Assembly: GCF_016735595.1 (NCBI RefSeq)
Contig: NZ_JAERRB010000008.1
Location: 1 to 64,000, forward strand
DNA length: 64,000 nucleotides
Source: Chryseolinea lacunae
GTDB taxonomy: Bacteria > Bacteroidota > Bacteroidia > Cytophagales > Cyclobacteriaceae
Reading direction: 5' to 3'
In this document: positions 1 through 64,000 of the stretch, piece after piece
Numbering within the stretch: the stretch's first letter is position 1
Layout: each line of letters opens with the position of its first letter
Program-made: the position numbers and the translations under genes
The notes under the pieces: model-generated
The model's input: the letters and a program-made list of their open reading frames with translations, nothing else
Databases searched by the model: none
Told to the model about the DNA's origin: nothing

Positions 1-21
1 AACTGCTCCAGGGCTTTTTTC

Positions 22-462
22 TTGATCTCCTCTAAATTGAATTCCTCTTGCTTTTTCTTTTTCATATTCTGTATCAAAGTTGGTGTTTTTTCACGCTTTG
101 ACACAGTTCACTTTACAGCCTCTAATCTCATGTTGAAGAACAAAAAAAGCATCAACGTTAACATTGCATACAACTTTTTAATGTTTTCCAATCCGGAATT
201 AATGACTGTTAATGTGCGTAATATTAATATCAGCAATGACAACAAAACTATGCTAATAAACGCCTCAATTGACCTTGAGAATGTGTCGATCAACAGAGTG
301 TTAGTCGAAAAATGTGAGCTCGTTAAATTGGTCCTTGTCACCATAAAAGATGATCTAGTTTATGTAGTTTCCCTTCGCAACCTATATGGCCATGGAAGCA
401 ATTCCTCCGAAGATGAAGCACTTACAAAACTTTTTGAATCTTTTAAGGTTGTAACGAAATGA
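22..462 (+). CDS. Hypothetical protein, possibly cut by window edge
   Basis: I do not recognise this protein. The frame is open to the left edge of the window, so the true start may lie outside it. Position 22 is a TTG, and the first in-frame ATG is at 130. The visible part has a Phe-rich hydrophobic stretch near residues 10-23, which could be a signal or membrane segment, then a polar Asn/Val-rich body. Base composition is clearly more AT-rich than in the genes that follow, which hints at a different origin. The next gene is convergent and about 95 bases away. Whether it is a real gene is uncertain. Confidence 0.45.
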   Translation: MISSKLNSSCFFFFIFCIKVGVFSRFDTVHFTASNLMLKNKKSINVNIAYNFLMFSNPELMTVNVRNINISNDNKTMLINASIDLENVSINRVLVEKCELVKLVLVTIKDDLVYVVSLRNLYGHGSNSSEDEALTKLFESFKVVTK

Positions 463-556
463 TATGGTACTACACCCTTCTAACCAAATAACGAAACTCA
501 AAATAGCTGACTCGATCTTCAGACTTCAATGGCACGCACCTTCAGGTCATCTGGCG

Positions 557-1372
557 TTATAATTCAATCAATCCCCACCCATTCCTCACTGCCTCCAACC
601 TCGGAATCAAACACGACTTCCCCTCATCCACCGGCGACACAAACACCTTAATCACATCCCCATGCTTCTTCCCGTTTAACACCAGCAAATCATTGGTCCA
701 CGATTCGGCCAGAATTTTCTGTCCGGAGCTGGTGGTGTATTGGTAGTGAACATCCACCGCGGGGCGCATTCTTTGCTTGGCTCCTCCGCGCCGGGGAGAA
801 ACGGAGATCAATTCGGCATCCACCACTTTTCCATAGCGAAAAAGATCCAGTTCGTGCTTGGCGCGAAAGAAGAGGTATATCAAAAATGAAAGGCCCACAA
901 TCAGAAAAACAGTGATGCCACCATAGATGTATTTCGTAGGCGAACCAAATTGATCAAGCCCTACAATGATCGATTCCTGCCCCAGATACTTCACGTCGAC
1001 TTTATCGCCCACTTTCATGCGGTCTACTTGATCCGGCGCGAGAGTTCTGAATTTTGATTCTGTGTTGCCGTTTTCCGAGGAATAGGTATAGGTAAGAATT
1101 GACGGGTGTTTGTTGTTGATGGCGATGTTGTCTTGTGTTTCGATGTTGGTTAGCGTGGGCGTGGTTTGTTTGCCGTTGGCGTTGATGTTGTCGTAGTCAA
1201 CGTCTTTCGCGCCCATGTCCATGTCTAAGTTGAAGATCGTGAACATAATGATCCATGAAAGAGGAATGAAGGTGAAGACTGTGCCCAGGATAAAAAATAC
1301 GGAGTGGCGTCTAACCACTTCAACCTGGGTGCGGAATGTTACAGGTCTCGCTTGTTGAATCATATTCTGCAA
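557..1372 (-). CDS. DUF3592-like two-TM membrane protein
   Basis: This is a 271-residue predicted inner-membrane protein. Transmembrane segments lie at about residues 26-49 and 149-169. They enclose an extracytoplasmic loop of about 100 residues. After the second segment comes a domain beginning 'YGKVVDAELISVSPRRGG', with a later 'VDVHYQYTTSSGQ' strand pattern, as in DUF3592-type proteins, where a beta-rich domain follows a membrane helix. Function is unknown for the family. It starts 21 bases after the stop of the lipoprotein gene at 1394-2128 on the same strand, so the two are probably co-transcribed. The family call rests on pattern similarity only. Confidence 0.7.
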   Translation of the reverse strand: MQNMIQQARPVTFRTQVEVVRRHSVFFILGTVFTFIPLSWIIMFTIFNLDMDMGAKDVDYDNINANGKQTTPTLTNIETQDNIAINNKHPSILTYTYSSENGNTESKFRTLAPDQVDRMKVGDKVDVKYLGQESIIVGLDQFGSPTKYIYGGITVFLIVGLSFLIYLFFRAKHELDLFRYGKVVDAELISVSPRRGGAKQRMRPAVDVHYQYTTSSGQKILAESWTNDLLVLNGKKHGDVIKVFVSPVDEGKSCLIPRLEAVRNGWGLIEL

Positions 1373-1393
1373 TGTATTCGTTTCGATTTGAAG

Positions 1394-2128
1394 TTAAAAG
1401 GTGTCGCGCACTTGCAGTGGCTTGTAGTTCTTGTAACGCACGTAGCCTTCCTTGTTGGCGGTGTCTCTCCGTATGACGTTTCTCGTTCCGTCCCAGTCAA
1501 TTGTGCTCACCGTAAGTCCCTCAAACAAATCGACACTGGCAAATTCCCGCAGACTATCGCCGCTGATTTTCAGAAACACAGTAGAGGAGCCACCATAAAC
1601 CAGAAAAGCATCGATGCAGTGCAGTGTTTCGTTGTAGAGCAGGTTCGGATACGCATCCGAGTTTTTCATAAGCACCAGGTCGTCTTTTGCTTTGTCGTAT
1701 ATAAACAGCCGTCTCACCTCGTTCGCCCCCCTGGCGGCAACGGCCGAGCGATAGGTCAAGTCATTCAAGCCGTCATTGTTAAAATCCGACAGTTCCGTGT
1801 CGAGCCCCACAATTCCATCTTTCGAAAATTCAAACGCATTCTTCAACGTCCACATGCCGTTTTTTCTGGAATAGAAATGAATGATCACGTAGCAACTATC
1901 GGCCGATCTGTATTTTGATAATTCAATTTTGTTATGCGATTTCATGCCGATCGTCAGACTATCGGCAAAGAACTCTTCCAACACCACGGTGCTTTTCCGA
2001 GCGCTATCCACGGATTCACGTTCTGGAGTATCGACCTTTTCAATCACAGCGGTCAACGGTTTCCGGTTGCTGCACGACAACAGCACGAACAGGGCTACGA
2101 AGAATATTGGTTTCACGATAAGAAACAT
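1394..2128 (-). CDS. Putative lipoprotein with FG-GAP/VCBS-like segment
   Basis: This is a 244-residue protein with a lipoprotein signal peptide: hydrophobic residues 2-18, then lipobox LLSC with Cys19, followed by Ser, Asn and Arg. It is probably an outer-membrane or periplasmic lipoprotein. In the middle, 'LSDFNNDGLNDLTYRS' matches the Asp/Asn-rich calcium-binding loop of FG-GAP/VCBS beta-propeller blades, but only one blade is obvious. No catalytic motif is seen. It is upstream of, and probably in an operon with, the DUF3592-like gene. A role in surface binding or assembly is a guess. Confidence 0.75.
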   Translation of the reverse strand: MFLIVKPIFFVALFVLLSCSNRKPLTAVIEKVDTPERESVDSARKSTVVLEEFFADSLTIGMKSHNKIELSKYRSADSCYVIIHFYSRKNGMWTLKNAFEFSKDGIVGLDTELSDFNNDGLNDLTYRSAVAARGANEVRRLFIYDKAKDDLVLMKNSDAYPNLLYNETLHCIDAFLVYGGSSTVFLKISGDSLREFASVDLFEGLTVSTIDWDGTRNVIRRDTANKEGYVRYKNYKPLQVRDTF

Positions 2129-2716
2129 TTAATATACAGTCAATGGCTGCGTCAATCGGAATATGTGCACCGCCCTCGAAAAACAAACAAAATTTGCGTT
2201 ACAAACGGTCATCAATGCGATAGTCTGTTGTCTCACACCGATGTGCAGTCAACTATGCCGATTGTACCTGACTATGCCGGATTTGCGTGCACGTAGCCTG
2301 AATTGTTTTCATTATCTTTGAATCTAAACTCGAATACCAAAGCACAATTCTTGCAACATAGCATGAGATACCAGCGCACCATAGTTTCCCCGTTCAACTT
2401 TAATTTGGTCTCGTGCAGTCATGCCCAGAACGAATCACGAACACATCCTGGTGCACCTATCCTCCGTTGTGAAACCGTTCTGATTCCGTAGCGGCACCGG
2501 GACCTGGGCAGGGTAAAGGCACATCCTAAGCACAGTTAAAGCACACCCAAAGCACTGTCAAAGGCAACGATAAAAGCTACAATCCCAGTCGCTGCGCTGG
2601 CACGCACATGCGCGTTACGTCGGACGCAGCACACTACGCGTCAGAAACGCATCGCATTGATGCTGTCCATGCATGACCGCATTTTTCCGTACTACAAAAG
2701 AAAACGTAAAAAAAAC
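2129..2716. other. Gene-free stretch with 11-bp phased repeats
   Basis: About 590 bases lie between two lipoprotein genes that both read leftward. I see no credible gene: the short open frames lack homology and codon bias. The one structured part is the 11-bp phased repeat listed separately. The promoter of the 1394-2128 gene is expected at the left end. Confidence 0.5.
2516..2572. repeat. Imperfect 11-bp tandem repeat, AAGCAC units
   Basis: The hexamer AAGCAC starts at 2528, 2539 and 2550, exactly 11 bases apart. Degenerate copies (AAGGCA) flank it at about 2516 and 2561. The spacing is close to one helical turn, so all copies face the same side of the DNA. This could be a protein-binding array or the relic of a slippage event. 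Nothing adjacent decides between these. Confidence 0.55.
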
Positions 2717-3277
2717 TCAGCGCTTGTATTGAAGCTCCGCATCAAAGCGGCCGTGGCGGATGGTGATGGTTTCGGCAGGGCGTTGGGGATTAAAAAGCAC
2801 GCCGTTGAACTCGCCCGAAACAATGCCAAAAAGGGTGTCGTAGTGATTGATCACCAATTCGCCGTGCGACTGGCGGGTGAGCACAAATTCCTTAAAATAT
2901 TTCTCGTCCATGTTCTCCACCCAGATCATTTGTTCGCCCTCCAGCGAATCGAGCGAAAACACACCGGTAGAGGTAATGCCGTTGGCTTCCAGCAAAAATT
3001 GCTGATCGATGCCCAACCGGTTCACGGTGAAGGCGGCACTGATAGACAATGCAAAGGGTTTCTCAGCTTCCTTCTGCAACTGGGCCGTCACAAAATTATC
3101 GTTGCAGCGTGTGCCCACGCACCGGATGCCGTAGTTAGACCACACACAGTCGTTCACCATGAACCCAAGCGTGTTAAGGCCCTCGACCGATTTCTCCGGC
3201 AACACCAGATCGGGTGCTTTGTCGCAGCCAAAACAGCATGCCGCCAACAGAATGAGCAACGCTACTTTTTCACGCAT
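2717..3277 (-). CDS. Putative lipoprotein, unknown function
   Basis: I chose the start at 3277, which gives a standard lipoprotein signal: Arg/Lys at residues 2-4, a hydrophobic core, and lipobox CFGC with Cys18. The frame extends 13 codons further upstream, but that would put a polar tail before the signal. The mature protein is about 170 residues and contains several Cys residues (including 'NDCVWSNYGIRCVGTRC') that could form disulfides. I recognise no family. It stands alone on the minus strand between two non-coding stretches. Confidence 0.7.
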   Translation of the reverse strand: MREKVALLILLAACCFGCDKAPDLVLPEKSVEGLNTLGFMVNDCVWSNYGIRCVGTRCNDNFVTAQLQKEAEKPFALSISAAFTVNRLGIDQQFLLEANGITSTGVFSLDSLEGEQMIWVENMDEKYFKEFVLTRQSHGELVINHYDTLFGIVSGEFNGVLFNPQRPAETITIRHGRFDAELQYKR

Positions 3278-3555
3278 TGTTCCGGATGTTGTTGATTTCA
3301 AACCAAGATATAACATTGCCGCGTAAACATTTATTGTCCTCCCCGAAATTTTATCATCACATATTCAGGGGACGTCAGCACAGATTTTCATTATTGTCAA
3401 CATCACGCCTTTGGCTGCGGGGCATATCTTTTCCCGCCTCATGCAGCTATGCCTCCATAAATCAAGTTTGTCGAGAGTGCCTTTCAAAGCCCCGCAAGTT
3501 TTAACACCTTGGTGCGTTGTCTCCGCTCATCCCAAACCATTGATTGAAGCGTGCC

Positions 3556-3978
3556 ATGAAAACCATCATCACTACCCTATTGTGTTTCGCCGCCCCGGCC
3601 CTGGCGCTGGCCCAAACGTTCACCCGCGAAGAGCTTGTGGGCGCATGGACGTGCAAGGAAGTTTCCTATTCCGAAGCCATCCCGGCCGAAGAAAGCGCCG
3701 CGGTCGAAAAAACAAAACGTGGCCTGGTGCAGTCCCGCTTCGTCTTCCAGCAAAACGGTTTTTTTGTCATGCAGCTACCCGCCAACGCACCCATCGAATT
3801 CAAGGAACTCGAATCCCTCAACAACAAAATGTGGCACATCAAAGCCAAAGAACGCATGGTCTTTGTAGGCTCACTCGACGACGACCTCATGATTCTCAAT
3901 GTAAAAAACGTGAATGGCCTTTTCTATTTTTCTATTCAGGATACACCCCTGGTGTTGCGGATGGAAAAGAATCGATAA
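3556..3978 (+). CDS. Small secreted protein, lipocalin-like
   Basis: The start at ATG 3556 gives a clear Sec signal peptide, with cleavage after ALA near residue 20 before 'QTFTREELVGAW'. A TTG four codons upstream would only add a charged leader. The opening of the mature protein, a threonine/glutamate stretch then 'LVGAWTC', is typical of the small lipocalin-like periplasmic proteins common in Bacteroidota. Later strands (residues 60-140) read like alternating beta strands ending in 'TPLVLRMEK'. No ligand or enzymatic role can be assigned. The length of 140 residues fits such proteins. Confidence 0.7.
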   Translation: MKTIITTLLCFAAPALALAQTFTREELVGAWTCKEVSYSEAIPAEESAAVEKTKRGLVQSRFVFQQNGFFVMQLPANAPIEFKELESLNNKMWHIKAKERMVFVGSLDDDLMILNVKNVNGLFYFSIQDTPLVLRMEKNR

Positions 3979-3990
3979 GCCTCAATCCAA

Positions 3991-4017
3991 GCATAGCCTC
4001 TCTTTAGAGGACTATGC
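3991..4017 (+). terminator. Possible hairpin after the lipocalin-like gene
   Basis: GCATAG-CCTCT pairs across a CTTT loop with AGAGG-A-CTATGC, with a single bulged A. It begins 12 bases after the stop codon at 3978. There is no U-tract behind it, so it may stabilise the transcript end or be a weak terminator. Confidence 0.4.
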
Positions 4018-4195
4018 GCCCCGTTGTTAAAAGACCACAATGCTCAAACACATTTAATACTTCATACCACAATCACAACCCTAACTGAAATCCGGCGACA
4101 GCACTACCCGAATGGGTTATTGATTAGACCGCCGAACATAGGTTGCTTTGTTCACACAAGTTTCACAAAAACGAAACCCTCTAAACAAAGCCCCC

Positions 4196-5026
4196 ATGAA
4201 ACATCCACTGTTGAATGCTGCCGCCATTGTCTTTTTGATGTTGGCCTCCTGCAAAGACGACACCCCTGTGAATCCCACCACCAAAAACGACTTCAAAAGT
4301 TTTATAAAAAACACCGAGTGGGTGGGCACACTGGATGGAAACGGTTATGAATATCGGCTTCCCGTCAGCCTTAAATTTAACGACGACAACACCTTCACAC
4401 TCTATTCTCTTTTTGTGTTTTTCACCGATGGCGTAGAGGAAACACGCGACAGCATCACCGGCCCCATCATCAGCATCGACAGTCTGCCCGACGGCCGCAT
4501 GCACATCGCCACAAACATCAACACCAGCTTCCGTCCCATCACCACCACATCGCTCTACATCACAGACCGCAAAGAGGTGATGGGGCTGTCGTCAGATCCC
4601 AATGAGTTGCCCACATTTCAGGCGGAGCTGTTTCCCGCCGAAGGCATATCGGCCAACGGCGAGTGGACGGGTCCCGCACGAACATCGCCCGGTGCCAACA
4701 ATGCGTATCCCGATCTGAGCACCATCACCTTTCTGGCCAACGAGTCCGTGCCCGTTACCTACTACCGAAGACAAGGACAGCCTGTGCAGTTTGCCAACAC
4801 GCAACTGAGAGTGGTCTATCAACAAAAAGGCGCAAGAGTGTACATGGACGGATACGACGAAAGCCGCAACGGCGGATCGCGAGTCCCTTATTTTGGCGTG
4901 CTCCTTCCCTCGGGCAACAAAATGATGGTGCATTCACGCGATGTCTACGCCCGGCTGCCGCACTATGTCTACACAAACGAACCGTATGGTCCGAACGGCG
5001 TGACTCCTACCATTGTGAGAAATTAA
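4196..5026 (+). CDS. Putative lipoprotein, two-lobed, unknown function
   Basis: The start at ATG 4196 gives a lipoprotein signal with lipobox LASC (Cys19). A TTG 16 codons upstream in frame is rejected because it adds a polar leader. The mature part of about 258 residues begins 'KDDTPVNPTTKNDFKSF' and shows two similar beta-rich halves: 'WVGTLDGNGYEYRLPVSLKF' near residue 45 and 'GEWTGPARTSPG' near residue 155. This suggests an internal duplication. It is probably displayed on the outer membrane. It lies 32 bases before the small membrane protein at 5059, and the two may be co-transcribed. Confidence 0.75.
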   Translation: MKHPLLNAAAIVFLMLASCKDDTPVNPTTKNDFKSFIKNTEWVGTLDGNGYEYRLPVSLKFNDDNTFTLYSLFVFFTDGVEETRDSITGPIISIDSLPDGRMHIATNINTSFRPITTTSLYITDRKEVMGLSSDPNELPTFQAELFPAEGISANGEWTGPARTSPGANNAYPDLSTITFLANESVPVTYYRRQGQPVQFANTQLRVVYQQKGARVYMDGYDESRNGGSRVPYFGVLLPSGNKMMVHSRDVYARLPHYVYTNEPYGPNGVTPTIVRN

Positions 5027-5058
5027 ACTATGAAAACACCGGTGTATCTTTGCCCTCT

Positions 5059-5394
5059 ATGGACTGGAGACTGGAACGCATCAAAATTTTGCACACCGCC
5101 ATCTGGGTCGGATTCAACATCATACTTTTCTACATGCTCTTTGCCGTCATCACCAACCGGATCGACAAGTGGGTTTGGCTGGGCGTGGGTGCTGTGGTGC
5201 TGGAAGGTGTTGTTCTTCTCATCTTCAAACTCACGTGCCCGCTCACGTTGCTGGCCCGCCGGTATTCCGACTCCACGAAAGACAATTTCGACATTTACCT
5301 TCCCAACTGGCTCGCCAAGTATACCAAGGTCATTTACACCAGTCTGTTTGGTATCATCGTGTGTCTGCTCGCCTACAGGCTTCTCACAAATTGA
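5059..5394 (+). CDS. Small three-TM membrane protein
   Basis: This 111-residue protein has three predicted membrane helices, at about residues 12-33, 38-58 and 88-108. Between helices two and three is a cytosolic or periplasmic loop with 'CPLTLLARRYSDST', which resembles the conserved CPLT...R motif of DUF2784-type membrane proteins. The start is the ATG at 5059; the reading frame extends upstream into the preceding gene without plausible protein. It follows the lipoprotein gene by 32 bases in the same direction. Function unknown; the DUF2784 link is tentative. Confidence 0.7.
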   Translation: MDWRLERIKILHTAIWVGFNIILFYMLFAVITNRIDKWVWLGVGAVVLEGVVLLIFKLTCPLTLLARRYSDSTKDNFDIYLPNWLAKYTKVIYTSLFGIIVCLLAYRLLTN

Positions 5395-5492
5395 AGCACG
5401 TAAGTCTGTTCACTTCGGAAGGCTTTCGCAGGATTGCTTTTGATATTAAATTAATCAACGTGATGGTGAGTGTAGTCAGGTCACGCCTTGCC

Positions 5493-6083
5493 TCAATCAC
5501 CATAGTCAATATCCAAACTATGCTTATACAATAACCCGGCAAGATTCAACGCCGAGAATCGTGTGCGTTTCATTTTATTGGCATCTGGGTCGATAGCGAA
5601 ATTTTGCGCTGTTCTGAAATCGGTTTTCTCAAGCTTGGTGTTCTGGAATTTGGTACCAAACAAGTCACACTTTTCAAATACGGCCGACGACAAATCGGCT
5701 TCGGTGAAATCGGTTTCCTTCAACGAACACTCCACAAACTTTGTCTTGCTCAGCTTCGTGCCATAGAATGTAGCATAGTCGAGATAACACTGCACAAATT
5801 CGAATGAGAACATAAATTTGTTGCAGCGCGTAAAATCCATGCCCAGCATTTTGCAGCCGGTGAACGACGCATCTCTGAAGCCCACACCTTCCACCAGGGC
5901 CATCGAAAAGTTGCACTGCTTAAACACGCAGTCCACAAAGTCGTTTCCGCGAAGGTCGCTTTTGGTAAAGTCGCAGTTCACAAACTCGCATTTAATAAAC
6001 TCCCGGTTGTCCAACCGCTTCTCCGCGAAATTCACGTTGGCAAATTGTTTCTTCTGGTGTAGAACGGGCTCTGCGTTGCTCAT
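5493..6083 (-). CDS. Pentapeptide-repeat protein, Qnr/MfpA-like fold
   Basis: This 196-residue protein (start at ATG 6083) is built almost wholly of pentapeptide repeats, A(D/N)LXX-type, from about residue 14 to 170. Examples are 'CEFVNCDFTKSDLRGNDF', 'CNFSMALVEG' and 'KETDFTEADLSSAVFEKCDL'. Such repeats fold into a right-handed quadrilateral beta-helix. Length and repeat style resemble the Qnr/MfpA/McbG group, which mimics DNA and protects gyrase. Chromosomal relatives in Bacteroidota are common and mostly uncharacterised, so resistance cannot be claimed. It ends with a helical tail, as in Qnr dimers. The gene stands alone. Confidence 0.88.
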   Translation of the reverse strand: MSNAEPVLHQKKQFANVNFAEKRLDNREFIKCEFVNCDFTKSDLRGNDFVDCVFKQCNFSMALVEGVGFRDASFTGCKMLGMDFTRCNKFMFSFEFVQCYLDYATFYGTKLSKTKFVECSLKETDFTEADLSSAVFEKCDLFGTKFQNTKLEKTDFRTAQNFAIDPDANKMKRTRFSALNLAGLLYKHSLDIDYGD

Positions 6084-7118
<1,035 letters not shown>

Positions 7119-7212
7119 TGCCGCGATCATCGGCACGGAAAACGCATTCAAAAAAAACTGTTCAACCCGGCGACGCTTGCCGAAACCCATTCAAACAGAA
7201 CAACACAACATC

Positions 7213-7635
7213 ATGAATACCGACACACCAACAACAAATCAACAGCCAACCTTCCCCAAAGGAGACCCCGCCCCGGCCGACTACTTCACCGGCAACGCAT
7301 GGGTGCATCCCCTGGTGCCCAACGACGCAACATTCAATGTGGTGGTGGGCAACGTAGTGTTCGAACGCGGCGCGCGCAACAACTGGCACTTCCATCCCGG
7401 CGGACAAATTCTGATTGTTACCGAGGGCGTGGGTTACTATCAGGAACGCGGCAAGCCCATTGAGATCATCAAAAAAGGCGACGTCATCCGGATCCCTCCA
7501 AACCTCGAACACTGGCACGGCGCATCGGCCGAAAGCGGAATGACCCACATCGCCATGAGCACCAACACGCAACTCGGCGTGGTGACGTGGCTCGACCGAG
7601 TGACCGACAAGGAATACAACAGCTACACAAAATAG
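7213..7635 (+). CDS. Cupin-domain protein, mandelonitrile-lyase-like
   Basis: This single-domain cupin of 140 residues starts at ATG 7213, in preference to a TTG 12 codons upstream. Metal-ligand motif 1 is 'NNWHFHPGGQILIVTEGVGYY' (two His and a following Gln/Glu) and motif 2 is 'IPPNLEHWHGAS' with the third His. The pattern 'PNDATFNVVVGNVVFERGAR' followed by WHFHPGGQ is characteristic of small manganese cupins annotated as (R)-mandelonitrile lyase, or as cupins beside carboxymuconolactone-decarboxylase-like proteins. The true substrate in this organism is unknown. It follows the deleted aldo/keto reductase by 94 bases and was probably in one operon with it. Confidence 0.85.
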   Translation: MNTDTPTTNQQPTFPKGDPAPADYFTGNAWVHPLVPNDATFNVVVGNVVFERGARNNWHFHPGGQILIVTEGVGYYQERGKPIEIIKKGDVIRIPPNLEHWHGASAESGMTHIAMSTNTQLGVVTWLDRVTDKEYNSYTK

Positions 7636-7650
7636 TTAGCTCTTGAACCG

Positions 7651-7986
7651 CTATTGAAAGAAACTGAAAGGCTGTCCTTTATGGCGATTGCCTACGGCGG
7701 TGAGCCGAAGCACAAACGTGTTGCGCTGCACGCGCGATGGAATAAGGCGGATAAAGCCCCGGGCTTCAAGGTCAAGCTTCACATGATAGACCAGCCAGGG
7801 CACGTCTGCATACATCGACAGCATCTTTTCGGCCAGAGCAATGAGTGTTCCCAGCGTCACATCATCGCCGTCTTTGATCTGGCGCAGAATAAAATTGGCG
7901 ACTGCGGTATAGGCCTCCTTTTCGATTTTCACACCCTTGCTTTTGCGCGGATGCCGCGTCTCGATCAGCTCGTTGTTCACTTCCAT
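7651..7986 (-). CDS. DUF6958-like small protein
   Basis: The likely protein starts at ATG 7986 (111 residues) with 'MEVNNELIETRHPRKSKGVK'. The frame is open 67 codons further upstream, but that part has no conservation-like pattern. The core 'RHPRKSKGVKIEKEAYTAV' and the later 'DVPWLVYHVKLDLEARGFI' match what I know of DUF6958: a His-Pro-rich opening, a Gly-Val-x-Ile-x-Lys motif and the VKLDLEARG motif. Members look like small helical, possibly winged-helix, proteins of unknown role. The gene converges on the cupin gene, with 15 bases between stops. Confidence 0.72.
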   Translation of the reverse strand: MEVNNELIETRHPRKSKGVKIEKEAYTAVANFILRQIKDGDDVTLGTLIALAEKMLSMYADVPWLVYHVKLDLEARGFIRLIPSRVQRNTFVLRLTAVGNRHKGQPFSFFQ

Positions 7987-8239
7987 CAGCAATATTCCAT
8001 TTATTAAACTCACTACTTCCAATCTGGTGGCTACGTTGGGGGGGCTCCAATGATTGTGTAATATCGACACGTGGTCATTACGGCGAAATGCGCCCGATAG
8101 GATATTAGATGGATCGTTTGAAGATTTCGACAGACGCCCGTTTTCCGCAAAGAAAAACCGCGCGCAAAGGGCAAATGGATCGATCAACCGCCACGCATCA
8201 CCATTTTGCCAACGATCGCTACCGTGAAAAAGACGACAT

Positions 8240-8273
8240 AAAAAAAGAACGTGACCTCTGTCGTGCCACGTTC
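8240..8273 (-). terminator. Intrinsic terminator of the Kelch protein gene
   Basis: Read on the minus strand, GAACGTG (8273-8267) pairs with CACGTTC (8253-8247) and is followed directly by a run of seven T. It lies 26 bases after the stop of the 8299-11778 gene. This is a textbook rho-independent terminator layout. Confidence 0.75.
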
Positions 8274-8298
8274 CTTTGCTAATCGGTGTAGCGGTTCG

Positions 8299-11200
8299 CT
8301 ACAACCGCACAAACCTGTGCACCACCAGCGCACCCGACGAAACGATGCGCACCAAGTAAACACCTTTGCTCAGGCCATCGATGTTTTCAACAATCGTATT
8401 CTTCCCGGAAGTGACCGCCACACCACGTTCGCGAACCGGGCTGCCGGTGGCGCTCACCAGAGCAACGCGCACGGTCTGATCGATCGGCGACGCATAGTCA
8501 ATGGCAATATTGCCACCCTGCGCCGGATTGGGATAGAGCGTTGATGTCGCACCCAACTCTTCCGGCTCGTTAGGCAAGCGATTAAAGAAGGAGGCGTCCC
8601 AAACGTTCGCGGTTTGCTCAGCCCTACCGTTGGTGAAACGGGTAAAAGCCTCTTCCACCGCGGCGGATCCCACAATGATGCCGTCCAGGTCAAAACCGTC
8701 GGCAGCGTTGTCGAACAGCTCCTTGTTGGTGAAGTCTTTAACGCGAATGAATTTCACATAGGGGAACCCCGCGTCAATCACAGAACTGATGTCGATAAAC
8801 GACGTGCGGCAATACGAATCGGGTAAACTGCGCCATTGCGTTCCATCCGGCGACACCTGCACCACGGCCGACTCGGGATAGTTGAACACGCCCGCGTCGC
8901 TATAACATTTTTCGTCGGCACGCCCGAAGCTGGTTTCCACCAGAATGAAATCCGGTTTGTAGGTGCCATCGTCATACAGCTGCTGTTCCAGTTCCAGCGT
9001 GATCGTGCCGCCAAACCCAAGACTCACAAAGTTGTAGGTGTCGTTTTCCTGCGGTGCACCCAGTGCCTTGGAAGCGTCGGCGCGAAGGGGATCGATGGCC
9101 TTTCCATTTTTTGTTTTGCCTGCCGTAAACTTTTTCACCACCCCGGCAAACGACGCGTCCGAGGTTACTGTCAAGGTTTGAATGACGGGCGCAACCGGAA
9201 GGAAATAGTCCGACCCGCCATAAGACGCCGAAATCTGCGCGATGCCTGCTGCCTTCAGCCACACCGTGTCGTGCGACACCGTGGCCACCACCGGGTTCGA
9301 ACTTCCATACACCACAGGCAGGCCCGTGTCAAGACGGCCCGTGAGCACAAACCACCCTTCGCTGGTGTTGTGATCGGCTAGCGGATCGAAGGTTAACGTA
9401 GGTTGGAACTTTGGCGGCAACGGACCGGCCAGCACGGTATTCGCCGCCGTGGGTCCCTCGGCCACACATTCAACGCCATGGGCATACATGGCACCGCTGA
9501 GCACATCGGCAGGCGCGGCATTCATCACCGATGCCCCGTGAATGTCGCCACCGGCAATCAGCACGCCATTGAGCTTGATATCAAAATCAACGATGTTGCG
9601 TCCCGAATAGTCAGACGAAATACCAAAATAGGTTTCGCGACCGCGGAGGGTGATCTCATCGGCAACGCGTTGCAGCGTAACCACCGGTGTGATGGTCTGC
9701 GTGGCGCCACGATGAACCAGCGTGCCCACCACCTGACTGTTATCGAGACACACAAAGCCTTCGTTGTAGATCGCGCCGGTCACGGTAAGCGTGGTGCCCG
9801 GCCTGAGCTTGAGCGACGCAGAGTTGAACAGGTAGGCGTTTTTCACGGTGTGCGATGCTTCCACGAACGTGACATTGCCTCCGGGGAAAACAAGATTGTC
9901 AGTGGCCGTAGGCAAGCGGTGCGGCGTCCAGTTGGCGGCGTTCTCCCACACGTTGTCGAAGCCCGACCAGTGCAACGTGTGGGCGGCGTCCAGCACGGTC
10001 AATGTTTGGCGCACGGTGTCGGTCTTGGCAAAAAACTTGTTGCCGGGCCGGAATGCCCAGATCTGCACTTGCCCTTCGGCGTGTAGGGTCAACGTTGAGC
10101 CAGCCACGCTGGCGATTGCGGGGTTATCGCTACCAAACACCGGGGCGCGTCCCGGTAAGGCGCCATCCAAACCCAACGCTATGGGCGCGTCGCCCAGATA
10201 CGCTTCCTGCTGCAGTGAGAAGTTGACATACTGCGTGGCCCGCACCGTGATGGGTAGAGACGGCGCTGAACGTTCGGCTACACAATCGGGGCCAGTAACT
10301 TTCAACACCGAATACACCACATCGCGGTCGTGAATGTTGTTTGTGAAAAACACTTTGCTGTCGTTCCCCTGAATGCGTTCGTCGTTCACCCAGAATTCAT
10401 AGTCCACCTCGTTCCTGCCGCCGGTGTTTACTTTGTCGGCAAAGAAGAGTGTGCTGCGCATGCCGTTCTCGTAGGTGGTGTCAGAATCAAGCGAGAGCAG
10501 CGCTTGTGGAATGAGGTAGTCCTGTCGCGGCGTGCCGGTGATGGTGCCATTCACTGCGCCGGTGGCACCGCACAGAAAGCCGTTGTTTGTGATGCCGCCG
10601 GGACTCGTTAAGGTGGCGCCGTTTTTTACTTTTAACGATGCTCCATTTTGAATGGTGAGGCTTCCCACCTGCGTCGATTGGTCGAGGGCCACATAGTGCG
10701 GATAGGCTGTGGGTTGAATAATCACCGCATCGTTGGCTGTGGGCACACGTTGTGGGGACCAGTTGGCGGGATTGCTCCAGGCGTTGTCGACCGTGCCCGT
10801 CCAGGTAACGGGCGGTGTGAATTGAGGATCGAACTCATACGCGCCGTTGCCACTTCTCACGTATGCCTTGTTGTTGGAAGTCCACAATGTTACCAGCCAC
10901 GGCAGACTTACTGGTGCCTTGTTCTTCTCCGTCCAGCGATTGGCTCCCGGATCGTAGGCATACACCGTTGCATTCTTCAAACCGGACGTGTTGTACTGAT
11001 CTCCCAATCCAACAAAACCTGTGTTTCCAATACTAAAACCGGTTCCCCGGTACATGCCCGCTGGCAGGCTCTTTATGGACCGCCACGAATTATTTATCAG
11101 GTCGTATTCATAGAACGATCGTAGCAAGCTATCGCTTGGAGGTGTTTGATTGGGATATGGCGGTGTGAAATCGGCCGCTGCACCGGCACCAACATAAGCC

Positions 11201-11778
11201 TTGTCGCCAATGATAAACGACACCCCATGTGTGCGAGGCACGCCGGGAATGGAGGCTACTTCCGTCCAGGTGTTGGCGACGGGATCATACATCCAGAAGT
11301 CGTTGGAGTACGTGCGCGTGCCGCCCGCGCGACCAGTTCCCACATATCCTTTTCCATTCCACACAAAACTCACCTGGCCGTCCACTCCCGAGCACTTGAA
11401 ACCTCCTTTGCGCGTCCACGAGTCGAGCGCAGCATCGTATTCCCAAAATGCCCTTGAATCGTTGGGACTTTGGGGGTCGTATGATTCAAGACGACTCACG
11501 TAGACCTTGTTGCCGATCGTAAAGGCAAAACCGATAGTGCCCGACCCGGGCGGTGACTTTATATGCCAGGTGGACGTGATGCCGTCGAATAACCAGATCA
11601 CGCCACTCGACACCACAAAGTAGTTCGTGCCAATATGAATTGTGGCACCTGACAATTCAGGACCAAGCGCCGGGCCGGCCTTCAACGTCCAAAGTCCATT
11701 TTGCGCAGCCACGTGCTGCCCGGCAAACAGCCACACGCCAAGCGTGAGCCATCGCATTTTTCGTAAAATAGTTTTCAT
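8299..11778 (-). CDS. Secreted Kelch-repeat protein with type A T9SS sorting domain
   Basis: This is a 1159-residue exported protein; ATG 11778 gives a Sec signal cleaved after HVAAQ. Residues about 20-320 contain Kelch-type blades ('FIGDKAYVGAGAA', 'FSIGNTGFVGLGDQYN', and a 'WMYDPVANTWTEV' type). They are followed by two copies of a module that begins 'WTGTVDNAWSNPANWSPQRVP' and 'WSGFDNVWENAANWTPHRLP' (about residues 325 and 600). Between these lie Ig-like stretches ending in 'TLTV'. A unit near residue 900 ('FAGVVKKFTAGKTKNG') resembles bacterial cell-surface adhesin modules. The last 80 residues, 'LYPNPAQGGNIAIDYASP' to 'VVHRFVRL', are a type A CTD recognised by the type IX secretion system. 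The likely role is in cell surface or extracellular binding. Confidence 0.85.
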   Translation of the reverse strand: MKTILRKMRWLTLGVWLFAGQHVAAQNGLWTLKAGPALGPELSGATIHIGTNYFVVSSGVIWLFDGITSTWHIKSPPGSGTIGFAFTIGNKVYVSRLESYDPQSPNDSRAFWEYDAALDSWTRKGGFKCSGVDGQVSFVWNGKGYVGTGRAGGTRTYSNDFWMYDPVANTWTEVASIPGVPRTHGVSFIIGDKAYVGAGAAADFTPPYPNQTPPSDSLLRSFYEYDLINNSWRSIKSLPAGMYRGTGFSIGNTGFVGLGDQYNTSGLKNATVYAYDPGANRWTEKNKAPVSLPWLVTLWTSNNKAYVRSGNGAYEFDPQFTPPVTWTGTVDNAWSNPANWSPQRVPTANDAVIIQPTAYPHYVALDQSTQVGSLTIQNGASLKVKNGATLTSPGGITNNGFLCGATGAVNGTITGTPRQDYLIPQALLSLDSDTTYENGMRSTLFFADKVNTGGRNEVDYEFWVNDERIQGNDSKVFFTNNIHDRDVVYSVLKVTGPDCVAERSAPSLPITVRATQYVNFSLQQEAYLGDAPIALGLDGALPGRAPVFGSDNPAIASVAGSTLTLHAEGQVQIWAFRPGNKFFAKTDTVRQTLTVLDAAHTLHWSGFDNVWENAANWTPHRLPTATDNLVFPGGNVTFVEASHTVKNAYLFNSASLKLRPGTTLTVTGAIYNEGFVCLDNSQVVGTLVHRGATQTITPVVTLQRVADEITLRGRETYFGISSDYSGRNIVDFDIKLNGVLIAGGDIHGASVMNAAPADVLSGAMYAHGVECVAEGPTAANTVLAGPLPPKFQPTLTFDPLADHNTSEGWFVLTGRLDTGLPVVYGSSNPVVATVSHDTVWLKAAGIAQISASYGGSDYFLPVAPVIQTLTVTSDASFAGVVKKFTAGKTKNGKAIDPLRADASKALGAPQENDTYNFVSLGFGGTITLELEQQLYDDGTYKPDFILVETSFGRADEKCYSDAGVFNYPESAVVQVSPDGTQWRSLPDSYCRTSFIDISSVIDAGFPYVKFIRVKDFTNKELFDNAADGFDLDGIIVGSAAVEEAFTRFTNGRAEQTANVWDASFFNRLPNEPEELGATSTLYPNPAQGGNIAIDYASPIDQTVRVALVSATGSPVRERGVAVTSGKNTIVENIDGLSKGVYLVRIVSSGALVVHRFVRL

Positions 11779-12268
11779 GAGAGAGGGGTTTATTTTAAAA
11801 ATCAAACTAACGATTCAACATTCAGGTGATGGATATCCTGAATGTTTACAAAATACAATCGCATCGATGGAAGTGTATTGGAAAAAAGCGAACGCACACC
11901 TGGTGGGCTACACTATTTCAGGAAGCACTCACTGAAAACCGTGAAGATATTTTTGCAGGCATTACAAAATGGCCAGAAGAATCATTGCATAACATTCGCA
12001 TAACACTCGCGCAGCAAGACATGCGAAGCAGAATGGGTTCGACCTCACAGCTCACCGTTCGAACGTTGCAACACGCAGCATGACCGGTGGGGTGACGCCA
12101 TCCCGAACCCGCCGAATCCTAAAATGGTCAAGCAAGCGGGACCTCTGCAAATTCAAAGACCCGCAAATCGCGAATCAAACAAAAAAAATCACAGCGTGTT
12201 TACACCACCGGTCATCGACCTCTCCAACTGATGTGTTACATTGAATCACCAAACAATCCCCATCTCCT
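11779..12268. other. Gene-free stretch, divergent upstream regions
   Basis: About 490 bases separate the divergently transcribed Kelch-protein and dienelactone-hydrolase genes. Short open frames here (for example one at 11826-12083) show no recognisable motif, and their composition does not look coding. I see no repeats or hairpins of note. Both promoters should lie here. Confidence 0.4.
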
Positions 12269-13156
12269 ATGAGCACCATAAAAAAAGAAGACATCAAACA
12301 AGAAGTATTCGACCTATACGACGACTACGCGCACAACCGCATTGACCGGCGTGACTTTGTGCAAAAGCTTTCTACCTATGCCGTGGGCGGCGTCACGGTA
12401 GCATCGCTCATGAGCTTCCTCATGCCCGACTATAAGGGTGCCATCCAGATCGGCCCCAACGATCCGCGGTTGAAATCAGAGTTCATCACCTATCCATCAC
12501 CAAAAGGTGCGGGCACCATCAAGGCGTTGTTGTCGAAGCCTGCCGATGCAAAAGGAAAACTGGGGGGCATTGTAGTGGTGCACGAAAACCGGGGACTTAA
12601 TCCCCACATCGAAGACGTGGCACGACGCGCGGCACTCGCGGGGTTCATCACTATTGCACCCGACATGCTCACGCCGCTGGGCGGCTATCCGGGCAACGAC
12701 GATCAGGGCCGCGAACTGCAAAGCAAGCGCGACCGCAATGAAATGCTCGAAGACTTTATTGCTGCCTACGACTACCTGAAAGCAAACAAAGACTGCAACG
12801 GAAAAATCGGTGTGGTGGGCTTCTGCTTTGGCGGCTGGATTGCCAACATGATGGCCGTGCGCATCCCCACGTTGTCGGCAGCGGTGCCGTTCTATGGTGG
12901 CCAACCCACAGCCGAAGATGTTCCCAAAATCAATGCCCCGCTCCTGCTCCACTATGGCGAACTCGACACCCGCGTGAACGAAGGCTGGCCTGCCTATGAA
13001 GCCGCTCTTAAAGCAAACAAAAAAGACTACACGGCCTATATGTATGCCAACGCCAACCACGGCTTTCACAACGACACCACGCCGCGCTACGACAAAGCGT
13101 CGGCCGAACTGGCCTGGACACGAACGATTGATTTTTTCAAACAAAAACTGAAGTAA
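12269..13156 (+). CDS. Dienelactone hydrolase family protein, Tat-exported
   Basis: This is an alpha/beta hydrolase of 295 residues. The nucleophile is Cys186 in '[10 protein letters not shown]', in place of the usual Ser, as in dienelactone hydrolase. Asp233 ('YGELDTRVN') and His264 or His267 ('NANHGFHND') complete the triad, and Glu106 ('VVHENRGL') is the family's activating residue. The first 50 residues carry a twin-arginine type signal, 'RRDFVQKL' followed by a hydrophobic stretch, set unusually far from the N-terminus (Arg27-Arg28). This matches the YghX-like group. The physiological substrate is unknown; dienelactone or other lactones and esters are possible. It is first of several hydrolase genes in the same direction. 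Confidence 0.9.
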
Positions 13157-13277
13157 GCATCGGTCTTCCCGACGAAAACAAGCGCCCTGGCCGCCTGTGG
13201 AAAACACCTTGGGTTAGGGAAGAAATGCTGGATTTTTCTTTATTATTGTGTATAACCAACACATTAAAGTCCAGCCT

Positions 13278-14918
13278 ATGAAACGAACGATAACCGCTGT
13301 GGTCCTTGGAAGCCTTCTTATACTGTTCCAGGCCAGCGCGCAAAAAAATGCGGGCACGCCCATTCAGAATGGAAAAGACATTGCCGTGGTGCAAACCAAC
13401 GCGGGAAAAGTGCGCGGCTATATTCACAAAGGCATCTATACCTACAAAGGCATTCCCTATGCACAGGCCAAGCGCTTCCAGGCCCCCGAAAAACCAGCGC
13501 CCTGGACCGGCGTGCGAAGCTCAATGACCTACGGCCCGGTGAGCCCCCTGCTCACCCCCACCACACAAGTGGCCGACGAAACCGAATTCCTGTTTCACCA
13601 CGACTGGGGCTACACCAACGAAGACTGTCTTCGCCTCAACGTGTGGACACCCGGCATCAACGATGGTAAGAAACGTCCCGTCATGTTCTGGATTCACGGC
13701 GGCGGCTACACCGCGGGCTCTTCGCAGGAACTGCCTTCCTACGATGGTGAAGCCATCAGCCGCAAAGGCGATGTCATTCTGGTGTCCGTCAATCACAGAC
13801 TTAACATTCTTGGATTTCTGGATCTGTCGGAATATGGCGATAAGTATAAAGGCTCTGCCAACGCCAGCTTCCTCGATCTGGTGGCCGCGTTGCAATGGGT
13901 GAAAGACAACATCTCAAACTTTGGTGGTGATCCCAACAACGTCACCATCTTCGGGCAATCGGGTGGGGGTGGCAAGGTGTCCACGCTCATGAGCTCACCC
14001 CAGGCCAAAGGACTCTTTCACAAAGCCATTGTGCAAAGCGGTGTGTGGTCCGACTTTCAGGACAACCTCATTTCGAAGCGCATCGGCTCGGCTGTGTTGA
14101 ACGAGCTGGGCATCATTCCCTCGCGCATCGACTCCATCGAAAAAGTGCCCTACGAAAAACTTGTGGCCGCGGGCAACAAAGCGCTTCAGAAAGTTCGCGA
14201 CCAACTGGCTGCCGAAGGAAAACCCGTGGGCTTTGGCCTGCGCTTTGGTTGGACGCCAACGTTGGATAGCCAGTTCCTGAAGGACCAGATGACCGATGCC
14301 AAAGCCCTTGCCCTCTCGGCCAACATTCCCCTGCTGATCGGCTCCACAAAAAACGAATTCATGGCCTCCCTCCGGAATCCGGATTTGCGAACCGGAACCG
14401 CTGAGCAAGTGAAAGCCTACCTGCAAAAACAATGGGGCGACAAAACCGAAGCCTACATCGCCGCCGTGAAAAAGTCCTATCCCAACGACACACGCCCCAG
14501 CGACCTGGCCGACATCGACGGCTTTTTCCGTCCGGGCATGGTGGCCGAAGCCAATGCTAAAGCAGCCAGCGGCACAGCACCCGTCTACATGTATCTGTTC
14601 ACCTGGCAGTCGCCCATTTTCGACGGCGAATACAAAGCCCTGCACTGCATGGAAATTCCCTTCACCATGAACAACATTGCGCGCTGCGAAGAAATGACGG
14701 GCGGCGGCAAAGAAGCCTATGTGCTGGCCGACAAGATGAGCCAGTCGTGGATAAACTTCGCCACCACCGGCGACCCCAACCACAAAGGGTTGCCCGCATG
14801 GCCCAAATATACCGAAGCCGTAGGCGCCACCATGATGTTCGACAACGTACCGGCCATACGCAACCACCCCGACAAAGACATTCTTGCCGTGACGGCCAGC
14901 ACACCTCCCCGCTTCTGA
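13278..14918 (+). CDS. Type B carboxylesterase, Sec-exported
   Basis: This is a carboxylesterase/lipase family protein of 546 residues. The start is the ATG at 13278, giving a signal peptide cleaved after 'FQASAQ'; a GTG-type start ten codons upstream is rejected. The oxyanion-hole motif is 'WIHGGGYTAGS'. The nucleophile elbow is 'IFGQSGGGGK' (Ser), a departure from the usual GESAGG. The acidic residue is probably Glu in 'STKNEF' and the His is in 'ALHCMEIPF'. The conserved 'EDCLRLNVWTP' is present. It is probably a periplasmic ester hydrolase of unknown substrate. It is a tandem paralogue of the gene at 14945, 26 bases downstream. Confidence 0.9.
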   Translation: MKRTITAVVLGSLLILFQASAQKNAGTPIQNGKDIAVVQTNAGKVRGYIHKGIYTYKGIPYAQAKRFQAPEKPAPWTGVRSSMTYGPVSPLLTPTTQVADETEFLFHHDWGYTNEDCLRLNVWTPGINDGKKRPVMFWIHGGGYTAGSSQELPSYDGEAISRKGDVILVSVNHRLNILGFLDLSEYGDKYKGSANASFLDLVAALQWVKDNISNFGGDPNNVTIFGQSGGGGKVSTLMSSPQAKGLFHKAIVQSGVWSDFQDNLISKRIGSAVLNELGIIPSRIDSIEKVPYEKLVAAGNKALQKVRDQLAAEGKPVGFGLRFGWTPTLDSQFLKDQMTDAKALALSANIPLLIGSTKNEFMASLRNPDLRTGTAEQVKAYLQKQWGDKTEAYIAAVKKSYPNDTRPSDLADIDGFFRPGMVAEANAKAASGTAPVYMYLFTWQSPIFDGEYKALHCMEIPFTMNNIARCEEMTGGGKEAYVLADKMSQSWINFATTGDPNHKGLPAWPKYTEAVGATMMFDNVPAIRNHPDKDILAVTASTPPRF

Positions 14919-14944
14919 TCCACCACGCATAAACCCCATTGCCC

Positions 14945-16597
14945 ATGAAGACCAACCGCAGAAAATTTATTCAGAACGCCGGCCTCAGTGCAGCCGCGCT
15001 GGGCCTGGCACCACAGGCCATGGCATCGCTTGCCCGCGACGGTGCCGACAAAGACGGACAGGTGTTATTCATCGGAGACAACATCGCCATCGCCAACACC
15101 ACCAACGGCAAAGTGAAAGGCTTCATCCTTCGCGGCATCCATACCTATCTCGGCATTCCCTATGGCGCCGACACATCGGGCGCCAACCGTTTCATGCCAC
15201 CACAGAAACCAAAACCGTGGACCGAAGTATTGCCCACGGTGTGGTGGGGCAACACGGCCCCGCAGAACATGGAGAAGCGCTACGCAAACACCTACGCTTC
15301 CTTCGCAGACCATTGGAACTACGACGACGTGAGCGAAGACTGCCTGAAGCTGAACGTGTGGACACCGGCCCTCAACGACGGTAAGAAACGCCCCGTGATG
15401 GTGTGGCTTCACGGTGGCGGCTACACCAACGGCAACGCTATTGAACAGGATGGCTACAGCGGCGAAAACTTTTCGCGCAAAGGCGACACCGTGTTTGTGT
15501 CGATCAACCACCGGCTCGGCCCCATGGGCTACGCACACTTTGGCGCCGCAGGCGAAAAGTTTGCCGCCTCCGGAAATGTGGGCATGCTCGATTGTGTGGC
15601 GGCGCTGGAATGGGTGCGCGACAACATCGTCAACTTTGGCGGCGACCCGGGCAACGTCACCATCATGGGCCAATCGGGTGGTGGCGCAAAAGTTTGCGTG
15701 CTCACCGCGATGCCCGCGGCAAAAGGACTTTTTCACAAAGCTGTGGCGCTGAGTGGATCGTCGTTGAAGGCTGTTGAAAAAGCCAACGCAGAAAAGCTGG
15801 CGTCCTATGTGCTCACCGAAGCAGGCCTCACCTACAACGACATGGACAAGCTGCAGCAAATGCCCTGGAAGCAATATTATGAATTTGCATCACGGGCCCT
15901 CACCAAATATCGTGAAGACATGAAGCTGCCCATGTTTGGTGGCGGCGGTGGTTTTGCTCCCGTGGTAGACGGAACGTATCTGCCACAGCATCCCTACAAC
16001 GGGGAGCCTGCCGCGGCGGCGGCCAACGTGCCCATGCTCATCTGCTCCACCTTCAACGAGCAATCACCAAGCCGCACCGATGCCACACTCGAAACCATCG
16101 ACATGGCCGGTGTGAAAACAAAACTCAAAGATCGTTTCGGCGACAAAACCGGAGACATTGTGGATGCCTATGCCAAAACATTCCCCGACAAACGTCCCAT
16201 CGAAATCTGGTCGATGATTGCCAGCAACCGGCAAAACGCAATCGCACTTGCCGATGCCAAATCGAAACAAACACCGGGTGTGTATCTGGCCTGGTTCGGA
16301 TGGCAGCCACCGCTGTTCGACAATCGCATGCGCGCCTTTCACTGTGCCGACATCTGCTTCTGGTTCGCGAACACCGACCTCATGCTCACGCACACGGGCG
16401 GCGGCGCACGACCACGCAAGCTCTCCACCAAAATGACGGACGCGCTGTTAAACTTCATGCGCACCGGCAACCCCAACGGCGGCACACTGCCGCGCTGGCC
16501 AACCTACACCAGCACCAACGGCGAGACCATGATCCTGGACGACACCTGTGTGGTGAAAAACGATCCCGATCGCGAAGCACGCAAAGCTCTGGCCTGA
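14945..16597 (+). CDS. Type B carboxylesterase, Tat-exported paralogue
   Basis: This is a second carboxylesterase of 550 residues, clearly a paralogue of the preceding gene; 'EDCLKLNVWTPALNDGKKRP' aligns almost base for base. It differs in export: 'TNRRKFIQNAGLSAAALGL' is a strong twin-arginine signal, whereas its neighbour has a Sec signal. The nucleophile elbow is 'IMGQSGGGAK', with oxyanion 'WLHGGGYTNG'; the acid is probably Glu in 'STFNEQSP' and the His is in 'AFHCADICF'. The start is ATG 14945; a TTG two codons earlier is possible. The gene ends at a strong hairpin (16604-16644). Use of both export routes suggests one enzyme folds before export, perhaps with a partner. Confidence 0.9.
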   Translation: MKTNRRKFIQNAGLSAAALGLAPQAMASLARDGADKDGQVLFIGDNIAIANTTNGKVKGFILRGIHTYLGIPYGADTSGANRFMPPQKPKPWTEVLPTVWWGNTAPQNMEKRYANTYASFADHWNYDDVSEDCLKLNVWTPALNDGKKRPVMVWLHGGGYTNGNAIEQDGYSGENFSRKGDTVFVSINHRLGPMGYAHFGAAGEKFAASGNVGMLDCVAALEWVRDNIVNFGGDPGNVTIMGQSGGGAKVCVLTAMPAAKGLFHKAVALSGSSLKAVEKANAEKLASYVLTEAGLTYNDMDKLQQMPWKQYYEFASRALTKYREDMKLPMFGGGGGFAPVVDGTYLPQHPYNGEPAAAAANVPMLICSTFNEQSPSRTDATLETIDMAGVKTKLKDRFGDKTGDIVDAYAKTFPDKRPIEIWSMIASNRQNAIALADAKSKQTPGVYLAWFGWQPPLFDNRMRAFHCADICFWFANTDLMLTHTGGGARPRKLSTKMTDALLNFMRTGNPNGGTLPRWPTYTSTNGETMILDDTCVVKNDPDREARKALA

Positions 16598-16603
16598 GCT
16601 GCA

Positions 16604-16644
16604 AACACGGAGGGCATCCGGAAACTCCGGGTGCCCTTCGTGTT
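16604..16644 (+). terminator. Strong hairpin after the esterase pair
   Basis: Nineteen-base arms (16604-16622 and 16626-16644) match at all but two positions around a three-base loop. The hairpin starts seven bases after the stop codon. The following bases, TATCAT, are only weakly U-rich, so it may act as a terminator or as a transcript end stabiliser. It separates the esterases from the DinB gene. Confidence 0.65.
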
Positions 16645-16698
16645 TATCATCGGGCATTGGTACTTGAAAATTTACACGACAAAGAATATCTTCAAGGC

Positions 16699-17238
16699 AT
16701 GATCAACGCCATCAGGGAAAGTTTGTGGACTCAATTCGGAGCCAGCATCGACATGCTCGAAAACGCCATTGCACAATGGCCCGACGAACGCTGGCACACC
16801 CACAAAAAATTCTTCTACATGGCCTATCACTGCCTGATCTTTCTGGACTATTATCTCACCGTTCCATACCAGGAATTTTCAGGCCCCCTACCCTACGCCC
16901 TCGCCCAATCCGAAGATGCCATAGACCCCGAAGCCCTCGACGATGTGGTGCCCGATCAAATTTATAGCAAACAAGAATTATTGGACTATCTGCAAGCCAG
17001 CCGCGAAAAATGCAGGCAGCTCATTGGCGGATTGACCGAAGAGAAAATCGTGAATCAACGCTGGATCAACGAAGCGGAAAACCGAAACTATGCGTTACTC
17101 GAAATTCTGCTCTACAACATGCGGCATGTGCAACACCATGCGGCCCAGCTAAATATGCTTCTGCGAAAAGAAATCAACAACGCACCGCGATGGGTTTCGC
17201 GGGCCAAAGACGCTTTGCAGCATAAAAATTCCGACTAA
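16699..17238 (+). CDS. DinB family protein
   Basis: This is a helical protein of 179 residues of the DinB/YfiT-like four-helix-bundle superfamily. Putative metal-binding His residues are at about residue 39 in 'YMAYHCLIFLDYYL' and in the C-terminal 'YNMRHVQHHAAQLNMLLR'. The spacing of the last pair, HxxxH, is typical. Known relatives use a divalent metal and low-molecular-weight thiols, or have no assigned activity. The start at ATG 16699 puts 'INAIRESLWTQFGASIDML' at the N-terminus, as in relatives. It is likely transcribed independently of the esterases, which end at a hairpin 55 bases upstream. Confidence 0.85.
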   Translation: MINAIRESLWTQFGASIDMLENAIAQWPDERWHTHKKFFYMAYHCLIFLDYYLTVPYQEFSGPLPYALAQSEDAIDPEALDDVVPDQIYSKQELLDYLQASREKCRQLIGGLTEEKIVNQRWINEAENRNYALLEILLYNMRHVQHHAAQLNMLLRKEINNAPRWVSRAKDALQHKNSD

Positions 17239-17273
17239 CCACGCCCGGCCTAAACGCGTCTTCTTTCAGAACC

Positions 17274-17680
17274 GAGAGCTGGGGCAATTCCAGCGCGTCC
17301 AGCCTCAACTACATGCGCCCCATCTGGAAGAAGCTGAACGACATGCACTGCAACACCGTGCTCACGCCCGTGTATTCGGAACTGATGGAGCCATTGTTCG
17401 TGCTATGTTCCCGCGTGGATTAAAAAAAGACTACAACACCTACACGCGCGCACATGACAAAAACGGAAAGCCACAGGAAATACTTTCACCCTTCAGCGCT
17501 GCCAAAATCTTCAAGCCGACACCGATGCGTTTCGCGCCTTGCTCAAACACGTGAAGGGAAAAGATGCTGCGCGGCAAACGGTGATCATGATACAAGTGGA
17601 AAACGAAATCGGTATGTTGCCCAGCGCCCGCGACCATCATCCCGAAACCACAAAGGCGTTTCATCAAAACGTGACCCAAC
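17274..17680 (+). pseudogene. Decayed GH35-like beta-galactosidase fragment
   Basis: Translation in shifting frames recovers successive pieces of a beta-galactosidase (GH35/GH42-like with DUF5597). 'GNSSASSLNYMRPIWKKLND' and 'NTVLTPVYSELMEP' lie at 17274-17393. 'SCYVPAWIKK' starts at 17398, and 'DYNTYTRAHDKNGKPQEILS' begins at 17429. 'LQADTDAFRALLKHVKGKD' and 'TVIMIQVENEIGMLPSARDH' run from 17509. Between the first two pieces about 35-40 residues are missing. An extra A in the seven-A run at 17422-17428 shifts the frame, and another shift lies near 17504. The N-terminal signal and all of the protein after the catalytic Asn-Glu are gone. Homology stops just before the neighbouring oxidoreductase gene ends at 17688. 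Confidence 0.8.
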
Positions 17681-17687
17681 CGCAGAT

Positions 17688-18686
17688 TCAACACCAGTTT
17701 GGCGGCTGCGGCGTATAGGCCACCCCAACTTGACGACAGATCTCGTCCATGGTCTGGCTTAGCAACAGCGTGAAGTCGAGCGGCATCAACGTGCTTTCTT
17801 TTGCACCGCGATCCAAACACGCCAACACTTCCTGTATCTGAAACTCAAATCCGTTTCCGCTGTAGCCTACATCAATCTGCACAGGCGGTTCATTGAACTT
17901 GTGCAGCGAGATGGTCTTGGTTTCATACCAGAAAGGATGAAGGCTCAGCGTGCCTTCGGTGCCAATCACTTCGGCCGCGATGGGCGTGTGCACGATGTTT
18001 GACGAAAGCATGCTGCCAATCTTTCCACTGTTGTAATAGAGCAACGCACTGGCCAGATCGTCGGCCCCGGTCTCGGCAAGGTGACCCACCGACGTTATCT
18101 GATCGGGTTTGCCCAGCAGAAGAAGAATGAGAAACAAAGGATAGATGCCGATGTCGAGAACGGAGCCGGCACCAAGTTTCAGATCGTATACACGGCTTGT
18201 GGGGTCGAACGCAAACTGATCGCCAAAGTCGCCGCGCACACACTTCACATCGCCGATCGCCCCGGCCTGCACCAGCTCAAGCACTTTGAGCGTGGCGGGC
18301 ATGAAACGGGTCCACATGGCCTCCATCAAAAACGTGTTGTTGGCACGTGCAGCCTGCACCATCTTCAACGCGCTGGCATAGTTCACCGTCATGGGCTTTT
18401 CGCACAACACGGGCTTCTTGTGTTCGAGGCAAAGCAGCGTCTGGGCTTCGTGGAAAGAATGCGGCGTGGCAATGTAGACAATGTCTACCGCGGGATCTTC
18501 CACCAGCGACCGGTAGCTTTCATACACCACCCGTGCGCTATACTTCGCCGCAAACTCTTCGGCCCGAAGCTGATCGCGCGACGCCACCGCATAGATGGAC
18601 GAGCCGGGAACATTCCGAACCGCGTCGGCAAAACGATGGGCAATTTTTCCGGGTCCGAGTATGCCCCATTTATACGTTCGTGTCAT
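17688..18686 (-). CDS. Gfo/Idh/MocA family oxidoreductase
   Basis: This is a 332-residue NAD(P)-dependent oxidoreductase. The Rossmann motif is at the N-terminus ('WGILGPGKIAHRFADAV'). The conserved 'VLCEKPMTVN' with the catalytic Lys is at about residue 98, and a C-terminal alpha/beta substrate domain opens at 'RGDFGDQFAFDP'. The form resembles dihydrodiol dehydrogenase and sugar dehydrogenases of the family; the real substrate is probably a sugar or cyclitol. No export signal is seen, so it is cytosolic. It lies 24 bases downstream of the DapA-like gene on the same strand, so the two are likely one operon. Its 3' end abuts the relic of a beta-galactosidase, consistent with a former sugar locus. 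Confidence 0.92.
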   Translation of the reverse strand: MTRTYKWGILGPGKIAHRFADAVRNVPGSSIYAVASRDQLRAEEFAAKYSARVVYESYRSLVEDPAVDIVYIATPHSFHEAQTLLCLEHKKPVLCEKPMTVNYASALKMVQAARANNTFLMEAMWTRFMPATLKVLELVQAGAIGDVKCVRGDFGDQFAFDPTSRVYDLKLGAGSVLDIGIYPLFLILLLLGKPDQITSVGHLAETGADDLASALLYYNSGKIGSMLSSNIVHTPIAAEVIGTEGTLSLHPFWYETKTISLHKFNEPPVQIDVGYSGNGFEFQIQEVLACLDRGAKESTLMPLDFTLLLSQTMDEICRQVGVAYTPQPPNWC

Positions 18687-18710
18687 GCCTGCGATCTGCG
18701 GAGTTTTAGT

Positions 18711-19775
18711 TTAGAATTTAGCCGGCATCCCCAACCGCTCCTGCCATTGCAGAAACGATGCGTAAACGCCATCGAGTGTTTGTTTATCGGATGCCGAAAG
18801 CAGGGTCTTGGTGGTTCTGGAAACCGGCTCGATGGGCAATCCCCGTTTCTGAAGAAAATATTTGGCACTGTTCGGATACACGTTCGAGATGATGGCATCG
18901 GCGCGCGTAAGCTCCGACTGCAACCACTTCACATCTTCCTGCTTGTCGGGGTTGTTCACGTTCTTGCACATCCAGCCAAAAATATCGGGATAAAAATTTC
19001 CGGCAATGGCCGACATGCCCCTTGCGCCCGCTTGCAGCGAATACATGGTGTTTGGCGTGTGTGCGTCATAAAATTCAAGTTTGCTGCCTTTAGCAACGGC
19101 GAGCTTTGCCTTGACCTTATCCAGGTCGAGGTTGGTGTCTTTGTGATAGACAAACCGGTTGGTGTCAAGCAAAAACTTGAGCGTGGCCGGTGTGAGCACG
19201 CGCTTGTAGGGCGACGGACATTCATATGTTCCCAGGGGAATATTGCCCGTGAGTTTCAAAAATTTTTCAACGTTCTTCTTAAACACATCGTCGTTCTCGT
19301 CTTCCTTGGCAAAGTGACTGGTGATGAGAATGACGGCATTGACGCCGGTATCATACATCCGTTTGGTGAAGGCCGCACGTTCTTCGATCGACTCACCAAA
19401 CGATCCGGTAGCCACCACGGGCATGGCACCATTCACCTGCTTCACCACGTGGCGCACCAGGGCAATGCGTTCTTCAGGGTCAAGCTGATACATTTCGCTG
19501 CTGAGACAGTTTGAAAAGAAACCTTTCACACCGCAGTTGCGATAAAATTCGATGAGCTTGGTGAGGGCTGTGTAGTCAATTTTCAGATCGGGCGTAAAGG
19601 GCGTAAGCATTACCGGAACAAACTTCTTTTCGTCGCCGGCAAACACCGTTGTTCCTGCATCGGCCAGGCCGGGTTGCAATGCATTTGAAAAGGCTTCCAG
19701 GCTTACGTGCGACAAAGATGTCAACACGGCTACCTTGCGCAGGAAGCTTCTTCGGTTAGATCCTTCATCTTTCAT
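18711..19775 (-). CDS. DapA-superfamily aldolase with Tat signal
   Basis: This is a 354-residue member of the dihydrodipicolinate synthase / N-acetylneuraminate lyase superfamily (class I aldolase, TIM barrel). The Schiff-base Lys is in 'FVYHKDTNLDLDKVK' and the conserved Tyr in 'GTYECPSPYKR'. The phosphate/carboxylate loop equivalent is 'FSNCLSSEMYQLDPEERIAL'. Unusually it begins with a twin-arginine signal, 'SNRRSFLRKVAVLTSLSHVS', predicting export as a folded protein, although true DapA is cytosolic. It probably cleaves or forms a 2-keto sugar acid rather than serving lysine synthesis. It is the first gene of a pair with the downstream Gfo/Idh oxidoreductase. Confidence 0.88.
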   Translation of the reverse strand: MKDEGSNRRSFLRKVAVLTSLSHVSLEAFSNALQPGLADAGTTVFAGDEKKFVPVMLTPFTPDLKIDYTALTKLIEFYRNCGVKGFFSNCLSSEMYQLDPEERIALVRHVVKQVNGAMPVVATGSFGESIEERAAFTKRMYDTGVNAVILITSHFAKEDENDDVFKKNVEKFLKLTGNIPLGTYECPSPYKRVLTPATLKFLLDTNRFVYHKDTNLDLDKVKAKLAVAKGSKLEFYDAHTPNTMYSLQAGARGMSAIAGNFYPDIFGWMCKNVNNPDKQEDVKWLQSELTRADAIISNVYPNSAKYFLQKRGLPIEPVSRTTKTLLSASDKQTLDGVYASFLQWQERLGMPAKF

Positions 19776-19950
19776 GGGTGTAGTTTTTTATTAACCGAAG
19801 GTATCACGTTTTATCGCCTTGAAGGAATTGTGGCGCCACTATTTACGCGTCAGCACAAACCTTTATCCGTGATTTGAGGAAAGATAAATGCAAAATGAGG
19901 AATGCGTTGCGCCGCGATGAGCCTCCAGGATTTCCCGAAAGGAACGGATC

Positions 19951-22512
19951 CTAATGAATCAAATGAATCATCCCTTTTTGATCGGGAATGCACTTGCCGT
20001 GCAGCGCATAGAAGTAGATGCCCGTGCTGAGCGTTGTTTGCGGCCAGTTGTTTTCGTAGACCGATGTGGCAAAGACGCGTTCTCCCCAGCGGTTGTAGAT
20101 GGCCAGGGAAGCATCCTGAACGTTGTCGGGCAACAGGAAGTAGTCATTCTTTTTGTCGCCGTTGGGTGTGATCACGTTGGGAATAATAATGTCGCCGGGA
20201 TCTTTTATGGTCACCAGCACGTCGTCTTGTGTTGTGCCGCAGGCGTTGGTCACCGCGACACCATAGGTGCCCGGCTGCTCTATGGGCAACGTTGCCTGCG
20301 CGCTGCCATCCGACCACTGCACCGTTTCGCCCGGCTTGGCGGTGTAGGCCAACTGCACCGCTTTTCCATCGCATAGCTTCTGATCGTCGCCCAGGTCAAC
20401 CACCGGCAGCGGCTTCAGCGTTACCTTGACAACATCTGTTTTAGTGGTGCACCCATTCGAAACGCTAATACCATAAACACCTTCGCCGGTTACGGTCATG
20501 GCCGCGCTGGTGTTGCCATCGGACCATTGAATGGTTTCTCCCGGCGCCACGGCATACTGCAACACCACGTCCTTTCCGGCACACAATGCAATGTCGTCGC
20601 CAAGGTCGACAACCGGTGTAGGTTTGATCGATACGGTCGCCGTGTCGATCAGCGTCTGACAAGCATTGGACACCTTCACCCAATAAGAACCTGCCGTGCT
20701 CACTGTTTTCGTTGTCGCCGTGCTTCCGTCATTCCATTGATAGGTGGCATCTGCGAAGTAAGGAAGATTCCAGGACACAGCACTGCCCGGGCAGATGAGC
20801 TGATCGTTGCCGAGCGAGAATGCCATAGGCGCGCGACGGAATATTTCAATTTCAGCACGCACGGTATTGCCTTGCCAGGTAACATCGACCCAATATTTGC
20901 CGGGCTCCGAAACTTCAATTGTGTTGTTGTTGCTGCCCGTGCTCCACACAAATTGTGCATTGCAACGCGCGCCGGGCGTGAGCACAACCTTTTCGCCAGG
21001 GCACAGGGTCACGTCGGCCCCCAGCGAAACAATGTTCGTAGGCGGTGTTGGTGGTGTGGAGCCACCCGCATCGGGCGACGGATTAATGCCTAATGATGCG
21101 ATGACCATCGAGACCTCATCGTCAGTGATGTCTGTTGTTCCAATCGTGGTGGTGCCTCCAGGGATCGGCATAAAAACCATGGCCCACACGTTGTCGCCAC
21201 GATCCAGTTCGATGTTCCAGAAGATGGCGTCCGACGTGCCCGTCACAAAGCGGGCACATTCCACGGTAGTCAGATCGTTTGACAACGTGGCAATGAACGA
21301 ATCGCTGGCCGTGCCCAGTTTTGTTGAGGTATAGGGACCGATGGTCAACACGCTGCTGTAGTAGTAGGCTGCCAGCAACACGCGTCCCTCACTGTCAACT
21401 TCCACCTGCGTGCCCGCATCGAACGCTGTGTCGCCAAAGGAACGCGCCGCGATTGGATTGCCATCGGGATCTATTTTTGCCACGAACACATCTGCACCGC
21501 CCGCACCCGAAATGCTGATCGGCCCAAACCGGGTGCCCGCATCATAAAAGCGGCCCGACACAAAAATGTTATCATCGCCATCCACGGCCACACCATAGCC
21601 GCCCTGGTCCACACCACCTTCACTTTCGCGAACCCAGAGCGCGTCTCCATCGGCATCAAGCTTCATGAGAAAGAAATTTTCAGATATGGTGAAACTGTGA
21701 ACCACCAGACCATCCACCGAAATCTCGGGCGAGTTGAAATATCCCGTAAACACAATGTTATTCTGTGAATCGGTTTTAACATCGAGAATATAATCATACG
21801 CATTGCCATCGCCGCCCACGCCCTGCGTCCAGGCGACCGTGCCATTAGGCCGTATGGCCGCGATAAACGAATCATAGCCCCCTTCAATCTGCACCGCCGA
21901 TCCCGTTATTACCGGCACCCCGCCCATGGTGACATCGGGACTTCCAAGTCCCGGTGTAACACCGCTGCGCTCCACAAAAGTTGACGCCAGAATGATGTTG
22001 CCGTTGGGCGAAATGGTGAGACCAGACGGTCCCTCGTCGTCGGCCCCGGTGGAGCTCGTGGCCCACAGCGGAACGCCATCGCTCGAATAGTTCACTACGA
22101 AAATATCGGAACGGCCTGTATTAGGAATGGTGATGCAATCAAAGGTGGCGGGGCCGCCATAGAATGTGCCGGCCACCACAATGTTGTGCTGCGCATCCAC
22201 TTCAATCTCGGAAGCGTAGATGTGTGGAGCGGTCGGATTCTTGGCCCACACAAGCGAAAAGTTCTTGTCGAACTTGGCTATGAACGCCCCGTTTCCATCC
22301 GTTGAAACCGGGAACGTATAGGGCCCGATCGTGAAGTCATCAATGTAATAGCTGCCGGCCACATACGTGTTGTCGAATGGGTCGCGTGCCACGTCGTCTA
22401 TCTGGGCGTTCTTGTAGTAGATCAGTTTTTCCCAGTCATTGCATTGCGCGACGCACGCCAGGGAACATAACAAACAGGCAAAACAAAAAAGAAAGCGACG
22501 GATCGTGAACAT
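19951..22512 (-). CDS. Secreted beta-propeller/Ig protein with type B T9SS domain
   Basis: This is an 853-residue exported protein. The start at ATG 22512 places Arg-Arg before a Cys-rich signal ending 'CVAQC'; an ATG 23 codons upstream is less likely. Residues about 25-480 carry SBBP-like blades ('AKFDKNFSLVWAKN', 'DGDNIFVSGRFYDAGTR'). Four or five Ig-like units follow, each opening with 'LGADVTLCPGEKVVL'-type sequence and 'WSDG' (for example 'LGDDIALCAGKDVVLQYAV'). The end, 'NVITPNGDKKNDYFLLPD' to 'GIYFYALHGKC', is the gliding-associated type B (CHU_C) sorting domain for the type IX system. It is probably a surface or extracellular structural protein. There is no enzyme domain. Confidence 0.87.
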   Translation of the reverse strand: MFTIRRFLFCFACLLCSLACVAQCNDWEKLIYYKNAQIDDVARDPFDNTYVAGSYYIDDFTIGPYTFPVSTDGNGAFIAKFDKNFSLVWAKNPTAPHIYASEIEVDAQHNIVVAGTFYGGPATFDCITIPNTGRSDIFVVNYSSDGVPLWATSSTGADDEGPSGLTISPNGNIILASTFVERSGVTPGLGSPDVTMGGVPVITGSAVQIEGGYDSFIAAIRPNGTVAWTQGVGGDGNAYDYILDVKTDSQNNIVFTGYFNSPEISVDGLVVHSFTISENFFLMKLDADGDALWVRESEGGVDQGGYGVAVDGDDNIFVSGRFYDAGTRFGPISISGAGGADVFVAKIDPDGNPIAARSFGDTAFDAGTQVEVDSEGRVLLAAYYYSSVLTIGPYTSTKLGTASDSFIATLSNDLTTVECARFVTGTSDAIFWNIELDRGDNVWAMVFMPIPGGTTTIGTTDITDDEVSMVIASLGINPSPDAGGSTPPTPPTNIVSLGADVTLCPGEKVVLTPGARCNAQFVWSTGSNNNTIEVSEPGKYWVDVTWQGNTVRAEIEIFRRAPMAFSLGNDQLICPGSAVSWNLPYFADATYQWNDGSTATTKTVSTAGSYWVKVSNACQTLIDTATVSIKPTPVVDLGDDIALCAGKDVVLQYAVAPGETIQWSDGNTSAAMTVTGEGVYGISVSNGCTTKTDVVKVTLKPLPVVDLGDDQKLCDGKAVQLAYTAKPGETVQWSDGSAQATLPIEQPGTYGVAVTNACGTTQDDVLVTIKDPGDIIIPNVITPNGDKKNDYFLLPDNVQDASLAIYNRWGERVFATSVYENNWPQTTLSTGIYFYALHGKCIPDQKGMIHLIH

Positions 22513-22759
22513 CGAATGCGTAGAATTAAAACAACTGGCAACCATTACCCGAATCACCGACAAAGCCAGATGCGCAAACATACTAAATCCCGAAACAGGC
22601 AGGAACGCGCTGTAGGTTTTTTGAAACTATTCGAGTTTTTGAAGAATGGGAGCTCGCAGACTCAACCGTAATCAATTCAATTCCGGGTCCGACAAAAGAA
22701 TCTGAATTCGACAGTCATTCACAACATAGCCACCGTGGCACTCAGAAGCCTATCGAAGA

Positions 22760-23326
22760 TTACTCAAACAACCGCACCACTTTTATGAAACGTTCTTTGT
22801 AGTGTTTGTTCAATTCCGTCTCCGTCACGCTATGAGCCTTTCCGGAAGAGGCATGAAGAAACACCACGCTGTCGCAGCCCTGGGTGATGACGATGCCCAT
22901 GTGCCCCACGCGACGGACTTTGCTGTTGGTACCCGTGAACAGTATGAGATCGCCGGGCATGGCTTCTTGCAATTCGATGGTTCTGCCCACATGCGTGAAG
23001 TCGACGGAACTGCGGGGAACCTGTATGCTGAAGTGCTTGAACACATAGTGCACAAAGCCCGAACAATCAAATCCTGTTTTCGGACTGGCGCTGGCATATT
23101 TGTAGCGTGTGCCTTTCAGCGTCTGCGCAAAAGAGATAAGGTCGATGGGATTTGTATCGCCTGTGGGGATAACTTTTCCTTTCGGTTTTAACGCAACGCT
23201 ATCGGCATGCGCCGTACGGGTTATCGTTGTCAAGGACGGCACGGGGCGATCGAATTGCTCTTTCACAACACCTGGAAAGAGAGAGACAAAGGGAAGCAAT
23301 ACATGGAAGGCCAGAGCTTTGAACAT
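22760..23326 (-). CDS. NlpC/P60 family peptidoglycan endopeptidase
   Basis: This is a 188-residue exported cysteine peptidase that cleaves peptidoglycan stem peptides (gamma-D-Glu-diaminopimelate or related bonds). The catalytic Cys88 is in 'TGFDCSGFVHYVF', His142 in 'RRVGHMGIVI', and the third polar residue is probably His158 in 'VFLHASSGK'. A hydrophobic N-terminus (residues 4-22) serves as a signal or anchor, followed by a linker of about 35 residues. There are no LysM or SH3 binding domains, which is usual in the shorter Bacteroidota members. It is transcribed in the same direction as the T9SS gene downstream, with a gap of about 250 bases. Confidence 0.92.
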   Translation of the reverse strand: MFKALAFHVLLPFVSLFPGVVKEQFDRPVPSLTTITRTAHADSVALKPKGKVIPTGDTNPIDLISFAQTLKGTRYKYASASPKTGFDCSGFVHYVFKHFSIQVPRSSVDFTHVGRTIELQEAMPGDLILFTGTNSKVRRVGHMGIVITQGCDSVVFLHASSGKAHSVTETELNKHYKERFIKVVRLFE

Positions 23327-23886
23327 CCTGCAAAAATAACAATAAACCGTAGATCTAAAAAACGGCCTAAATCATGTCCACAAGTGGAAAAATCATCCAG
23401 ACAATGCATGATGCGCCGTCGAATTGACAATTTGCCCGGTTAATTTTTTGCTGAATTGCGATGTTCTGATTCGTAAAAATAGCAGCCACACCGTTGCTCT
23501 GGAAATATTTTCTTCCCTCTGGTCAGCAACAACCAGTTTCGTTACAAAAGCCTATAGCACCGATCTTATTTGAACCGATAATACCTTGCTTAAATTGGAT
23601 ACGACAACCTTACTCATCAGAAACACATACCCTATGTTGCGTGAGCGTGACTACACTAACTACAAAAAAATATTCTTAATTGTTCGCCGACAAGAAGAGT
23701 GAATGCCGACGATCCTCGCAAACAACTCAGGCGTTCGTTAGCGCAAAGACGATCGATGAATGAGTTCCGATCATCTGTTTTACAAATCCTCCACAACTTG
23801 AAACATTTCCATCTGGTCACCGTGTTATCCCTATCGAAGACTACCGACACAACCCGGATTGAATCCCCCACCCTAACCCACGCGCG
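23327..23886. other. Gene-free stretch, divergent upstream regions
   Basis: About 560 bases separate the divergent NlpC/P60 and GNAT genes. Open frames here are short and show no domain. I see no convincing hairpin or repeat. Composition is mixed, with AT-rich parts near 23430-23460 and 23650-23690 that could carry promoters. Confidence 0.4.
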
Positions 23887-24414
23887 ATGCCAACCCTCTC
23901 CGAAGTTCGAAACACTGAAATGAACGACCTGCCCTTCATCTTCACACTCTTCGACCACTCCATTCTATACCAGGAAAAGAAAGGCTTTCCCGTGTGGCGT
24001 GACTACGATCAAAACGCCATCCGCGCAGACATCGGAAACAGAAATCAATACAAAATCGCGATCGACTCAACCATAGCCATCGTCTTCAGCACCGGCTATC
24101 GCGACAAAATCATCTGGCGCCAGCACGACACCGGCGACGCGCTCTATCTTCATCGCATCGTGGTGAACCCCACGTTCAAAGGGCAAAAGCTTTTTGGATT
24201 GATCGTGCAATGGGCAAAAGAACACATTAAACAAAGAGGTTTGAGAAGCATCCGAATGGACACCTGGGCCACAAACCCCACCATCATAGACTATTATAAA
24301 ACCTTCGGCTTCCGGGTTGTTGAAAACTACACAACACCCGATAGTTCAGAACTGCCGGTGCACAATCGAAACCTGGCACTCACACTTTTGGAATACAACG
24401 CATCAAAAGACTAA
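23887..24414 (+). CDS. GNAT family N-acetyltransferase
   Basis: This is a 175-residue acetyltransferase of the GNAT fold. The central 'ALYLHRIVVNPTFKGQKLFG' is motif A, where the acetyl-CoA pyrophosphate loop normally reads Q/RxxGxG/A. Here it is K-G-Q-K-L-F-G, a degenerate form. Motif B follows as 'MDTWATNPTIIDYYKTFGFR'. The substrate is unknown. The N-terminus, 'LSEVRNTEMNDLPFIFTLF', is typical of GNATs annotated as ribosomal-protein or small-molecule acetylases. The gene converges on the flavin oxidoreductase gene, with only six bases between the two stop codons. Confidence 0.88.
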   Translation: MPTLSEVRNTEMNDLPFIFTLFDHSILYQEKKGFPVWRDYDQNAIRADIGNRNQYKIAIDSTIAIVFSTGYRDKIIWRQHDTGDALYLHRIVVNPTFKGQKLFGLIVQWAKEHIKQRGLRSIRMDTWATNPTIIDYYKTFGFRVVENYTTPDSSELPVHNRNLALTLLEYNASKD

Positions 24415-24420
24415 CACACA

Positions 24421-25422
24421 TCATCGCACCACGGGCGCCACTTTCGCAGCAAACGTTTCTATTCCCTTCATCACATCCGAAAACGACTGTCCTCCCACAT
24501 CAATCTGTCCCACATAGCGGACAGCGCCAAGGTGCTCCTTCACGTACATGATCTTGTCAACTACTTCCTGCGGACTTGCGGCAAAGAGCGACCCGTGCGA
24601 CGAACACATGTGCCGGTATTGATCCATCGGCATGGCTTGTCTGAACAACGGTTCGAGATAGGCCGAGTAGTAGGGATAAAATTCCTGAAATGCATGCTTC
24701 GATTCACTAATATGCAAATGCGAAAACACAGCGAGTTTCATGGACTCTTCTGCACGTCCGCTCTGCAACCATGCCTGCCGGTAGATGGACGCGATGTGCG
24801 CATAGTTTGGCAGCGTGCTTCCAAGCACCGGAATCACCACGGGATAGCCGAGCGCCGCAGCCCGCGACACACTGCCCGGCGATCCTGCACCAATCCACAC
24901 GGGAAGTTTTGGCTGCGACGGCCGCGGTGCAATCTCAGCATCGTAAAGCGCAGGCCTGAATTTTCCTTTCCAGGTAACGCGCTCGTTTGCATTGAGCTTT
25001 TCAAAAAGCATGAGCTTCTCTATGAACAACGCGTCATAGTCGTTGGTATCAAACCCAAACAACGGAAAATTATCAGTGAATGCGCCACGGCCAAAAATGA
25101 GTTCAACGCGTCCGTTAGAAATCAGATCGGCCGTGGCAAATTCCTGAAACGTTCGCACGGGGTCGGCAGTACTCAAAAGCGTGGTAGCGCTGGTGAGGCG
25201 CAATCGTTTTGTAACAGCGGCCATGGCTGCGAGTGTGGTGGCCGTGGCAGAGTTCACATAGCGAAGACCGTGATGTTCGCCCACACCAAGGATGTCGAGC
25301 CCGGCATCGTCGGCCAGTCGCGCCATCTCCAGCATTTGATTCATGCGCTCTTGCGCCGTGGCCGTCTTGCCCGTCTTCACATTGCGCACCAGATCGCCGA
25401 ATGTATAAATACCTAACTCCAT
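24421..25422 (-). CDS. LLM-class flavin-dependent oxidoreductase
   Basis: This is a 333-residue member of the bacterial luciferase-like monooxygenase superfamily (TIM barrel using FMNH2 or F420). It opens with 'MELGIYTFGDLV' and has 'LDILGVGEHHGLRYVNSATA', where the 'GEHH' motif is characteristic. 'RVELIFGRGAF' and 'PVWIGAGSPGSVSRAAALG' follow, as in FMN-type members. Given the absence of other F420 genes in view, FMN is the likelier cofactor. The substrate is unknown; many relatives oxidise alkanals or small xenobiotics. It sits upstream of the YceI gene on the minus strand, 78 bases away. Length is normal for the family. Confidence 0.9.
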   Translation of the reverse strand: MELGIYTFGDLVRNVKTGKTATAQERMNQMLEMARLADDAGLDILGVGEHHGLRYVNSATATTLAAMAAVTKRLRLTSATTLLSTADPVRTFQEFATADLISNGRVELIFGRGAFTDNFPLFGFDTNDYDALFIEKLMLFEKLNANERVTWKGKFRPALYDAEIAPRPSQPKLPVWIGAGSPGSVSRAAALGYPVVIPVLGSTLPNYAHIASIYRQAWLQSGRAEESMKLAVFSHLHISESKHAFQEFYPYYSAYLEPLFRQAMPMDQYRHMCSSHGSLFAASPQEVVDKIMYVKEHLGAVRYVGQIDVGGQSFSDVMKGIETFAAKVAPVVR

Positions 25423-25500
25423 ATCAGTACTGCTCGCGCGCGCAAAGACACGCTTGCTTATAGACTATAAACCACCAACTCCCACGCCGCTTTCACCAAA

Positions 25501-26034
25501 TTACTTCGCCTGTACAAATTCCATGTTGGCATTCAGCGTCACATCGTCGCCCAGCAACACACCGCCGGTTTCAGAAAGCATGCTGAAGCTGATGCCAAAA
25601 TCTTTCCGGTTCAATTTGCCGTTCATGGTGAACCCGGCGCGCGTGTTGCCCCAGGGATCTTTCACAATGCCGCCGAAGTCAACATTAACCGTGAGGGGTT
25701 TGCTCACGCCGCGCATGGTGAGGGTGCCGTGCATTTTGTAGTCTGCATCTGTCACCTTCTCCAACTTGTTGCTCACGAAGCTTACTTGTGGATGGTTGTC
25801 GGCGTCAAAGAAATCGCCCGAGCGAAGGTGTGCATCGCGTTGTTCGTTGTTGGTGGAGATGGAGCTCAGATCGGCCTTGAAGGTGACGGAGGCTGTAGCA
25901 ATATCGTCGCCTTCGGTCTCTACTGTCGCCTCAAATTTCTGGAACGCACCGGTGACCCACGACACCATGAGGTGACGCACCTTGAACTGAACTTCGGAAT
26001 GGGTGGGGTCGAGTGACCATGTTGTTTTTGCCAT
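25501..26034 (-). CDS. YceI family polyprenyl-binding protein
   Basis: This is a 177-residue YceI-domain protein, an extended lipocalin fold with a long hydrophobic cavity that binds isoprenoid chains in known members. The start is 'AKTTWSLDPTHSEVQFKVRH', the family's N-terminal signature. It continues 'VTGAFQKFEATVETEGDD' and ends 'LLGDDVTLNANMEFVQAK'. No signal peptide is present, unlike E. coli YceI; this cytosolic form is common in Bacteroidota. It is divergent from an HxlR-type regulator, with a 102-base shared intergenic region carrying an inverted repeat. This suggests that HxlR controls it. Confidence 0.93.
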   Translation of the reverse strand: MAKTTWSLDPTHSEVQFKVRHLMVSWVTGAFQKFEATVETEGDDIATASVTFKADLSSISTNNEQRDAHLRSGDFFDADNHPQVSFVSNKLEKVTDADYKMHGTLTMRGVSKPLTVNVDFGGIVKDPWGNTRAGFTMNGKLNRKDFGISFSMLSETGGVLLGDDVTLNANMEFVQAK

Positions 26035-26076
26035 GATTATTTTGTTTAGATATCGCTCAAAATTAGGCTATCTTTG

Positions 26077-26109
26077 CTATACAAAAGTAACCGGTATACC
26101 AAAGTATAG
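26077..26109. promoter_or_regulatory. Candidate operator between yceI and hxlR genes
   Basis: CTATAC at 26077-26082 is an exact inverted match to GTATAG at 26104-26109. In between is GTAACCGGTATAC, itself partly palindromic around ACCGGT. The site lies 43-75 bases upstream of the YceI start and 28-60 bases upstream of the HxlR start. HxlR-type regulators bind such AT-rich palindromes, often near their own genes. This one is a candidate shared operator. Confidence 0.5.
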
Positions 26110-26136
26110 TGCCCAATTCAACGCAAAATCAATCGT

Positions 26137-26508
26137 ATGACAGTCACGCAGGAAGTAACGTTTGGAGAATCGCTCGATCACACCGAGTGCACCAAGTCGC
26201 TCATGGCCATCCGCGACGCGCTCGACGTGCTCAACGGAAAATGGAAACTCCAGATCATCATCGCCATCTCCTCCGGCCAACACAAATTCAAAGACATCGA
26301 ACGCCAGATTCCAAAAATCACCCCGCGCATGCTGTCGAAAGAATTGAAAAGCCTGGAAGAGAATCAATTGCTGAAACGCATTGTGTACGACACGTTGCCG
26401 GTGACTATTGAGTATAAACTGACGCCACATGCAAAGACGTTAGAGAAGGTGATCGCGGAGTTGAGGAATTGGGGAGCGTTGCATCGGAAGAAGATTTTGG
26501 GGAGGTAG
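26137..26508 (+). CDS. HxlR family transcriptional regulator
   Basis: This is a 123-residue winged-helix regulator. The core, 'ALDVLNGKWKLQIIIAIS', 'HKFKDIERQIPKITPRMLSK' and 'ELKSLEENQLLKRIVYDTLP', is the classic HxlR layout of helix-turn-helix plus wing, ending 'VTIEYKLTPHAKTLEKVI'. A Cys at position 18 ('HTECTKSL') sits where redox- or electrophile-sensing members (YodB, HypR) have their conserved N-terminal Cys, so sensing of quinones or oxidants is plausible. It is divergent from the YceI gene and probably represses it and itself. Confidence 0.92.
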   Translation: MTVTQEVTFGESLDHTECTKSLMAIRDALDVLNGKWKLQIIIAISSGQHKFKDIERQIPKITPRMLSKELKSLEENQLLKRIVYDTLPVTIEYKLTPHAKTLEKVIAELRNWGALHRKKILGR

Positions 26509-26658
26509 TCCGTTCAAATCTTTTTATATGATCGTTAAAGAACTATTTTCGCGCATGCATCTGCAAATCTCACAGCTCCACACCTACCTGAGTCTTGGAA
26601 AAACAGTTGAAAATGGCTGGGCACAGCGCAACTCGACGACAATGTCATCATTAAATGG

Positions 26659-26925
26659 GTGAGCATCTATCGCGAGAGAACTGGAGAATACAGTGTTGTC
26701 TATAATGAAACGTTTGATGATGGACACGAGGACTTCCTTGATGTTTATGAATTCAGTGCCGTAGATCCGGATTTGGAATTTGGGAAGATTGATGTTTTTA
26801 CGACATACCAGGAAGCATTGGACTTCTCGTGTCAAACCTATCACTGCGCGTTGGATAAGTTTGTAAATATCGGGATGATTCAGGAGGAGTATCGTCTCTA
26901 TAAGATCGGGACGAATTGGAAATAA
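26659..26925 (+). CDS. Hypothetical protein, 5' end possibly decayed
   Basis: I do not recognise this 88-residue acidic protein; the start is a GTG. The same frame reads credible protein upstream ('WLGTAQLDDNVIIKW') back to a stop at 26608-26610. Beyond that, a different frame beginning at ATG 26528 gives 'MIVKELFSRMHLQISQLH'. The gene may therefore have been about 130 residues before a frameshift near 26600. There are no domains, signal or membrane segment. The surroundings are AT-rich, unlike the flanking genes. Confidence 0.5.
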   Translation: MSIYRERTGEYSVVYNETFDDGHEDFLDVYEFSAVDPDLEFGKIDVFTTYQEALDFSCQTYHCALDKFVNIGMIQEEYRLYKIGTNWK

Positions 26926-27009
26926 ATAGACAACCTGGCCACATCACAATTCACGGCTCAAAAAAAGCAAAACAGATTTTGGTAAGTGTTCACACTATAA
27001 TATTGAACA

Positions 27010-27444
27010 ATGGAAAAGTTCACAATCATCCTTACAATATCCGCATTTAACTTAGGATCATATTGGGCCACCCTATTGAATGGCTCCCGAAACACGATGT
27101 TATTTTACATCGTCGCGATGATTTCAATAACGATTTGTTGGGGCGCATTAAATGCACCCCATTTCGAAGTTATGCGAATGTCGACCCTTCTATTAATGCT
27201 TTATGTGGTCGGAGTTGCATTATACAAATTTATAGCAATCCCACTTGCTCAGAGTCTCAACATAAGACTTTCACCATATGTAATAAAAATCCTTAGATAT
27301 GGTTTGGCTCCAGTGGACGTGAATAGCTTCACATATCAGGGAAGACACTTAAGTCAGATGAATCAGCACGAGTTACGTCAAATGTCAAGCATAACAAGAC
27401 AAGCATATAGATTTAATGGAACTACATATCGAAATGGAAGATGA
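27010..27444 (+). CDS. Hypothetical membrane protein
   Basis: This 144-residue protein has three hydrophobic segments, at about residues 5-22, 29-46 and 57-75. They are followed by a polar C-terminal tail of 55 residues rich in Gln, His and Arg ('YQGRHLSQMNQHELRQMSSI'). The family is not recognised. It overlaps the next gene by four bases (ATGA at 27441), so the pair is translationally coupled. Base composition is markedly AT-rich compared with the HxlR/YceI side, suggesting foreign origin. Confidence 0.6.
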   Translation: MEKFTIILTISAFNLGSYWATLLNGSRNTMLFYIVAMISITICWGALNAPHFEVMRMSTLLLMLYVVGVALYKFIAIPLAQSLNIRLSPYVIKILRYGLAPVDVNSFTYQGRHLSQMNQHELRQMSSITRQAYRFNGTTYRNGR

Positions 27445-28004
27445 AGTATGCTTTAATAATTCTTTTATCGACATTGAACGCTTCCGCAATGGGACAAATC
27501 AAGTTTAAACTGTACGCATACAGCCCTTGCTCGGAAAAGGTGACAAAAATTGAATCTTTTGGACTAAAAAAGAATGGTCTTACTTTGGCAATAGCTGACA
27601 CAAGTGGTGTGCTTTTGCTTAAAGATACCGGCAGATATACCTTATTGTATGCTATGGAAAAAATTGATAGCACTCAACTAAGAAGAGAATACTATGTTAG
27701 TGCGGTTGAATGTTTCAGTGATACCTTAAAGCTCATAAGTATTGATGCTTGTTTGGAGCCAACATCGCATCCCAATTTCATAGGCTATTGCTGTTGCGAA
27801 AAAAAATGTCAAGGTACTCAGATCGATTTTTACGAAAATGGCAATAAAAGGATTGAAGGTTTTTTTAAGGAGGGGATTCCAATTGGGCAATTGAAATTTT
27901 ATTATCCAAACGGAAAACTAAAAATGATCAAAGATTATTCAAAAAAAGGTAGATTAAAGAATATCAAGTATGCAGATCATTTGAATCCAGAAGCGAGGTT
28001 CTGA
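27441..28004 (+). CDS. Exported protein with MORN/YwqK-like repeats
   Basis: This 187-residue protein has a Sec-type signal cleaved after 'SAMGQ'. The N-terminal half is beta-like. A Cys cluster 'GYCCCEKKCQGTQ' at about residues 114-126 precedes two MORN-type units, 'IDFYENGNKRIEGFFKEG' and 'QLKFYYPNGKLKMIKDYSKK'. These are like the YwqK family, whose members are sometimes annotated as antitoxin components. Such repeats are short beta-hairpins used in binding. It overlaps the preceding membrane-protein gene by four bases, so the two products probably act together. No function can be stated. Confidence 0.7.
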   Translation: MKYALIILLSTLNASAMGQIKFKLYAYSPCSEKVTKIESFGLKKNGLTLAIADTSGVLLLKDTGRYTLLYAMEKIDSTQLRREYYVSAVECFSDTLKLISIDACLEPTSHPNFIGYCCCEKKCQGTQIDFYENGNKRIEGFFKEGIPIGQLKFYYPNGKLKMIKDYSKKGRLKNIKYADHLNPEARF

Positions 28005-28431
28005 TCCATTGAGCTAGCGTTCGGTTAACATCATTTTTGAGTTAAGGGTTGATGGCGTCCATCCGTGAGTATTAACAATTTGTCCATTGGGGCTAAAATC
28101 AAAGGAAACTCCAATTCAACAAGGTTCTTCATTGCCATCGCACACTATACAGAGAAAAAGAATAGTTTAGGCGCATTGGACATTTGGTAGACCGAACAAA
28201 TTGACTATTCGCCCTTAAGAGATTCGAATAGCTCTTTAATGCTGTGTGGTTGAGTTAACTTGTAAGCAGGAACCGGATGCATACCCTTTGAAAGCTATTC
28301 TAGTCGCAAATCTGTAGGACGCGATAACTAACTTTGAACAGTATTGGTCTATTTAATTGTAAGCAACACGTACTTTCGAAAGCGTCCCTAAAAAGCGAAG
28401 CAGGAGCTGTTTCCCAAGGTGTCCTTCCATA
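28005..28431. other. Gene-free AT-rich stretch
   Basis: About 430 bases after the MORN-like gene contain no coding sequence I can support on either strand. The composition matches the AT-rich genes to the left. It ends at a long inverted repeat (28432-28532). Confidence 0.4.
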
Positions 28432-28532
28432 TGTAGTAGTTCCGACTTAATCTGACAGTTGGGTTAACTTAGAAGTGCAAACTATCTAAAGTCAAACCCT
28501 TTAAACTGTCAGATTAAGTCGGAACTACTACA
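28432..28532. repeat. MITE-like element, 29-bp perfect inverted repeats
   Basis: The left arm (28432-28460, starting TGTAGTAGTTCCGACTTAAT) and right arm (28504-28532) are exact inverted copies over 29 bases around a 43-base loop. Two more bases pair beyond one mismatch at the outer ends. ATA lies on both sides (28429-28431 and 28534-28536) and may be a target duplication. There is no transposase. The size and structure fit a miniature inverted-repeat element or a remnant with insertion-sequence ends. A terminator role is unlikely with so long a loop, although it lies 15 bases after the PIG-L gene. Confidence 0.75.
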
Positions 28533-28546
28533 CATAAAAAATCCAG

Positions 28547-29326
28547 CTAGTCCCAAAACTCCGCTTTCGAGCCCTTGGCCACGTAGAATCTCCGAAAGTA
28601 TTTTATGTTTGATCTGCTTTTTGTCTGTGCGTCAATTAACTCCTGAATTTCCTCTTTCGTATACTGGGTAGTATAACATTTTGCCGCTTCAAACATTTTC
28701 CGTTCGTCTTCATCGGTATAGCTGATTTTTAAGTTGAGATATTGTTTATCGACATAGCCGTTGCCACTGTTATCCATTACATCTTCCTTGATGTCTGCCG
28801 GGAAATAAAGCGGATACTTATCTACCCATCCTTCTCTTAACAACAGCTCTGTTACGATAGCTCCGGTCACAATATGTTCGGAGTGGCCATACTCTCCTTC
28901 CGGGCCGAATGTTAAGAGTATGTCGGGTTGAAGTTTTTGAATATGCATTTTAAGATCCTCCATCATCTTTGTTCGTCCGTTAAGATAGGCGCGAACTCCG
29001 AATTTAGTATCGAGTCTGTCAATGTGTAAATAAATCGGAGGATTGATTCCTAACTTCTCGCACGCACAGAGGGTTTCCTTTTGTCTGAGCCTGCCCAATG
29101 AGTCGCCTGCTGGAACTTTCGTTACCCGGGTTCCATCCTTTCCATCCGTCGCTATGATGACGTATACCTTGTGGCCAAGTCGCGCATATTTTGCAAGCAC
29201 ATGACCAATCATGTTCTCATCGTCAGGATGCGGAAAAACACCAAGAATAACTTTGCTTTTTGTCTGACCGCTGGCGGAATCCATTGAAATCAAACAGCAC
29301 ATCAGAAACAGGATGATGAATTTCAT
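28547..29326 (-). CDS. PIG-L family N-deacetylase, exported
   Basis: This 259-residue protein is a zinc-dependent de-N-acetylase of the PIG-L/LmbE family. The metal-binding motif is HPDDE at 33-37 and the second is 'GPEGEYGHSEH' with His148 and His151. Asp36 would be the base. An N-terminal signal ending 'SASGQ' places it in the periplasm or at the surface. Family members remove acetyl or other acyl groups from GlcNAc-like amino sugars on lipids, thiols or antibiotics. It lies downstream of SusD with a terminator between, so it may have its own promoter. Its place next to other amide hydrolases suggests one shared substrate. Confidence 0.9.
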   Translation of the reverse strand: MKFIILFLMCCLISMDSASGQTKSKVILGVFPHPDDENMIGHVLAKYARLGHKVYVIIATDGKDGTRVTKVPAGDSLGRLRQKETLCACEKLGINPPIYLHIDRLDTKFGVRAYLNGRTKMMEDLKMHIQKLQPDILLTFGPEGEYGHSEHIVTGAIVTELLLREGWVDKYPLYFPADIKEDVMDNSGNGYVDKQYLNLKISYTDEDERKMFEAAKCYTTQYTKEEIQELIDAQTKSRSNIKYFRRFYVAKGSKAEFWD

Positions 29327-29387
29327 AGTTCTCCTTTGATTAACTTTTATACTTGTAACAATCCTACCGAAAGCTTACGGGCCGATA

Positions 29388-29420
29388 TAGAAAAAGCGGA
29401 GACAAGCTCCGCTTTTTCTA
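29388..29420. terminator. Bidirectional-type terminator between susD and PIG-L
   Basis: Perfect 14-base arms, TAGAAAAAGCGGAG and CTCCGCTTTTTCTA, flank a five-base loop. The A and T runs are built into the stem, so it can work on either strand. It would end the SusCD transcript before the PIG-L gene, at least in part. Confidence 0.85.
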
Positions 29421-29527
29421 CCTGATCGGAAATTTAATAACCAAGGTTTCCTGTTCCTTGAATAAGCCAACGCTCAAACCGGGAGCTGCTTTATCAATGA
29501 TGGGGATTTTCGCTCAGGCTTCATCAA

Positions 29528-31207
29528 TCAATACGGTTTCGATGTTCCCTCCAGCAACCAGAATTTTGACCATGCACTATTGTTGGTAGGGTCACTACCC
29601 TTATAGGAAGTAGGTACTAGTCTGCTTATCGCCTCATTGGCATGCTCCGTGTTCGTATTTATATCATCGTCAAGGCTGTAGTAAAAGCGAAGTGGCAACT
29701 TAGACCTTGCGCCCGAAGGACCGGCTGCGAGGTCCGGCAGGCCGGTTCTGCGCCAATCGAACCACGCTTCGGCGGCAGCGGTCCAGCTTGCTATCCATTT
29801 TTGTTGAATGATGCTTTCAAGGCCGGTATACGGTGCGCCGGCAATGTAGTCGGCAACATCATCACTTACGCCCCACGCGTTGAATGACTCCTGAATCCCT
29901 TGGGCATAATACGTAGAAGCCCCCGAAATCCAGGTGTAAGAGGCTGCTTCGGCCAAAATGAAATTCACTTCGGCAGCCGATATAAGTCGCATCTGTAACA
30001 AATCGCCCGTAGCTTCCATGTACATGCTGTTCAATTGCGATATGTGCGAGTTGTAGCGGCCTTGCCCCGCGGCGTTACCTTCCAGCTGAAGATTGTAGAA
30101 CAACGCTCCCCCTATGGCCGGAGGAATACCAATGTAGTCGGTGCTATAATCTATTGGGGTATTGTAGGTGTCTTCATAGGTTTGCACCACGTCGGCAGAA
30201 ACTTCCCATGTTTTACCATCTGCACTGGCATGGCTTACGTCTGTGCCGCCTACAAGGACAAGCGGCTGTGGCACTTTATCGAACCAGACTGCAATGCGCG
30301 GATCATCCAAATCTTTGAGCGCGTTTACTAAAGTAGCGCAAGGTTTTGTGCGCATATATTCGCCATCGGGTGAGATGTTGAACACCATGTTGGTAGGCCA
30401 GGCCGTGGAAATTTTGCCTCCCGAAGTATCATCTGATGTTCCAGGATAGGCAACATTGGCATCGTCGGCGGCAGTGGTAATCAACGGAAACGTAGCTGGG
30501 TCATTTACGATTTTGACGACACCTGCTTTTGCAAACTCTGTTTCTTTGGCTTGCAAACGCATATAGTAGCGCAGTGCCAATGAATTCGCAAACTTTCTCC
30601 ATTTGGTCAGATCACCCGCAAAGAGCACATCTTGCGTTTCGTTGATGGGTTTGCCACCTTCCTGCGACAAAAGTGTGTTGGCGGCTTCAAGATCGGCAAG
30701 AATACCATGGTAGATGCTCTGTTGTGTATCAAATACAGGTTTGAAATACGCTGCACCTTCTTCTGCACGCAAAGCGTCTTTGTATGGGGCGTCGCCCCAC
30801 AGGTCGGCAATCAAACCAAACGTGTAGGCTTTCAAAATCATGGACACTCCTTCGTGATATACATAGTCTCCTTTCTGCGCCTTTTTATACAACTCATCGG
30901 CATTGCGTAAAACGCCATAGTAATCCGTCCAACTTTGACCCGGTGAACTCCAATCGTAGTTATTGTGACCACTTGACCAACCCGTTTTCTGCGTATGCTG
31001 CACTACTCCTGCAACATCTCCGATACCAAGGGTAATTACTCGACTTCCCAGGCTCGTGATCACGGTGGGCAACAACAGGTTTAGGTCTGTTGACTCCGGT
31101 GAGGGCGCATTGGGGTTTATGTTCAACTCGTCCAGATCTTTACAGCCGCCAACCATCAGCAGGATGATTAACGAAAAGGTCATTAGTTTATAATTCATCT
31201 TTTTCAT
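29528..31207 (-). CDS. SusD/RagB-like lipoprotein (SusD_like_2 type)
   Basis: This 559-residue outer-membrane lipoprotein has lipobox VGGC (Cys22) and continues 'KDLDELNINPNAPSPESTDL', the family's N-terminal signature. The body is the TPR-containing SusD fold ('GVSMILKAYTFGLIADLWGD', 'KWRKFANSLALRYYMRLQAK'). It ends near 'WTAAAEAWFDWRRTGLPDL', typical of the SusD_like_2 (PF12771) branch. SusD caps the SusC barrel and captures ligand at the surface. It is 15 bases downstream of the susC gene and clearly co-transcribed. The branch is common in loci for glycans and for peptides, so the substrate cannot be read from it. Confidence 0.95.
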   Translation of the reverse strand: MKKMNYKLMTFSLIILLMVGGCKDLDELNINPNAPSPESTDLNLLLPTVITSLGSRVITLGIGDVAGVVQHTQKTGWSSGHNNYDWSSPGQSWTDYYGVLRNADELYKKAQKGDYVYHEGVSMILKAYTFGLIADLWGDAPYKDALRAEEGAAYFKPVFDTQQSIYHGILADLEAANTLLSQEGGKPINETQDVLFAGDLTKWRKFANSLALRYYMRLQAKETEFAKAGVVKIVNDPATFPLITTAADDANVAYPGTSDDTSGGKISTAWPTNMVFNISPDGEYMRTKPCATLVNALKDLDDPRIAVWFDKVPQPLVLVGGTDVSHASADGKTWEVSADVVQTYEDTYNTPIDYSTDYIGIPPAIGGALFYNLQLEGNAAGQGRYNSHISQLNSMYMEATGDLLQMRLISAAEVNFILAEAASYTWISGASTYYAQGIQESFNAWGVSDDVADYIAGAPYTGLESIIQQKWIASWTAAAEAWFDWRRTGLPDLAAGPSGARSKLPLRFYYSLDDDINTNTEHANEAISRLVPTSYKGSDPTNNSAWSKFWLLEGTSKPY

Positions 31208-31222
31208 ACTCGCATCTGATTT

Positions 31223-34200
31223 TTAGAATGTAACACCCACCTTAAAACCTACAGGGACTATCCAGGGGGAAACGTTGTAGCGTTCAACACCTTGATACAG
31301 TCCATTACCCGATGGCTGAAAAGCCCGTTCAGGATCTACGCCAAATCCGCTCTTTGTCCACAACATGATGTTTCGGCTGTAAACCCCGATGTAGGCATTT
31401 TCCATCTTCACTCTCTTGAGCCAGCTTGCGGGAAGGTTGTAGCTCAATGAGATTTCGCGAAGCTTAATATAGTCGGCATCATACACTGCGTATGTACCCA
31501 CTGACCACGGATTGCTGGCACCCCAAGGTTCAAAGATCGTTCCCGGGTTTCCAAGGTTTTCCTGATACAGCGTAAAACGTCCATCGGCGCCCATTTCACC
31601 AAACACACCCGGGAAGAAGACTCCATCCCTATTGCCGGGAAACGCCATGTTGTCGCTTTCCGGAAAGCCACCGGTTTCGGGTGTAGGACCGCCAATTGGA
31701 TAAACGCGATCCGGATAAATTAACGTGCCGGCGTTCGCTACTACCCAATCGCGAAGCGCCTGACTTGCCTCACCACCACTCACACCGGGAGTGACTACCT
31801 TGCTTGCCCACCATGCCGTTAGCATGTCATCATTCATGTAGCGCGACGTTTGTGATACGAATTGGCCACCATGACGCCAGTCGAAGGTTGCGCTAAGTGA
31901 AAAGTTTTTCCAGGTAAGGGTGGTTTGCATCCCCATGATGAACTTAGGATTGTAATTTCCAACCTTCGAATAAATTGATGAGTTGGTCAATTCAGGATCA
32001 TCATCGAAACTTCCTGTTAAGGGATTACCTGGAATAATCGGGTAACCAAAGTATGGTGATTCTTCATCGGTAACCCGAAGTGTTTTGCGTGTGTATAAAT
32101 TACCCGTCAATCCATCGGCGATGGTGCCATCCGGCAACGTAGCGCCTTTCACATATCCTCTGTTCACTACGTTGGCTTGGCCCCAGGGCTGAACATAGTC
32201 AATGTTGTCGGCCAGCTCCAATATCTTCGTTTGGTTTTTGGTAAAGTTCAGGCTTACGTCCCATGTCCAGTTGTTGGTACTGATCGGTGTGCCCCCAATA
32301 ACAATTTCAACGCCACGGCTTTGGAGCAAACCTGCATTGATATTAACGCTTCCAAACCCTGAGGATTGAGCAAGCGGAACCTGGAAGATTTGGTTTCGGT
32401 CGTTCATGGTGTAGACGGTTCCGTCAAAGCGAACGCGGTTGCCAAATAACTTGGCTTCAACACCATACTCCTGCGACGTGATTTGTTCCGGCAACAGGTT
32501 CGGGTTGAGCAATCCACTTTGTTTGCTCAACATGAGGGCTTCGCCCCACTGGCCGGCGTTGGCATACACTTGTAGTAAGTTATACGGGTTGGTATCGTAA
32601 CCTGTGCGCGCCACACCTGCCCTTACTTTTAGTAAGTCGACATTCTTAATGGCTACGAATTCATTGATCAAAACGCTCAATGAAGCAGACGGATAGAAGT
32701 ACGATCGGCTAGCGGCAGGCAATGTGCTGCTCCAGTCGTTACGTCCAGTCAAATCGAGATAAATCCTTTCTTTCCATGCCAGGTTGGCTTGACCATAAAC
32801 GCTATTAACTGCTTTTTGATAACTGGCAGAAGAGTATTGCAATGCTGTGTTCGCAATGTTGCTTAACGTAAAAAGATTGGGGATTATCAATCCCGAACCA
32901 GGCTTTGATGAGTTGCTCACGTTGGCCGACTTGCTGTAACGAATGTTGCCACCCACCGAAAGATTCACCGAAAAATCACCAAAGTTGTCTTTATAGGAAA
33001 GTAGTGCATCTGTATTGCGTTCAAAATTGTTGCTGTTGCTGATACCGTAGGCTCCATTGTGCGGCTCATCCGTATACCCCAATCCAATTTTTGATTCTCG
33101 CACTTCGTCCACCTTATCGATCATCATCCGCGCCATAAGCGAGAGTTTTGGCGTAAACTCATAGGTAGCCATCACATTGCCATAGAGCTGATAACGGTTA
33201 AAACTGTTGTTTACATCATAGGCCAACATCCACGGGTTGTTGCTATCGCCCTGCACTACGTTTTTAATCGTATTTCCCTGACCGATGTCATAGTCTTTCA
33301 AATCCATGATGTTCACATAAACCGGCGTGTAATACGCCCATTGCAGCGGGTTTGTTCCCCGGTCGCCCGAGGGCCTGTTTTTAGCATAGCTGTTTGAAAA
33401 GTTGATGTCGGTGCTTACCGTAAACTTTTCAGTTGCCTTTGCCGATGCCGATAACGAGAGGTTATTTCTTTTGATATCCGAATTCGGAATCAACCCTTTG
33501 TTGGTCATGTTGGTCAAGCCCAGGCGGAGGCTCAAAAACTTTCCACCGCTGGAAACCGATGCCGAATTGGTGCTGGTGACACCGTAGTTGTTCAGGAAAT
33601 TTTTTACGTTGTTGGGATACGATTTCAACTCGATAGGAACGGGTTGGCCGTTGGCATCCACAGGCGAATTCCATTGCGTTGCCCAGTAGCCTTTATTCAA
33701 TTCAGCACCGACACCGAAGGGCGATATCAGCGAAGGCATTACCGTGCTTCCGTTTTGTTCGGGTGTCGTAATAATATAACCACCGTACTGCTGTTGTACA
33801 CCTAAAAAACGTTGGGGCATATCGAAACTATTGTTGGTCGACATGGATACTTTCAACCCCGAACCTGCCTTGGCTTTTTTGGTGGTGATGAGTATGACAC
33901 CATTCGATGCACGAGAACCGTACAGCGCGGTAGCACTCGCACCCTTCAGCACCGTTACGTTTTCAATGCTTTCCGGATCAATATCCGAAATGGCATTTCC
34001 ATAATCCACCGTGCTGTTGCCGCTACCAAAACCGCCTACGTTATTCACGCTGTTGAACAGCGGCACACCATCTACCACGTATAAGGGTTGGTTATCGTTG
34101 CTCAGTGATTTTGCACCCCGGATAATCACACTTACCGTTGAACCAGGGCCACCGGTTTCGTTAACCGTTACGCCCGCCACTTTTCCCTGCATGGACGTTA

Positions 34201-34630
34201 AGAAGTTTTCGCGTGCCACTTTGGTGAATTCTGCGCCCTTCACTTTCGACACCGCATAGCCAAGTGATTTTTCATCGCGTTCGATACCCAATGCGGTAAC
34301 CACCACTTCTTTGAGTTGCGTAACATCGGCCTCCAGGGTTACGGCAATGGTAGTTCTTGCCCCTACCACTACTTCCTGTGTGAGGGAACCTATGAATGAA
34401 AATATAAGCACATCATTCTCGCCGGCGGAAATAGAAAACTTACCATCACTATCTGTGGTGGTGCCGCTCGTAGTGCCTTTTTTAACAATGTTCACACCGG
34501 GAATACCCAGATTATCAGTATCGACTACTGTTCCGGTAACAATTCGTTCCTGCGCATAGGTGCTCGAGAACATCAGCAGAAAAACGATAACCAAACTTGT
34601 TCGCGTTAATCTTACGTAGAATCTTTTCAT
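31223..34630 (-). CDS. SusC/RagA-like TonB-dependent receptor
   Basis: This is a 1135-residue outer-membrane transporter. The start at ATG 34630 gives a signal cleaved after 'STYAQ'; a further upstream ATG would add 13 polar residues. Residues about 25-105 are the carboxypeptidase-regulatory-like domain ('VTGTVVDTDNLGIPGVNIVK'). 'LKEVVVTALGIERDEKSLGY' carries the TonB-box region, the plug follows ('LYVVDGVPLFNSVNNVGG' and the 'TVLKGASATALYGSRASNGV' motif), and the C-terminus is a 22-strand barrel. It pairs with SusD to import a macromolecule fragment through TonB energy. No anti-sigma STN domain is present, so regulation is by another route. Confidence 0.96.
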   Translation of the reverse strand: MKRFYVRLTRTSLVIVFLLMFSSTYAQERIVTGTVVDTDNLGIPGVNIVKKGTTSGTTTDSDGKFSISAGENDVLIFSFIGSLTQEVVVGARTTIAVTLEADVTQLKEVVVTALGIERDEKSLGYAVSKVKGAEFTKVARENFLTSMQGKVAGVTVNETGGPGSTVSVIIRGAKSLSNDNQPLYVVDGVPLFNSVNNVGGFGSGNSTVDYGNAISDIDPESIENVTVLKGASATALYGSRASNGVILITTKKAKAGSGLKVSMSTNNSFDMPQRFLGVQQQYGGYIITTPEQNGSTVMPSLISPFGVGAELNKGYWATQWNSPVDANGQPVPIELKSYPNNVKNFLNNYGVTSTNSASVSSGGKFLSLRLGLTNMTNKGLIPNSDIKRNNLSLSASAKATEKFTVSTDINFSNSYAKNRPSGDRGTNPLQWAYYTPVYVNIMDLKDYDIGQGNTIKNVVQGDSNNPWMLAYDVNNSFNRYQLYGNVMATYEFTPKLSLMARMMIDKVDEVRESKIGLGYTDEPHNGAYGISNSNNFERNTDALLSYKDNFGDFSVNLSVGGNIRYSKSANVSNSSKPGSGLIIPNLFTLSNIANTALQYSSASYQKAVNSVYGQANLAWKERIYLDLTGRNDWSSTLPAASRSYFYPSASLSVLINEFVAIKNVDLLKVRAGVARTGYDTNPYNLLQVYANAGQWGEALMLSKQSGLLNPNLLPEQITSQEYGVEAKLFGNRVRFDGTVYTMNDRNQIFQVPLAQSSGFGSVNINAGLLQSRGVEIVIGGTPISTNNWTWDVSLNFTKNQTKILELADNIDYVQPWGQANVVNRGYVKGATLPDGTIADGLTGNLYTRKTLRVTDEESPYFGYPIIPGNPLTGSFDDDPELTNSSIYSKVGNYNPKFIMGMQTTLTWKNFSLSATFDWRHGGQFVSQTSRYMNDDMLTAWWASKVVTPGVSGGEASQALRDWVVANAGTLIYPDRVYPIGGPTPETGGFPESDNMAFPGNRDGVFFPGVFGEMGADGRFTLYQENLGNPGTIFEPWGASNPWSVGTYAVYDADYIKLREISLSYNLPASWLKRVKMENAYIGVYSRNIMLWTKSGFGVDPERAFQPSGNGLYQGVERYNVSPWIVPVGFKVGVTF

Positions 34631-34679
34631 ATATGTTGATGAGTTCGTTAGTCTATTTAATCTTTTCAACCAAACAGTC

Positions 34680-35597
34680 TCAGACTGCTTTAAAAGTCAT
34701 GACAAGCGCGTGAGAAGCCTTCGGGTATTCGCCCGGATCGGCAGCAATGAAGATCACCAGACGCATGCTTTTATCGGTGATACTTTGCAGGATTACTTTG
34801 GTCTGCGCATCCAGAAAACCGACATACCCATTCCCCGTAAAGGAGAGTGTCTTGACTCCAGAGTAGGTCACGCCGGCAATGGATGGTACTGCGAAATTTT
34901 CATTTTCAGCAAAGGTAAAGGCAGCATTCGCGTCGGCCGCGTAGTTGGCCGTACACAAGTCGTAGACATCCGATACGCCATCGACTGCCTTTACACCGGT
35001 TTTACCAGTAACCAGTGCGTTCACGTAACCTCCAAAGGCTTTGCCATCGCTGCTGGGACCGCCATTGGCATTCGCGGTGTATTTGCCATCAAAATAAAAC
35101 GTGAAGGTATCGTCGTAGGCTTCTCCATATCCAACACCGCTAAAGACGCCGGTGCTCAGCGCTTGAACAGATGTGAATGAATCGTCTGCGAGCGCAAACT
35201 TGTCGCCACTCGGATGCGAACTGTCAATTTTCCAGGTCTTCCCGCCCTCGGCGGTTGGCCCGCCAGTCAATAGGATATAGGGCGTCACGTCAACTGCCAA
35301 CTGAGCGGTTTTCTGGTCGGTTCCGGTTTTGCCGGTCACACTCACAGTCACTGTATAATACCCGCCACTGGCATACACGTGCACAGGATCTTTGTCGGTG
35401 CTCTTCTGCCCGTCTCCAAAATCCCACGCATATGAATCCGCGCTGTGTGACAACGCGGTGAATGCTGCCTGCTTTCCAACAACACTGTAAGAAAGTTCAA
35501 CCGATGTAGGGAATTCCGAAACACCATCATCCGAACACGCTAATAGAATCACGGCTAGCGTAATGGCCGTATAAAACCTTTTGTATAGACTCTTCAT
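34680..35597 (-). CDS. PKD-domain surface lipoprotein of Sus-type locus
   Basis: This 305-residue lipoprotein has lipobox LLAC (Cys21) followed by Ser, Asp, Asp. A PKD domain spans about residues 30-105, with the signature 'SYAWDFGDGQKSTDKDPVHV'. The remaining 190 residues form a beta-rich domain that starts 'GGKTWKIDSSHPSGDKF' and has aromatic and Asp-rich stretches ('YDDTFTFYFDGKYTANANGG'), as in surface glycan-binding lipoproteins next to SusC/D. It is the first gene of the susCD transcript, about 50 bases upstream of susC. Its likely role is ligand binding at the cell surface, similar to SusE/F. The substrate is unknown. Confidence 0.85.
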   Translation of the reverse strand: MKSLYKRFYTAITLAVILLACSDDGVSEFPTSVELSYSVVGKQAAFTALSHSADSYAWDFGDGQKSTDKDPVHVYASGGYYTVTVSVTGKTGTDQKTAQLAVDVTPYILLTGGPTAEGGKTWKIDSSHPSGDKFALADDSFTSVQALSTGVFSGVGYGEAYDDTFTFYFDGKYTANANGGPSSDGKAFGGYVNALVTGKTGVKAVDGVSDVYDLCTANYAADANAAFTFAENENFAVPSIAGVTYSGVKTLSFTGNGYVGFLDAQTKVILQSITDKSMRLVIFIAADPGEYPKASHALVMTFKAV

Positions 35598-35965
35598 TTT
35601 TCAATAGTTAAGTTATTATGGGGCTAAAATTTGAAGGTAAAATCTTACGATGTAGTTATACTAATCTCTGTCGCTTCTTGCCTTAGAAAATGATTTGCCT
35701 TGAGACAATTGCCTCCGGATATACGTACGCACTACACTTTTTTTACGGTATGAGCGAAGGGAACTCCAAACTCCTGTCAACGCCCAAGTGTCGTGTTGTA
35801 AAAGTTGAGTCTTAAACAATTCCCTTTACCGTATGAAAGTATTCCTATTTCCCTCGATACCAGCCCGGATTTGCGTCAAAAAGGCGTCATTTTGCGCAAA
35901 GCACTGAAATGTTAATTTAATATTATTTAGGCATTACCTAACCAAGGTGATTGTGTTATATTCCT
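35598..35965. promoter_or_regulatory. Upstream region of susCD genes with TTTGCGCAAA palindrome
   Basis: This 368-base stretch holds no gene. It should contain the promoter of the PKD-lipoprotein/susC/susD transcript. A perfect 10-base palindrome, TTTGCGCAAA, lies at 35891-35900, and a related TTTGCG at 35872. The same TTTGCGCA core occurs upstream of the other half of the locus at 43106. TACGGTATG and CCGTATG copies at about 35744 and 35830 are a second, weaker repeat. A shared regulator is possible. Confidence 0.45.
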
Positions 35966-37549
35966 TCACCGGAGCCGAGATTTTTTTTGCTTGACTTTGT
36001 TTTCCAATACTACCAGGGAAACACCTTCTTTCAACCATCGCTTGTTTATACCCGTTGCATCGCCCATCGGTAAAATGCTAATGTTAGACCCTAACACGAT
36101 ATCCACGTCTCCATCCCTATCATAATCGTTGGCGTCCATTGCAATCCATCTTCCTATACCCATCTCAGCAAAAGTTGAAACACTAAATCTCATATTGCCC
36201 TGGTTTTGCAAATAGATGAATCCTACTTCCTGAGCGTTTGCATAATCAGGAAAGTAGGATATGGCTGAAATATCGAGATCGCCATCCTGATCGTAGTCTT
36301 TGGCTATTGCCTTGTATGCCCCATTCAATTGATGAAAGAAATGTTGCTTAAAGGTAAAATCGCGCTGCCCGAGAAATATATAAATACCATGATACTCTTT
36401 TAAGAACGGTGTTTGGTCTGCATTGTCTCCGCTTGTATAAAGGATATCCTTCACGCCGTCTCCATTGAAGTCGATGTAATCAAAGAACGTGGATCCATAG
36501 AGTGGGGAGAAACGCAATATTAATTGTGCTGGATCAAATCCATTTCCATTGTTATGAAAGTAAAAGATGCCTTCATCTCCCTGCGCCATCAATGCCAGAA
36601 TATCGGGCTTACCATCCGCATCTACATCGTCGATCACAACGTTCGTTGCACCTGGCTTTCCAAGTAACACATGAAACTGGTATTTGTCTTTCCTGTTTTC
36701 ATACCAGCCCAGTGATCCAGTATAGGAACCAAACTCGCAGGCTACTATATCGTCAAGCCCATCGCCATTAAGATCTTTGTAAACTATATTAACAGGTCTT
36801 TTAAGTTTATTTAAAACGAGTTTGGGTTCAGGTGTAAGCGTGTTAAGATCGCGTACGGCCATGTGACTTATCCATCCCTCTCTTGCGTCCGTTGGAAATA
36901 AGCCCTTACCGATAGTCGTAATGGAATACGAGTCATCCTTAAGTTTTGTGTATTGAATAGGCAGCGCGGTCATTTTGTAGGACTGCACGTTCTTTAAGTC
37001 GGCGTTTAAAATATTCAATGTATAGGAGCGTCCATACGTTGTGCCGAACGCGATTTGAGAAGTCTCCGGCAAGATGGAGACAAAGGATGTTAAGGGCATG
37101 GGCGATGGAAGCTTGTAGGCTTTGTATTCAAAGTGGGGGAGTCCAATGGAAATGGGCTCCGTCCTAAAGGTTGGTATTGCGTCGGGGGCTCTCGAAATAA
37201 AATAATCGACAATGCGCTCCCAATCTTCGGTTGATACAGCCTGAGTGGATGGGAAAATATTTGCCGCTTCCACGATCTGGCCGCCCTCACCCGGCTCAAT
37301 TAAAGTTTCGCGTTGTTTGGTGTTTCTATAGATTCCCAATCTATTTCCCATGGCTGGCAGCACATCTTCCTTCCACGATGATTTTATGAGCTTCTCTGGT
37401 GGCACAAACGCATGGCAACTGGTGCAATACCGGGCAGCCAATTTGGCGCCATCTTCTTCACGTGTATCGGATCGGTTTGCTTCGCTGGTTCGGTTACAGG
37501 AAAGAATGGTTGACAGCAGAAAAAGGATATATATATTCTTAATGACCAT
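35966..37549 (-). CDS. Lipoprotein with CxxCH motif and FG-GAP/VCBS repeats
   Basis: This 527-residue lipoprotein has lipobox ILSC (Cys18). 'AARYCTSCHAFVPPEKL' at about residues 38-54 is a c-type haem attachment site with a downstream 'LPAMGNRLGIY' that may give the Met ligand. Residues about 220-500 contain at least five VCBS/FG-GAP calcium-loop blades: 'DLNGDGLDDIV', 'DVDADGKPDIL', 'DFNGDGVKDIL', 'DYDQDGDLDIS', 'DYDRDGDVDIV'. The domain order suggests a surface beta-propeller with a monohaem cytochrome head. Such proteins accompany Bacteroidota polymer-use loci. Electron transfer is possible but unproven. It precedes the intergenic region of the susCD genes on the same strand. Confidence 0.88.
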   Translation of the reverse strand: MVIKNIYILFLLSTILSCNRTSEANRSDTREEDGAKLAARYCTSCHAFVPPEKLIKSSWKEDVLPAMGNRLGIYRNTKQRETLIEPGEGGQIVEAANIFPSTQAVSTEDWERIVDYFISRAPDAIPTFRTEPISIGLPHFEYKAYKLPSPMPLTSFVSILPETSQIAFGTTYGRSYTLNILNADLKNVQSYKMTALPIQYTKLKDDSYSITTIGKGLFPTDAREGWISHMAVRDLNTLTPEPKLVLNKLKRPVNIVYKDLNGDGLDDIVACEFGSYTGSLGWYENRKDKYQFHVLLGKPGATNVVIDDVDADGKPDILALMAQGDEGIFYFHNNGNGFDPAQLILRFSPLYGSTFFDYIDFNGDGVKDILYTSGDNADQTPFLKEYHGIYIFLGQRDFTFKQHFFHQLNGAYKAIAKDYDQDGDLDISAISYFPDYANAQEVGFIYLQNQGNMRFSVSTFAEMGIGRWIAMDANDYDRDGDVDIVLGSNISILPMGDATGINKRWLKEGVSLVVLENKVKQKKSRLR

Positions 37550-37578
37550 GGCATTCGTTTAGGCAAACTGACTTGCTA

Positions 37579-38880
37579 TTAAAATACATGTATTGGATTC
37601 GAATACACCCAGGGAACAAATTGGTCGTCCAGTTTAATGTGCATTTCAATCCGATACACTCCTTTCTTGATTTGTTCAGACCATTGATATTCGTATTGCC
37701 CGTCAGCAGAAGTGCCAACAACCTTTCCGTTATAGATAAGTCTGAACTGGCCCGGCAACGGAGAAACAGCCTGCATGGATTTTACCTGATTTACTTGCAC
37801 CGAATCTCCGAGAATGCCACTGACCTTCCCGTCATTATTTTTTGAACAGAACATAAATCCTTTTGCATCGCCAAGACTTTTAAAGGCGATAAAGAGATGA
37901 CCTTTCTTCAGGTGATTGCTGATGGAAGGCACCGACAATGTGTCGGCGAATACATAGTTGGTAACATTATTGAAACTCGCTTCGTAGGTGTCAATCATAA
38001 ATTTGAAGATCCAGCCACTTTCATCGGGCTCGTGAAATAGCCAGCGATTCCAAATGGTATTCTCCACCGTATCGATTGGTTTAGCATTTGGACCCAGCCA
38101 TTCAATTCGTCCATCTTTCAAGAAGCGCGCCCTGAAATTCTGATTCTCATGAGCATCCACAGCCGCAAATCCTGCAATGGCTCTCCATTGGTTCAACGAA
38201 TCCCAGTGCGCAAGAATGGACCTTTGCTCATCAAAAGATTCACGCATCCCCCAGGCTCTATTTTTTTCTCCACTGGCTATGAAGTTACAGATGATTGGAA
38301 GTAATGATTCATCTTTTATATCGGTATGAATGTTATAGATTTCCATTCCCTGATAGTAGGGGTTGTGCCAATTATGATCTTCTTCGCTATGGGCGTAAAA
38401 AATTATTCCGCCATTCGAAACAACATTTTTTGCTACCGTGTCTCTATCTACGCTCCAATCCGTTACGGTAGAACGAAGTGGCCAGGCGCAAAAGCCTTCC
38501 CTTTCCGTGCCTGGCTCAATCAACACACCATCGTAGTAACCTTTGTAGCCGCGGGGGATTGTGTCACTGTTTCCGTGTGCATGATCTGTCAGGAATATGA
38601 AATCAATCCCCACCTTTTTTGCCGCCGGGACAATGTCCAATAAAGTGCCCTCACTATCATGTGACCAAAAACTATGCGCATGAAGGGCACCGCGATAGAC
38701 ATTAAGTTGGGTCAACGATTTTGTTTCTTTTCGAAGAGACTGGAAAGCCTGTATTTGTTTTTCAAGTTTGGGATAAACAACCCACCTGTTCCACAACCCC
38801 GGGGAGAAAAAATACAGGAACGCGAGTAACAATAAACCTACTACAGAAAGCGAAAGGTATTTCAATATGCTTTTTATCAT
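37579..38880 (-). CDS. Membrane-anchored PHP-domain hydrolase
   Basis: This 433-residue protein has one N-terminal membrane helix (about residues 6-25) and a PHP metal-hydrolase domain: 'YRGALHAHSFWSHDSEGTLL' supplies the HxH-type motif, and 'GIDFIFLTDHAHGNS' the DH. Later metal-ligand candidates are 'IIFYAHSEEDHNWHNP', 'MEIYNIHTD' and 'AAVDAHENQNFR'. PHP enzymes cleave phosphate or other esters with a trinuclear metal centre; many exported ones are uncharacterised. The start is taken at ATG 38880, three codons inside a longer option. It lies 30 bases downstream of the ceramidase-like gene and 29 upstream of the next, so it belongs to the operon. Substrate unknown. Confidence 0.88.
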   Translation of the reverse strand: MIKSILKYLSLSVVGLLLLAFLYFFSPGLWNRWVVYPKLEKQIQAFQSLRKETKSLTQLNVYRGALHAHSFWSHDSEGTLLDIVPAAKKVGIDFIFLTDHAHGNSDTIPRGYKGYYDGVLIEPGTEREGFCAWPLRSTVTDWSVDRDTVAKNVVSNGGIIFYAHSEEDHNWHNPYYQGMEIYNIHTDIKDESLLPIICNFIASGEKNRAWGMRESFDEQRSILAHWDSLNQWRAIAGFAAVDAHENQNFRARFLKDGRIEWLGPNAKPIDTVENTIWNRWLFHEPDESGWIFKFMIDTYEASFNNVTNYVFADTLSVPSISNHLKKGHLFIAFKSLGDAKGFMFCSKNNDGKVSGILGDSVQVNQVKSMQAVSPLPGQFRLIYNGKVVGTSADGQYEYQWSEQIKKGVYRIEMHIKLDDQFVPWVYSNPIHVF

Positions 38881-38910
38881 ATGGGGCAAGCGATCATCAG
38901 GCAGATAGTC

Positions 38911-40317
38911 TTAAATGTTGTTCGTATTCGTAATCACTCTTGAAAGCTGTCGGATCAATTCCATTGTATAGTCACCCATGTTTGGACCAAACCAGCCCAT
39001 GAGTTTAGGTTCATACTCATCAAGGTAGAAATATCTGCCCGGAACAATATACCCTGTATACCCACCATTGAAACTTGTAACGTTCGCATGATAGCCATAG
39101 GTGGAAAGTGAATTCTTTAACTGGAGCGCAAACTCACCACTAAAGTCGCACGGCGTGGTAATCCATATCATATTCCCCATTCGCACCGCTTGCAAATACA
39201 CATTGCCCGAATTCGGCAAAAGTGAACTACTCAAGGCCGTAACGAGATTACGTTGTGTTGTCAACCGGATGTGATATTCTGGCAAATCTATTCTTAAGGA
39301 CAGCGCGGAAAACTTCACCGTATCTTTTACAGCGATGCCCTGCAGGTGTTTGTTAAGACTGTCTGCCAGGGCTTCGCCAATAAATTTTGGCTTGTCAAAT
39401 CCATCGCCCTCCCCTACTGGACTTTGACTACCAACCGAACCAGCAAAGAATAGTGCATAGTCGGCCGATGTTTCTTCCATTTTTTGCTGCCAGTATCCCG
39501 GATAATCGGCACTGATTTGCATATTGTCTGATCCCATAGTTGTTGCATGTGCGGAATAAGAACCAATAATCGCCTTCTTCTTTCCGATTTGCTCGAGTGT
39601 GATAAAACTAAAGTCGTTGTTTCTATTGCCCGACTCACCGATCAAACGATTACGTGTGTATTGCGCTACAGAAAAATCGCCGGTACCGATTCGCGCGGGC
39701 GTGAGATCAGCAAGGGCAGAAATAATCACTTTTGAAATTTGAAGAGCCAACCATTTCTCTACGCTCGTATTTTGTTTTCCCGAAAACTGTTCTCCTATAA
39801 AGCCTGGTGCCCAGGCTCCGACGCTTGAATGCGTGTGCGTGGCCGAGTAAAATATCTGCTCGCGTTTAATTCCCCTTTTCGAAAGTATTGAGGTTACGGA
39901 GTCAACAACATTGGGAGGCATGATGAGTAAATCGGATGCCACAAAGACAATCGTTTGGTGGCCCACTTTGATGGCTGCGGCTTTAACAAAGATACTATCG
40001 TGAATGCCCGTAGCGGGTTTACCTTTTCGCCCGCCAAATCCCGCCAACGGAAGCTGCGTGAATTTGCCTTGGGCACTGTTATCTTCAGTTTGATGGAGTG
40101 CCGGCGTAATGCTGACCTTGGCAAAGCCAGCATGAATCGAATCGATGGTAACAACCATGGATTCTTTTATCGTATCAAGTCTGGCAATCGTTTCATGATA
40201 GTACTTTTCATTAAAGTAGGTTTCGCTTTTTATAGATGAGGTACTGAAGTATAAAATCAAAAAGATGATCATTAGCAACGCGCCCAAAATGATTCCGATT
40301 CGTTTGATGACCTTCAT
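38911..40317 (-). CDS. Neutral/alkaline ceramidase-like amidase, membrane-anchored
   Basis: This 468-residue protein has one N-terminal membrane helix (residues 6-25). The body matches neutral/alkaline non-lysosomal ceramidase, N-terminal domain (PF04734): 'AGFAKVSITP', 'PLAGFGGRKGKPATGIHDSI', 'TIVFVASDLLIMPP' and the metal-site segment 'FYSATHTHSSVGAW'. A further His is in 'IGSYSAHATTMGSDN'. Full-length bacterial ceramidases are about 650 residues and have a C-terminal Ig-like domain; that part is missing here. Ceramidases hydrolyse the amide of N-acyl sphingosine with zinc. Related short proteins may act on other N-acyl lipids or sugars. The ATG lies 14 bases after the preceding gene's stop, within an 18-base tandem duplication. 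Confidence 0.85.
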   Translation of the reverse strand: MKVIKRIGIILGALLMIIFLILYFSTSSIKSETYFNEKYYHETIARLDTIKESMVVTIDSIHAGFAKVSITPALHQTEDNSAQGKFTQLPLAGFGGRKGKPATGIHDSIFVKAAAIKVGHQTIVFVASDLLIMPPNVVDSVTSILSKRGIKREQIFYSATHTHSSVGAWAPGFIGEQFSGKQNTSVEKWLALQISKVIISALADLTPARIGTGDFSVAQYTRNRLIGESGNRNNDFSFITLEQIGKKKAIIGSYSAHATTMGSDNMQISADYPGYWQQKMEETSADYALFFAGSVGSQSPVGEGDGFDKPKFIGEALADSLNKHLQGIAVKDTVKFSALSLRIDLPEYHIRLTTQRNLVTALSSSLLPNSGNVYLQAVRMGNMIWITTPCDFSGEFALQLKNSLSTYGYHANVTSFNGGYTGYIVPGRYFYLDEYEPKLMGWFGPNMGDYTMELIRQLSRVITNTNNI

Positions 40318-40349
40318 TTCTTGCTTTTCTTTTATTTCTTGCTTTTCTT
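40314..40349 (-). repeat. 18-bp tandem duplication at gene junction
   Basis: On the minus strand the 18-mer at 40349-40332 ends in TAA, the stop of the deacetylase gene. It is repeated at 40331-40314 with TGA in place of TAA. That second TGA overlaps the ATG of the next gene as ATGA. A slippage duplication probably turned an original ATGA stop/start overlap into a 14-base gap while keeping the purine-rich ribosome-binding stretch. Confidence 0.85.
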
Positions 40350-41333
40350 CTCAAATCGTTTCATGATCTCTTTCCAGTTGGTGATCATGATACCTTCTTT
40401 CCGAAAGAACTCGGTAACGATCGGATCGGAAAACAACTCTGCTTCCCAAACTCTTTGCTGCCACGATCCTGTAATCGATTCCAAATTATCCGTTTGCACG
40501 GAGGGGTGAAAAATTATTTCCGTTAGTCCCGGCTTTAAGGATTTTATCAAGGTCAGGAATTTATCGCGCTTTTGCTCGTATGTGGCACCCGCTCCAACAC
40601 TGGTGAAATTGTCTAGTTTAGGCAATCGATATTTGTTTGAGGTGCTCAATACTTCGTCGTTAAAGGGATAACCTTGTCGTTTAAATTGGCTTACAAAATC
40701 GGGATCAGACATGTCTATCGCATTTGCCGGAATATTATACTCCTCCGCCACCTTATAAAAAGCTTTTGTGAATTCAACAGAACCATACAATGTGCCCATG
40801 TGTGTATCTAAATGCGTTGGCCTATATCCAAGGGCCAGGCATTTTTCAATCTGAGCACGAATTTCTGTTTCCACTTCTTGCGCCGATGCGTGAATTACCA
40901 CGTCGGGTACTTCGTGCCAGAATTTTCCATCCGGATCAACCAAGCCAGGCACTTTTACTGCATCGGATACAGGGGGCCAACGGTATTCTTCCCATTCGCT
41001 GGTTAAGGTAAGATGCAAACCAATTTCAGCCGCGGGATGAGTTTTTGCCCACTCAATAAATTCCACTGCGTTAGGGCAGGGCATCATCACCGCTGCCGAC
41101 ATTATATTCTTGTTTTCTATATATCGAATAGCGGCTGTGTTGGCCTCCGGGCACATGCCGATATCATCCATATGGAGCAGTAATATCTTCTTCCCTTTCG
41201 GATAATTAAGTTTTTCAGCCCAGGTACTTTCCTTTTTCGTTTTATCCAATTGCGCCAATACGGGAAGCGTTACTAAAACACATGCCAGCACAATCATGCT
41301 GAGCGCGCCAGCGTGGGTGACTCGTTTCTTCAT
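40332..41333 (-). CDS. YdjC/ChbG-type carbohydrate deacetylase, exported
   Basis: This protein of 333 residues (start ATG 41333) has a Sec signal ending 'LPVLAQ'. The YdjC fold is clear: 'ILLLHMDDIGMCPEANTAAI' with the metal Asp-Asp, 'AEIGLHLTLTSEWEEYRWP' with the His motif and 'PTHLDTHMGTLYGSVEF' with the third site. ChbG removes an acetyl group from the non-reducing or reducing end of chito-oligosaccharides; HpnK acts on hopanoid N-acetylglucosamine. This one is exported and long. It is in the middle of the operon, 51 bases after the first ceramidase-like gene. The likely activity is de-N-acylation of an amino sugar. Confidence 0.9.
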   Translation of the reverse strand: MKKRVTHAGALSMIVLACVLVTLPVLAQLDKTKKESTWAEKLNYPKGKKILLLHMDDIGMCPEANTAAIRYIENKNIMSAAVMMPCPNAVEFIEWAKTHPAAEIGLHLTLTSEWEEYRWPPVSDAVKVPGLVDPDGKFWHEVPDVVIHASAQEVETEIRAQIEKCLALGYRPTHLDTHMGTLYGSVEFTKAFYKVAEEYNIPANAIDMSDPDFVSQFKRQGYPFNDEVLSTSNKYRLPKLDNFTSVGAGATYEQKRDKFLTLIKSLKPGLTEIIFHPSVQTDNLESITGSWQQRVWEAELFSDPIVTEFFRKEGIMITNWKEIMKRFEKKSKK

Positions 41334-41384
41334 TTCATTCAATTTAACTACTGTCATTTAAACTTTCCAGCACCAAGCAAGCTC

Positions 41385-42950
41385 TTATTGCGGATCATTC
41401 AATTCATTTAGTAACTGCTTAATGCTTTCATGTAACAAGGGTGCTGTTTCCGGCCCCAGCGAATTTACTTCTCCGTAAGGCCGATCAGGTTTTCCGTATG
41501 TAAACGGCGCCTCGGCATCCCATTGACTTCGCGGAACAATATAACCGATCTCATCATTGGCAAGACCAAACACGAATTTATACTTGCCCGCCATCATCTC
41601 TCTCACAGGAGGCGTCTCCACCGGTGCAACACCAAAGTCTCCACCTTCAGGAGCCTCTACGCCACCGTTGATAATTTCAGGATAGACTTCGCCCGGAATG
41701 GTTGCAAACGAAAGCGGCCCGATATTGAATACCGAAACCTCCGAACGCATGTTCATCCATCCGGTTACGCCACGATCGAGTGTGCCAATCATTGTTCCCA
41801 ATTGAAATAGTTTATTGGCCACTGGAAAATAAACTGTTTTTACGATAAGTGAAGTGGCCGCTGAATCAATTTCTTCAACTGGATTCTCCATGGCATTCAA
41901 AGCCAACAAAGCAAGTTGTTTGCCTTGTGCCTCCGTCTTTTCAAAGGTGGGTTCATCATATTTTTGATCGGTAAACGGATCCTTCACGGCCAGGCTGGGA
42001 TGTGTCGTCATCAATCCTCCAATAGCGCCATTGATATAGACCGCTACGCCACCAATGCCTGGCTTAACCAGACTGTCGCCCTTGTAAATTCCGTTCTCAA
42101 CGCCTTCGCGCACATAGTGTGGAAAATCCGAAGAGATCAGCAAATTATCGCTCCACAATGTTTCAGGATGATCGGCCCAGGAAATTAATGAGCCGAGCAC
42201 CTTGCCATTTTCCTTGTCGATGGCTTTGATAAGTCTCAAGCCTGAATCAAAAACTTCTGGATTGCGTGTGTCTTTTACCAGGGGAATTGCACCCGTAAGA
42301 TCTTGAGAAATCGATAACCGCGCGGGGCGCATATTTTGCAAAGCGGCTACGATGGACTTTACAGCTTGATCTTTTACAAACTCCATGTACTGTTTATTGA
42401 TACCACTCTTCAAAGGAGAATCGCCCCATATCCCTACAAGATCGGGGCTTTCATGGTCATGGGTAGAGGCAATTATGGTATAGGTAACTCCGGCTTCTTT
42501 TGGTATACGCGACCGGATGTCCACAACATCGTCATGCAAATAGCCAATGGCATCGAGCACAACGATGGCGATACGCGTTGTGCCATCATCAATCACCATT
42601 GTTCTGGCCCAGAGGTCATCGTGAATTCCGTTGGCGGCTCTGCCCCCACTAAAACCTGCTATCCAAAATGCATCAAAAACACCATTGCCGTTGCCATCCT
42701 CAAAAGTATCTCCATCTTTTGTACGGTATTCGAAATCATGGTTTACATCCGTCCAACGATCGGGAATTTCGGGTGTGATCTTCAGAGCGGCAAATCCTGC
42801 CTTCAATGCGGAAGGATGGTTGCCCATAATTTTTATGTCTGCCTTGTAGTCAGGATTGCGATCTTTCAAATTTGAACGGATCCAAATTGCTAATCCAACG
42901 ATGGCTATCAGCAAGATCAATCCTGTTGTTTTAAAGATTTTTTTCATCAA
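41385..42950 (-). CDS. Neutral/alkaline ceramidase-like protein, first gene of operon
   Basis: This 521-residue protein has an N-terminal membrane helix (about residues 6-25). It belongs to the same superfamily as the gene at 38911: 'LKAGFAALKITPEIPD', 'FWIAGFSGGRAANGIHDDL', 'RIAIVVLDAIGYLHDD' and the metal segment 'YTIIASTHDHESPDLVG'. A further His is in 'SWADHPETLWSDNLLISSDF'. An acidic insert, 'GDTFEDGNGNGVFDAFW' near residue 80, looks like a calcium loop. The C-terminal 'VFGLANDEIGYIVPRSQWD' is also family-like. It is the first gene of the left-reading run that ends with the VCBS lipoprotein. Substrate is inferred as an N-acylated lipid or sugar. Confidence 0.85.
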   Translation of the reverse strand: MMKKIFKTTGLILLIAIVGLAIWIRSNLKDRNPDYKADIKIMGNHPSALKAGFAALKITPEIPDRWTDVNHDFEYRTKDGDTFEDGNGNGVFDAFWIAGFSGGRAANGIHDDLWARTMVIDDGTTRIAIVVLDAIGYLHDDVVDIRSRIPKEAGVTYTIIASTHDHESPDLVGIWGDSPLKSGINKQYMEFVKDQAVKSIVAALQNMRPARLSISQDLTGAIPLVKDTRNPEVFDSGLRLIKAIDKENGKVLGSLISWADHPETLWSDNLLISSDFPHYVREGVENGIYKGDSLVKPGIGGVAVYINGAIGGLMTTHPSLAVKDPFTDQKYDEPTFEKTEAQGKQLALLALNAMENPVEEIDSAATSLIVKTVYFPVANKLFQLGTMIGTLDRGVTGWMNMRSEVSVFNIGPLSFATIPGEVYPEIINGGVEAPEGGDFGVAPVETPPVREMMAGKYKFVFGLANDEIGYIVPRSQWDAEAPFTYGKPDRPYGEVNSLGPETAPLLHESIKQLLNELNDPQ

Positions 42951-43562
42951 CTAATTATTCAAAATGTTATCTAAATATTAAGCTTGAGTAAGGCCACTTC
43001 GATTTGATCCTGAATTTGCTTTTCAGAGAACGAAGAGTATAGTGTTTCAAGAATCGAAATCAAGCCATGAAACATACAAACTTGACCTTTCAAACCGCTT
43101 CACCTTTGCGCATTTCGTTGCGCATTATGCGCATTTGTAAGAAATAATCATGATGCTTGTGACTACGTATGGAATTACCGTGCAGGTGTCAAAGACCCAA
43201 GGTTGTCATGCAGGTATTTTGATACCTGGTTATACGTCGCCGAAAATCATCGACATTTCACGCCGACCGCCTTCGTACTCTTTAACAATCTTCTCAATTT
43301 CTTAGGCGAGTGTTTTAAACTTGTCTGTATCGATCGTTGACTGCGAAAATCCCGCGACAGAATGAAGTATCAGTCCAACAAAGTGAGGCGCCTTATTTGT
43401 CTTTCCCTCAAACGAATATTACCTAAACCTTTTTGCACGTGGCCCGCACGTTAGAAGCGGCCAAGTCATTCAAAATTTATTACGAATGGCGACACCGAAT
43501 CCCGCAATACCTGGTAATTATCTAAATTCGGGTGTCGTAGTAATTGCCACCAGCTTATGTGA
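42951..43562. promoter_or_regulatory. Regulatory stretch upstream of the amidase operon
   Basis: About 610 bases between divergent genes carry no coding sequence. Structured elements are three TGCGCATT copies at 43107, 43119 and 43128, and a palindrome CAGGTAT-TTTG-ATACCTG at 43211-43228. Another TGCAGGT lies 28 bases upstream of the palindrome (43181). A further ATACCTGGT occurs at about 43508, close to the start of the 43563 gene. These are candidate operators for the amidase operon and for the small membrane protein. No regulator gene lies nearby. Confidence 0.5.
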
Positions 43563-43922
43563 ATGAGTATGACTGAAAAAGAAGAATTGACACCTGAAGA
43601 ATTAAAGAAAATGGCCTATTCCATGGGGATGAGACTTAAAAACCAGGGGCTTGATGGCGAGACAATTTATGCACGCCTGGAAAAACAAGGGATACCAGAG
43701 GACATGGCAAAAGAAGTTGTGCACGACATTCTAACGGAAAGAAAAAGAGACGTCATAAAACAAGCTGAACCCGTCTACAATTTTGCGTTGATTAGAATTG
43801 GAATTGGTCTTGCGGTGGGTTTGCTAACCTACCTACTGACCAACATTGTTATACTTCCCATAGCGATTATTGCGGGTGGCGTAGTCGCCGCGTTGATGGC
43901 GAAAAAGAAAATGGAAGAATAA
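43563..43922 (+). CDS. Small membrane protein, unknown function
   Basis: This 119-residue protein has a soluble helical N-terminal half with 'EELTPEELKKMAYSMGMRLK' and 'LEKQGIPEDMAKEVVHDILT', the second resembling a short UBA- or SHOCT-like helix pair. It is followed by two adjacent membrane helices at about residues 75-93 and 94-111, and it ends in Lys and Glu. An alternative start is two codons downstream. I do not recognise the family with confidence. It is monocistronic and ends at a clear terminator (43957-43989). Confidence 0.7.
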   Translation: MSMTEKEELTPEELKKMAYSMGMRLKNQGLDGETIYARLEKQGIPEDMAKEVVHDILTERKRDVIKQAEPVYNFALIRIGIGLAVGLLTYLLTNIVILPIAIIAGGVVAALMAKKKMEE

Positions 43923-43956
43923 TTTATTTTGGAAGTTTTGCTAGTGCACACGTGCA

Positions 43957-43989
43957 AAACGCCACCGCATCATACAATTGGTGGCGTTT
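43957..43989. terminator. Terminator between small membrane protein gene and tRNA-Ser
   Basis: AAACGCCACC (43957-43966) pairs perfectly with GGTGGCGTTT (43980-43989) and is followed by TCTCTTTTT on the plus strand. On the minus strand the stem is followed by TTTG, so it may also end the tRNA transcript. Confidence 0.8.
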
Positions 43990-44002
43990 GTCTCTTTTTG
44001 AA

Positions 44003-44092
44003 TGGCAGAGAGAGAGGGATTCGAACCCTCGATGCGGTTGCCCGCATAACGGTTTTCGAGACCGTCTCATTCGACCACTCTGACATCTCTCT
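44003..44092 (-). tRNA. tRNA-Ser (anticodon CGA)
   Basis: This 90-base class II tRNA reads on the minus strand. The acceptor stem AGAGAGA/TCTCTCT is followed by G and an encoded CCA. The anticodon stem ACGGT/ACCGT encloses the loop CTCGAAA, giving anticodon CGA (reads UCG). The long variable arm (TATGCGGGCAACCGCAT) is as expected for serine, and the T-arm is GAGGG-TTCGAAT-CCCTC. Confidence 0.95.
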
Positions 44093-44125
44093 GGGTGGCT
44101 TCCTTTAATTAAGGGCACAAAAATA

Positions 44126-44154
44126 AAAACTCCCGCATGCTTTGCGAGAGTTTT
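44126..44154 (-). terminator. Terminator of the permease gene
   Basis: Arms AAAACTCTCGC and GCGGGAGTTTT (minus strand) pair with one mismatch and are followed by TATTTTTG. It lies 25 bases after the stop of the ABC permease gene. Confidence 0.75.
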
Positions 44155-44178
44155 TTGAAAAAGCTCGAAATATTTTTT

Positions 44179-45414
44179 TCACTCAAAGCGCAACGACTCG
44201 ATCGGATCCAGTTTCGAAGCCTTCCGCGCGGGGTAATAACCCGAGATCAGCCCCACAAAAATACAGACGGAAAGGCCTACAAACATCAGAGTCCAGGGAA
44301 TCACAAACGCGCTGATTCCCATGGCTTTGGCCAGCAAATTGCCGATCAGAATTCCCAAAATCACGCCCGTTATGCCGCCCAACAGGCACACCACAATGGC
44401 CTCAATCAGGAATTGTTGGCGGATTCGCTTCGGGGTTGCACCCAGGGCTTTGCGCACGCCAACTTCGCGGGTGCGCTCCGTCACCGACACCAGCATGATG
44501 TTCATGAGGGCAATGGAAGCGCCCAGCAGGGTGATGAACCCCACACCAAAACCACCCACGCGCAGGCCGCCCGTGATGCTTTCCAGCTCTTGCGCCAGGG
44601 TTTCGCTTTTCTGAAGGTCGAACGAGTCAGGGTGGCCCACCTGGTCGCGGCGGATGTTGCGCATCACGCCGGTGGCCTCACCCATGGCATATTCCATTTG
44701 GGAGGGGTCTGAAATGCCCACGGTGAGCTCATACCAAAGACCGCGGCCACCAGCCATCTGGTTGCCTTTGATGATGGGGATGAGCACCATGTTGTCGTAG
44801 TTGTTGTCGCTCAACTGTCCTTTTTCCTTCAACACGCCCACCACACGGAGCTGCACGCCCGAGCTGGTGATTTCCGTGCCGATGGGGTCTTCTTTCTTCC
44901 CATAAAGTGTGGTAAACACCTTGTAGCCGATAATGGCCACGGGCGTGCCATAATCGGTTTCGAGTTTTGAAAGGTTGCGCCCTTTTTCTACCTCGAGGCC
45001 TTTAATGGGCAGAAAGTCGGCGTTGATGCCCACCACGTGCACGTTGGGATTGGTCTTTTTCGACATGTGCTTCACCTCGGCAATCTGCGTTACCGACGCC
45101 GATAGACTGATGGTGGAAGGCACTTTATATTGATTGATGAATTTGAACGCCTCGTTCATGCGCAGCTGGCTGTAGACCTTTTCGGTCACGCCCTGGCGGT
45201 TGGAGCCGCGGTTGGTTTTGGACCGGATGTCGAACGTGTTCACGCCCAGCGAGGCGAGGCTTTCGTTCACGGAATACTCAATGCCGTCGATGGCCGTGAG
45301 GATGCCCACCAGCGACATGATGCCGATGGCCACAATCAGGGCCGTGAGGATGGAGCGCAGCAGGTTGGCCTGCACCGATCGCAACCCCTCTTTTATGTTT
45401 TCGATTAGATTCAT
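44179..45414 (-). CDS. MacB-like ABC transporter permease
   Basis: This 411-residue inner-membrane protein is of the MacB/FtsX class. An N-terminal helix at about residues 20-40 is followed by a periplasmic MacB core domain of about 230 residues ('[20 protein letters not shown]', '[19 protein letters not shown]'). Three C-terminal helices make the FtsX domain, with the signature '[20 protein letters not shown]' and ending '[15 protein letters not shown]'. Such permeases work with an ATPase and export or mechanically transduce rather than pump ions. No ATPase gene adjoins it here. It ends at a terminator on the side of tRNA-Ser and is divergent from the 45586 gene. Confidence 0.92.
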
Positions 45415-45585
45415 GAAACGTTATACGGATTCGTTCGGTTAATACGTTGACAAAACACCCCCTAATGTTACAGCCGCGGCCGGTTATTTTTCGGAACGGC
45501 GCCTTATTTTTCACATTATTACAGCAAAAATGTCGCGTTTGAAGGACGCACATCCTAAATTTAAGATCTATAACGGGGAAAGAGT

Positions 45586-46845
45586 ATGAAGCGTAGCGTG
45601 TTTTTCTTGTTTTTTCTGGCGGCCTACATCACGGCCCACAGCAATTCCATCTTCATCCCCATGGACGAAAAGCAGTCCAACCACCTCAAAGCTTATGGCA
45701 TTGCCTATTGGATTCTGCGCAGCGAACTGCAGGTGGACTGGCTGCTGAACTATCGCGGCGGCAGCTTCATGTGCGACTATCACCCCGCCATCCAGAACGA
45801 ACTGATGGTGCGCGGCGTGAGCTTCGAAATCATTTCCGACGCACAAACCAACCAGATCATCCAGGAAATCGCGAGCCCCGCGCTCAACTACGACCTCATG
45901 AAGCTGGAGAAGTTTCCGCGCATCGCCGTCTACTCACCCAAAACCAAACAGCCTTGGGACGACGCCGTGACCTTGGTTCTCTCCTATGCCGAAATTCCCT
46001 ACGACATTGTGTTCGACGATGAAGTGATGAACGGCGCCCTCACCAAATACGACTGGCTCCACCTCCACCACGAAGATTTCACTGGGCAGTATGGCAAGTT
46101 CTACGTGCAATACAGCAACATGCCTTGGTATATCGAACAGCAAAAAGAAGCCGAAGACCTGGCCCGCAAACACGGCTACCACAAGGTATCGCAATTGAAA
46201 CTGGCCGTAGTCAAAAAGATTAAGGAGTTCGTAACAGGCGGCGGATTTCTCTTTGCCATGTGCTCCGCCACCGACACCTACGATATCGCGCTGGCCGCCG
46301 AAGGTCTCGACATCTGCGACCGCATGTACGACGGCGACCCGGCCGATCCCACGGCACAGGAAAAACTGAAATACGAAAACACACTTGCCTTCACCGACTT
46401 CCGCCTGGAACGCAACCCGCTGCAATACGAATTTTCCGACATCGACAACCAGCCCAACGAACGCGGCCTGCGCCAGGACAACGACTACTTCTCGCTGTTT
46501 GAATTCTCGGCCAAGTGGGATCCCATTCCCACCATGCTCACGCAAGACCACACGCGCGTCATCAACGGCTTCTTCGGTCAAAGCACGGGCTTCAAGGAAA
46601 CGCTCATCAAACCCGACGTGGTGATCATGGGCGAAAACAAATCCATCAAGGAAGCGAAATACATTCACGGCGTGCTGGGCAAAGGCTTCTGGACATTCTA
46701 TGGCGGCCACGACCCCGAAGATTATCAACACCAGGTAGGCGAAGAACCCACCGACCTCAACCAGCATCCAAACTCACCCGGCTACCGCCTCATCCTGAAC
46801 AACGTGTTGTTCCCGGCAGCGAAGAAGAAGAAACAGAAGACGTAA
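45586..46845 (+). CDS. Conserved Bacteroidota periplasmic protein, 'asparagine synthetase B' misnomer
   Basis: This 419-residue protein has a Sec signal ('FLFFLAAYITAHS'). It matches a highly conserved Bacteroidota family: 'FIPMDEKQSNHLKAYGIAYW', 'LHLHHEDFTGQYGKFYVQYS', 'LEFSAKWDPIPTML'-like sequence and the tail 'LNNVLFPAAKKKKQKT'. It is widely annotated as asparagine synthetase B, but there is no N-terminal Cys glutaminase site or PPi-synthetase motif, so that name is not supported. The overall pattern resembles a class I glutamine-amidotransferase-like (flavodoxin-like) fold: 'GGGFLFAMCSATDTYD' puts a Cys at a nucleophile elbow and 'TFYGGHDPEDYQH' a His. Function is unknown; it is presumably periplasmic. 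Confidence 0.85.
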   Translation: MKRSVFFLFFLAAYITAHSNSIFIPMDEKQSNHLKAYGIAYWILRSELQVDWLLNYRGGSFMCDYHPAIQNELMVRGVSFEIISDAQTNQIIQEIASPALNYDLMKLEKFPRIAVYSPKTKQPWDDAVTLVLSYAEIPYDIVFDDEVMNGALTKYDWLHLHHEDFTGQYGKFYVQYSNMPWYIEQQKEAEDLARKHGYHKVSQLKLAVVKKIKEFVTGGGFLFAMCSATDTYDIALAAEGLDICDRMYDGDPADPTAQEKLKYENTLAFTDFRLERNPLQYEFSDIDNQPNERGLRQDNDYFSLFEFSAKWDPIPTMLTQDHTRVINGFFGQSTGFKETLIKPDVVIMGENKSIKEAKYIHGVLGKGFWTFYGGHDPEDYQHQVGEEPTDLNQHPNSPGYRLILNNVLFPAAKKKKQKT

Positions 46846-46888
46846 AAAGGATAAAACGCAACGAATTTCAAGTCGTTAACAAAAGACT

Positions 46889-47152
46889 ATGGATATTCAT
46901 ACCGAGAAATTACATTTGATAGAATGGCTTGCGGAATTGAACGATCCAAAAGTCATTGAAGAAATTATTGCATTGAAAAAAGCAGCCGACAAAAACCCGA
47001 CAGACATTTCGACTAAGCAGGCGATGCCCCTTCGCGCAGGCGATGCCTTGAAAGACATTGAAGCTGGAAACACAACAAAGTTGTCAGATTTTAGAAACGA
47101 AGTAAAACGTTGGGAGAAATCAAGAATTGAATTGAGTCGTAACAAAGCCTAG
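46889..47152 (+). CDS. Orphan antitoxin-like protein
   Basis: This is an 87-residue helical protein. 'KLHLIEWLAELNDPKVIEEI' is the typical N-terminus of small Bacteroidota proteins that precede RelE/ParE-type toxins, and 'AGDALKDIEAGNTTKLSDFR' lies in the middle. No toxin gene follows: the next gene is MiaE on the opposite strand, and the two stop codons overlap as CTAG at 47149-47152. It could be a solitary antitoxin or a homologue with another role. Its composition is somewhat more AT-rich than the neighbour upstream. Confidence 0.6.
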   Translation: MDIHTEKLHLIEWLAELNDPKVIEEIIALKKAADKNPTDISTKQAMPLRAGDALKDIEAGNTTKLSDFRNEVKRWEKSRIELSRNKA

Positions 47153-47751
47153 TGTATCCTATCCCCTCTCACTCCAAGCCTGCCCACAATCTCTGCCTCT
47201 GCCTCCAACCACTCGCGCCACCGCGCCATCACGGCCTCCTCGGGCATATACTCCTTCGCTAACTGCAAAAACGTTTTGTAATGCCCTGCCTCCGAAATCA
47301 TCAGTTCGTGATAGAAGTTTGATAACTCCGGGTCAGCAATGTGCTTCCACAACATCTTGAAACGTTCGCAGCTTCGCGCTTCAATGAGGGCGTTAAGCAA
47401 AAGCTTCTCCACCAGTTGTTGTTCGCGGCTTCCGCCCTTCTTTACCAATTTAAAAAGCGCCTCCACATATTCATCTTTGCGCGAAGGCCCCAGCGAATAA
47501 CCTCGTTTCTTTAGTTCGAGCAACACGCGCTCAAAGTGACTCCACTCCTCTGCCACAATGGGCGTCAACACTTCCACCAACTTTTCGCGATCGGGATGCA
47601 GTATGATAAGCGAGATGCACGACGATGCCGCCTTCTGTTCACAATAAGCGTGATCTACCAGAATGTCGCGGATGTGCAGCTGGGCAATGTCGGCCCAACG
47701 GGGATCGGTGGGAAGCTCCAGCCCTAGTGTGAATTTATCTTTACTTTCCAC
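47149..47751 (-). CDS. miaE: tRNA 2-methylthio-N6-isopentenyladenosine hydroxylase
   Basis: This 200-residue non-haem diiron monooxygenase hydroxylates ms2i6A37 in tRNA to ms2io6A. The ferritin-like metal ligands are in 'ILVDHAYCEQKAASSCISLI' (Glu), 'VAEEWSHFERVLLEL' (Glu, His), 'NALIEARSCERF' (Glu) and 'ELMISEAGHYKTFLQL' (Glu, His), in the MiaE order. Length fits. It needs MiaA and MiaB, not in this window. It stands alone on the minus strand, converging on the antitoxin-like gene. Confidence 0.93.
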   Translation of the reverse strand: MESKDKFTLGLELPTDPRWADIAQLHIRDILVDHAYCEQKAASSCISLIILHPDREKLVEVLTPIVAEEWSHFERVLLELKKRGYSLGPSRKDEYVEALFKLVKKGGSREQQLVEKLLLNALIEARSCERFKMLWKHIADPELSNFYHELMISEAGHYKTFLQLAKEYMPEEAVMARWREWLEAEAEIVGRLGVRGDRIH

Positions 47752-47827
47752 TGTAGAATTCTTTATCGATTCAGAAAAGCAATAGTATCAAACAATTCTG
47801 GTCGTGCACGAACGTATGCCATTACGC

Positions 47828-49780
47828 TCAATCGTAGAACGACCAGTCGAAACCAAAGTCCAGAATGCTGCGCTGACCGGGATATTGTGGCGTGGCCATG
47901 TAGCCCTCCTGGGTGAAGGCCTGCATGAGGTTATTATACTTCAGGAAGATGCGGCCGCGTTTGATGCGCGCGCTAAAAAACAAATCGATGAGCGGGAAGC
48001 TTGGCGACACGAACGACTGCTGCGTATAGAACTGCCGTAGCGGCACGTTGTAGCCATTGGCATAGTAGTCTGACTGAAAGTGAAACTCGGCGCCACCTTG
48101 CATATCGAGGTTGCCGTTGAAGAATATGTTTTCGTAGGCCAGTTGTGCGTTGGCAAACACGGCCGGCAACTGAATGGCGTCGCCCGAATTCTCCACCACG
48201 CGGGTGTAGAGAAACTGACTGTTGAAGGTGATGTGACGGGCCAGCGTGAGCGACACTTGTATCTCCGGCGAAACAATGACCTGCCCCCCGGTGGTTTGCA
48301 CGGGCTCCACCAACTGCACGTCCTTGCCCGGGTTGTCGTTCGGTCTAAAATAGACATAGTTGTTCAGTGTAGTGAACGTGAGACCGGGCGAGATGGAAAA
48401 CACCGGCGTGGTGTAGTGCACATACCCGTTCAGCTGCGTCACGTTGGTGTTATTGAAGTCATTGTTCCATTGGTTGTAGGCCCCGCGATAGCCCTGCATC
48501 ACAAACGACGGCGCATATTGCATTTGCTTCAGCGAAGCTTCAAACCACTTGCTTTTAATGCTCCCCTCGATGCGATAGTTTCCGGCCTGTTGAACTTCCA
48601 CCCAACCACCCACTTCGCCAATCGAATCCAGGCGCAACGACATGCGCCCGCCGATGTAGCTTTCGGTCAACGTGGTGGGCACTTGCAGGATGCTGGCGTT
48701 AATGTTCGAGTTGGTGTTTGTGACATAACGCACGGCATAGTAGCCGTTATAAAAAAGCTTCAACAGATTGCCTTTTATGCCCACCTCGTTTCGAACCGAC
48801 TTGAACTTTGTGTTGTCGCGCGTGGTGTCTTCAACAATCGGCACATACAGGCCAAAAAAGTTTTCGGGCTCCGAGGCCAATATATCTGTGAACCACACCC
48901 CTTGGCGGTAGCGATCAAAGGTGTGATAGAGTTGCAGGGCCGACCCGATCTTGTATTCATGATGCAAGTGAATGTTCATGCGCAACTCGCCACTCAGCGC
49001 ATCGTGCAGGTTGGGTTGGGCATCGGAGGCAAAATAGTCTTTGTATACAAATCCATCGCGTTGCAAAATGCCACCATACTCGTTTGTCTCATGACGCGTT
49101 CGTCTGAAGTTGAAGAAGAGTCGGTAGGTGCTGTCTTTCGATTGAAAGGAAGTGAAGATGTCGTAATAGGTGCTTCGCGTGCTGCGGTCGCCCTTGCCCT
49201 GCCGTTGAATCTGTTTGTCGATGAGGATGGCGCGATAGTCAAACCCGATGTTCCATTGCGGGGTGATGTTCCGGCTGAAAGTGGCCTTGGTCGTCGACCG
49301 TCCTTTGCCGCCCAGCGTCACGCGCATGTTCGAATAGGGCGACTTGGTGTCGTAGTAGCGAACGCTTTCCGCCTCCCAATACGGATCATAGGTGTTGAAG
49401 CCCGAGCTGGACCCGATCTGCTCGGGTGTCACATAAAAAATGGGACTCATAGACGTGCCTATGTTGCCCAGGTCCTGATAGAAATAATGCTTTTGCTGAA
49501 CGTATGTCCACCGGTGAAAATTCCGGATGGCGGTGTCGATGCGGTGGTATTCCGGACGGTTAAAGAAAACGTCCTTTTCAAAATAATACTTCGATGTCCT
49601 TGGTCCATACACCTGTTTGGTGGTGTCGTCAATCACCCGCGAGCCCCGGCGGCGAGGGGCGTCTCCCTGGGCAGTCGCCTGAAACACGGCGGCGACAAAA
49701 AAGAGCAGGACGAGGAGTGGTCGTAAAAAATGCACCCGCAAAAATAACTGTTGCCCTTTGCGGAAAGACAGATTCATCAT
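47828..49780 (-). CDS. Putative porin (Bacteroidota outer-membrane beta-barrel)
   Basis: This is a 650-residue outer-membrane protein. The start is placed at ATG 49780, where a signal peptide ends 'VFQATAQ'. A GTG six codons upstream overlaps the lpxK stop. The N-terminal 'VIDDTTKQVYGPRTSKYYFE' and 'RNFHRWTYVQQKHYFYQDLG' are hallmarks of the family called putative porin (PF14121). The rest is amphipathic beta strands rich in Tyr and Phe ('LFFSARIKRGRIFLKYNNL'), ending 'SILDFGFDWSFYD'. Transport specificity is unknown. It follows lpxK directly, consistent with an envelope operon. Confidence 0.9.
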   Translation of the reverse strand: MMNLSFRKGQQLFLRVHFLRPLLVLLFFVAAVFQATAQGDAPRRRGSRVIDDTTKQVYGPRTSKYYFEKDVFFNRPEYHRIDTAIRNFHRWTYVQQKHYFYQDLGNIGTSMSPIFYVTPEQIGSSSGFNTYDPYWEAESVRYYDTKSPYSNMRVTLGGKGRSTTKATFSRNITPQWNIGFDYRAILIDKQIQRQGKGDRSTRSTYYDIFTSFQSKDSTYRLFFNFRRTRHETNEYGGILQRDGFVYKDYFASDAQPNLHDALSGELRMNIHLHHEYKIGSALQLYHTFDRYRQGVWFTDILASEPENFFGLYVPIVEDTTRDNTKFKSVRNEVGIKGNLLKLFYNGYYAVRYVTNTNSNINASILQVPTTLTESYIGGRMSLRLDSIGEVGGWVEVQQAGNYRIEGSIKSKWFEASLKQMQYAPSFVMQGYRGAYNQWNNDFNNTNVTQLNGYVHYTTPVFSISPGLTFTTLNNYVYFRPNDNPGKDVQLVEPVQTTGGQVIVSPEIQVSLTLARHITFNSQFLYTRVVENSGDAIQLPAVFANAQLAYENIFFNGNLDMQGGAEFHFQSDYYANGYNVPLRQFYTQQSFVSPSFPLIDLFFSARIKRGRIFLKYNNLMQAFTQEGYMATPQYPGQRSILDFGFDWSFYD

Positions 49781-49790
49781 TTTTTTTATC

Positions 49791-50858
49791 TCAGACACGC
49801 TTCAAACTATTTAGCACGATCTCATCAAAATCCTGTCCATTTTTGATGAATTCGACTTCAATAGGCAAATAAAACATGGGTAAATTCTGCATGGCAGGGG
49901 CCAACGCGGGGTCCGCCAGCTTCACCTTGTCCTTTTCGGTCATCACAAAACAGGCATCCGGATGTTCGCGCAGGGCCAGCCTGAAATGCTGAATGTCGGC
50001 TTCAGTATAGTGATGATGATCGTCCAGATCGAAGTGGCGCACCACGGTATACTGTTGCTCGAGGTATTGTTCAAAAGGGCGCGGGTTGCCAATGCCGGTA
50101 ATGAGAATGATTTTGTCATGAAGGGCATCAGGCTTCACGCCGTCAAACGGCTGGGGGCTGCCGTAGCGTATGCGGGTAAAGAACACGGGCTTCTGCACAT
50201 AGCGGCGCACCTGCTGCTCCATCTCCATCATGGTGTCGTCCGATATCTCAGAAGGGCATTTGGTCACAATCACAAGGTCGGCGCGGGCTGCCCCGTTGCG
50301 TGACTCGCGCAGGCGGCCGGCCGGCAACAACAGGTCTTCAAAAAAGGGCCGATGATAGTCCGACAGCAATATGTTCAGGGACGGACGCACCTGTCTGTGC
50401 TGAAAGGCATCGTCCAGCAAAATCACATCGGTGTCTGAGTGTTCGTTGAGGATTAGGGGAATGGCCAGCGCGCGTTCTTCGCCTACCGCCACCGTGATGC
50501 GGTCACCGTATTTCTGAAAGAATTGAAGTGGCTCATCGCCAAGCGTGGCTGCGGTTTCGGTGGGACTAGCAAACCGGAAACCTTTGGTTTCGCGTCCATA
50601 GCCGCGACTCAGTGTGGCCACGCGACGGGTGGGGTTCAACAATCGGATCAGGTATTCGATCATCGGTGTTTTGCCTGTGCCGCCCACGGTCAGGTTGCCG
50701 ACGTTGATCACCGGCAGCTCGAAGCCCACCGAAGGTTTAAAGCCGCGGTCATAGAGCCGGTTTCGGATTCCCGTAATCATGTTGTAGAGCACCGCCATGG
50801 GGAACAGCAGTATCTGCACTACGATGAGGCCGGGATAGAATGGGGTTTTCGGATTCAC
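49791..50858 (-). CDS. lpxK: Tetraacyldisaccharide 4'-kinase
   Basis: This 355-residue enzyme phosphorylates the 4' position of the lipid A precursor at the inner membrane. An N-terminal hydrophobic helix is at about residues 10-28. The Walker A motif is 'NVGNLTVGGTGKTPMIEYLI', and the catalytic Asp region 'ILLDDAFQHRQVRPSLNILL' and 'RESRNGAARADLVIVTKCP' follow as in LpxK. Length matches. The stop TGA at 49791-49793 directly precedes the porin gene. It overlaps no other gene and is divergent from the Nif3-like gene by 77 bases. Its presence shows the organism makes lipid A. Confidence 0.96.
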   Translation of the reverse strand: MNPKTPFYPGLIVVQILLFPMAVLYNMITGIRNRLYDRGFKPSVGFELPVINVGNLTVGGTGKTPMIEYLIRLLNPTRRVATLSRGYGRETKGFRFASPTETAATLGDEPLQFFQKYGDRITVAVGEERALAIPLILNEHSDTDVILLDDAFQHRQVRPSLNILLSDYHRPFFEDLLLPAGRLRESRNGAARADLVIVTKCPSEISDDTMMEMEQQVRRYVQKPVFFTRIRYGSPQPFDGVKPDALHDKIILITGIGNPRPFEQYLEQQYTVVRHFDLDDHHHYTEADIQHFRLALREHPDACFVMTEKDKVKLADPALAPAMQNLPMFYLPIEVEFIKNGQDFDEIVLNSLKRV

Positions 50859-50935
50859 TTCCTGGGGTCTTGGTTATAGTTTGGACGGAACGCGCTAATT
50901 TTAAACCTTTAAGTCAACACCTGCCGCCGAAATTC

Positions 50936-52042
50936 ATGAACGCAAGTATAAAAATAAAAGACGTAATCGTCGCGCTCGAGGCCCTCGCCCCGCGTGCCTA
51001 TCAGGAAAGTTACGACAACTCCGGTCTTCTCACAGGCGATTCATCGGCCGTCGTCACCGGCGTCCTCGTCACGCTCGACTGCACCGAAGCCGTGGTGCAG
51101 GAGGCCATCGACACCGGCAGCAACCTCATTGTGGCCCATCACCCCATCGTGTTCAAAGGACTTAAGAAGCTGACGGGCAGCAACTACGTGGAGCGGGTTA
51201 TCATCATGGCCATCCGCCACAACATTGCGCTCTATGCCATCCACACCAACCTCGACAACGTGATGGAGGGTGTGAACCGCCGCATCTGCGAGCGCATCGG
51301 CCTCATCAACCTCAAAATACTGGTCCCCAAAACCGACACGTTAAAAAAGCTGGTCACCTTCATTCCAAAACAAAACACACAGGAAGTTATGGCAGCCCTG
51401 CATAGCGCCGGAGCAGGCCAGGTGGGCAACTACAAAAACTGCAGCTTCCAGGTGACCGGCACCGGCACCTTCATGCCCAACGACGCAGCCCAGCCCCACA
51501 TTGGCGAGGCGGGCGCTCAGGAGGAAGTGGAAGAAACGCGGGTAGAGGTTATTTTCCCCGCACCATTCGAAAATCGGGTGATGGCGGCTTTGCGGAAAGC
51601 ACATCCCTACGAAGAAATAGCGTATTATTTAACCTCGTTAACAAATGAAAATCAGGAGGTTGGTTCGGGAATGACCGGCGAGCTGCAAACCCCGATGGAA
51701 CCTTTGGAATTCCTGAAAGGTTTGAAAGTACGTATGGATGTAAACACGATCCGGCACACCAAGTTCACCAGCCCCTTCATCAAAAAAGTGGCCGTGTGCG
51801 GAGGATCAGGAAGTTTTCTGCTGCCAAAGGCTATTCAGGCCGGGGCCGACATTTTTATCACTGCCGATTTCAAATACCACGAATTTTTCGATGCCGACAA
51901 CCAGATTATCATAGCCGACATCGGGCATTATGAGAGTGAAGCCTATACCAAACAACTATTGCAGGAGGTTTTAACAAAAAAATTTCCTACTTTTGCGATC
52001 AATTTTTCAAAGACTGTCACGAATCCAATAAGCTACCTATAA
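50936..52042 (+). CDS. Nif3-like dinuclear metal centre protein
   Basis: This is a 368-residue protein of the NIF3/YbgI family, called GTP cyclohydrolase I type 2 in some databases on weak grounds. The metal ligands are in 'NLIVAHHPIVFKG' (His-His), 'LYAIHTNLDNVMEGVNRRIC' (His, Asp) and the C-terminal 'DIGHYESEAY' (His, Glu). As in longer members, a PII-like insert lies between (about 130-235, from 'LVTFIPKQNTQEVMAAL' to 'ALRKAHPYEEIAYYL'). It forms toroidal hexamers in known structures. The start is at ATG 50936. It is three bases from the following gene, so they form an operon with 52046. Confidence 0.93.
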   Translation: MNASIKIKDVIVALEALAPRAYQESYDNSGLLTGDSSAVVTGVLVTLDCTEAVVQEAIDTGSNLIVAHHPIVFKGLKKLTGSNYVERVIIMAIRHNIALYAIHTNLDNVMEGVNRRICERIGLINLKILVPKTDTLKKLVTFIPKQNTQEVMAALHSAGAGQVGNYKNCSFQVTGTGTFMPNDAAQPHIGEAGAQEEVEETRVEVIFPAPFENRVMAALRKAHPYEEIAYYLTSLTNENQEVGSGMTGELQTPMEPLEFLKGLKVRMDVNTIRHTKFTSPFIKKVAVCGGSGSFLLPKAIQAGADIFITADFKYHEFFDADNQIIIADIGHYESEAYTKQLLQEVLTKKFPTFAINFSKTVTNPISYL

Positions 52043-52045
52043 AGA

Positions 52046-52849
52046 ATGGAAAATCAATCAGTTGCACAGAAGCTCGAAGCGCTTGTAAAACTCCAATTCA
52101 TTGACACAAAGCTAGACGAACTGAAGAAACTACGGGGCGACCTTCCCGACGAAGTCCAGGATCTGGAGGACGAAATTGAAGGTTACAAGACCCGCCAGAA
52201 TCGATTCGAAACTGACCAGAAGGACATTGAAGAAGGTATCAAAAAGTATAAAGAGGGCATAAAGGAAGCTGAAAAGCTCATCAAGAAATACACCGAACAG
52301 CAAAAAAACGTTAGAAACAACCGCGAGTTCGATGCCATCACCAAGGAAATAGAGCTTCAGGAGCTGGAAATCCAGATCTGCGAAAAGAAAATCAAAGAAG
52401 GCAAAGAAAACATCCAGGAGAAAAAGGACGAGATCGAAAAGATCAACAGCCAGATCAACGAACGAGGCGAACACCTGGACAACAAGAAGAAAGAGCTTGA
52501 CGGCATCCTCGCCGAAAGCCACGAAGAAGAAAAAAGACTCCTGGCCGAACGCGAAAAGGCTACCAAGAAAATCGAAGACAAACTCCTCAAGTATTACGAA
52601 CGCCTCCGCACCAGCCTCACAAACGGTTTGGCCGTGGTTCGCGTTGTGCGCGGTGCTGCCGAAGGCTGTAACATCGTGATCCCTCCCCAGAAGATCGCCG
52701 AAATCCGTGAGAAAAAGAAAATTGTGATTGATGAGCATTCTGGTCGTATCTTAGCGGACGTTGACATGGACTCTCTCGATGAAGGTGACAAGCCAAAAAC
52801 TGCCAAAGCAGTCGTACAAGCCCCAGCCAGAAGAAAAAAAGTTGAATAA
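52046..52849 (+). CDS. Coiled-coil protein with degenerate C4 zinc ribbon
   Basis: This 267-residue protein is a long coiled coil (residues about 10-190, very rich in Lys, Glu and Ile) followed by a C4-zinc-ribbon-like domain (PF02591 type). The family motif 'RGACGGCFN...PPQ...VCEHCGR' here reads 'RGAAEGCNIVIPPQKIAEIR' and 'DEHSGRILADV', so only one of the four zinc Cys remains. The N-terminal 'NNREFDAITKEIELQELEIQ' is characteristic. The loss may be shared by much of this lineage. Family members probably bind nucleic acid or partners; function is unknown. It is coupled to the Nif3-like gene (three-base gap), a frequent pairing. Confidence 0.88.
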   Translation: MENQSVAQKLEALVKLQFIDTKLDELKKLRGDLPDEVQDLEDEIEGYKTRQNRFETDQKDIEEGIKKYKEGIKEAEKLIKKYTEQQKNVRNNREFDAITKEIELQELEIQICEKKIKEGKENIQEKKDEIEKINSQINERGEHLDNKKKELDGILAESHEEEKRLLAEREKATKKIEDKLLKYYERLRTSLTNGLAVVRVVRGAAEGCNIVIPPQKIAEIREKKKIVIDEHSGRILADVDMDSLDEGDKPKTAKAVVQAPARRKKVE

Positions 52850-54335
52850 CCGTATTGTATTATATACTAGGAAGGCAGGCGTTATCGCTTGCCTTTTTTT
52901 ATGCGCCATGAGCGCCCTGGCCGCCGGCCCCGCACAGGAATGGAAGTTTGACCCCATTTCGCAGAAGGCCTACGACCTCGTGCTGAACCTACAGACCGTC
53001 GACGCCTACGCACTCATCCCAACCCCGCAATCGCCCCAGGATCACTACGTGCTGGCCCTGGGCGAAGCGCTCGAACTGCTCATCACCGAAGACGACGAAA
53101 AGTATAGCGACTACGAAGACCGCTACGAACAACGCCTCGAACGAAAGCTCAAACTCAACTCGCCCGACGAACTCCTGCTGTTGGCCGAGATCCGCATGCA
53201 ATGGGCCTTTGTCTACCTCAAATACGGCCACGAATTCGACGCGGGCCTCAACCTGCGCCAGGCCTACCTCACCACCCAGGAATTGAAAAAACGCTTCCCC
53301 GACTATCAGGCCATCAAAAAAACATCGGGCATGCTGGAAGTGATCATCGGCTCCGTGCCCGAAAAATACAACTGGGTGCTGAGCCTCCTCAGCATTGAAG
53401 GTTCTATCGACGCCGGGTTGGCCGAGCTGGAATCCATCAGCAGCTCGCCACATCCGCTTGGCCAGGAGTCGGGCATGTTGCTGGCCCTTGTGAAAGGTTT
53501 TGTGTTGCAGCAAACCGACAGCGCCATGGCCGAAGCCCGGCGAATATTGGCAGCCCACCCCGGCAACCGGTTGGCCCTCTTTCTTGGCGGCGCGCTGGCT
53601 ATCAAGAACTCGCAGAGCGAAGAAGGATTGTTCCTGCTGAACTCACTGGGCACAAAACACTCGGGTCTGCCAATCTATTACGCCGAATACCTGAAGGGTG
53701 AAATCTACTTGCACAAAGCCGAATACATGAACGCCATTGCCTCCTACCGCTGGTTTGTCAATCACTATAAGGGGCAGAACTACATGAAGGACGCGAACTA
53801 CAAAATCGGATTGTGCTATTGGCTGGATGGCCGCGCCAACGACGCCTATTCCGTCTTTAAGGACGCGAAGTCCCTCGGCAAAGAAGCAACCGAAGCCGAC
53901 AAATATGCCGCCCGCAGCATGGCCGACGACGAGATGCCTCACATCGGCCTCACCAAAGCCCGCTATGCCACCGACGGCGGCTACTACGACAACGCCCGCA
54001 AGATTCTCGATTCGCTCACACCCGCCCAGCTTCCCAGCAAACGCGACCAGGTAGAGCTCGCCTATCGTCGCGCACGCCTCGAACACAAAACCCAGCACCT
54101 CGACGAAGCCCGCAAGCTCTACAAACAAGCCATTGAAGCAAACGGAACCGAGCCGTGGTATTTTGCTCCCAACGCCTGTCTGCAACTGGGCTACATGGCC
54201 TGGGCCGACAACGACAAGGAAGGCGCGAAGAACTACTTCACACTGGCCCTCTCCTACAAGAAGCACGAGTATAAAAACAGCATCGACAGCAAGGCTAAAT
54301 CAGCCCTCGCCCAACTGAAGCGAAAAGGAACGTAG
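52842..54335 (+). CDS. Exported TPR-repeat protein
   Basis: The likely start is TTG 52842, eight bases inside the previous gene, giving signal 'RKAGVIACLFLCAMSALAAG'. An ATG at 52908 would cut off the signal. The mature 470 residues are helical repeats: 'AEYLKGEIYLHKAEYMNAIA', 'DANYKIGLCYWLDGRANDAY', 'RRARLEHKTQHLDEARKLYK' and 'LQLGYMAWADNDKEGAKNYF' are recognisable TPR units. The family resembles a set of tetratricopeptide proteins with a DUF3808-like layout. Function is not known; a scaffold role is likely. An intrinsic-terminator-like hairpin lies within the signal-peptide codons. Confidence 0.8.
   Translation: MNNRIVLYTRKAGVIACLFLCAMSALAAGPAQEWKFDPISQKAYDLVLNLQTVDAYALIPTPQSPQDHYVLALGEALELLITEDDEKYSDYEDRYEQRLERKLKLNSPDELLLLAEIRMQWAFVYLKYGHEFDAGLNLRQAYLTTQELKKRFPDYQAIKKTSGMLEVIIGSVPEKYNWVLSLLSIEGSIDAGLAELESISSSPHPLGQESGMLLALVKGFVLQQTDSAMAEARRILAAHPGNRLALFLGGALAIKNSQSEEGLFLLNSLGTKHSGLPIYYAEYLKGEIYLHKAEYMNAIASYRWFVNHYKGQNYMKDANYKIGLCYWLDGRANDAYSVFKDAKSLGKEATEADKYAARSMADDEMPHIGLTKARYATDGGYYDNARKILDSLTPAQLPSKRDQVELAYRRARLEHKTQHLDEARKLYKQAIEANGTEPWYFAPNACLQLGYMAWADNDKEGAKNYFTLALSYKKHEYKNSIDSKAKSALAQLKRKGT
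52873..52900 (+). terminator. Hairpin and T-tract within signal peptide of TPR gene
   Basis: AGGCAGGCG (52873-52881) pairs across TTAT with CGCTTGCCT (52886-52894), with one G-U wobble, and runs into seven T. This has the form of an intrinsic terminator for the upstream operon. It lies inside the apparent coding region of the TPR gene, so it could attenuate that gene or mean that the gene starts at 52908. Confidence 0.6.
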
Positions 54336-54423
54336 AAGATTGAAATGGCGTGGACGGTGGCATTCCGGCCATCGCGCCAAGACTTCCTATAAAAATTTCT
54401 TAACGATATCGATCAACATCTCC

Positions 54424-55038
54424 TCAATTGAGGTGCGATGTGTCGTTATAACGCTCCACGGTAAAAAACTCGCCGTTGTAGTCGAGCAGATATAATCCCA
54501 GGTTTTCGTGCTCGAACATGTCCATCGATTTCAGGGGATAGTTCAGGAGAATGCAGAGCAATATGCGGATGGCGCGGCCGTGCATGCACACGAGAATAGT
54601 TTGCTCGTTGGGTTGGCTCATGATGTGGTCAAAGGCAGGCTTCATGCGCGTCACCACCTCGTCGGGGCTTTCGCCGCCTTCTATGCGGAGGGTGGTGTTG
54701 CCCAACTGCCATTGCTGCAACATGTAGTGATAATATTCGTCTTCTTCGGGGGTGATCTTGAAGCCCTCTTTGGTGCCCCAGCTGATCTCGTTGAGGCCGG
54801 CGAGGGATTCGGTGGGAAGGCCAAGGGCCAGGAACGCCTGCACGGATTCCATGGTCCGTTTCAGCGCCGAGGTATAGACCTTGTCGAACTTCACGTTCTT
54901 GTAGGTATCAAAAAAGGCCTGGGCCTGTTCGCGGCCGCGGGCATTTAAGCTGCTGTTTACCCCACTGCCCTGAACGATGCCTTGAAGGTTAAAATCTGTT
55001 TGTCCGTGGCGGATGAGGTAAATTTTTTTGCTGCTCAA
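54424..55038 (-). CDS. Histidine phosphatase (phosphoglycerate-mutase superfamily)
   Basis: This is a 204-residue enzyme starting at TTG 55038; there is no ATG that retains the motif. The phosphate pocket is 'IYLIRHGQTDFNLQG' (phospho-acceptor His), and the second is 'RAIRILLC' after 'ILVCMHG' with the second His. Arg in 'SALKRTMESVQAF' and Glu in 'LNEISWGTKEG' complete it. It may be a sugar-phosphate phosphatase or fructose-2,6-bisphosphatase-like. The start codon is unusual but the N-terminal sequence is right. It is divergent from the thioesterase gene by about 70 bases, which holds the men-operon promoter. Confidence 0.9.
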   Translation of the reverse strand: MSSKKIYLIRHGQTDFNLQGIVQGSGVNSSLNARGREQAQAFFDTYKNVKFDKVYTSALKRTMESVQAFLALGLPTESLAGLNEISWGTKEGFKITPEEDEYYHYMLQQWQLGNTTLRIEGGESPDEVVTRMKPAFDHIMSQPNEQTILVCMHGRAIRILLCILLNYPLKSMDMFEHENLGLYLLDYNGEFFTVERYNDTSHLN

Positions 55039-55107
55039 TTTTGCTTTATTTTGGGCGCAAAAATAAACGAAATAGTCCACTGCGGGCCGGTCGCTGCAAA
55101 TAGTTTC

Positions 55108-55536
55108 ATGGGAATTTTCAAAACCAATACCACCGTCGAAGCCATCAACAAATGGTCGGCCAATACCCTGGCCGAACAGCTGGGCATCACCTTCACCGTG
55201 ATTGGCGAAGACTATCTGGAGGCCCAGATGCCGGTAGACCACCGCACACACCAACCGTTGGGCCTGCTGCACGGTGGCGCCTCCGTGGCGCTGGCCGAAA
55301 CCATGGGAAGTGTGGCCGCAACCTTGTGCGTGGATGGAACAAAACAGTTCTGCGTGGGGTTAGAGATAAACGCCAACCACATCAAAAGTGCCCGCGAAGG
55401 CTTCGTGACCGGAACAACAAAACCCATTCACATCGGAAAGAAAACTCAGGTGTGGGAAATCCGTATCACCAATCAGATCGGTGAACTGGTGTGTATCAGC
55501 CGGATCACCATGGCTGTGCTGGACAGACAAAATTGA
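55108..55536 (+). CDS. menI: Hotdog-fold thioesterase, likely DHNA-CoA hydrolase MenI
   Basis: This 142-residue protein belongs to the PaaI/YdiI family. The motif 'PLGLLHGGASVALAETMGSV' has the catalytic Glu of YdiI-type thioesterases, and 'EINANHIKSAREGFVTG' the CoA-binding part. In menaquinone synthesis MenI removes CoA from 1,4-dihydroxy-2-naphthoyl-CoA, the MenB product. The next gene, menF, starts 20 bases downstream and menD, menB and menE follow, so this assignment is strong by context. Other hotdog enzymes of similar sequence act on phenylacetyl-CoA. It is the first gene of the operon, and the start is the ATG at 55108. Confidence 0.85.
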   Translation: MGIFKTNTTVEAINKWSANTLAEQLGITFTVIGEDYLEAQMPVDHRTHQPLGLLHGGASVALAETMGSVAATLCVDGTKQFCVGLEINANHIKSAREGFVTGTTKPIHIGKKTQVWEIRITNQIGELVCISRITMAVLDRQN

Positions 55537-55555
55537 GGCGAACCCGGAAGCGCGT

Positions 55556-56764
55556 ATGGACACAACTACATCGGTTTCATCACCCACCATCACTGAAATT
55601 GACCTTCTCTCCTATCTCATTCAACATGCCGTCGACAACCAGTTTTCTGTAGCCGTGTGGCGCCTGCCCAACAACAACACACGACATATCATCCTGTCGC
55701 GGCAGCACGAAAAACTCAAGACCGACATCACCCTCGAAGAACTCCCCACCGGGTTCATCTTCGCCCCTTTCGACACCGCCTCCGAACGCATCTACCTCAA
55801 AGCCGACTTTTCGTTTTCATTCACCGACGATGGGCTGAACGAGCCCGTCACCCCGCTGGAGATCACCTCCTCTGCATGGCTCCAGGCCAAGCGCGACGAA
55901 ATCAAAAAACGAAAAGCCGGGTATTATCACATACAACGCACCTCCGGCGACACCCAAAAAGACGCCTACCTCAACGTGGTGGCGCTGGGCATCGCCGAAA
56001 CCGAGAAAGAAACGTTTCAAAAGGTGGTGCCCTCACGGTCAAAAGCCGTGACCCTGCCACCCGACTTCGACATTGTGAACGCATTCATGAAACTGTGCGC
56101 GGGCAATCCCAACGCACTGATCTCGTTTGTGAGCACACCCGAAACCGGCAGCTGGCTGGGTGCAACACCCGAGATGCTGGTGAACGTGGAAGGACACACC
56201 ATCTTCAAAACCGTGGCGCTGGCGGGCACTCAGCCCTACCGTGAAGGCATGAACCTGAAGTCGGTGGCCTGGACCCAAAAAGACATCGAGGAGCAGGCTT
56301 TGGTTGAGCGCTACATCATCAGCTGTTTCAAACGCATACGCCTGCGCGAGTACGACGAACATGGTCCCAAGACCGTGGTGGCCGGCAACCTGCTGCACCT
56401 CAAATCCGAGTTCACGGTCGATATGCAGGCCACAGACTTTCTGCAACTGGGCACCACCATGTTGCAGCTGCTCCACCCCACATCGGCCGTGTGTGGCATG
56501 CCCCTCAACGCGGCGCTTGACTTTCTGCGCAAGCACGAGGGCTATGACCGGCAATTCTATGCCGGCTTTCTCGGACCTGTGAATTTTAAGAACAACATTC
56601 ATATTTTTGTCAACCTTCGCTGCGCACAGCTTCTGGAAAGCCAGGCTGTTCTCTATGCCGGCGCCGGCGTCACCATCGACTCCGTGCCGGAACAGGAGTG
56701 GGAAGAAACCGAAATCAAAATGAACACGCTCTTAAACGTCATCAGTCCCGTTCGCCCCGCATGA
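55556..56764 (+). CDS. menF: Isochorismate synthase
   Basis: This is a 402-residue chorismate-utilising enzyme making isochorismate for menaquinone. The N-terminal part is the poorly conserved domain. The conserved region starts near 'GYYHIQRTSG'. Active-site signatures are 'STPETGSWLGATPEMLVNVE', 'FKTVALAGTQPY' and 'HPTSAVCGMPLNAALDFLRK', and 'FYAGFLGPVNFKNNIHIFVN' and 'QAVLYAGAGVTIDSVPEQEW' follow, all as in MenF/DhbC. It starts 20 bases after menI and overlaps menD by four (ATGA). No pyruvate-lyase partner is seen, so the isochorismate assignment rather than salicylate is by context. Confidence 0.94.
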   Translation: MDTTTSVSSPTITEIDLLSYLIQHAVDNQFSVAVWRLPNNNTRHIILSRQHEKLKTDITLEELPTGFIFAPFDTASERIYLKADFSFSFTDDGLNEPVTPLEITSSAWLQAKRDEIKKRKAGYYHIQRTSGDTQKDAYLNVVALGIAETEKETFQKVVPSRSKAVTLPPDFDIVNAFMKLCAGNPNALISFVSTPETGSWLGATPEMLVNVEGHTIFKTVALAGTQPYREGMNLKSVAWTQKDIEEQALVERYIISCFKRIRLREYDEHGPKTVVAGNLLHLKSEFTVDMQATDFLQLGTTMLQLLHPTSAVCGMPLNAALDFLRKHEGYDRQFYAGFLGPVNFKNNIHIFVNLRCAQLLESQAVLYAGAGVTIDSVPEQEWEETEIKMNTLLNVISPVRPA

Positions 56765-58494
56765 GTGCACGCCTCCAGCCCCTTTTCGACATTGCCGAAC
56801 TCTGCGCACGCAAAAGTTTAACACACGCCATACTCTGTCCCGGCTCGCGTTGTGCGCCGCTCACCCTGGCCTTTGCACGACACCCCGGCATTCACACCCG
56901 CACCATCAGCGACGAACGCAGTGCCGGCTTCATCGCGCTGGGCATGGCCCAACACACCAAGCTGCCCACCGTGCTGGTGTGCACCTCGGGCACGGCAGCC
57001 TACAACTTTGCTCCGGCCATTGCCGAGGCTTACTTCAGCGAAACGCCTTTGCTGGTGTTCACGGCCGACCGGCCGGCCGAGTGGATCGCCCAGCAAGACG
57101 GGCAAACCATTCACCAACCCGGCCTCTATGGGCAGCACGTAAAAAAAACATTTCAGCTTCCGCAAGACTACGATCATGCCGACAGCATGTGGGCCATCAA
57201 CCGCATCGTGAACGAAGCGATAAACCTGTCCCTGCAGGTGCCACAAGGACCGGTGCACATCAACGCACCCTTCCGCGAGCCACTCTATCCCGCCAAGGAC
57301 GAAACCATCGCCTACAGCGAAGACGTGCGCGTGATGGAAGCCCATCCCGCAGGAAGTGCGCTCACCGAAGAACAAAAGCGAGTGATCTCCACCACGTGGC
57401 CAGCCTTCAACAACGTACTCATTGTGTCGGGACAGCAACACGACGACACCAACTGCGTGAGCTCGCTCAATAATTTTTTCTCGACACACAACGTGCCCAT
57501 TGTGGGCGACATCATCTGCAACCTGCACGCCATCGAAAAGGTGGTTCGCCATGCCGATCTGTTTCTCGGGCAGTCGTCGGCAGCGGTAAAGAAAACGTTG
57601 CAACCCGATCTGCTCATCACCATCGGACAGTCGGTGATTTCTAAAAACCTGAAACTGTTTTTGCGCGACTACGCCCCAAAAACCCATTGGCACATTCAGC
57701 CAGCAGGTGTGGTGGCCGATTCGTTCAAGAGTGTTACGCAGGTTTTTCACGCGTCGCCCACGTCGTTCTTTAACTTTTTGAGCACGCTGCAATTTCCCGA
57801 CACGTTCAAGCAGCAAAAGCAAAACAACTACAACAAGTTTTGGGAAGTGGAAGAGCGCCGCGCATTGCGCACGCTGGATGAATTTTTTCCGCAAAAAGAA
57901 ATTGCCGAACTGGAAGTGGTGAACGAAGTGATAAAACAACTTCCGCCCGACGCCAACCTGCACCTGGCCAACAGCATGAGTGTGCGCTACGCCAATTTTA
58001 TTGGACTAACGGCCTCTCAAAAAGACATTCACGTGTTTGCCAACCGCGGCACCAGTGGCATCGACGGTTGCACAAGCACGGCCGTGGGACATGCGCTGGC
58101 CAGTGCCCGCCCCAATGTGCTTATCACCGGCGACCTCGCGTTCTTTTATGACCGCAATGCTTTCTGGCACAACTATCCATTGCCTAACTTGCGCGTGGTG
58201 TTGCTCAACAACCATGGCGGCATCATCTTCAAAATAATTGACGGCCCCGGCACCGTGCCCGAAGCCGACGAATATTTTGTGACGCAACAAAAGTTGAACG
58301 CCAAAAAACTCTGCGAAGAGTTTGGTTTCGAGCACCTGAAACTTGACAACAAACGAAAGGTGAAGAACCTGCTGAAAGATTTTTTTGAACCCGACGGTCA
58401 AACCAAAGTGCTGGAACTGGAAAGCGACAGCACCTTGAACAAGGCCCTCTTCGACCATTTGAAACAGAAAATAAACAAAAGCTATGAGTTATAA
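56761..58494 (+). CDS. menD: SEPHCHC synthase
   Basis: This 577-residue thiamine-diphosphate enzyme adds the succinyl semialdehyde unit from 2-oxoglutarate to isochorismate. Signatures are '[20 protein letters not shown]' at the N-terminus, '[20 protein letters not shown]', the ThDP-Glu region '[20 protein letters not shown]', and the C-terminal '[20 protein letters not shown]' and '[17 protein letters not shown]' (Mg-ThDP motif). Length fits MenD. The ATG overlaps the menF stop as ATGA, showing translational coupling. The 3' end overlaps menB by 11 bases. Confidence 0.97.
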
Positions 58495-59308
58495 ATTTCC
58501 CTGGCAGCCGGTGAAGGAATACAAGGACATCCTCTTTCACAAATACAACGGCATCGCCCGCATCAGCATCAACCGTCCTCAGGTGCACAACGCATTCACG
58601 CCGTTGACGGTGCAGGAAATGATCGACGCCATGTTGATCTGTCGCGAAGATGCCGAAGTGCGTGTGATCATCCTCACCGGCGAAGGCGGCAAAGCATTTT
58701 GCAGCGGTGGCGACCAGAGTGTGCGTGGTCATGGCGGCTATGTGGGCGAAGACACTACGCCACGACTTAACGTGCTCGACCTGCAACGCATCATCCGCTC
58801 CATTCCAAAACCCGTCATAGCCGCGGTGGCAGGTTGGGCCATTGGTGGAGGGCACGTGCTGCACGTGGTCTGCGATCTTTCCATCGCAGCCGAGAACGCC
58901 CGCTTCGGACAAACCGGTCCTAAGGTCGGCAGCTTCGACGGCGGCTTTGGTGCTTCTTATCTCGCCCGCGTGGTGGGACAAAAGAAAGCCCGCGAGATCT
59001 GGTTCCTCTGCGATCAATACGACGCGCAGGAAGCCCTTGACATGGGTCTTGTGAACAAGGTTGTTCCCCTGGAAAAACTTGAAGAAACCTATGTAGAGTG
59101 GGCCCAGAAAATTATCAGCAAAAGCCCGTTGGCGATCCGCATGCTGAAGAGCTCGTTCAACGCGGAGCTCGACGGTCAGGCCGGCATACAGGAACTTGCC
59201 GGCAACGCCACGCTGCTCTATTATCTGAGCGACGAAGCCAAAGAAGGAAAGAACGCCTTCCTCGAGAAACGCGATCCGGACTGGTCGAAGTATCCGAAAT
59301 TCCCTTAG
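58484..59308 (+). CDS. menB: 1,4-dihydroxy-2-naphthoyl-CoA synthase
   Basis: This is a 274-residue crotonase-fold enzyme making DHNA-CoA from O-succinylbenzoyl-CoA. Family marks are '[20 protein letters not shown]', '[16 protein letters not shown]' (the Ser-Gly-Gly-Asp-Gln loop), '[20 protein letters not shown]' (oxyanion hole) and '[20 protein letters not shown]' with the active Asp/Ser. A long C-terminal extension closes the active site in the trimer. It overlaps menD by 11 bases. It precedes the TerB-like gene by 35 bases. Confidence 0.97.
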
Positions 59309-59343
59309 TCAACCTTTCTTACACCGAGACATAATCCTTCATC

Positions 59344-59712
59344 ATGGACATCGAAAAACGGGAGATATACCGATCCATTGCCGAACTGGCCTACGTGATC
59401 GCCATCGCCGACAAAGGCCTGAGTGCCGAAGAACGTTTTGCCTTCAACAAGATTGCTGAAGAAGAACTGGACTATGAATCGTGGGCGGCACAGAGCCGGT
59501 TCGAATTGCTGGACGAAGTGGTTCAGCCATCGATCGAGAAGGCCTATAACGATGCGTTGCACGACCTTCGTAAACACAAAGATCATTTCACCACAGAGAT
59601 GAAGGAAACCGCGGTGCGGGTGATGCAGAAGGTGGCGGCGGCATGCAGTGGGTTCAGTCCCAAGGAAGCGTCCATCATCGATCGCTTCCGGAAGGATATC
59701 GAAAATTTATAA
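59344..59712 (+). CDS. TerB-like small protein within the men operon
   Basis: This 122-residue protein is all helical and acidic. 'AELAYVIAIADKGLSAEERF' and 'FNKIAEEELDYES' match the TerB/TerB-like (DUF533-type) bundle, in which acidic residues can bind a metal. 'VRVMQKVAAACSGFSPKEAS' follows as the repeat half. It is not a known menaquinone enzyme. It sits between menB and menE with gaps of 35 and 30 bases, a place where other genomes have menA and menC. It could be a passenger or a partner. Confidence 0.78.
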   Translation: MDIEKREIYRSIAELAYVIAIADKGLSAEERFAFNKIAEEELDYESWAAQSRFELLDEVVQPSIEKAYNDALHDLRKHKDHFTTEMKETAVRVMQKVAAACSGFSPKEASIIDRFRKDIENL

Positions 59713-59742
59713 CGCGCATACAACAACCGGCGCCTGGCATCC

Positions 59743-60846
59743 ATGAGCAACGCCTACCCTTTCGAAACGATCACGGTCAATACAAGGGAAGTTCGTCTTC
59801 ACGATGTTCTGGAGCAACGCGAAGCGCCACGCGACGACTTTGAGACATCGCTCTTTGCTTTCATTTGCGAATGGCAATCGGGCGCGGAAAACTTCACGCA
59901 ACACACCAGCGGCTCCACGGGCGCACCCAAAGCCATTACCGTGACGCGTCGCCAGATGACTACCAGCGCGCGCATGACGGCCGAAGCACTGATGCTGCAA
60001 CAAGGCGACACGGCATTGATTTGCCTGAGCCCGGATTTCATCGCGGGAAAAATGATGGTGGTGCGCTGCTTTGAAACAGGCATGAAGCTGATTGCTCAAA
60101 CCCCCTCGGCAAACCCGCTCGCACAACTGGGCGACCAGACAATCGACTTCACGGCTTTTGTTCCCTACCAGGTTCACGACGGACTTCGCTCACCACACGC
60201 CAGCACGTTGCAGCAAGTGCGCAAGCTGATCATCGGTGGCGCCGCCCTGGATGCCGAAAGTGAAAGAATGCTCCAGGCTTATGGTTGTGCGTGCTACGCG
60301 ACGTATGGCATGACAGAAACCGTGTCGCACATCGCGCTGAAATCGTTGAACGGCCCCCGTGCTTCGGGTGATTATAAAACTTTACCGGGCATCGTCATCA
60401 CCACAGACCCGCGCGGTTGCCTGGTGATTGAAGCGCCCCATTTTCCGGACCGGATTGTGACCAACGACCTTGTCAACATCAAAGATGCTCACACCTTTTC
60501 ATGGCTGGGCCGTTGGGACAACGTGATCAATTCCGGGGGGATGAAGATCATTCCGGAAACCCTGGAAGCCGAGATCGGTAACGTGATGGCTGAGCAAAAC
60601 ATTACCCTGCCCTTCGTGATCGGAAGTGTTCCCGACGAAAAGCTCGGCAACAAGCTTGTTTTGGTGATGGAAGGCGTCGTGAACACGCCTCAGCAGCAAG
60701 ATCTGTTAGCAGCCTTGCGCACCCACCTTGTCGGCCACAAGGCACCGAAGGAAATAAAAACATTGCCACGGTTTGCCTATACCGACAACGGAAAAATTAA
60801 CCGGAAGGAAACCATGCGGTTGATACAACCCGCTTCCGGTCAGTGA
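59743..60846 (+). CDS. menE: O-succinylbenzoate-CoA ligase
   Basis: This 367-residue acyl-CoA ligase is shorter than the 450-residue B. subtilis enzyme, as is usual in Bacteroidota. The adenylation motifs are 'HTSGSTGAPKAITVTRRQMT' (P-loop), 'YGMTETVSHIALKSL' and the Asp-Arg hinge region 'WLGRWDNVINSGGMKIIPET'. The catalytic Lys is in 'TDNGKINRKETMRL'. It makes OSB-CoA for MenB. It is the last recognisable men gene here. menC and menA, which supply OSB and prenylate DHNA, are not in the window. Confidence 0.92.
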   Translation: MSNAYPFETITVNTREVRLHDVLEQREAPRDDFETSLFAFICEWQSGAENFTQHTSGSTGAPKAITVTRRQMTTSARMTAEALMLQQGDTALICLSPDFIAGKMMVVRCFETGMKLIAQTPSANPLAQLGDQTIDFTAFVPYQVHDGLRSPHASTLQQVRKLIIGGAALDAESERMLQAYGCACYATYGMTETVSHIALKSLNGPRASGDYKTLPGIVITTDPRGCLVIEAPHFPDRIVTNDLVNIKDAHTFSWLGRWDNVINSGGMKIIPETLEAEIGNVMAEQNITLPFVIGSVPDEKLGNKLVLVMEGVVNTPQQQDLLAALRTHLVGHKAPKEIKTLPRFAYTDNGKINRKETMRLIQPASGQ

Positions 60847-60911
60847 CGTATCACAGACACACATTCACATAAACATGTCCGCTCATTAACACAAATTCCA
60901 CCAGTCAATCC

Positions 60912-61406
60912 ATGCCCGAAATCATAGACGCCACCCCCGCCGACATTCCCCTCATTCAATCGCTTGCCGAGCGCACGTGGTGGCCTACCTATTCGTCTAT
61001 CGTGAGCGACGAGCAGATTCGTTTCATGCTCAACGCCATCTACACGCCCGAGGCGCTGCTGACGTCGATGACCGAAGGGGCCCAGCAATTTATTCTGATC
61101 CGGGATGAACACGGTGTGCAGGGTTTTGCCGCCTATGGACCCCGCAAGGAAGACGCGACCCAATTCAAACTTCACAAACTCTATGTGCTGCCCGAAAACC
61201 AGGGCAAAGGCTATGGTGCGAAGCTGATCGACGAGGTGAAACGCCGTTTGCTGGCCCTCAACGTCCATGCCCTCGACCTGAACGTGAACCGCCACAATGC
61301 CGCCAAAAACTTTTATGAGCGCGTTGGGTTTGTGGTGGTCTATGATGAAGATGTGGCCATCGGCCCCTACTGGATGAACGACTATGTGATGCGAATCACC
61401 TTCTAG
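60912..61406 (+). CDS. GNAT family N-acetyltransferase
   Basis: This 164-residue acetyltransferase has motif A intact, 'FKLHKLYVLPENQGKGYGAK', with the acetyl-CoA pyrophosphate loop Q-G-K-G-Y-G. It is followed by 'LNVNRHNAAKNFYERVGFVV' (motif B). The substrate is unknown. The opening 'IDATPADIPLIQSLAERTWW' resembles the polyamine or RimI-like GNATs of Bacteroidota. It stands 65 bases after menE in the same direction and may share the operon. There is a short gap to the Bat-like genes. Confidence 0.92.
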   Translation: MPEIIDATPADIPLIQSLAERTWWPTYSSIVSDEQIRFMLNAIYTPEALLTSMTEGAQQFILIRDEHGVQGFAAYGPRKEDATQFKLHKLYVLPENQGKGYGAKLIDEVKRRLLALNVHALDLNVNRHNAAKNFYERVGFVVVYDEDVAIGPYWMNDYVMRITF

Positions 61407-61512
61407 GCCTCCACCCCCGAATTTCCATTCCCACAACTCCTCTCAAAAGAGTTGCAGAAACAAAATGCGAATCGTTAATTGCCGTTTGTAAAAGGTCATA
61501 AACAGCGAAATT

Positions 61513-62484
61513 GTGCTTTGGTATCGTGAATTTGGGGTTACAGAATGGATTTTCATCGCCGCCTTCGTGGTGCTGTACGTCTTTTATTTTATCCGCATCA
61601 TCCGCATCGCACAGCGGCTCAAAACACCTTATGCCAAGGTTTTTATCAAGCTGGTGTTCCGCACCCTTTACTTCGCATTGTTCATTATAGCCCTGCTGGG
61701 GCCATCCTTTGGTGGCTCGAAGAAGGAAGTGAAATCGGTAGGCAAAGACATCATGATCTGCGTGGACCTTTCGAAGTCGATGGACGCGTTCGACATTCAG
61801 CCCACACGCCTGGAGAAAGTGAAGTATGAAATGAAAAAGGTGGTGGCCGCCTTCAACTCCGACCGCATCGGCTTCATCATCTTCTCGTCGGAAGCCTTTA
61901 TGCAATGCCCGCTCACCTACGATCAGAACGCACTGAACCTGTTTATCGAAACCATGAACTCGGGACTGGTGCCTGCTTCGGGCACGGACTTTGGCCCTCC
62001 CTTGCGCATGGCCCTGAAGAAACTGGAAGAAAACGACACCGCACCAAATGAGCAGGCAAAGTCAAAAGTGATCATCCTCATCAGCGATGGCGAAGATTTT
62101 GGGGAAGACACCGAAGACGTGACCCGCGAAATCGAGAACCGTGACATCAAACTGTTCACCCTGGGTGTGGGCACCGAAAAAGGCGGCAACATCTACGCCG
62201 GCAACACCCTGAAAACCAATCGCAACGGCCTCATTGTGGTGACCAAACTCAACCCCAAAGAACTGGTGAGCCTGGCCGACAAAACCGGGGGCCAATATTT
62301 CGAAATCAATGAAACCAAAAACGACGTTTCGCGCTTAATCAATACAATCGGGAAGATCGAAGGTGAAGTGCGCGACGCACGCTTCATTGACGTGACCGCC
62401 AACAAATACTTCTACTTTCTGGCGGCTGCCGCGGTGTTGTTTTTGCTGGATATCCTGATCAACATTCCGACCATCAAGATATGA
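61513..62484 (+). CDS. VWA-domain membrane protein, BatA/BatB-like
   Basis: This 323-residue protein begins at GTG 61513. Two N-terminal membrane helices are at about residues 10-28 and 47-65, and one C-terminal at about 300-318. The VWA domain lies between: MIDAS 'DIMICVDLSKSMDAFD' (DxSxS), Thr in 'VPASGTDFGPPLRMAL' and Asp in 'IILISDGEDFGED'. This is the Bat (Bacteroides aerotolerance) layout. These proteins assemble in the membrane with TPR partners and probably support envelope stress tolerance. The next gene overlaps by four bases. Confidence 0.9.
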   Translation: MLWYREFGVTEWIFIAAFVVLYVFYFIRIIRIAQRLKTPYAKVFIKLVFRTLYFALFIIALLGPSFGGSKKEVKSVGKDIMICVDLSKSMDAFDIQPTRLEKVKYEMKKVVAAFNSDRIGFIIFSSEAFMQCPLTYDQNALNLFIETMNSGLVPASGTDFGPPLRMALKKLEENDTAPNEQAKSKVIILISDGEDFGEDTEDVTREIENRDIKLFTLGVGTEKGGNIYAGNTLKTNRNGLIVVTKLNPKELVSLADKTGGQYFEINETKNDVSRLINTIGKIEGEVRDARFIDVTANKYFYFLAAAAVLFLLDILINIPTIKI

Positions 62485-63122
62485 AATACGTGCTGGCCAT
62501 ATTCCTCGCGCTTGTGATCGATCCGGGAAAGATCGCCCGGGTAAACAATGCCAAGACGGAAGCGCGAAAAGCCTACACGTCGGGCGACTATAAAAAAGCA
62601 CTGGAGAAATACCGTTTCCTGGCCGACTCCATGGGTGTTCGCGAAGACGAAGTGATGCTGAACCTGGCCCACTCCTACTTTCAAACCAACGACACCGCGC
62701 AAGCCATCTCCACCTATCAATCGCTCATTGGCAGTGGCAAAACCGAAGTGCGTTCCAAAGCCCGGCAGCAACTGGGCATCCTGCACCATCGCCAGGGCAA
62801 AATGGAAGAAGCCCTCGCCGACTTCAAGCAGGCCGTGAAAGCAGACGCCAACAACATGGACGCCCGCTACAACTACGAGATGCTGAAACGCAAACTCGAA
62901 GACAAGAAAAAGCAGGACGAGAAAAACAACAAGAAGAAACCCGAACCTTCGGCCTACGCCAAGAAACTTAAAGCCCAAGCCGATGCCCTGGTGAAACAAT
63001 TCCGCTTCGGCGAAGCCAGCATCCTGATGAACGAAGGAGCCAAACAGGACCCCACGGTGCAGCACTACGAAGATTTTATGAAACGTCTGCAGGACGTGGA
63101 TCAAATAAACAGACCAAAATGA
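62481..63122 (+). CDS. TPR protein of Bat-like operon
   Basis: This 213-residue protein has a hydrophobic N-terminus (residues 1-13) that may be a signal or anchor. TPR units run from about residue 25 to 120: 'ARKAYTSGDYKKALEKYRFL', 'LNLAHSYFQTNDTAQAISTY' and 'LGILHHRQGKMEEALADFKQ'. A Lys-rich linker ('KRKLEDKKKQDEKNNKKKPE') and another helical hairpin follow. It overlaps the VWA gene by four bases (ATGA at 62481) and the next gene by four. It probably binds the VWA protein in the periplasm or at the membrane. Confidence 0.88.
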   Translation: MKYVLAIFLALVIDPGKIARVNNAKTEARKAYTSGDYKKALEKYRFLADSMGVREDEVMLNLAHSYFQTNDTAQAISTYQSLIGSGKTEVRSKARQQLGILHHRQGKMEEALADFKQAVKADANNMDARYNYEMLKRKLEDKKKQDEKNNKKKPEPSAYAKKLKAQADALVKQFRFGEASILMNEGAKQDPTVQHYEDFMKRLQDVDQINRPK

Positions 63123-63781
63123 AGCCGACACTGAAAACATTTTTCTGCCTCTTGACCTTGACGCTGGCCACTACTGTGGCGAGCTTCGCGCAAGGTGCAC
63201 AGGCCTACTTTAACACCGCCGGCAACCTGTATGTGAACGGAAAAATGCCCGAAGCCCTGAGCTCCGTCACCGAAGGCATGAAGAAGTTTCCCTCCGACGC
63301 AAAATTGAAAGCACTCTACGACAAGCTGAACCAGGAGAAAAAAGACCAGGACAAAAAAGATCAGCAACAAAAGCAGGATCAGCAAAACAAAGACAAGCAG
63401 GACAAGGAGAAGAAGGAAAAAGAAAAACAGGATCAGGACAAGCAGGACCAGGAAAAGAAAGACCAGGACAAAAAAGATCAGGAGAAGAAAGACAAGGAGC
63501 AGCAGGAAAAAGAGAAGCAGGAGAAAGAACAAAAAGACAAGGAAGGCAAAGAGAAAGAAAAGAAAGACCAGCAGGAACAGAACAAGGAAGAAGAGAAAGA
63601 TAACAAGAAAGAAAACGCTGACAAGTCACCACAACTTTCGCAAAAGCTGAAAGACATGAAGATCAGCGAAGACAAAGCGAAGATGATTCTGGAGGCCATG
63701 AAGAACCAGGAAGTGCAATACCTGCAACAAAACAAACGGAAGTCGACCAAGCCACGCGACAAGAGCAAGCCGGATTGGTAG
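63119..63781 (+). CDS. BatC-like TPR protein with charged low-complexity segment
   Basis: This 220-residue protein has signal cleavage after 'VASFAQ'. One TPR-like pair ('YFNTAGNLYVNGKMPEALSS') occupies residues 28-65. Residues about 72-165 are almost purely Lys, Gln, Asp and Glu in short repeats such as 'EKKDQDKKDQEKKD'. A helix ending 'MILEAMKNQEVQYLQQNKRK' completes it. The charged stretch would be an extended coiled or single alpha-helix. This BatC-type layout is known in Bat operons. It overlaps the preceding gene by four bases (ATGA). Slippage-prone repeats are expected to vary in length between strains. Confidence 0.85.
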   Translation: MKPTLKTFFCLLTLTLATTVASFAQGAQAYFNTAGNLYVNGKMPEALSSVTEGMKKFPSDAKLKALYDKLNQEKKDQDKKDQQQKQDQQNKDKQDKEKKEKEKQDQDKQDQEKKDQDKKDQEKKDKEQQEKEKQEKEQKDKEGKEKEKKDQQEQNKEEEKDNKKENADKSPQLSQKLKDMKISEDKAKMILEAMKNQEVQYLQQNKRKSTKPRDKSKPDW

Positions 63782-63802
63782 TTGTGCCGAAAGGACACCT
63801 GA

Positions 63803-64000
<198 letters not shown>

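Follow-up and report, generated by a model that had tools for sequence, protein, structure and literature searches.

Introduction

SusCD systems are a main route of food uptake for Bacteroidota, and most of the described ones are interpreted as glycan systems on account of their glycosidases. The locus presented here, found in a stretch of 64,000 nucleotides (the window), shares with Sus-type polysaccharide utilisation loci a SusC transporter, a SusD protein, a binding lipoprotein and apparently exported hydrolases, but this copy differs from them in having no glycoside hydrolase or lyase, and a ceramidase-type/PHP core instead. Judged from its gene content, it is a SusCD system with ceramidase-like and other predicted acyl-removing hydrolases in the usual place of the sugar-cutting enzymes. 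Among the matches listed in our literature search, no paper describes such a SusCD/acyl-hydrolase locus or the ceramidase-type/PHP core, in agreement with an earlier interpretation of this DNA (the sequence-only reading), according to which polysaccharide utilisation loci are not known to have this make-up.

Gene Content and Organization of the Locus

The ORF list of the window holds nine ORFs between 28547 and 42950, the outer ends that had been claimed, all of them on the minus strand. ORFs were called mechanically, and start sites may be mis-set. The gene set comprises PIG-L, SusD, SusC, a PKD lipoprotein, a c-haem/FG-GAP lipoprotein, PHP, YdjC and the two ceramidase-family proteins CerA and CerB:

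28429..28535, no strand: 107-bp stretch, two 32-nt inverted ends of a dispersed repeat with 43 nt between them
28547..29326, (-): PIG-L-family protein with a signal-like N-terminus, beyond the hairpin (PF02585, 83 bits)
29390-29418, no strand: terminator-like hairpin between SusD and PIG-L, read from the sequence
29528..31207, (-): SusD-like lipoprotein (SusD-like_2, PF12771, 234 bits)
31223..34669, (-): SusC-type TonB-dependent transporter (TIGR04056, 637 bits)
34680..35597, (-): PKD-domain lipoprotein, putative surface binding protein (PKD_4, PF18911, 53 bits)
35966..37549, (-): CxxCH haem-motif/FG-GAP-repeat lipoprotein (FG-GAP_3, PF13517, 82 bits)
37579..38889, (-): PHP-type metallohydrolase, 436 aa, with a C-terminal beta domain and an N-terminal anchor-like helix (PF02811 and NF038032, both below cut-off)
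38911..40317, (-): CerA, ceramidase-superfamily protein, 468 aa, with an N-terminal anchor-like helix (PF04734, 52 bits)
40332..41357, (-): YdjC-family carbohydrate deacetylase-like protein (PF04794, 186 bits)
41385..42950, (-): CerB, ceramidase-superfamily protein, 521 aa, with a hydrophobic N-terminal segment (PF04734, 36.9 bits)

SusC and SusD adjoin with a gap of 15 bp, as expected of a Sus-type locus. The stricter definition of a polysaccharide utilisation locus demands a glycoside hydrolase or lyase, which this copy lacks and some relatives have. A search of the nine locus proteins with Pfam and NCBIfam profiles (E<=0.01) detected no glycoside hydrolase, lyase or sulfatase, as the sequence-only reading had said of this copy; it had also named a hidden glycoside hydrolase or polysaccharide lyase as evidence against itself, and the same search found none.

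The intergenic gaps measure 10-29 bp, save those between SusD and PIG-L (201 bp) and between the PKD and haem lipoproteins (368 bp), so that the nine genes may possibly form one to three transcripts. The terminator placed before PIG-L by the sequence-only reading is present as a 12-bp perfect stem when read by eye; it is absent from the computed terminator scan, in which terminator-like sites were fewer than in shuffled sequences (14 vs 17.5).

PIG-L passes PF02585 (cut-off 28.2) and misses the MshB and BshB equivalog cut-offs. Since it lies past the hairpin and the 49 locus stretches compared contain no relative of it at E<=1e-4, its tie to the locus is weak; the PIG-L that adjoins CerC, a third ceramidase-family protein from relatives' loci, in locus L129 is another, different one. 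The idea of four hydrolase genes in one locus is only partly retained: several acyl-hydrolase types recur, but PIG-L can hardly be counted among them. The haem lipoprotein, whose motif reads CTSCH, is likewise unmatched in these 49 stretches at E<=1e-4.

The 7.9 Mb genome encodes three PF04734 proteins, two of which lie in the locus; among the ORFs listed around the third, inspection found no SusC or SusD. Since two of the three are found here and the arrangement recurs elsewhere, the clustering of the locus genes exceeds chance.

The Predicted Hydrolases

CerA shares with neutral ceramidases (PF04734; 2zws, 4wgk) the predicted fold and the zinc-ligand positions, and CerB and CerC share the His/His/Glu/Tyr set by motif. 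CerA and CerB pass the Ceramidase_alk (PF04734) cut-off of 32.1 bits, and the CerC of a relative stays under it (27.2 bits). In a fold search the predicted model of CerA matched 2zws (E 5.8e-23), with H97, H204, E411 and Y448 of 2zws, which we take to be zinc ligands, paired with H161, H257, D391 and Y423 of CerA. Across 28 CerA sequences these positions hold H in 28, H in 28, D in 27 and E in one, and Y in 28, and the serine of the GDxSPN motif is S in 25/28 and T in 3/28. By motif, the His/His/Glu/Tyr positions of CerB are kept in 9/9, and in CerC the two His and the Glu in 26/26 and Tyr380 in 18/18. The locus-type proteins differ from neutral ceramidases in their shorter C-terminus, in the anchor-like N-terminal segment of CerA and CerB, and in CerB and CerC having no motif serine: CerB reads GGLM at this site, followed by T or C, and CerC reads GGMVT. 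They also stand far under the neutral ceramidase equivalog NF041649, to which CerA scores 19 bits (cut-off 1200) and CerB has no match at E<=0.01. CerB is 67% identical to the copy in locus L074 and 74% to that in L182. To our knowledge, no activity has been assigned to any of the three ceramidase-type subfamilies.

The predicted fold and active-site positions of CerA would suit a locus that imports and degrades ceramide or sphingolipids, but we regard this as improbable, given that the CerA/2zws alignment stops near residue 469 of 646, that the equivalog score is so low, that CerA looks anchored behind the importer, and that YdjC, like the glycosidases found in relatives, suggests a sugar substrate. 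No observation singles out the sphingolipid-like molecule, one of the substrates suggested earlier.

The PHP protein resembles CehA/McbA-type PHP hydrolases and BVU_3505 (3e38) in its predicted PHP-type fold, its extra beta domain and its metal-motif residues, which are kept in 32/32 at all positions but one (31/32). It differs from them in scoring below the cut-offs of NF038032 (CehA/McbA; 50 bits vs 80) and PF02811 (21 bits vs 26.4). The best and sole significant fold match of its predicted model is 3e38, a predicted phosphoesterase (E 2.4e-7), with 13% identity and a poor superposition (TM 0.33-0.40).

YdjC clearly belongs with the YdjC carbohydrate deacetylases (8jqe, 2i5i, 2e67) by Pfam (PF04794 cut-off 29.7) and sequence search, but it remains under the cut-offs of the chitin-disaccharide deacetylase and NF052308 equivalogs. 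Its N-terminus looks exported and also contains a lipobox-like VLAC. Relatives of this protein, 60-62% identical, adjoin PHP, CerA or CerB in three loci (L167, L146, and L129). The N-acyl hydrolysis postulated by the sequence-only reading is a prediction at family level, with CerB and CerC having no GDxSPN serine and PHP standing below the CehA/McbA cut-off.

Recurrence of the Core in Other Genomes

We read 31 loci of the Draconibacterium family, from 31 of the 32 genomes with a PHP match (G702 was left out). PHP directly follows CerA in 27/31 and CerC directly follows PHP in 26/31; SusD is present in 18/31 and PKD in 16/31, and the order PKD-SusC-SusD recurs in relatives. In the window's own family, 17 PHP matches were obtained, and 15 of the 16 outside the window were read (G1192 was left out): rearranged versions with partner genes occur in 9/15, and PHP stands alone, with no partner gene, in 6/15 (L169, L171, L173, L175, L178, and L179). 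A SusCD locus with several acyl-hydrolase-type genes recurs in two families, and far from being unique to this genome, its core is found in dozens of others; a recurring cluster is what the sequence-only reading had named as support for itself.

The PHP gene occurs in 32/140 genomes of the Draconibacterium family and 17/235 of the window's own, and it is rare outside the two: a search with one PHP sequence found it in the own genome only among 395 genomes of the phylum, as did a three-sequence PHP profile over 291 genomes, and in the order of Draconibacterium 2/237 genomes carry it, one of them the centre of the sample. It is absent from all five other genomes of the same genus that were listed. 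A CerA search of the 395 phylum genomes gave, besides the own copy, only 28-35% matches (12 genomes including the own). Full-length CerB (44-59% identity) was found in 14 other genomes of 291, with no CerA, PHP, YdjC, SusD or PKD in the neighbourhoods at E<=1e-5; six of the 14 hold a distant SusC-type gene (25-41% identity), and one holds a YceI gene. CerB alone is thus not diagnostic and was rejected as a tracer of the locus.

Many relatives add glycosidases. GH31 is present in 8/16 and GH92 in 3/16 of the second locus set (n=16); in the 31 Draconibacterium-family loci, GH78 is present in 6/31, GH92 in 3/31, GH2 in 3/31, GH31 in 1/31 and a GH43-like protein, below the Pfam cut-off, in 3/31. 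In the Draconibacterium locus L114, the GH31 gene lies upstream of PKD. Since so many relatives add GH31, GH92 or GH78, the absence of glycosidases characterises this copy alone and does not define the locus type; the lack of a glycoside hydrolase, which the sequence-only reading had called unusual for a Sus-type locus, does not extend to many of the relatives. Together with the esterase-like alpha/beta hydrolases that are common in the first set (PqaA 17/31, BD-FAE 11/31), these enzymes make it a possible, though not the favoured, explanation that the locus is an ordinary glycan locus that was stripped, its GH31, GH92 and GH78 lost or encoded at another place in this genome, with the ceramidase-type and PHP proteins as accessory removers of ester and side groups. 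What is repeated, however, is the CerA-PHP-CerC core, whether a glycosidase accompanies it or not, and these glycosidases belong to different families in different genomes, so that no single glycan is implied.

That unrelated genes became neighbours by chance after a transfer event is very improbable overall. The inverted ends of the dispersed repeat at one edge would fit such an origin, as would the lack of counterparts for the haem lipoprotein and PIG-L, for which it could still hold; for the core, chance is rejected by recurrence in many genomes with short spacings.

Proposed Function

The gene set, its recurrence and order, the retained metal-binding positions and a foreign-looking composition and phylogeny are directly seen. 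We give roughly even chances to the interpretation of the locus as a recurring type of SusCD nutrient locus, probably acquired, that takes up a small acylated glycoconjugate and removes its acyl groups in the periplasm. The recurrence of the core in dozens of genomes suggests a nutrient system of a little-known kind. The PKD and SusD lipoproteins would bind the glycoconjugate, perhaps an acylated oligosaccharide or a glycolipid head group, and SusC would import it. The zinc hydrolases CerA and CerB and the PHP metallohydrolase, whose N-termini suggest export and anchoring, might then strip acyl groups, probably amide-linked, in the periplasm, where exported YdjC might take the N-acetyl group off an amino sugar. 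The deacylated product would finally cross the inner membrane; no transporter for this step is among the nine genes. Joint action on one substrate, the amide bonds, the order of steps and the substrate class are what we infer. PqaA, BD-FAE and the glycosidases of relatives fit esters as well as amides; the missing motif serine of CerB and CerC, the predicted phosphoesterase as fold match of PHP, the 6/15 partnerless PHP genes and the rarity of the PHP gene beyond the two families also speak against this proposal.

A bolder and rather unlikely version sees here a Bacteroidota nutrient locus of a new class, which lives on the acylated head groups of glycophospholipids of a GPI- or inositol-phosphoceramide-like type. 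PKD and SusCD would import these, GDPD, GH31 and GH92 of relatives would take off phosphate and sugars, and the amide-linked acyl groups would be cut by a CerA-PHP-CerC/CerB relay, with new catalytic chemistry in CerB and CerC. GDPD (4/16 loci of the second set, 2/31 of the first), GH92 (3/16 and 3/31) and YdjC fit this version, and none is specific to it.

A locus type frequent in at least two families, with a ceramidase-superfamily/PHP core, would indicate a class of nutrients so far overlooked and uncharacterised enzyme families, and the core offers a concrete set of proteins for assays.

Origin and Flanking Sequences

In trees, the PHP and CerA of the window cluster with the Draconibacterium-type copies on one branch (100/100 and 98/98), and GC3 is 0.467 inside the region vs 0.630 outside (p 1.7e-5); from this grouping and the low GC3, the locus was probably acquired by horizontal transfer. 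Rows shorter than 400 aa (PHP), 420 (CerA), 1000 (SusC) and 480 (SusD) and all L112 and L114 rows were dropped from the trees. Locus L146, a Draconibacterium-family copy, has a long branch in the tree of CerA and is placed among own-family rows in that of PHP.

No direct repeats of at least 20 nt were found within 25000-45000. The 28429..28535 stretch beside the locus has the appearance of a miniature element derived from a resident insertion element, and 9/13 copies of the dispersed repeat lie near contig ends. A tRNA-Ser gene is located at 44003-44092.

Gene content of the window locus

The window carries a SusCD locus that was probably acquired and whose type recurs in other genomes. The repeated core of this type is CerA-PHP-CerC (a PHP-type metallohydrolase between two ceramidase-family proteins), and in the window CerC is replaced by CerB, the second ceramidase-superfamily protein found there. 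The nine genes described in the sequence-only reading were all recovered where it had placed them:

28547-42950, minus strand, nine-gene locus
29390-29418, 12-bp hairpin within the SusD/PIG-L gap

Pfam and NCBIfam named the products PIG-L, SusD, SusC, PKD, FG-GAP, PHP (a sub-cutoff assignment), YdjC and, twice, Ceramidase_alk (CerA and CerB); the FG-GAP protein, a putative haem lipoprotein, carries the CTSCH motif. Intergenic gaps measure 10-29 bp, except for those between SusD and PIG-L (201 bp) and between the PKD and haem lipoproteins (368 bp). No glycoside hydrolase, lyase or sulfatase was detected among the nine proteins (Pfam and NCBIfam, E<=0.01), as had been claimed.

Recurrence of the core in other genomes

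First tests suggested that the locus was unique to this genome. PHP was absent beyond it from samples of 395 and 291 genomes, and the full-length CerB genes found in 14 other genomes (291 searched) had no CerA, PHP, YdjC or SusD matches in their neighbourhoods. Uniqueness was rejected when a PHP scan of named genomes found two loci at 60% PHP identity, in an uncultured Prolixibacteraceae bin (L073) and in Draconibacterium aestuarii (L074), both with SusC, SusD, CerA, PHP, CerC and a PqaA-type hydrolase (PF10142). PHP matches were present in 32/140 genomes of the Draconibacterium family, in 2/237 of its order (one being the Draconibacterium centre genome itself) and in 17/235 of the window's own family, Cyclobacteriaceae, window included; none of the 5 other genomes listed from the window's genus had a match.

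Neighbourhoods were taken from 31 of the 32 PHP-positive genomes of the Draconibacterium family, the remaining one consisting of fragments only. PHP comes immediately after CerA in 27/31 loci and immediately before CerC in 26/31. Anywhere in the stretch, CerA was found in 28 loci, CerC in 27, SusD in 18, PqaA in 17, PKD in 16, a BD-FAE esterase in 11, CerB in 8 and YdjC in 2, all lower bounds since many contigs are short. Several SusD-less loci have the core amid beta-helix, GDSL esterase, GH78, GH2 and GH43-like genes. Next to the Draconibacterium locus, L113:377-4217 encodes a GH20b-domain protein and a GH109-like oxidoreductase.

In the own family, covered by 15 of the 16 PHP genomes other than the window, 9 loci contain partner genes and 6 have none. 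The partners are CerA, CerC, PqaA, GDPD, GH31, GH92, BD-FAE, YdjC or a divergent SusC-SusD-CerA unit. PHP paralogues in L169, L171, L173, L175 and L179 form a separate clade (100/98) with no partner gene nearby. A sulfatase gene in opposite orientation lies inside one relative of the locus (L177:11248-13512).

The proposal that amide hydrolases define the locus is weakened by the glycosidases that accompany the core in many relatives.

Close counterparts (47-74% identity) were found for CerA, PHP, PKD, SusC, SusD and CerB. Window YdjC shares 60-62% identity with YdjC proteins adjoining PHP (L167), CerA (L146) and CerB (L129), the last fused to a BNR sialidase-like domain (L129:16182-18335). 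Comparison with 49 stretches gave no counterpart of the haem lipoprotein or of PIG-L at E<=1e-4; the PIG-L that comes after CerC in L129 differs from that of the window.

Predicted functions of the encoded proteins

The model of CerA has a mean pLDDT of 79; it matched neutral ceramidase 2zws at E 5.8e-23, and no protein other than a ceramidase scored better than E 8.5e-4. In the profile alignment, CerA H161, H257, D391 and Y423 lie opposite the 2zws zinc ligands H97, H204, E411 and Y448, and are kept in 28/28 sequences save one D to E change. The nucleophile of ceramidase is the Ser of GDVSPN; this position is Ser or Thr in CerA and neither in CerB (GGLM) nor in CerC (GGMVT), two proteins that can be aligned with one another along most of their sequence. 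One report describes GDVSPN as crucial for ceramidase activity (PMC5874051). The genome's third ceramidase-family protein (G000 contig 1, L117:7235-8584) is 32% identical to CerA, and no SusC/SusD was recognised by eye nearby.

The PHP model (mean pLDDT 87) has a sole match under E 0.001, 3e38 from Bacteroides, whose description names a predicted PHP-like phosphoesterase; the superposition is poor. Besides one Gly, eleven motif positions were checked, ten being kept in 32/32 sequences and the eleventh in 31/32. As judged by hydropathy and inspection only, CerA, CerB and PHP have anchor-like hydrophobic N-terminal segments, and PIG-L and YdjC have export-like ones. By the same criteria YdjC also has a match resembling a lipobox, and lipoboxes were assigned to the haem lipoprotein, PKD and SusD.

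Most likely, an acylated glycoconjugate would be imported and then deacylated in the periplasm. Amide bonds look likelier targets than esters because of the CerA site and YdjC. Among the literature matches listed, none described a SusCD locus of such type; a ceramidase reported in a fish pathogen is not placed in one in the portion of that paper available (PMC5561996).

Origin of the locus

In the PHP tree, the window and 31 Draconibacterium-type rows form a 32-row branch (100/100) separate from the 14 rows of the own family; L146, a row from the Draconibacterium family, falls with the latter. The window likewise falls on the Draconibacterium-type branch for CerA (28 rows, 98/98; just three own-family rows for comparison) and groups with two Draconibacterium-type rows for SusC (100/100; one own-family row in the tree). 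The SusD tree is mixed, the set marked for the window combining one row from the own family with two of Draconibacterium type. GC3 in mechanically called ORFs is 0.467 at 26.6-44.0 kb (n=10) vs 0.630 outside (n=37; p 1.7e-5), and six stretches measured from relatives have a GC of 0.41-0.46. Next to the locus lies a repeat feature:

28429-28535, two 32-nt inverted dispersed-repeat ends, 43 nt apart

There are 13 genomic copies of the 27-base core of this repeat, and 9 have been shown to lie near a contig end; the feature resembles a miniature form derived from an insertion element resident in the genome. Together, the trees, the low GC3, the GC of the relatives and the repeat ends lead us to favour acquisition from a Draconibacterium-like source, a direction of transfer that we infer. 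The segment adjoining the locus at 27010-28004 contains two small ORFs whose GC is very low (0.38 and 0.35).
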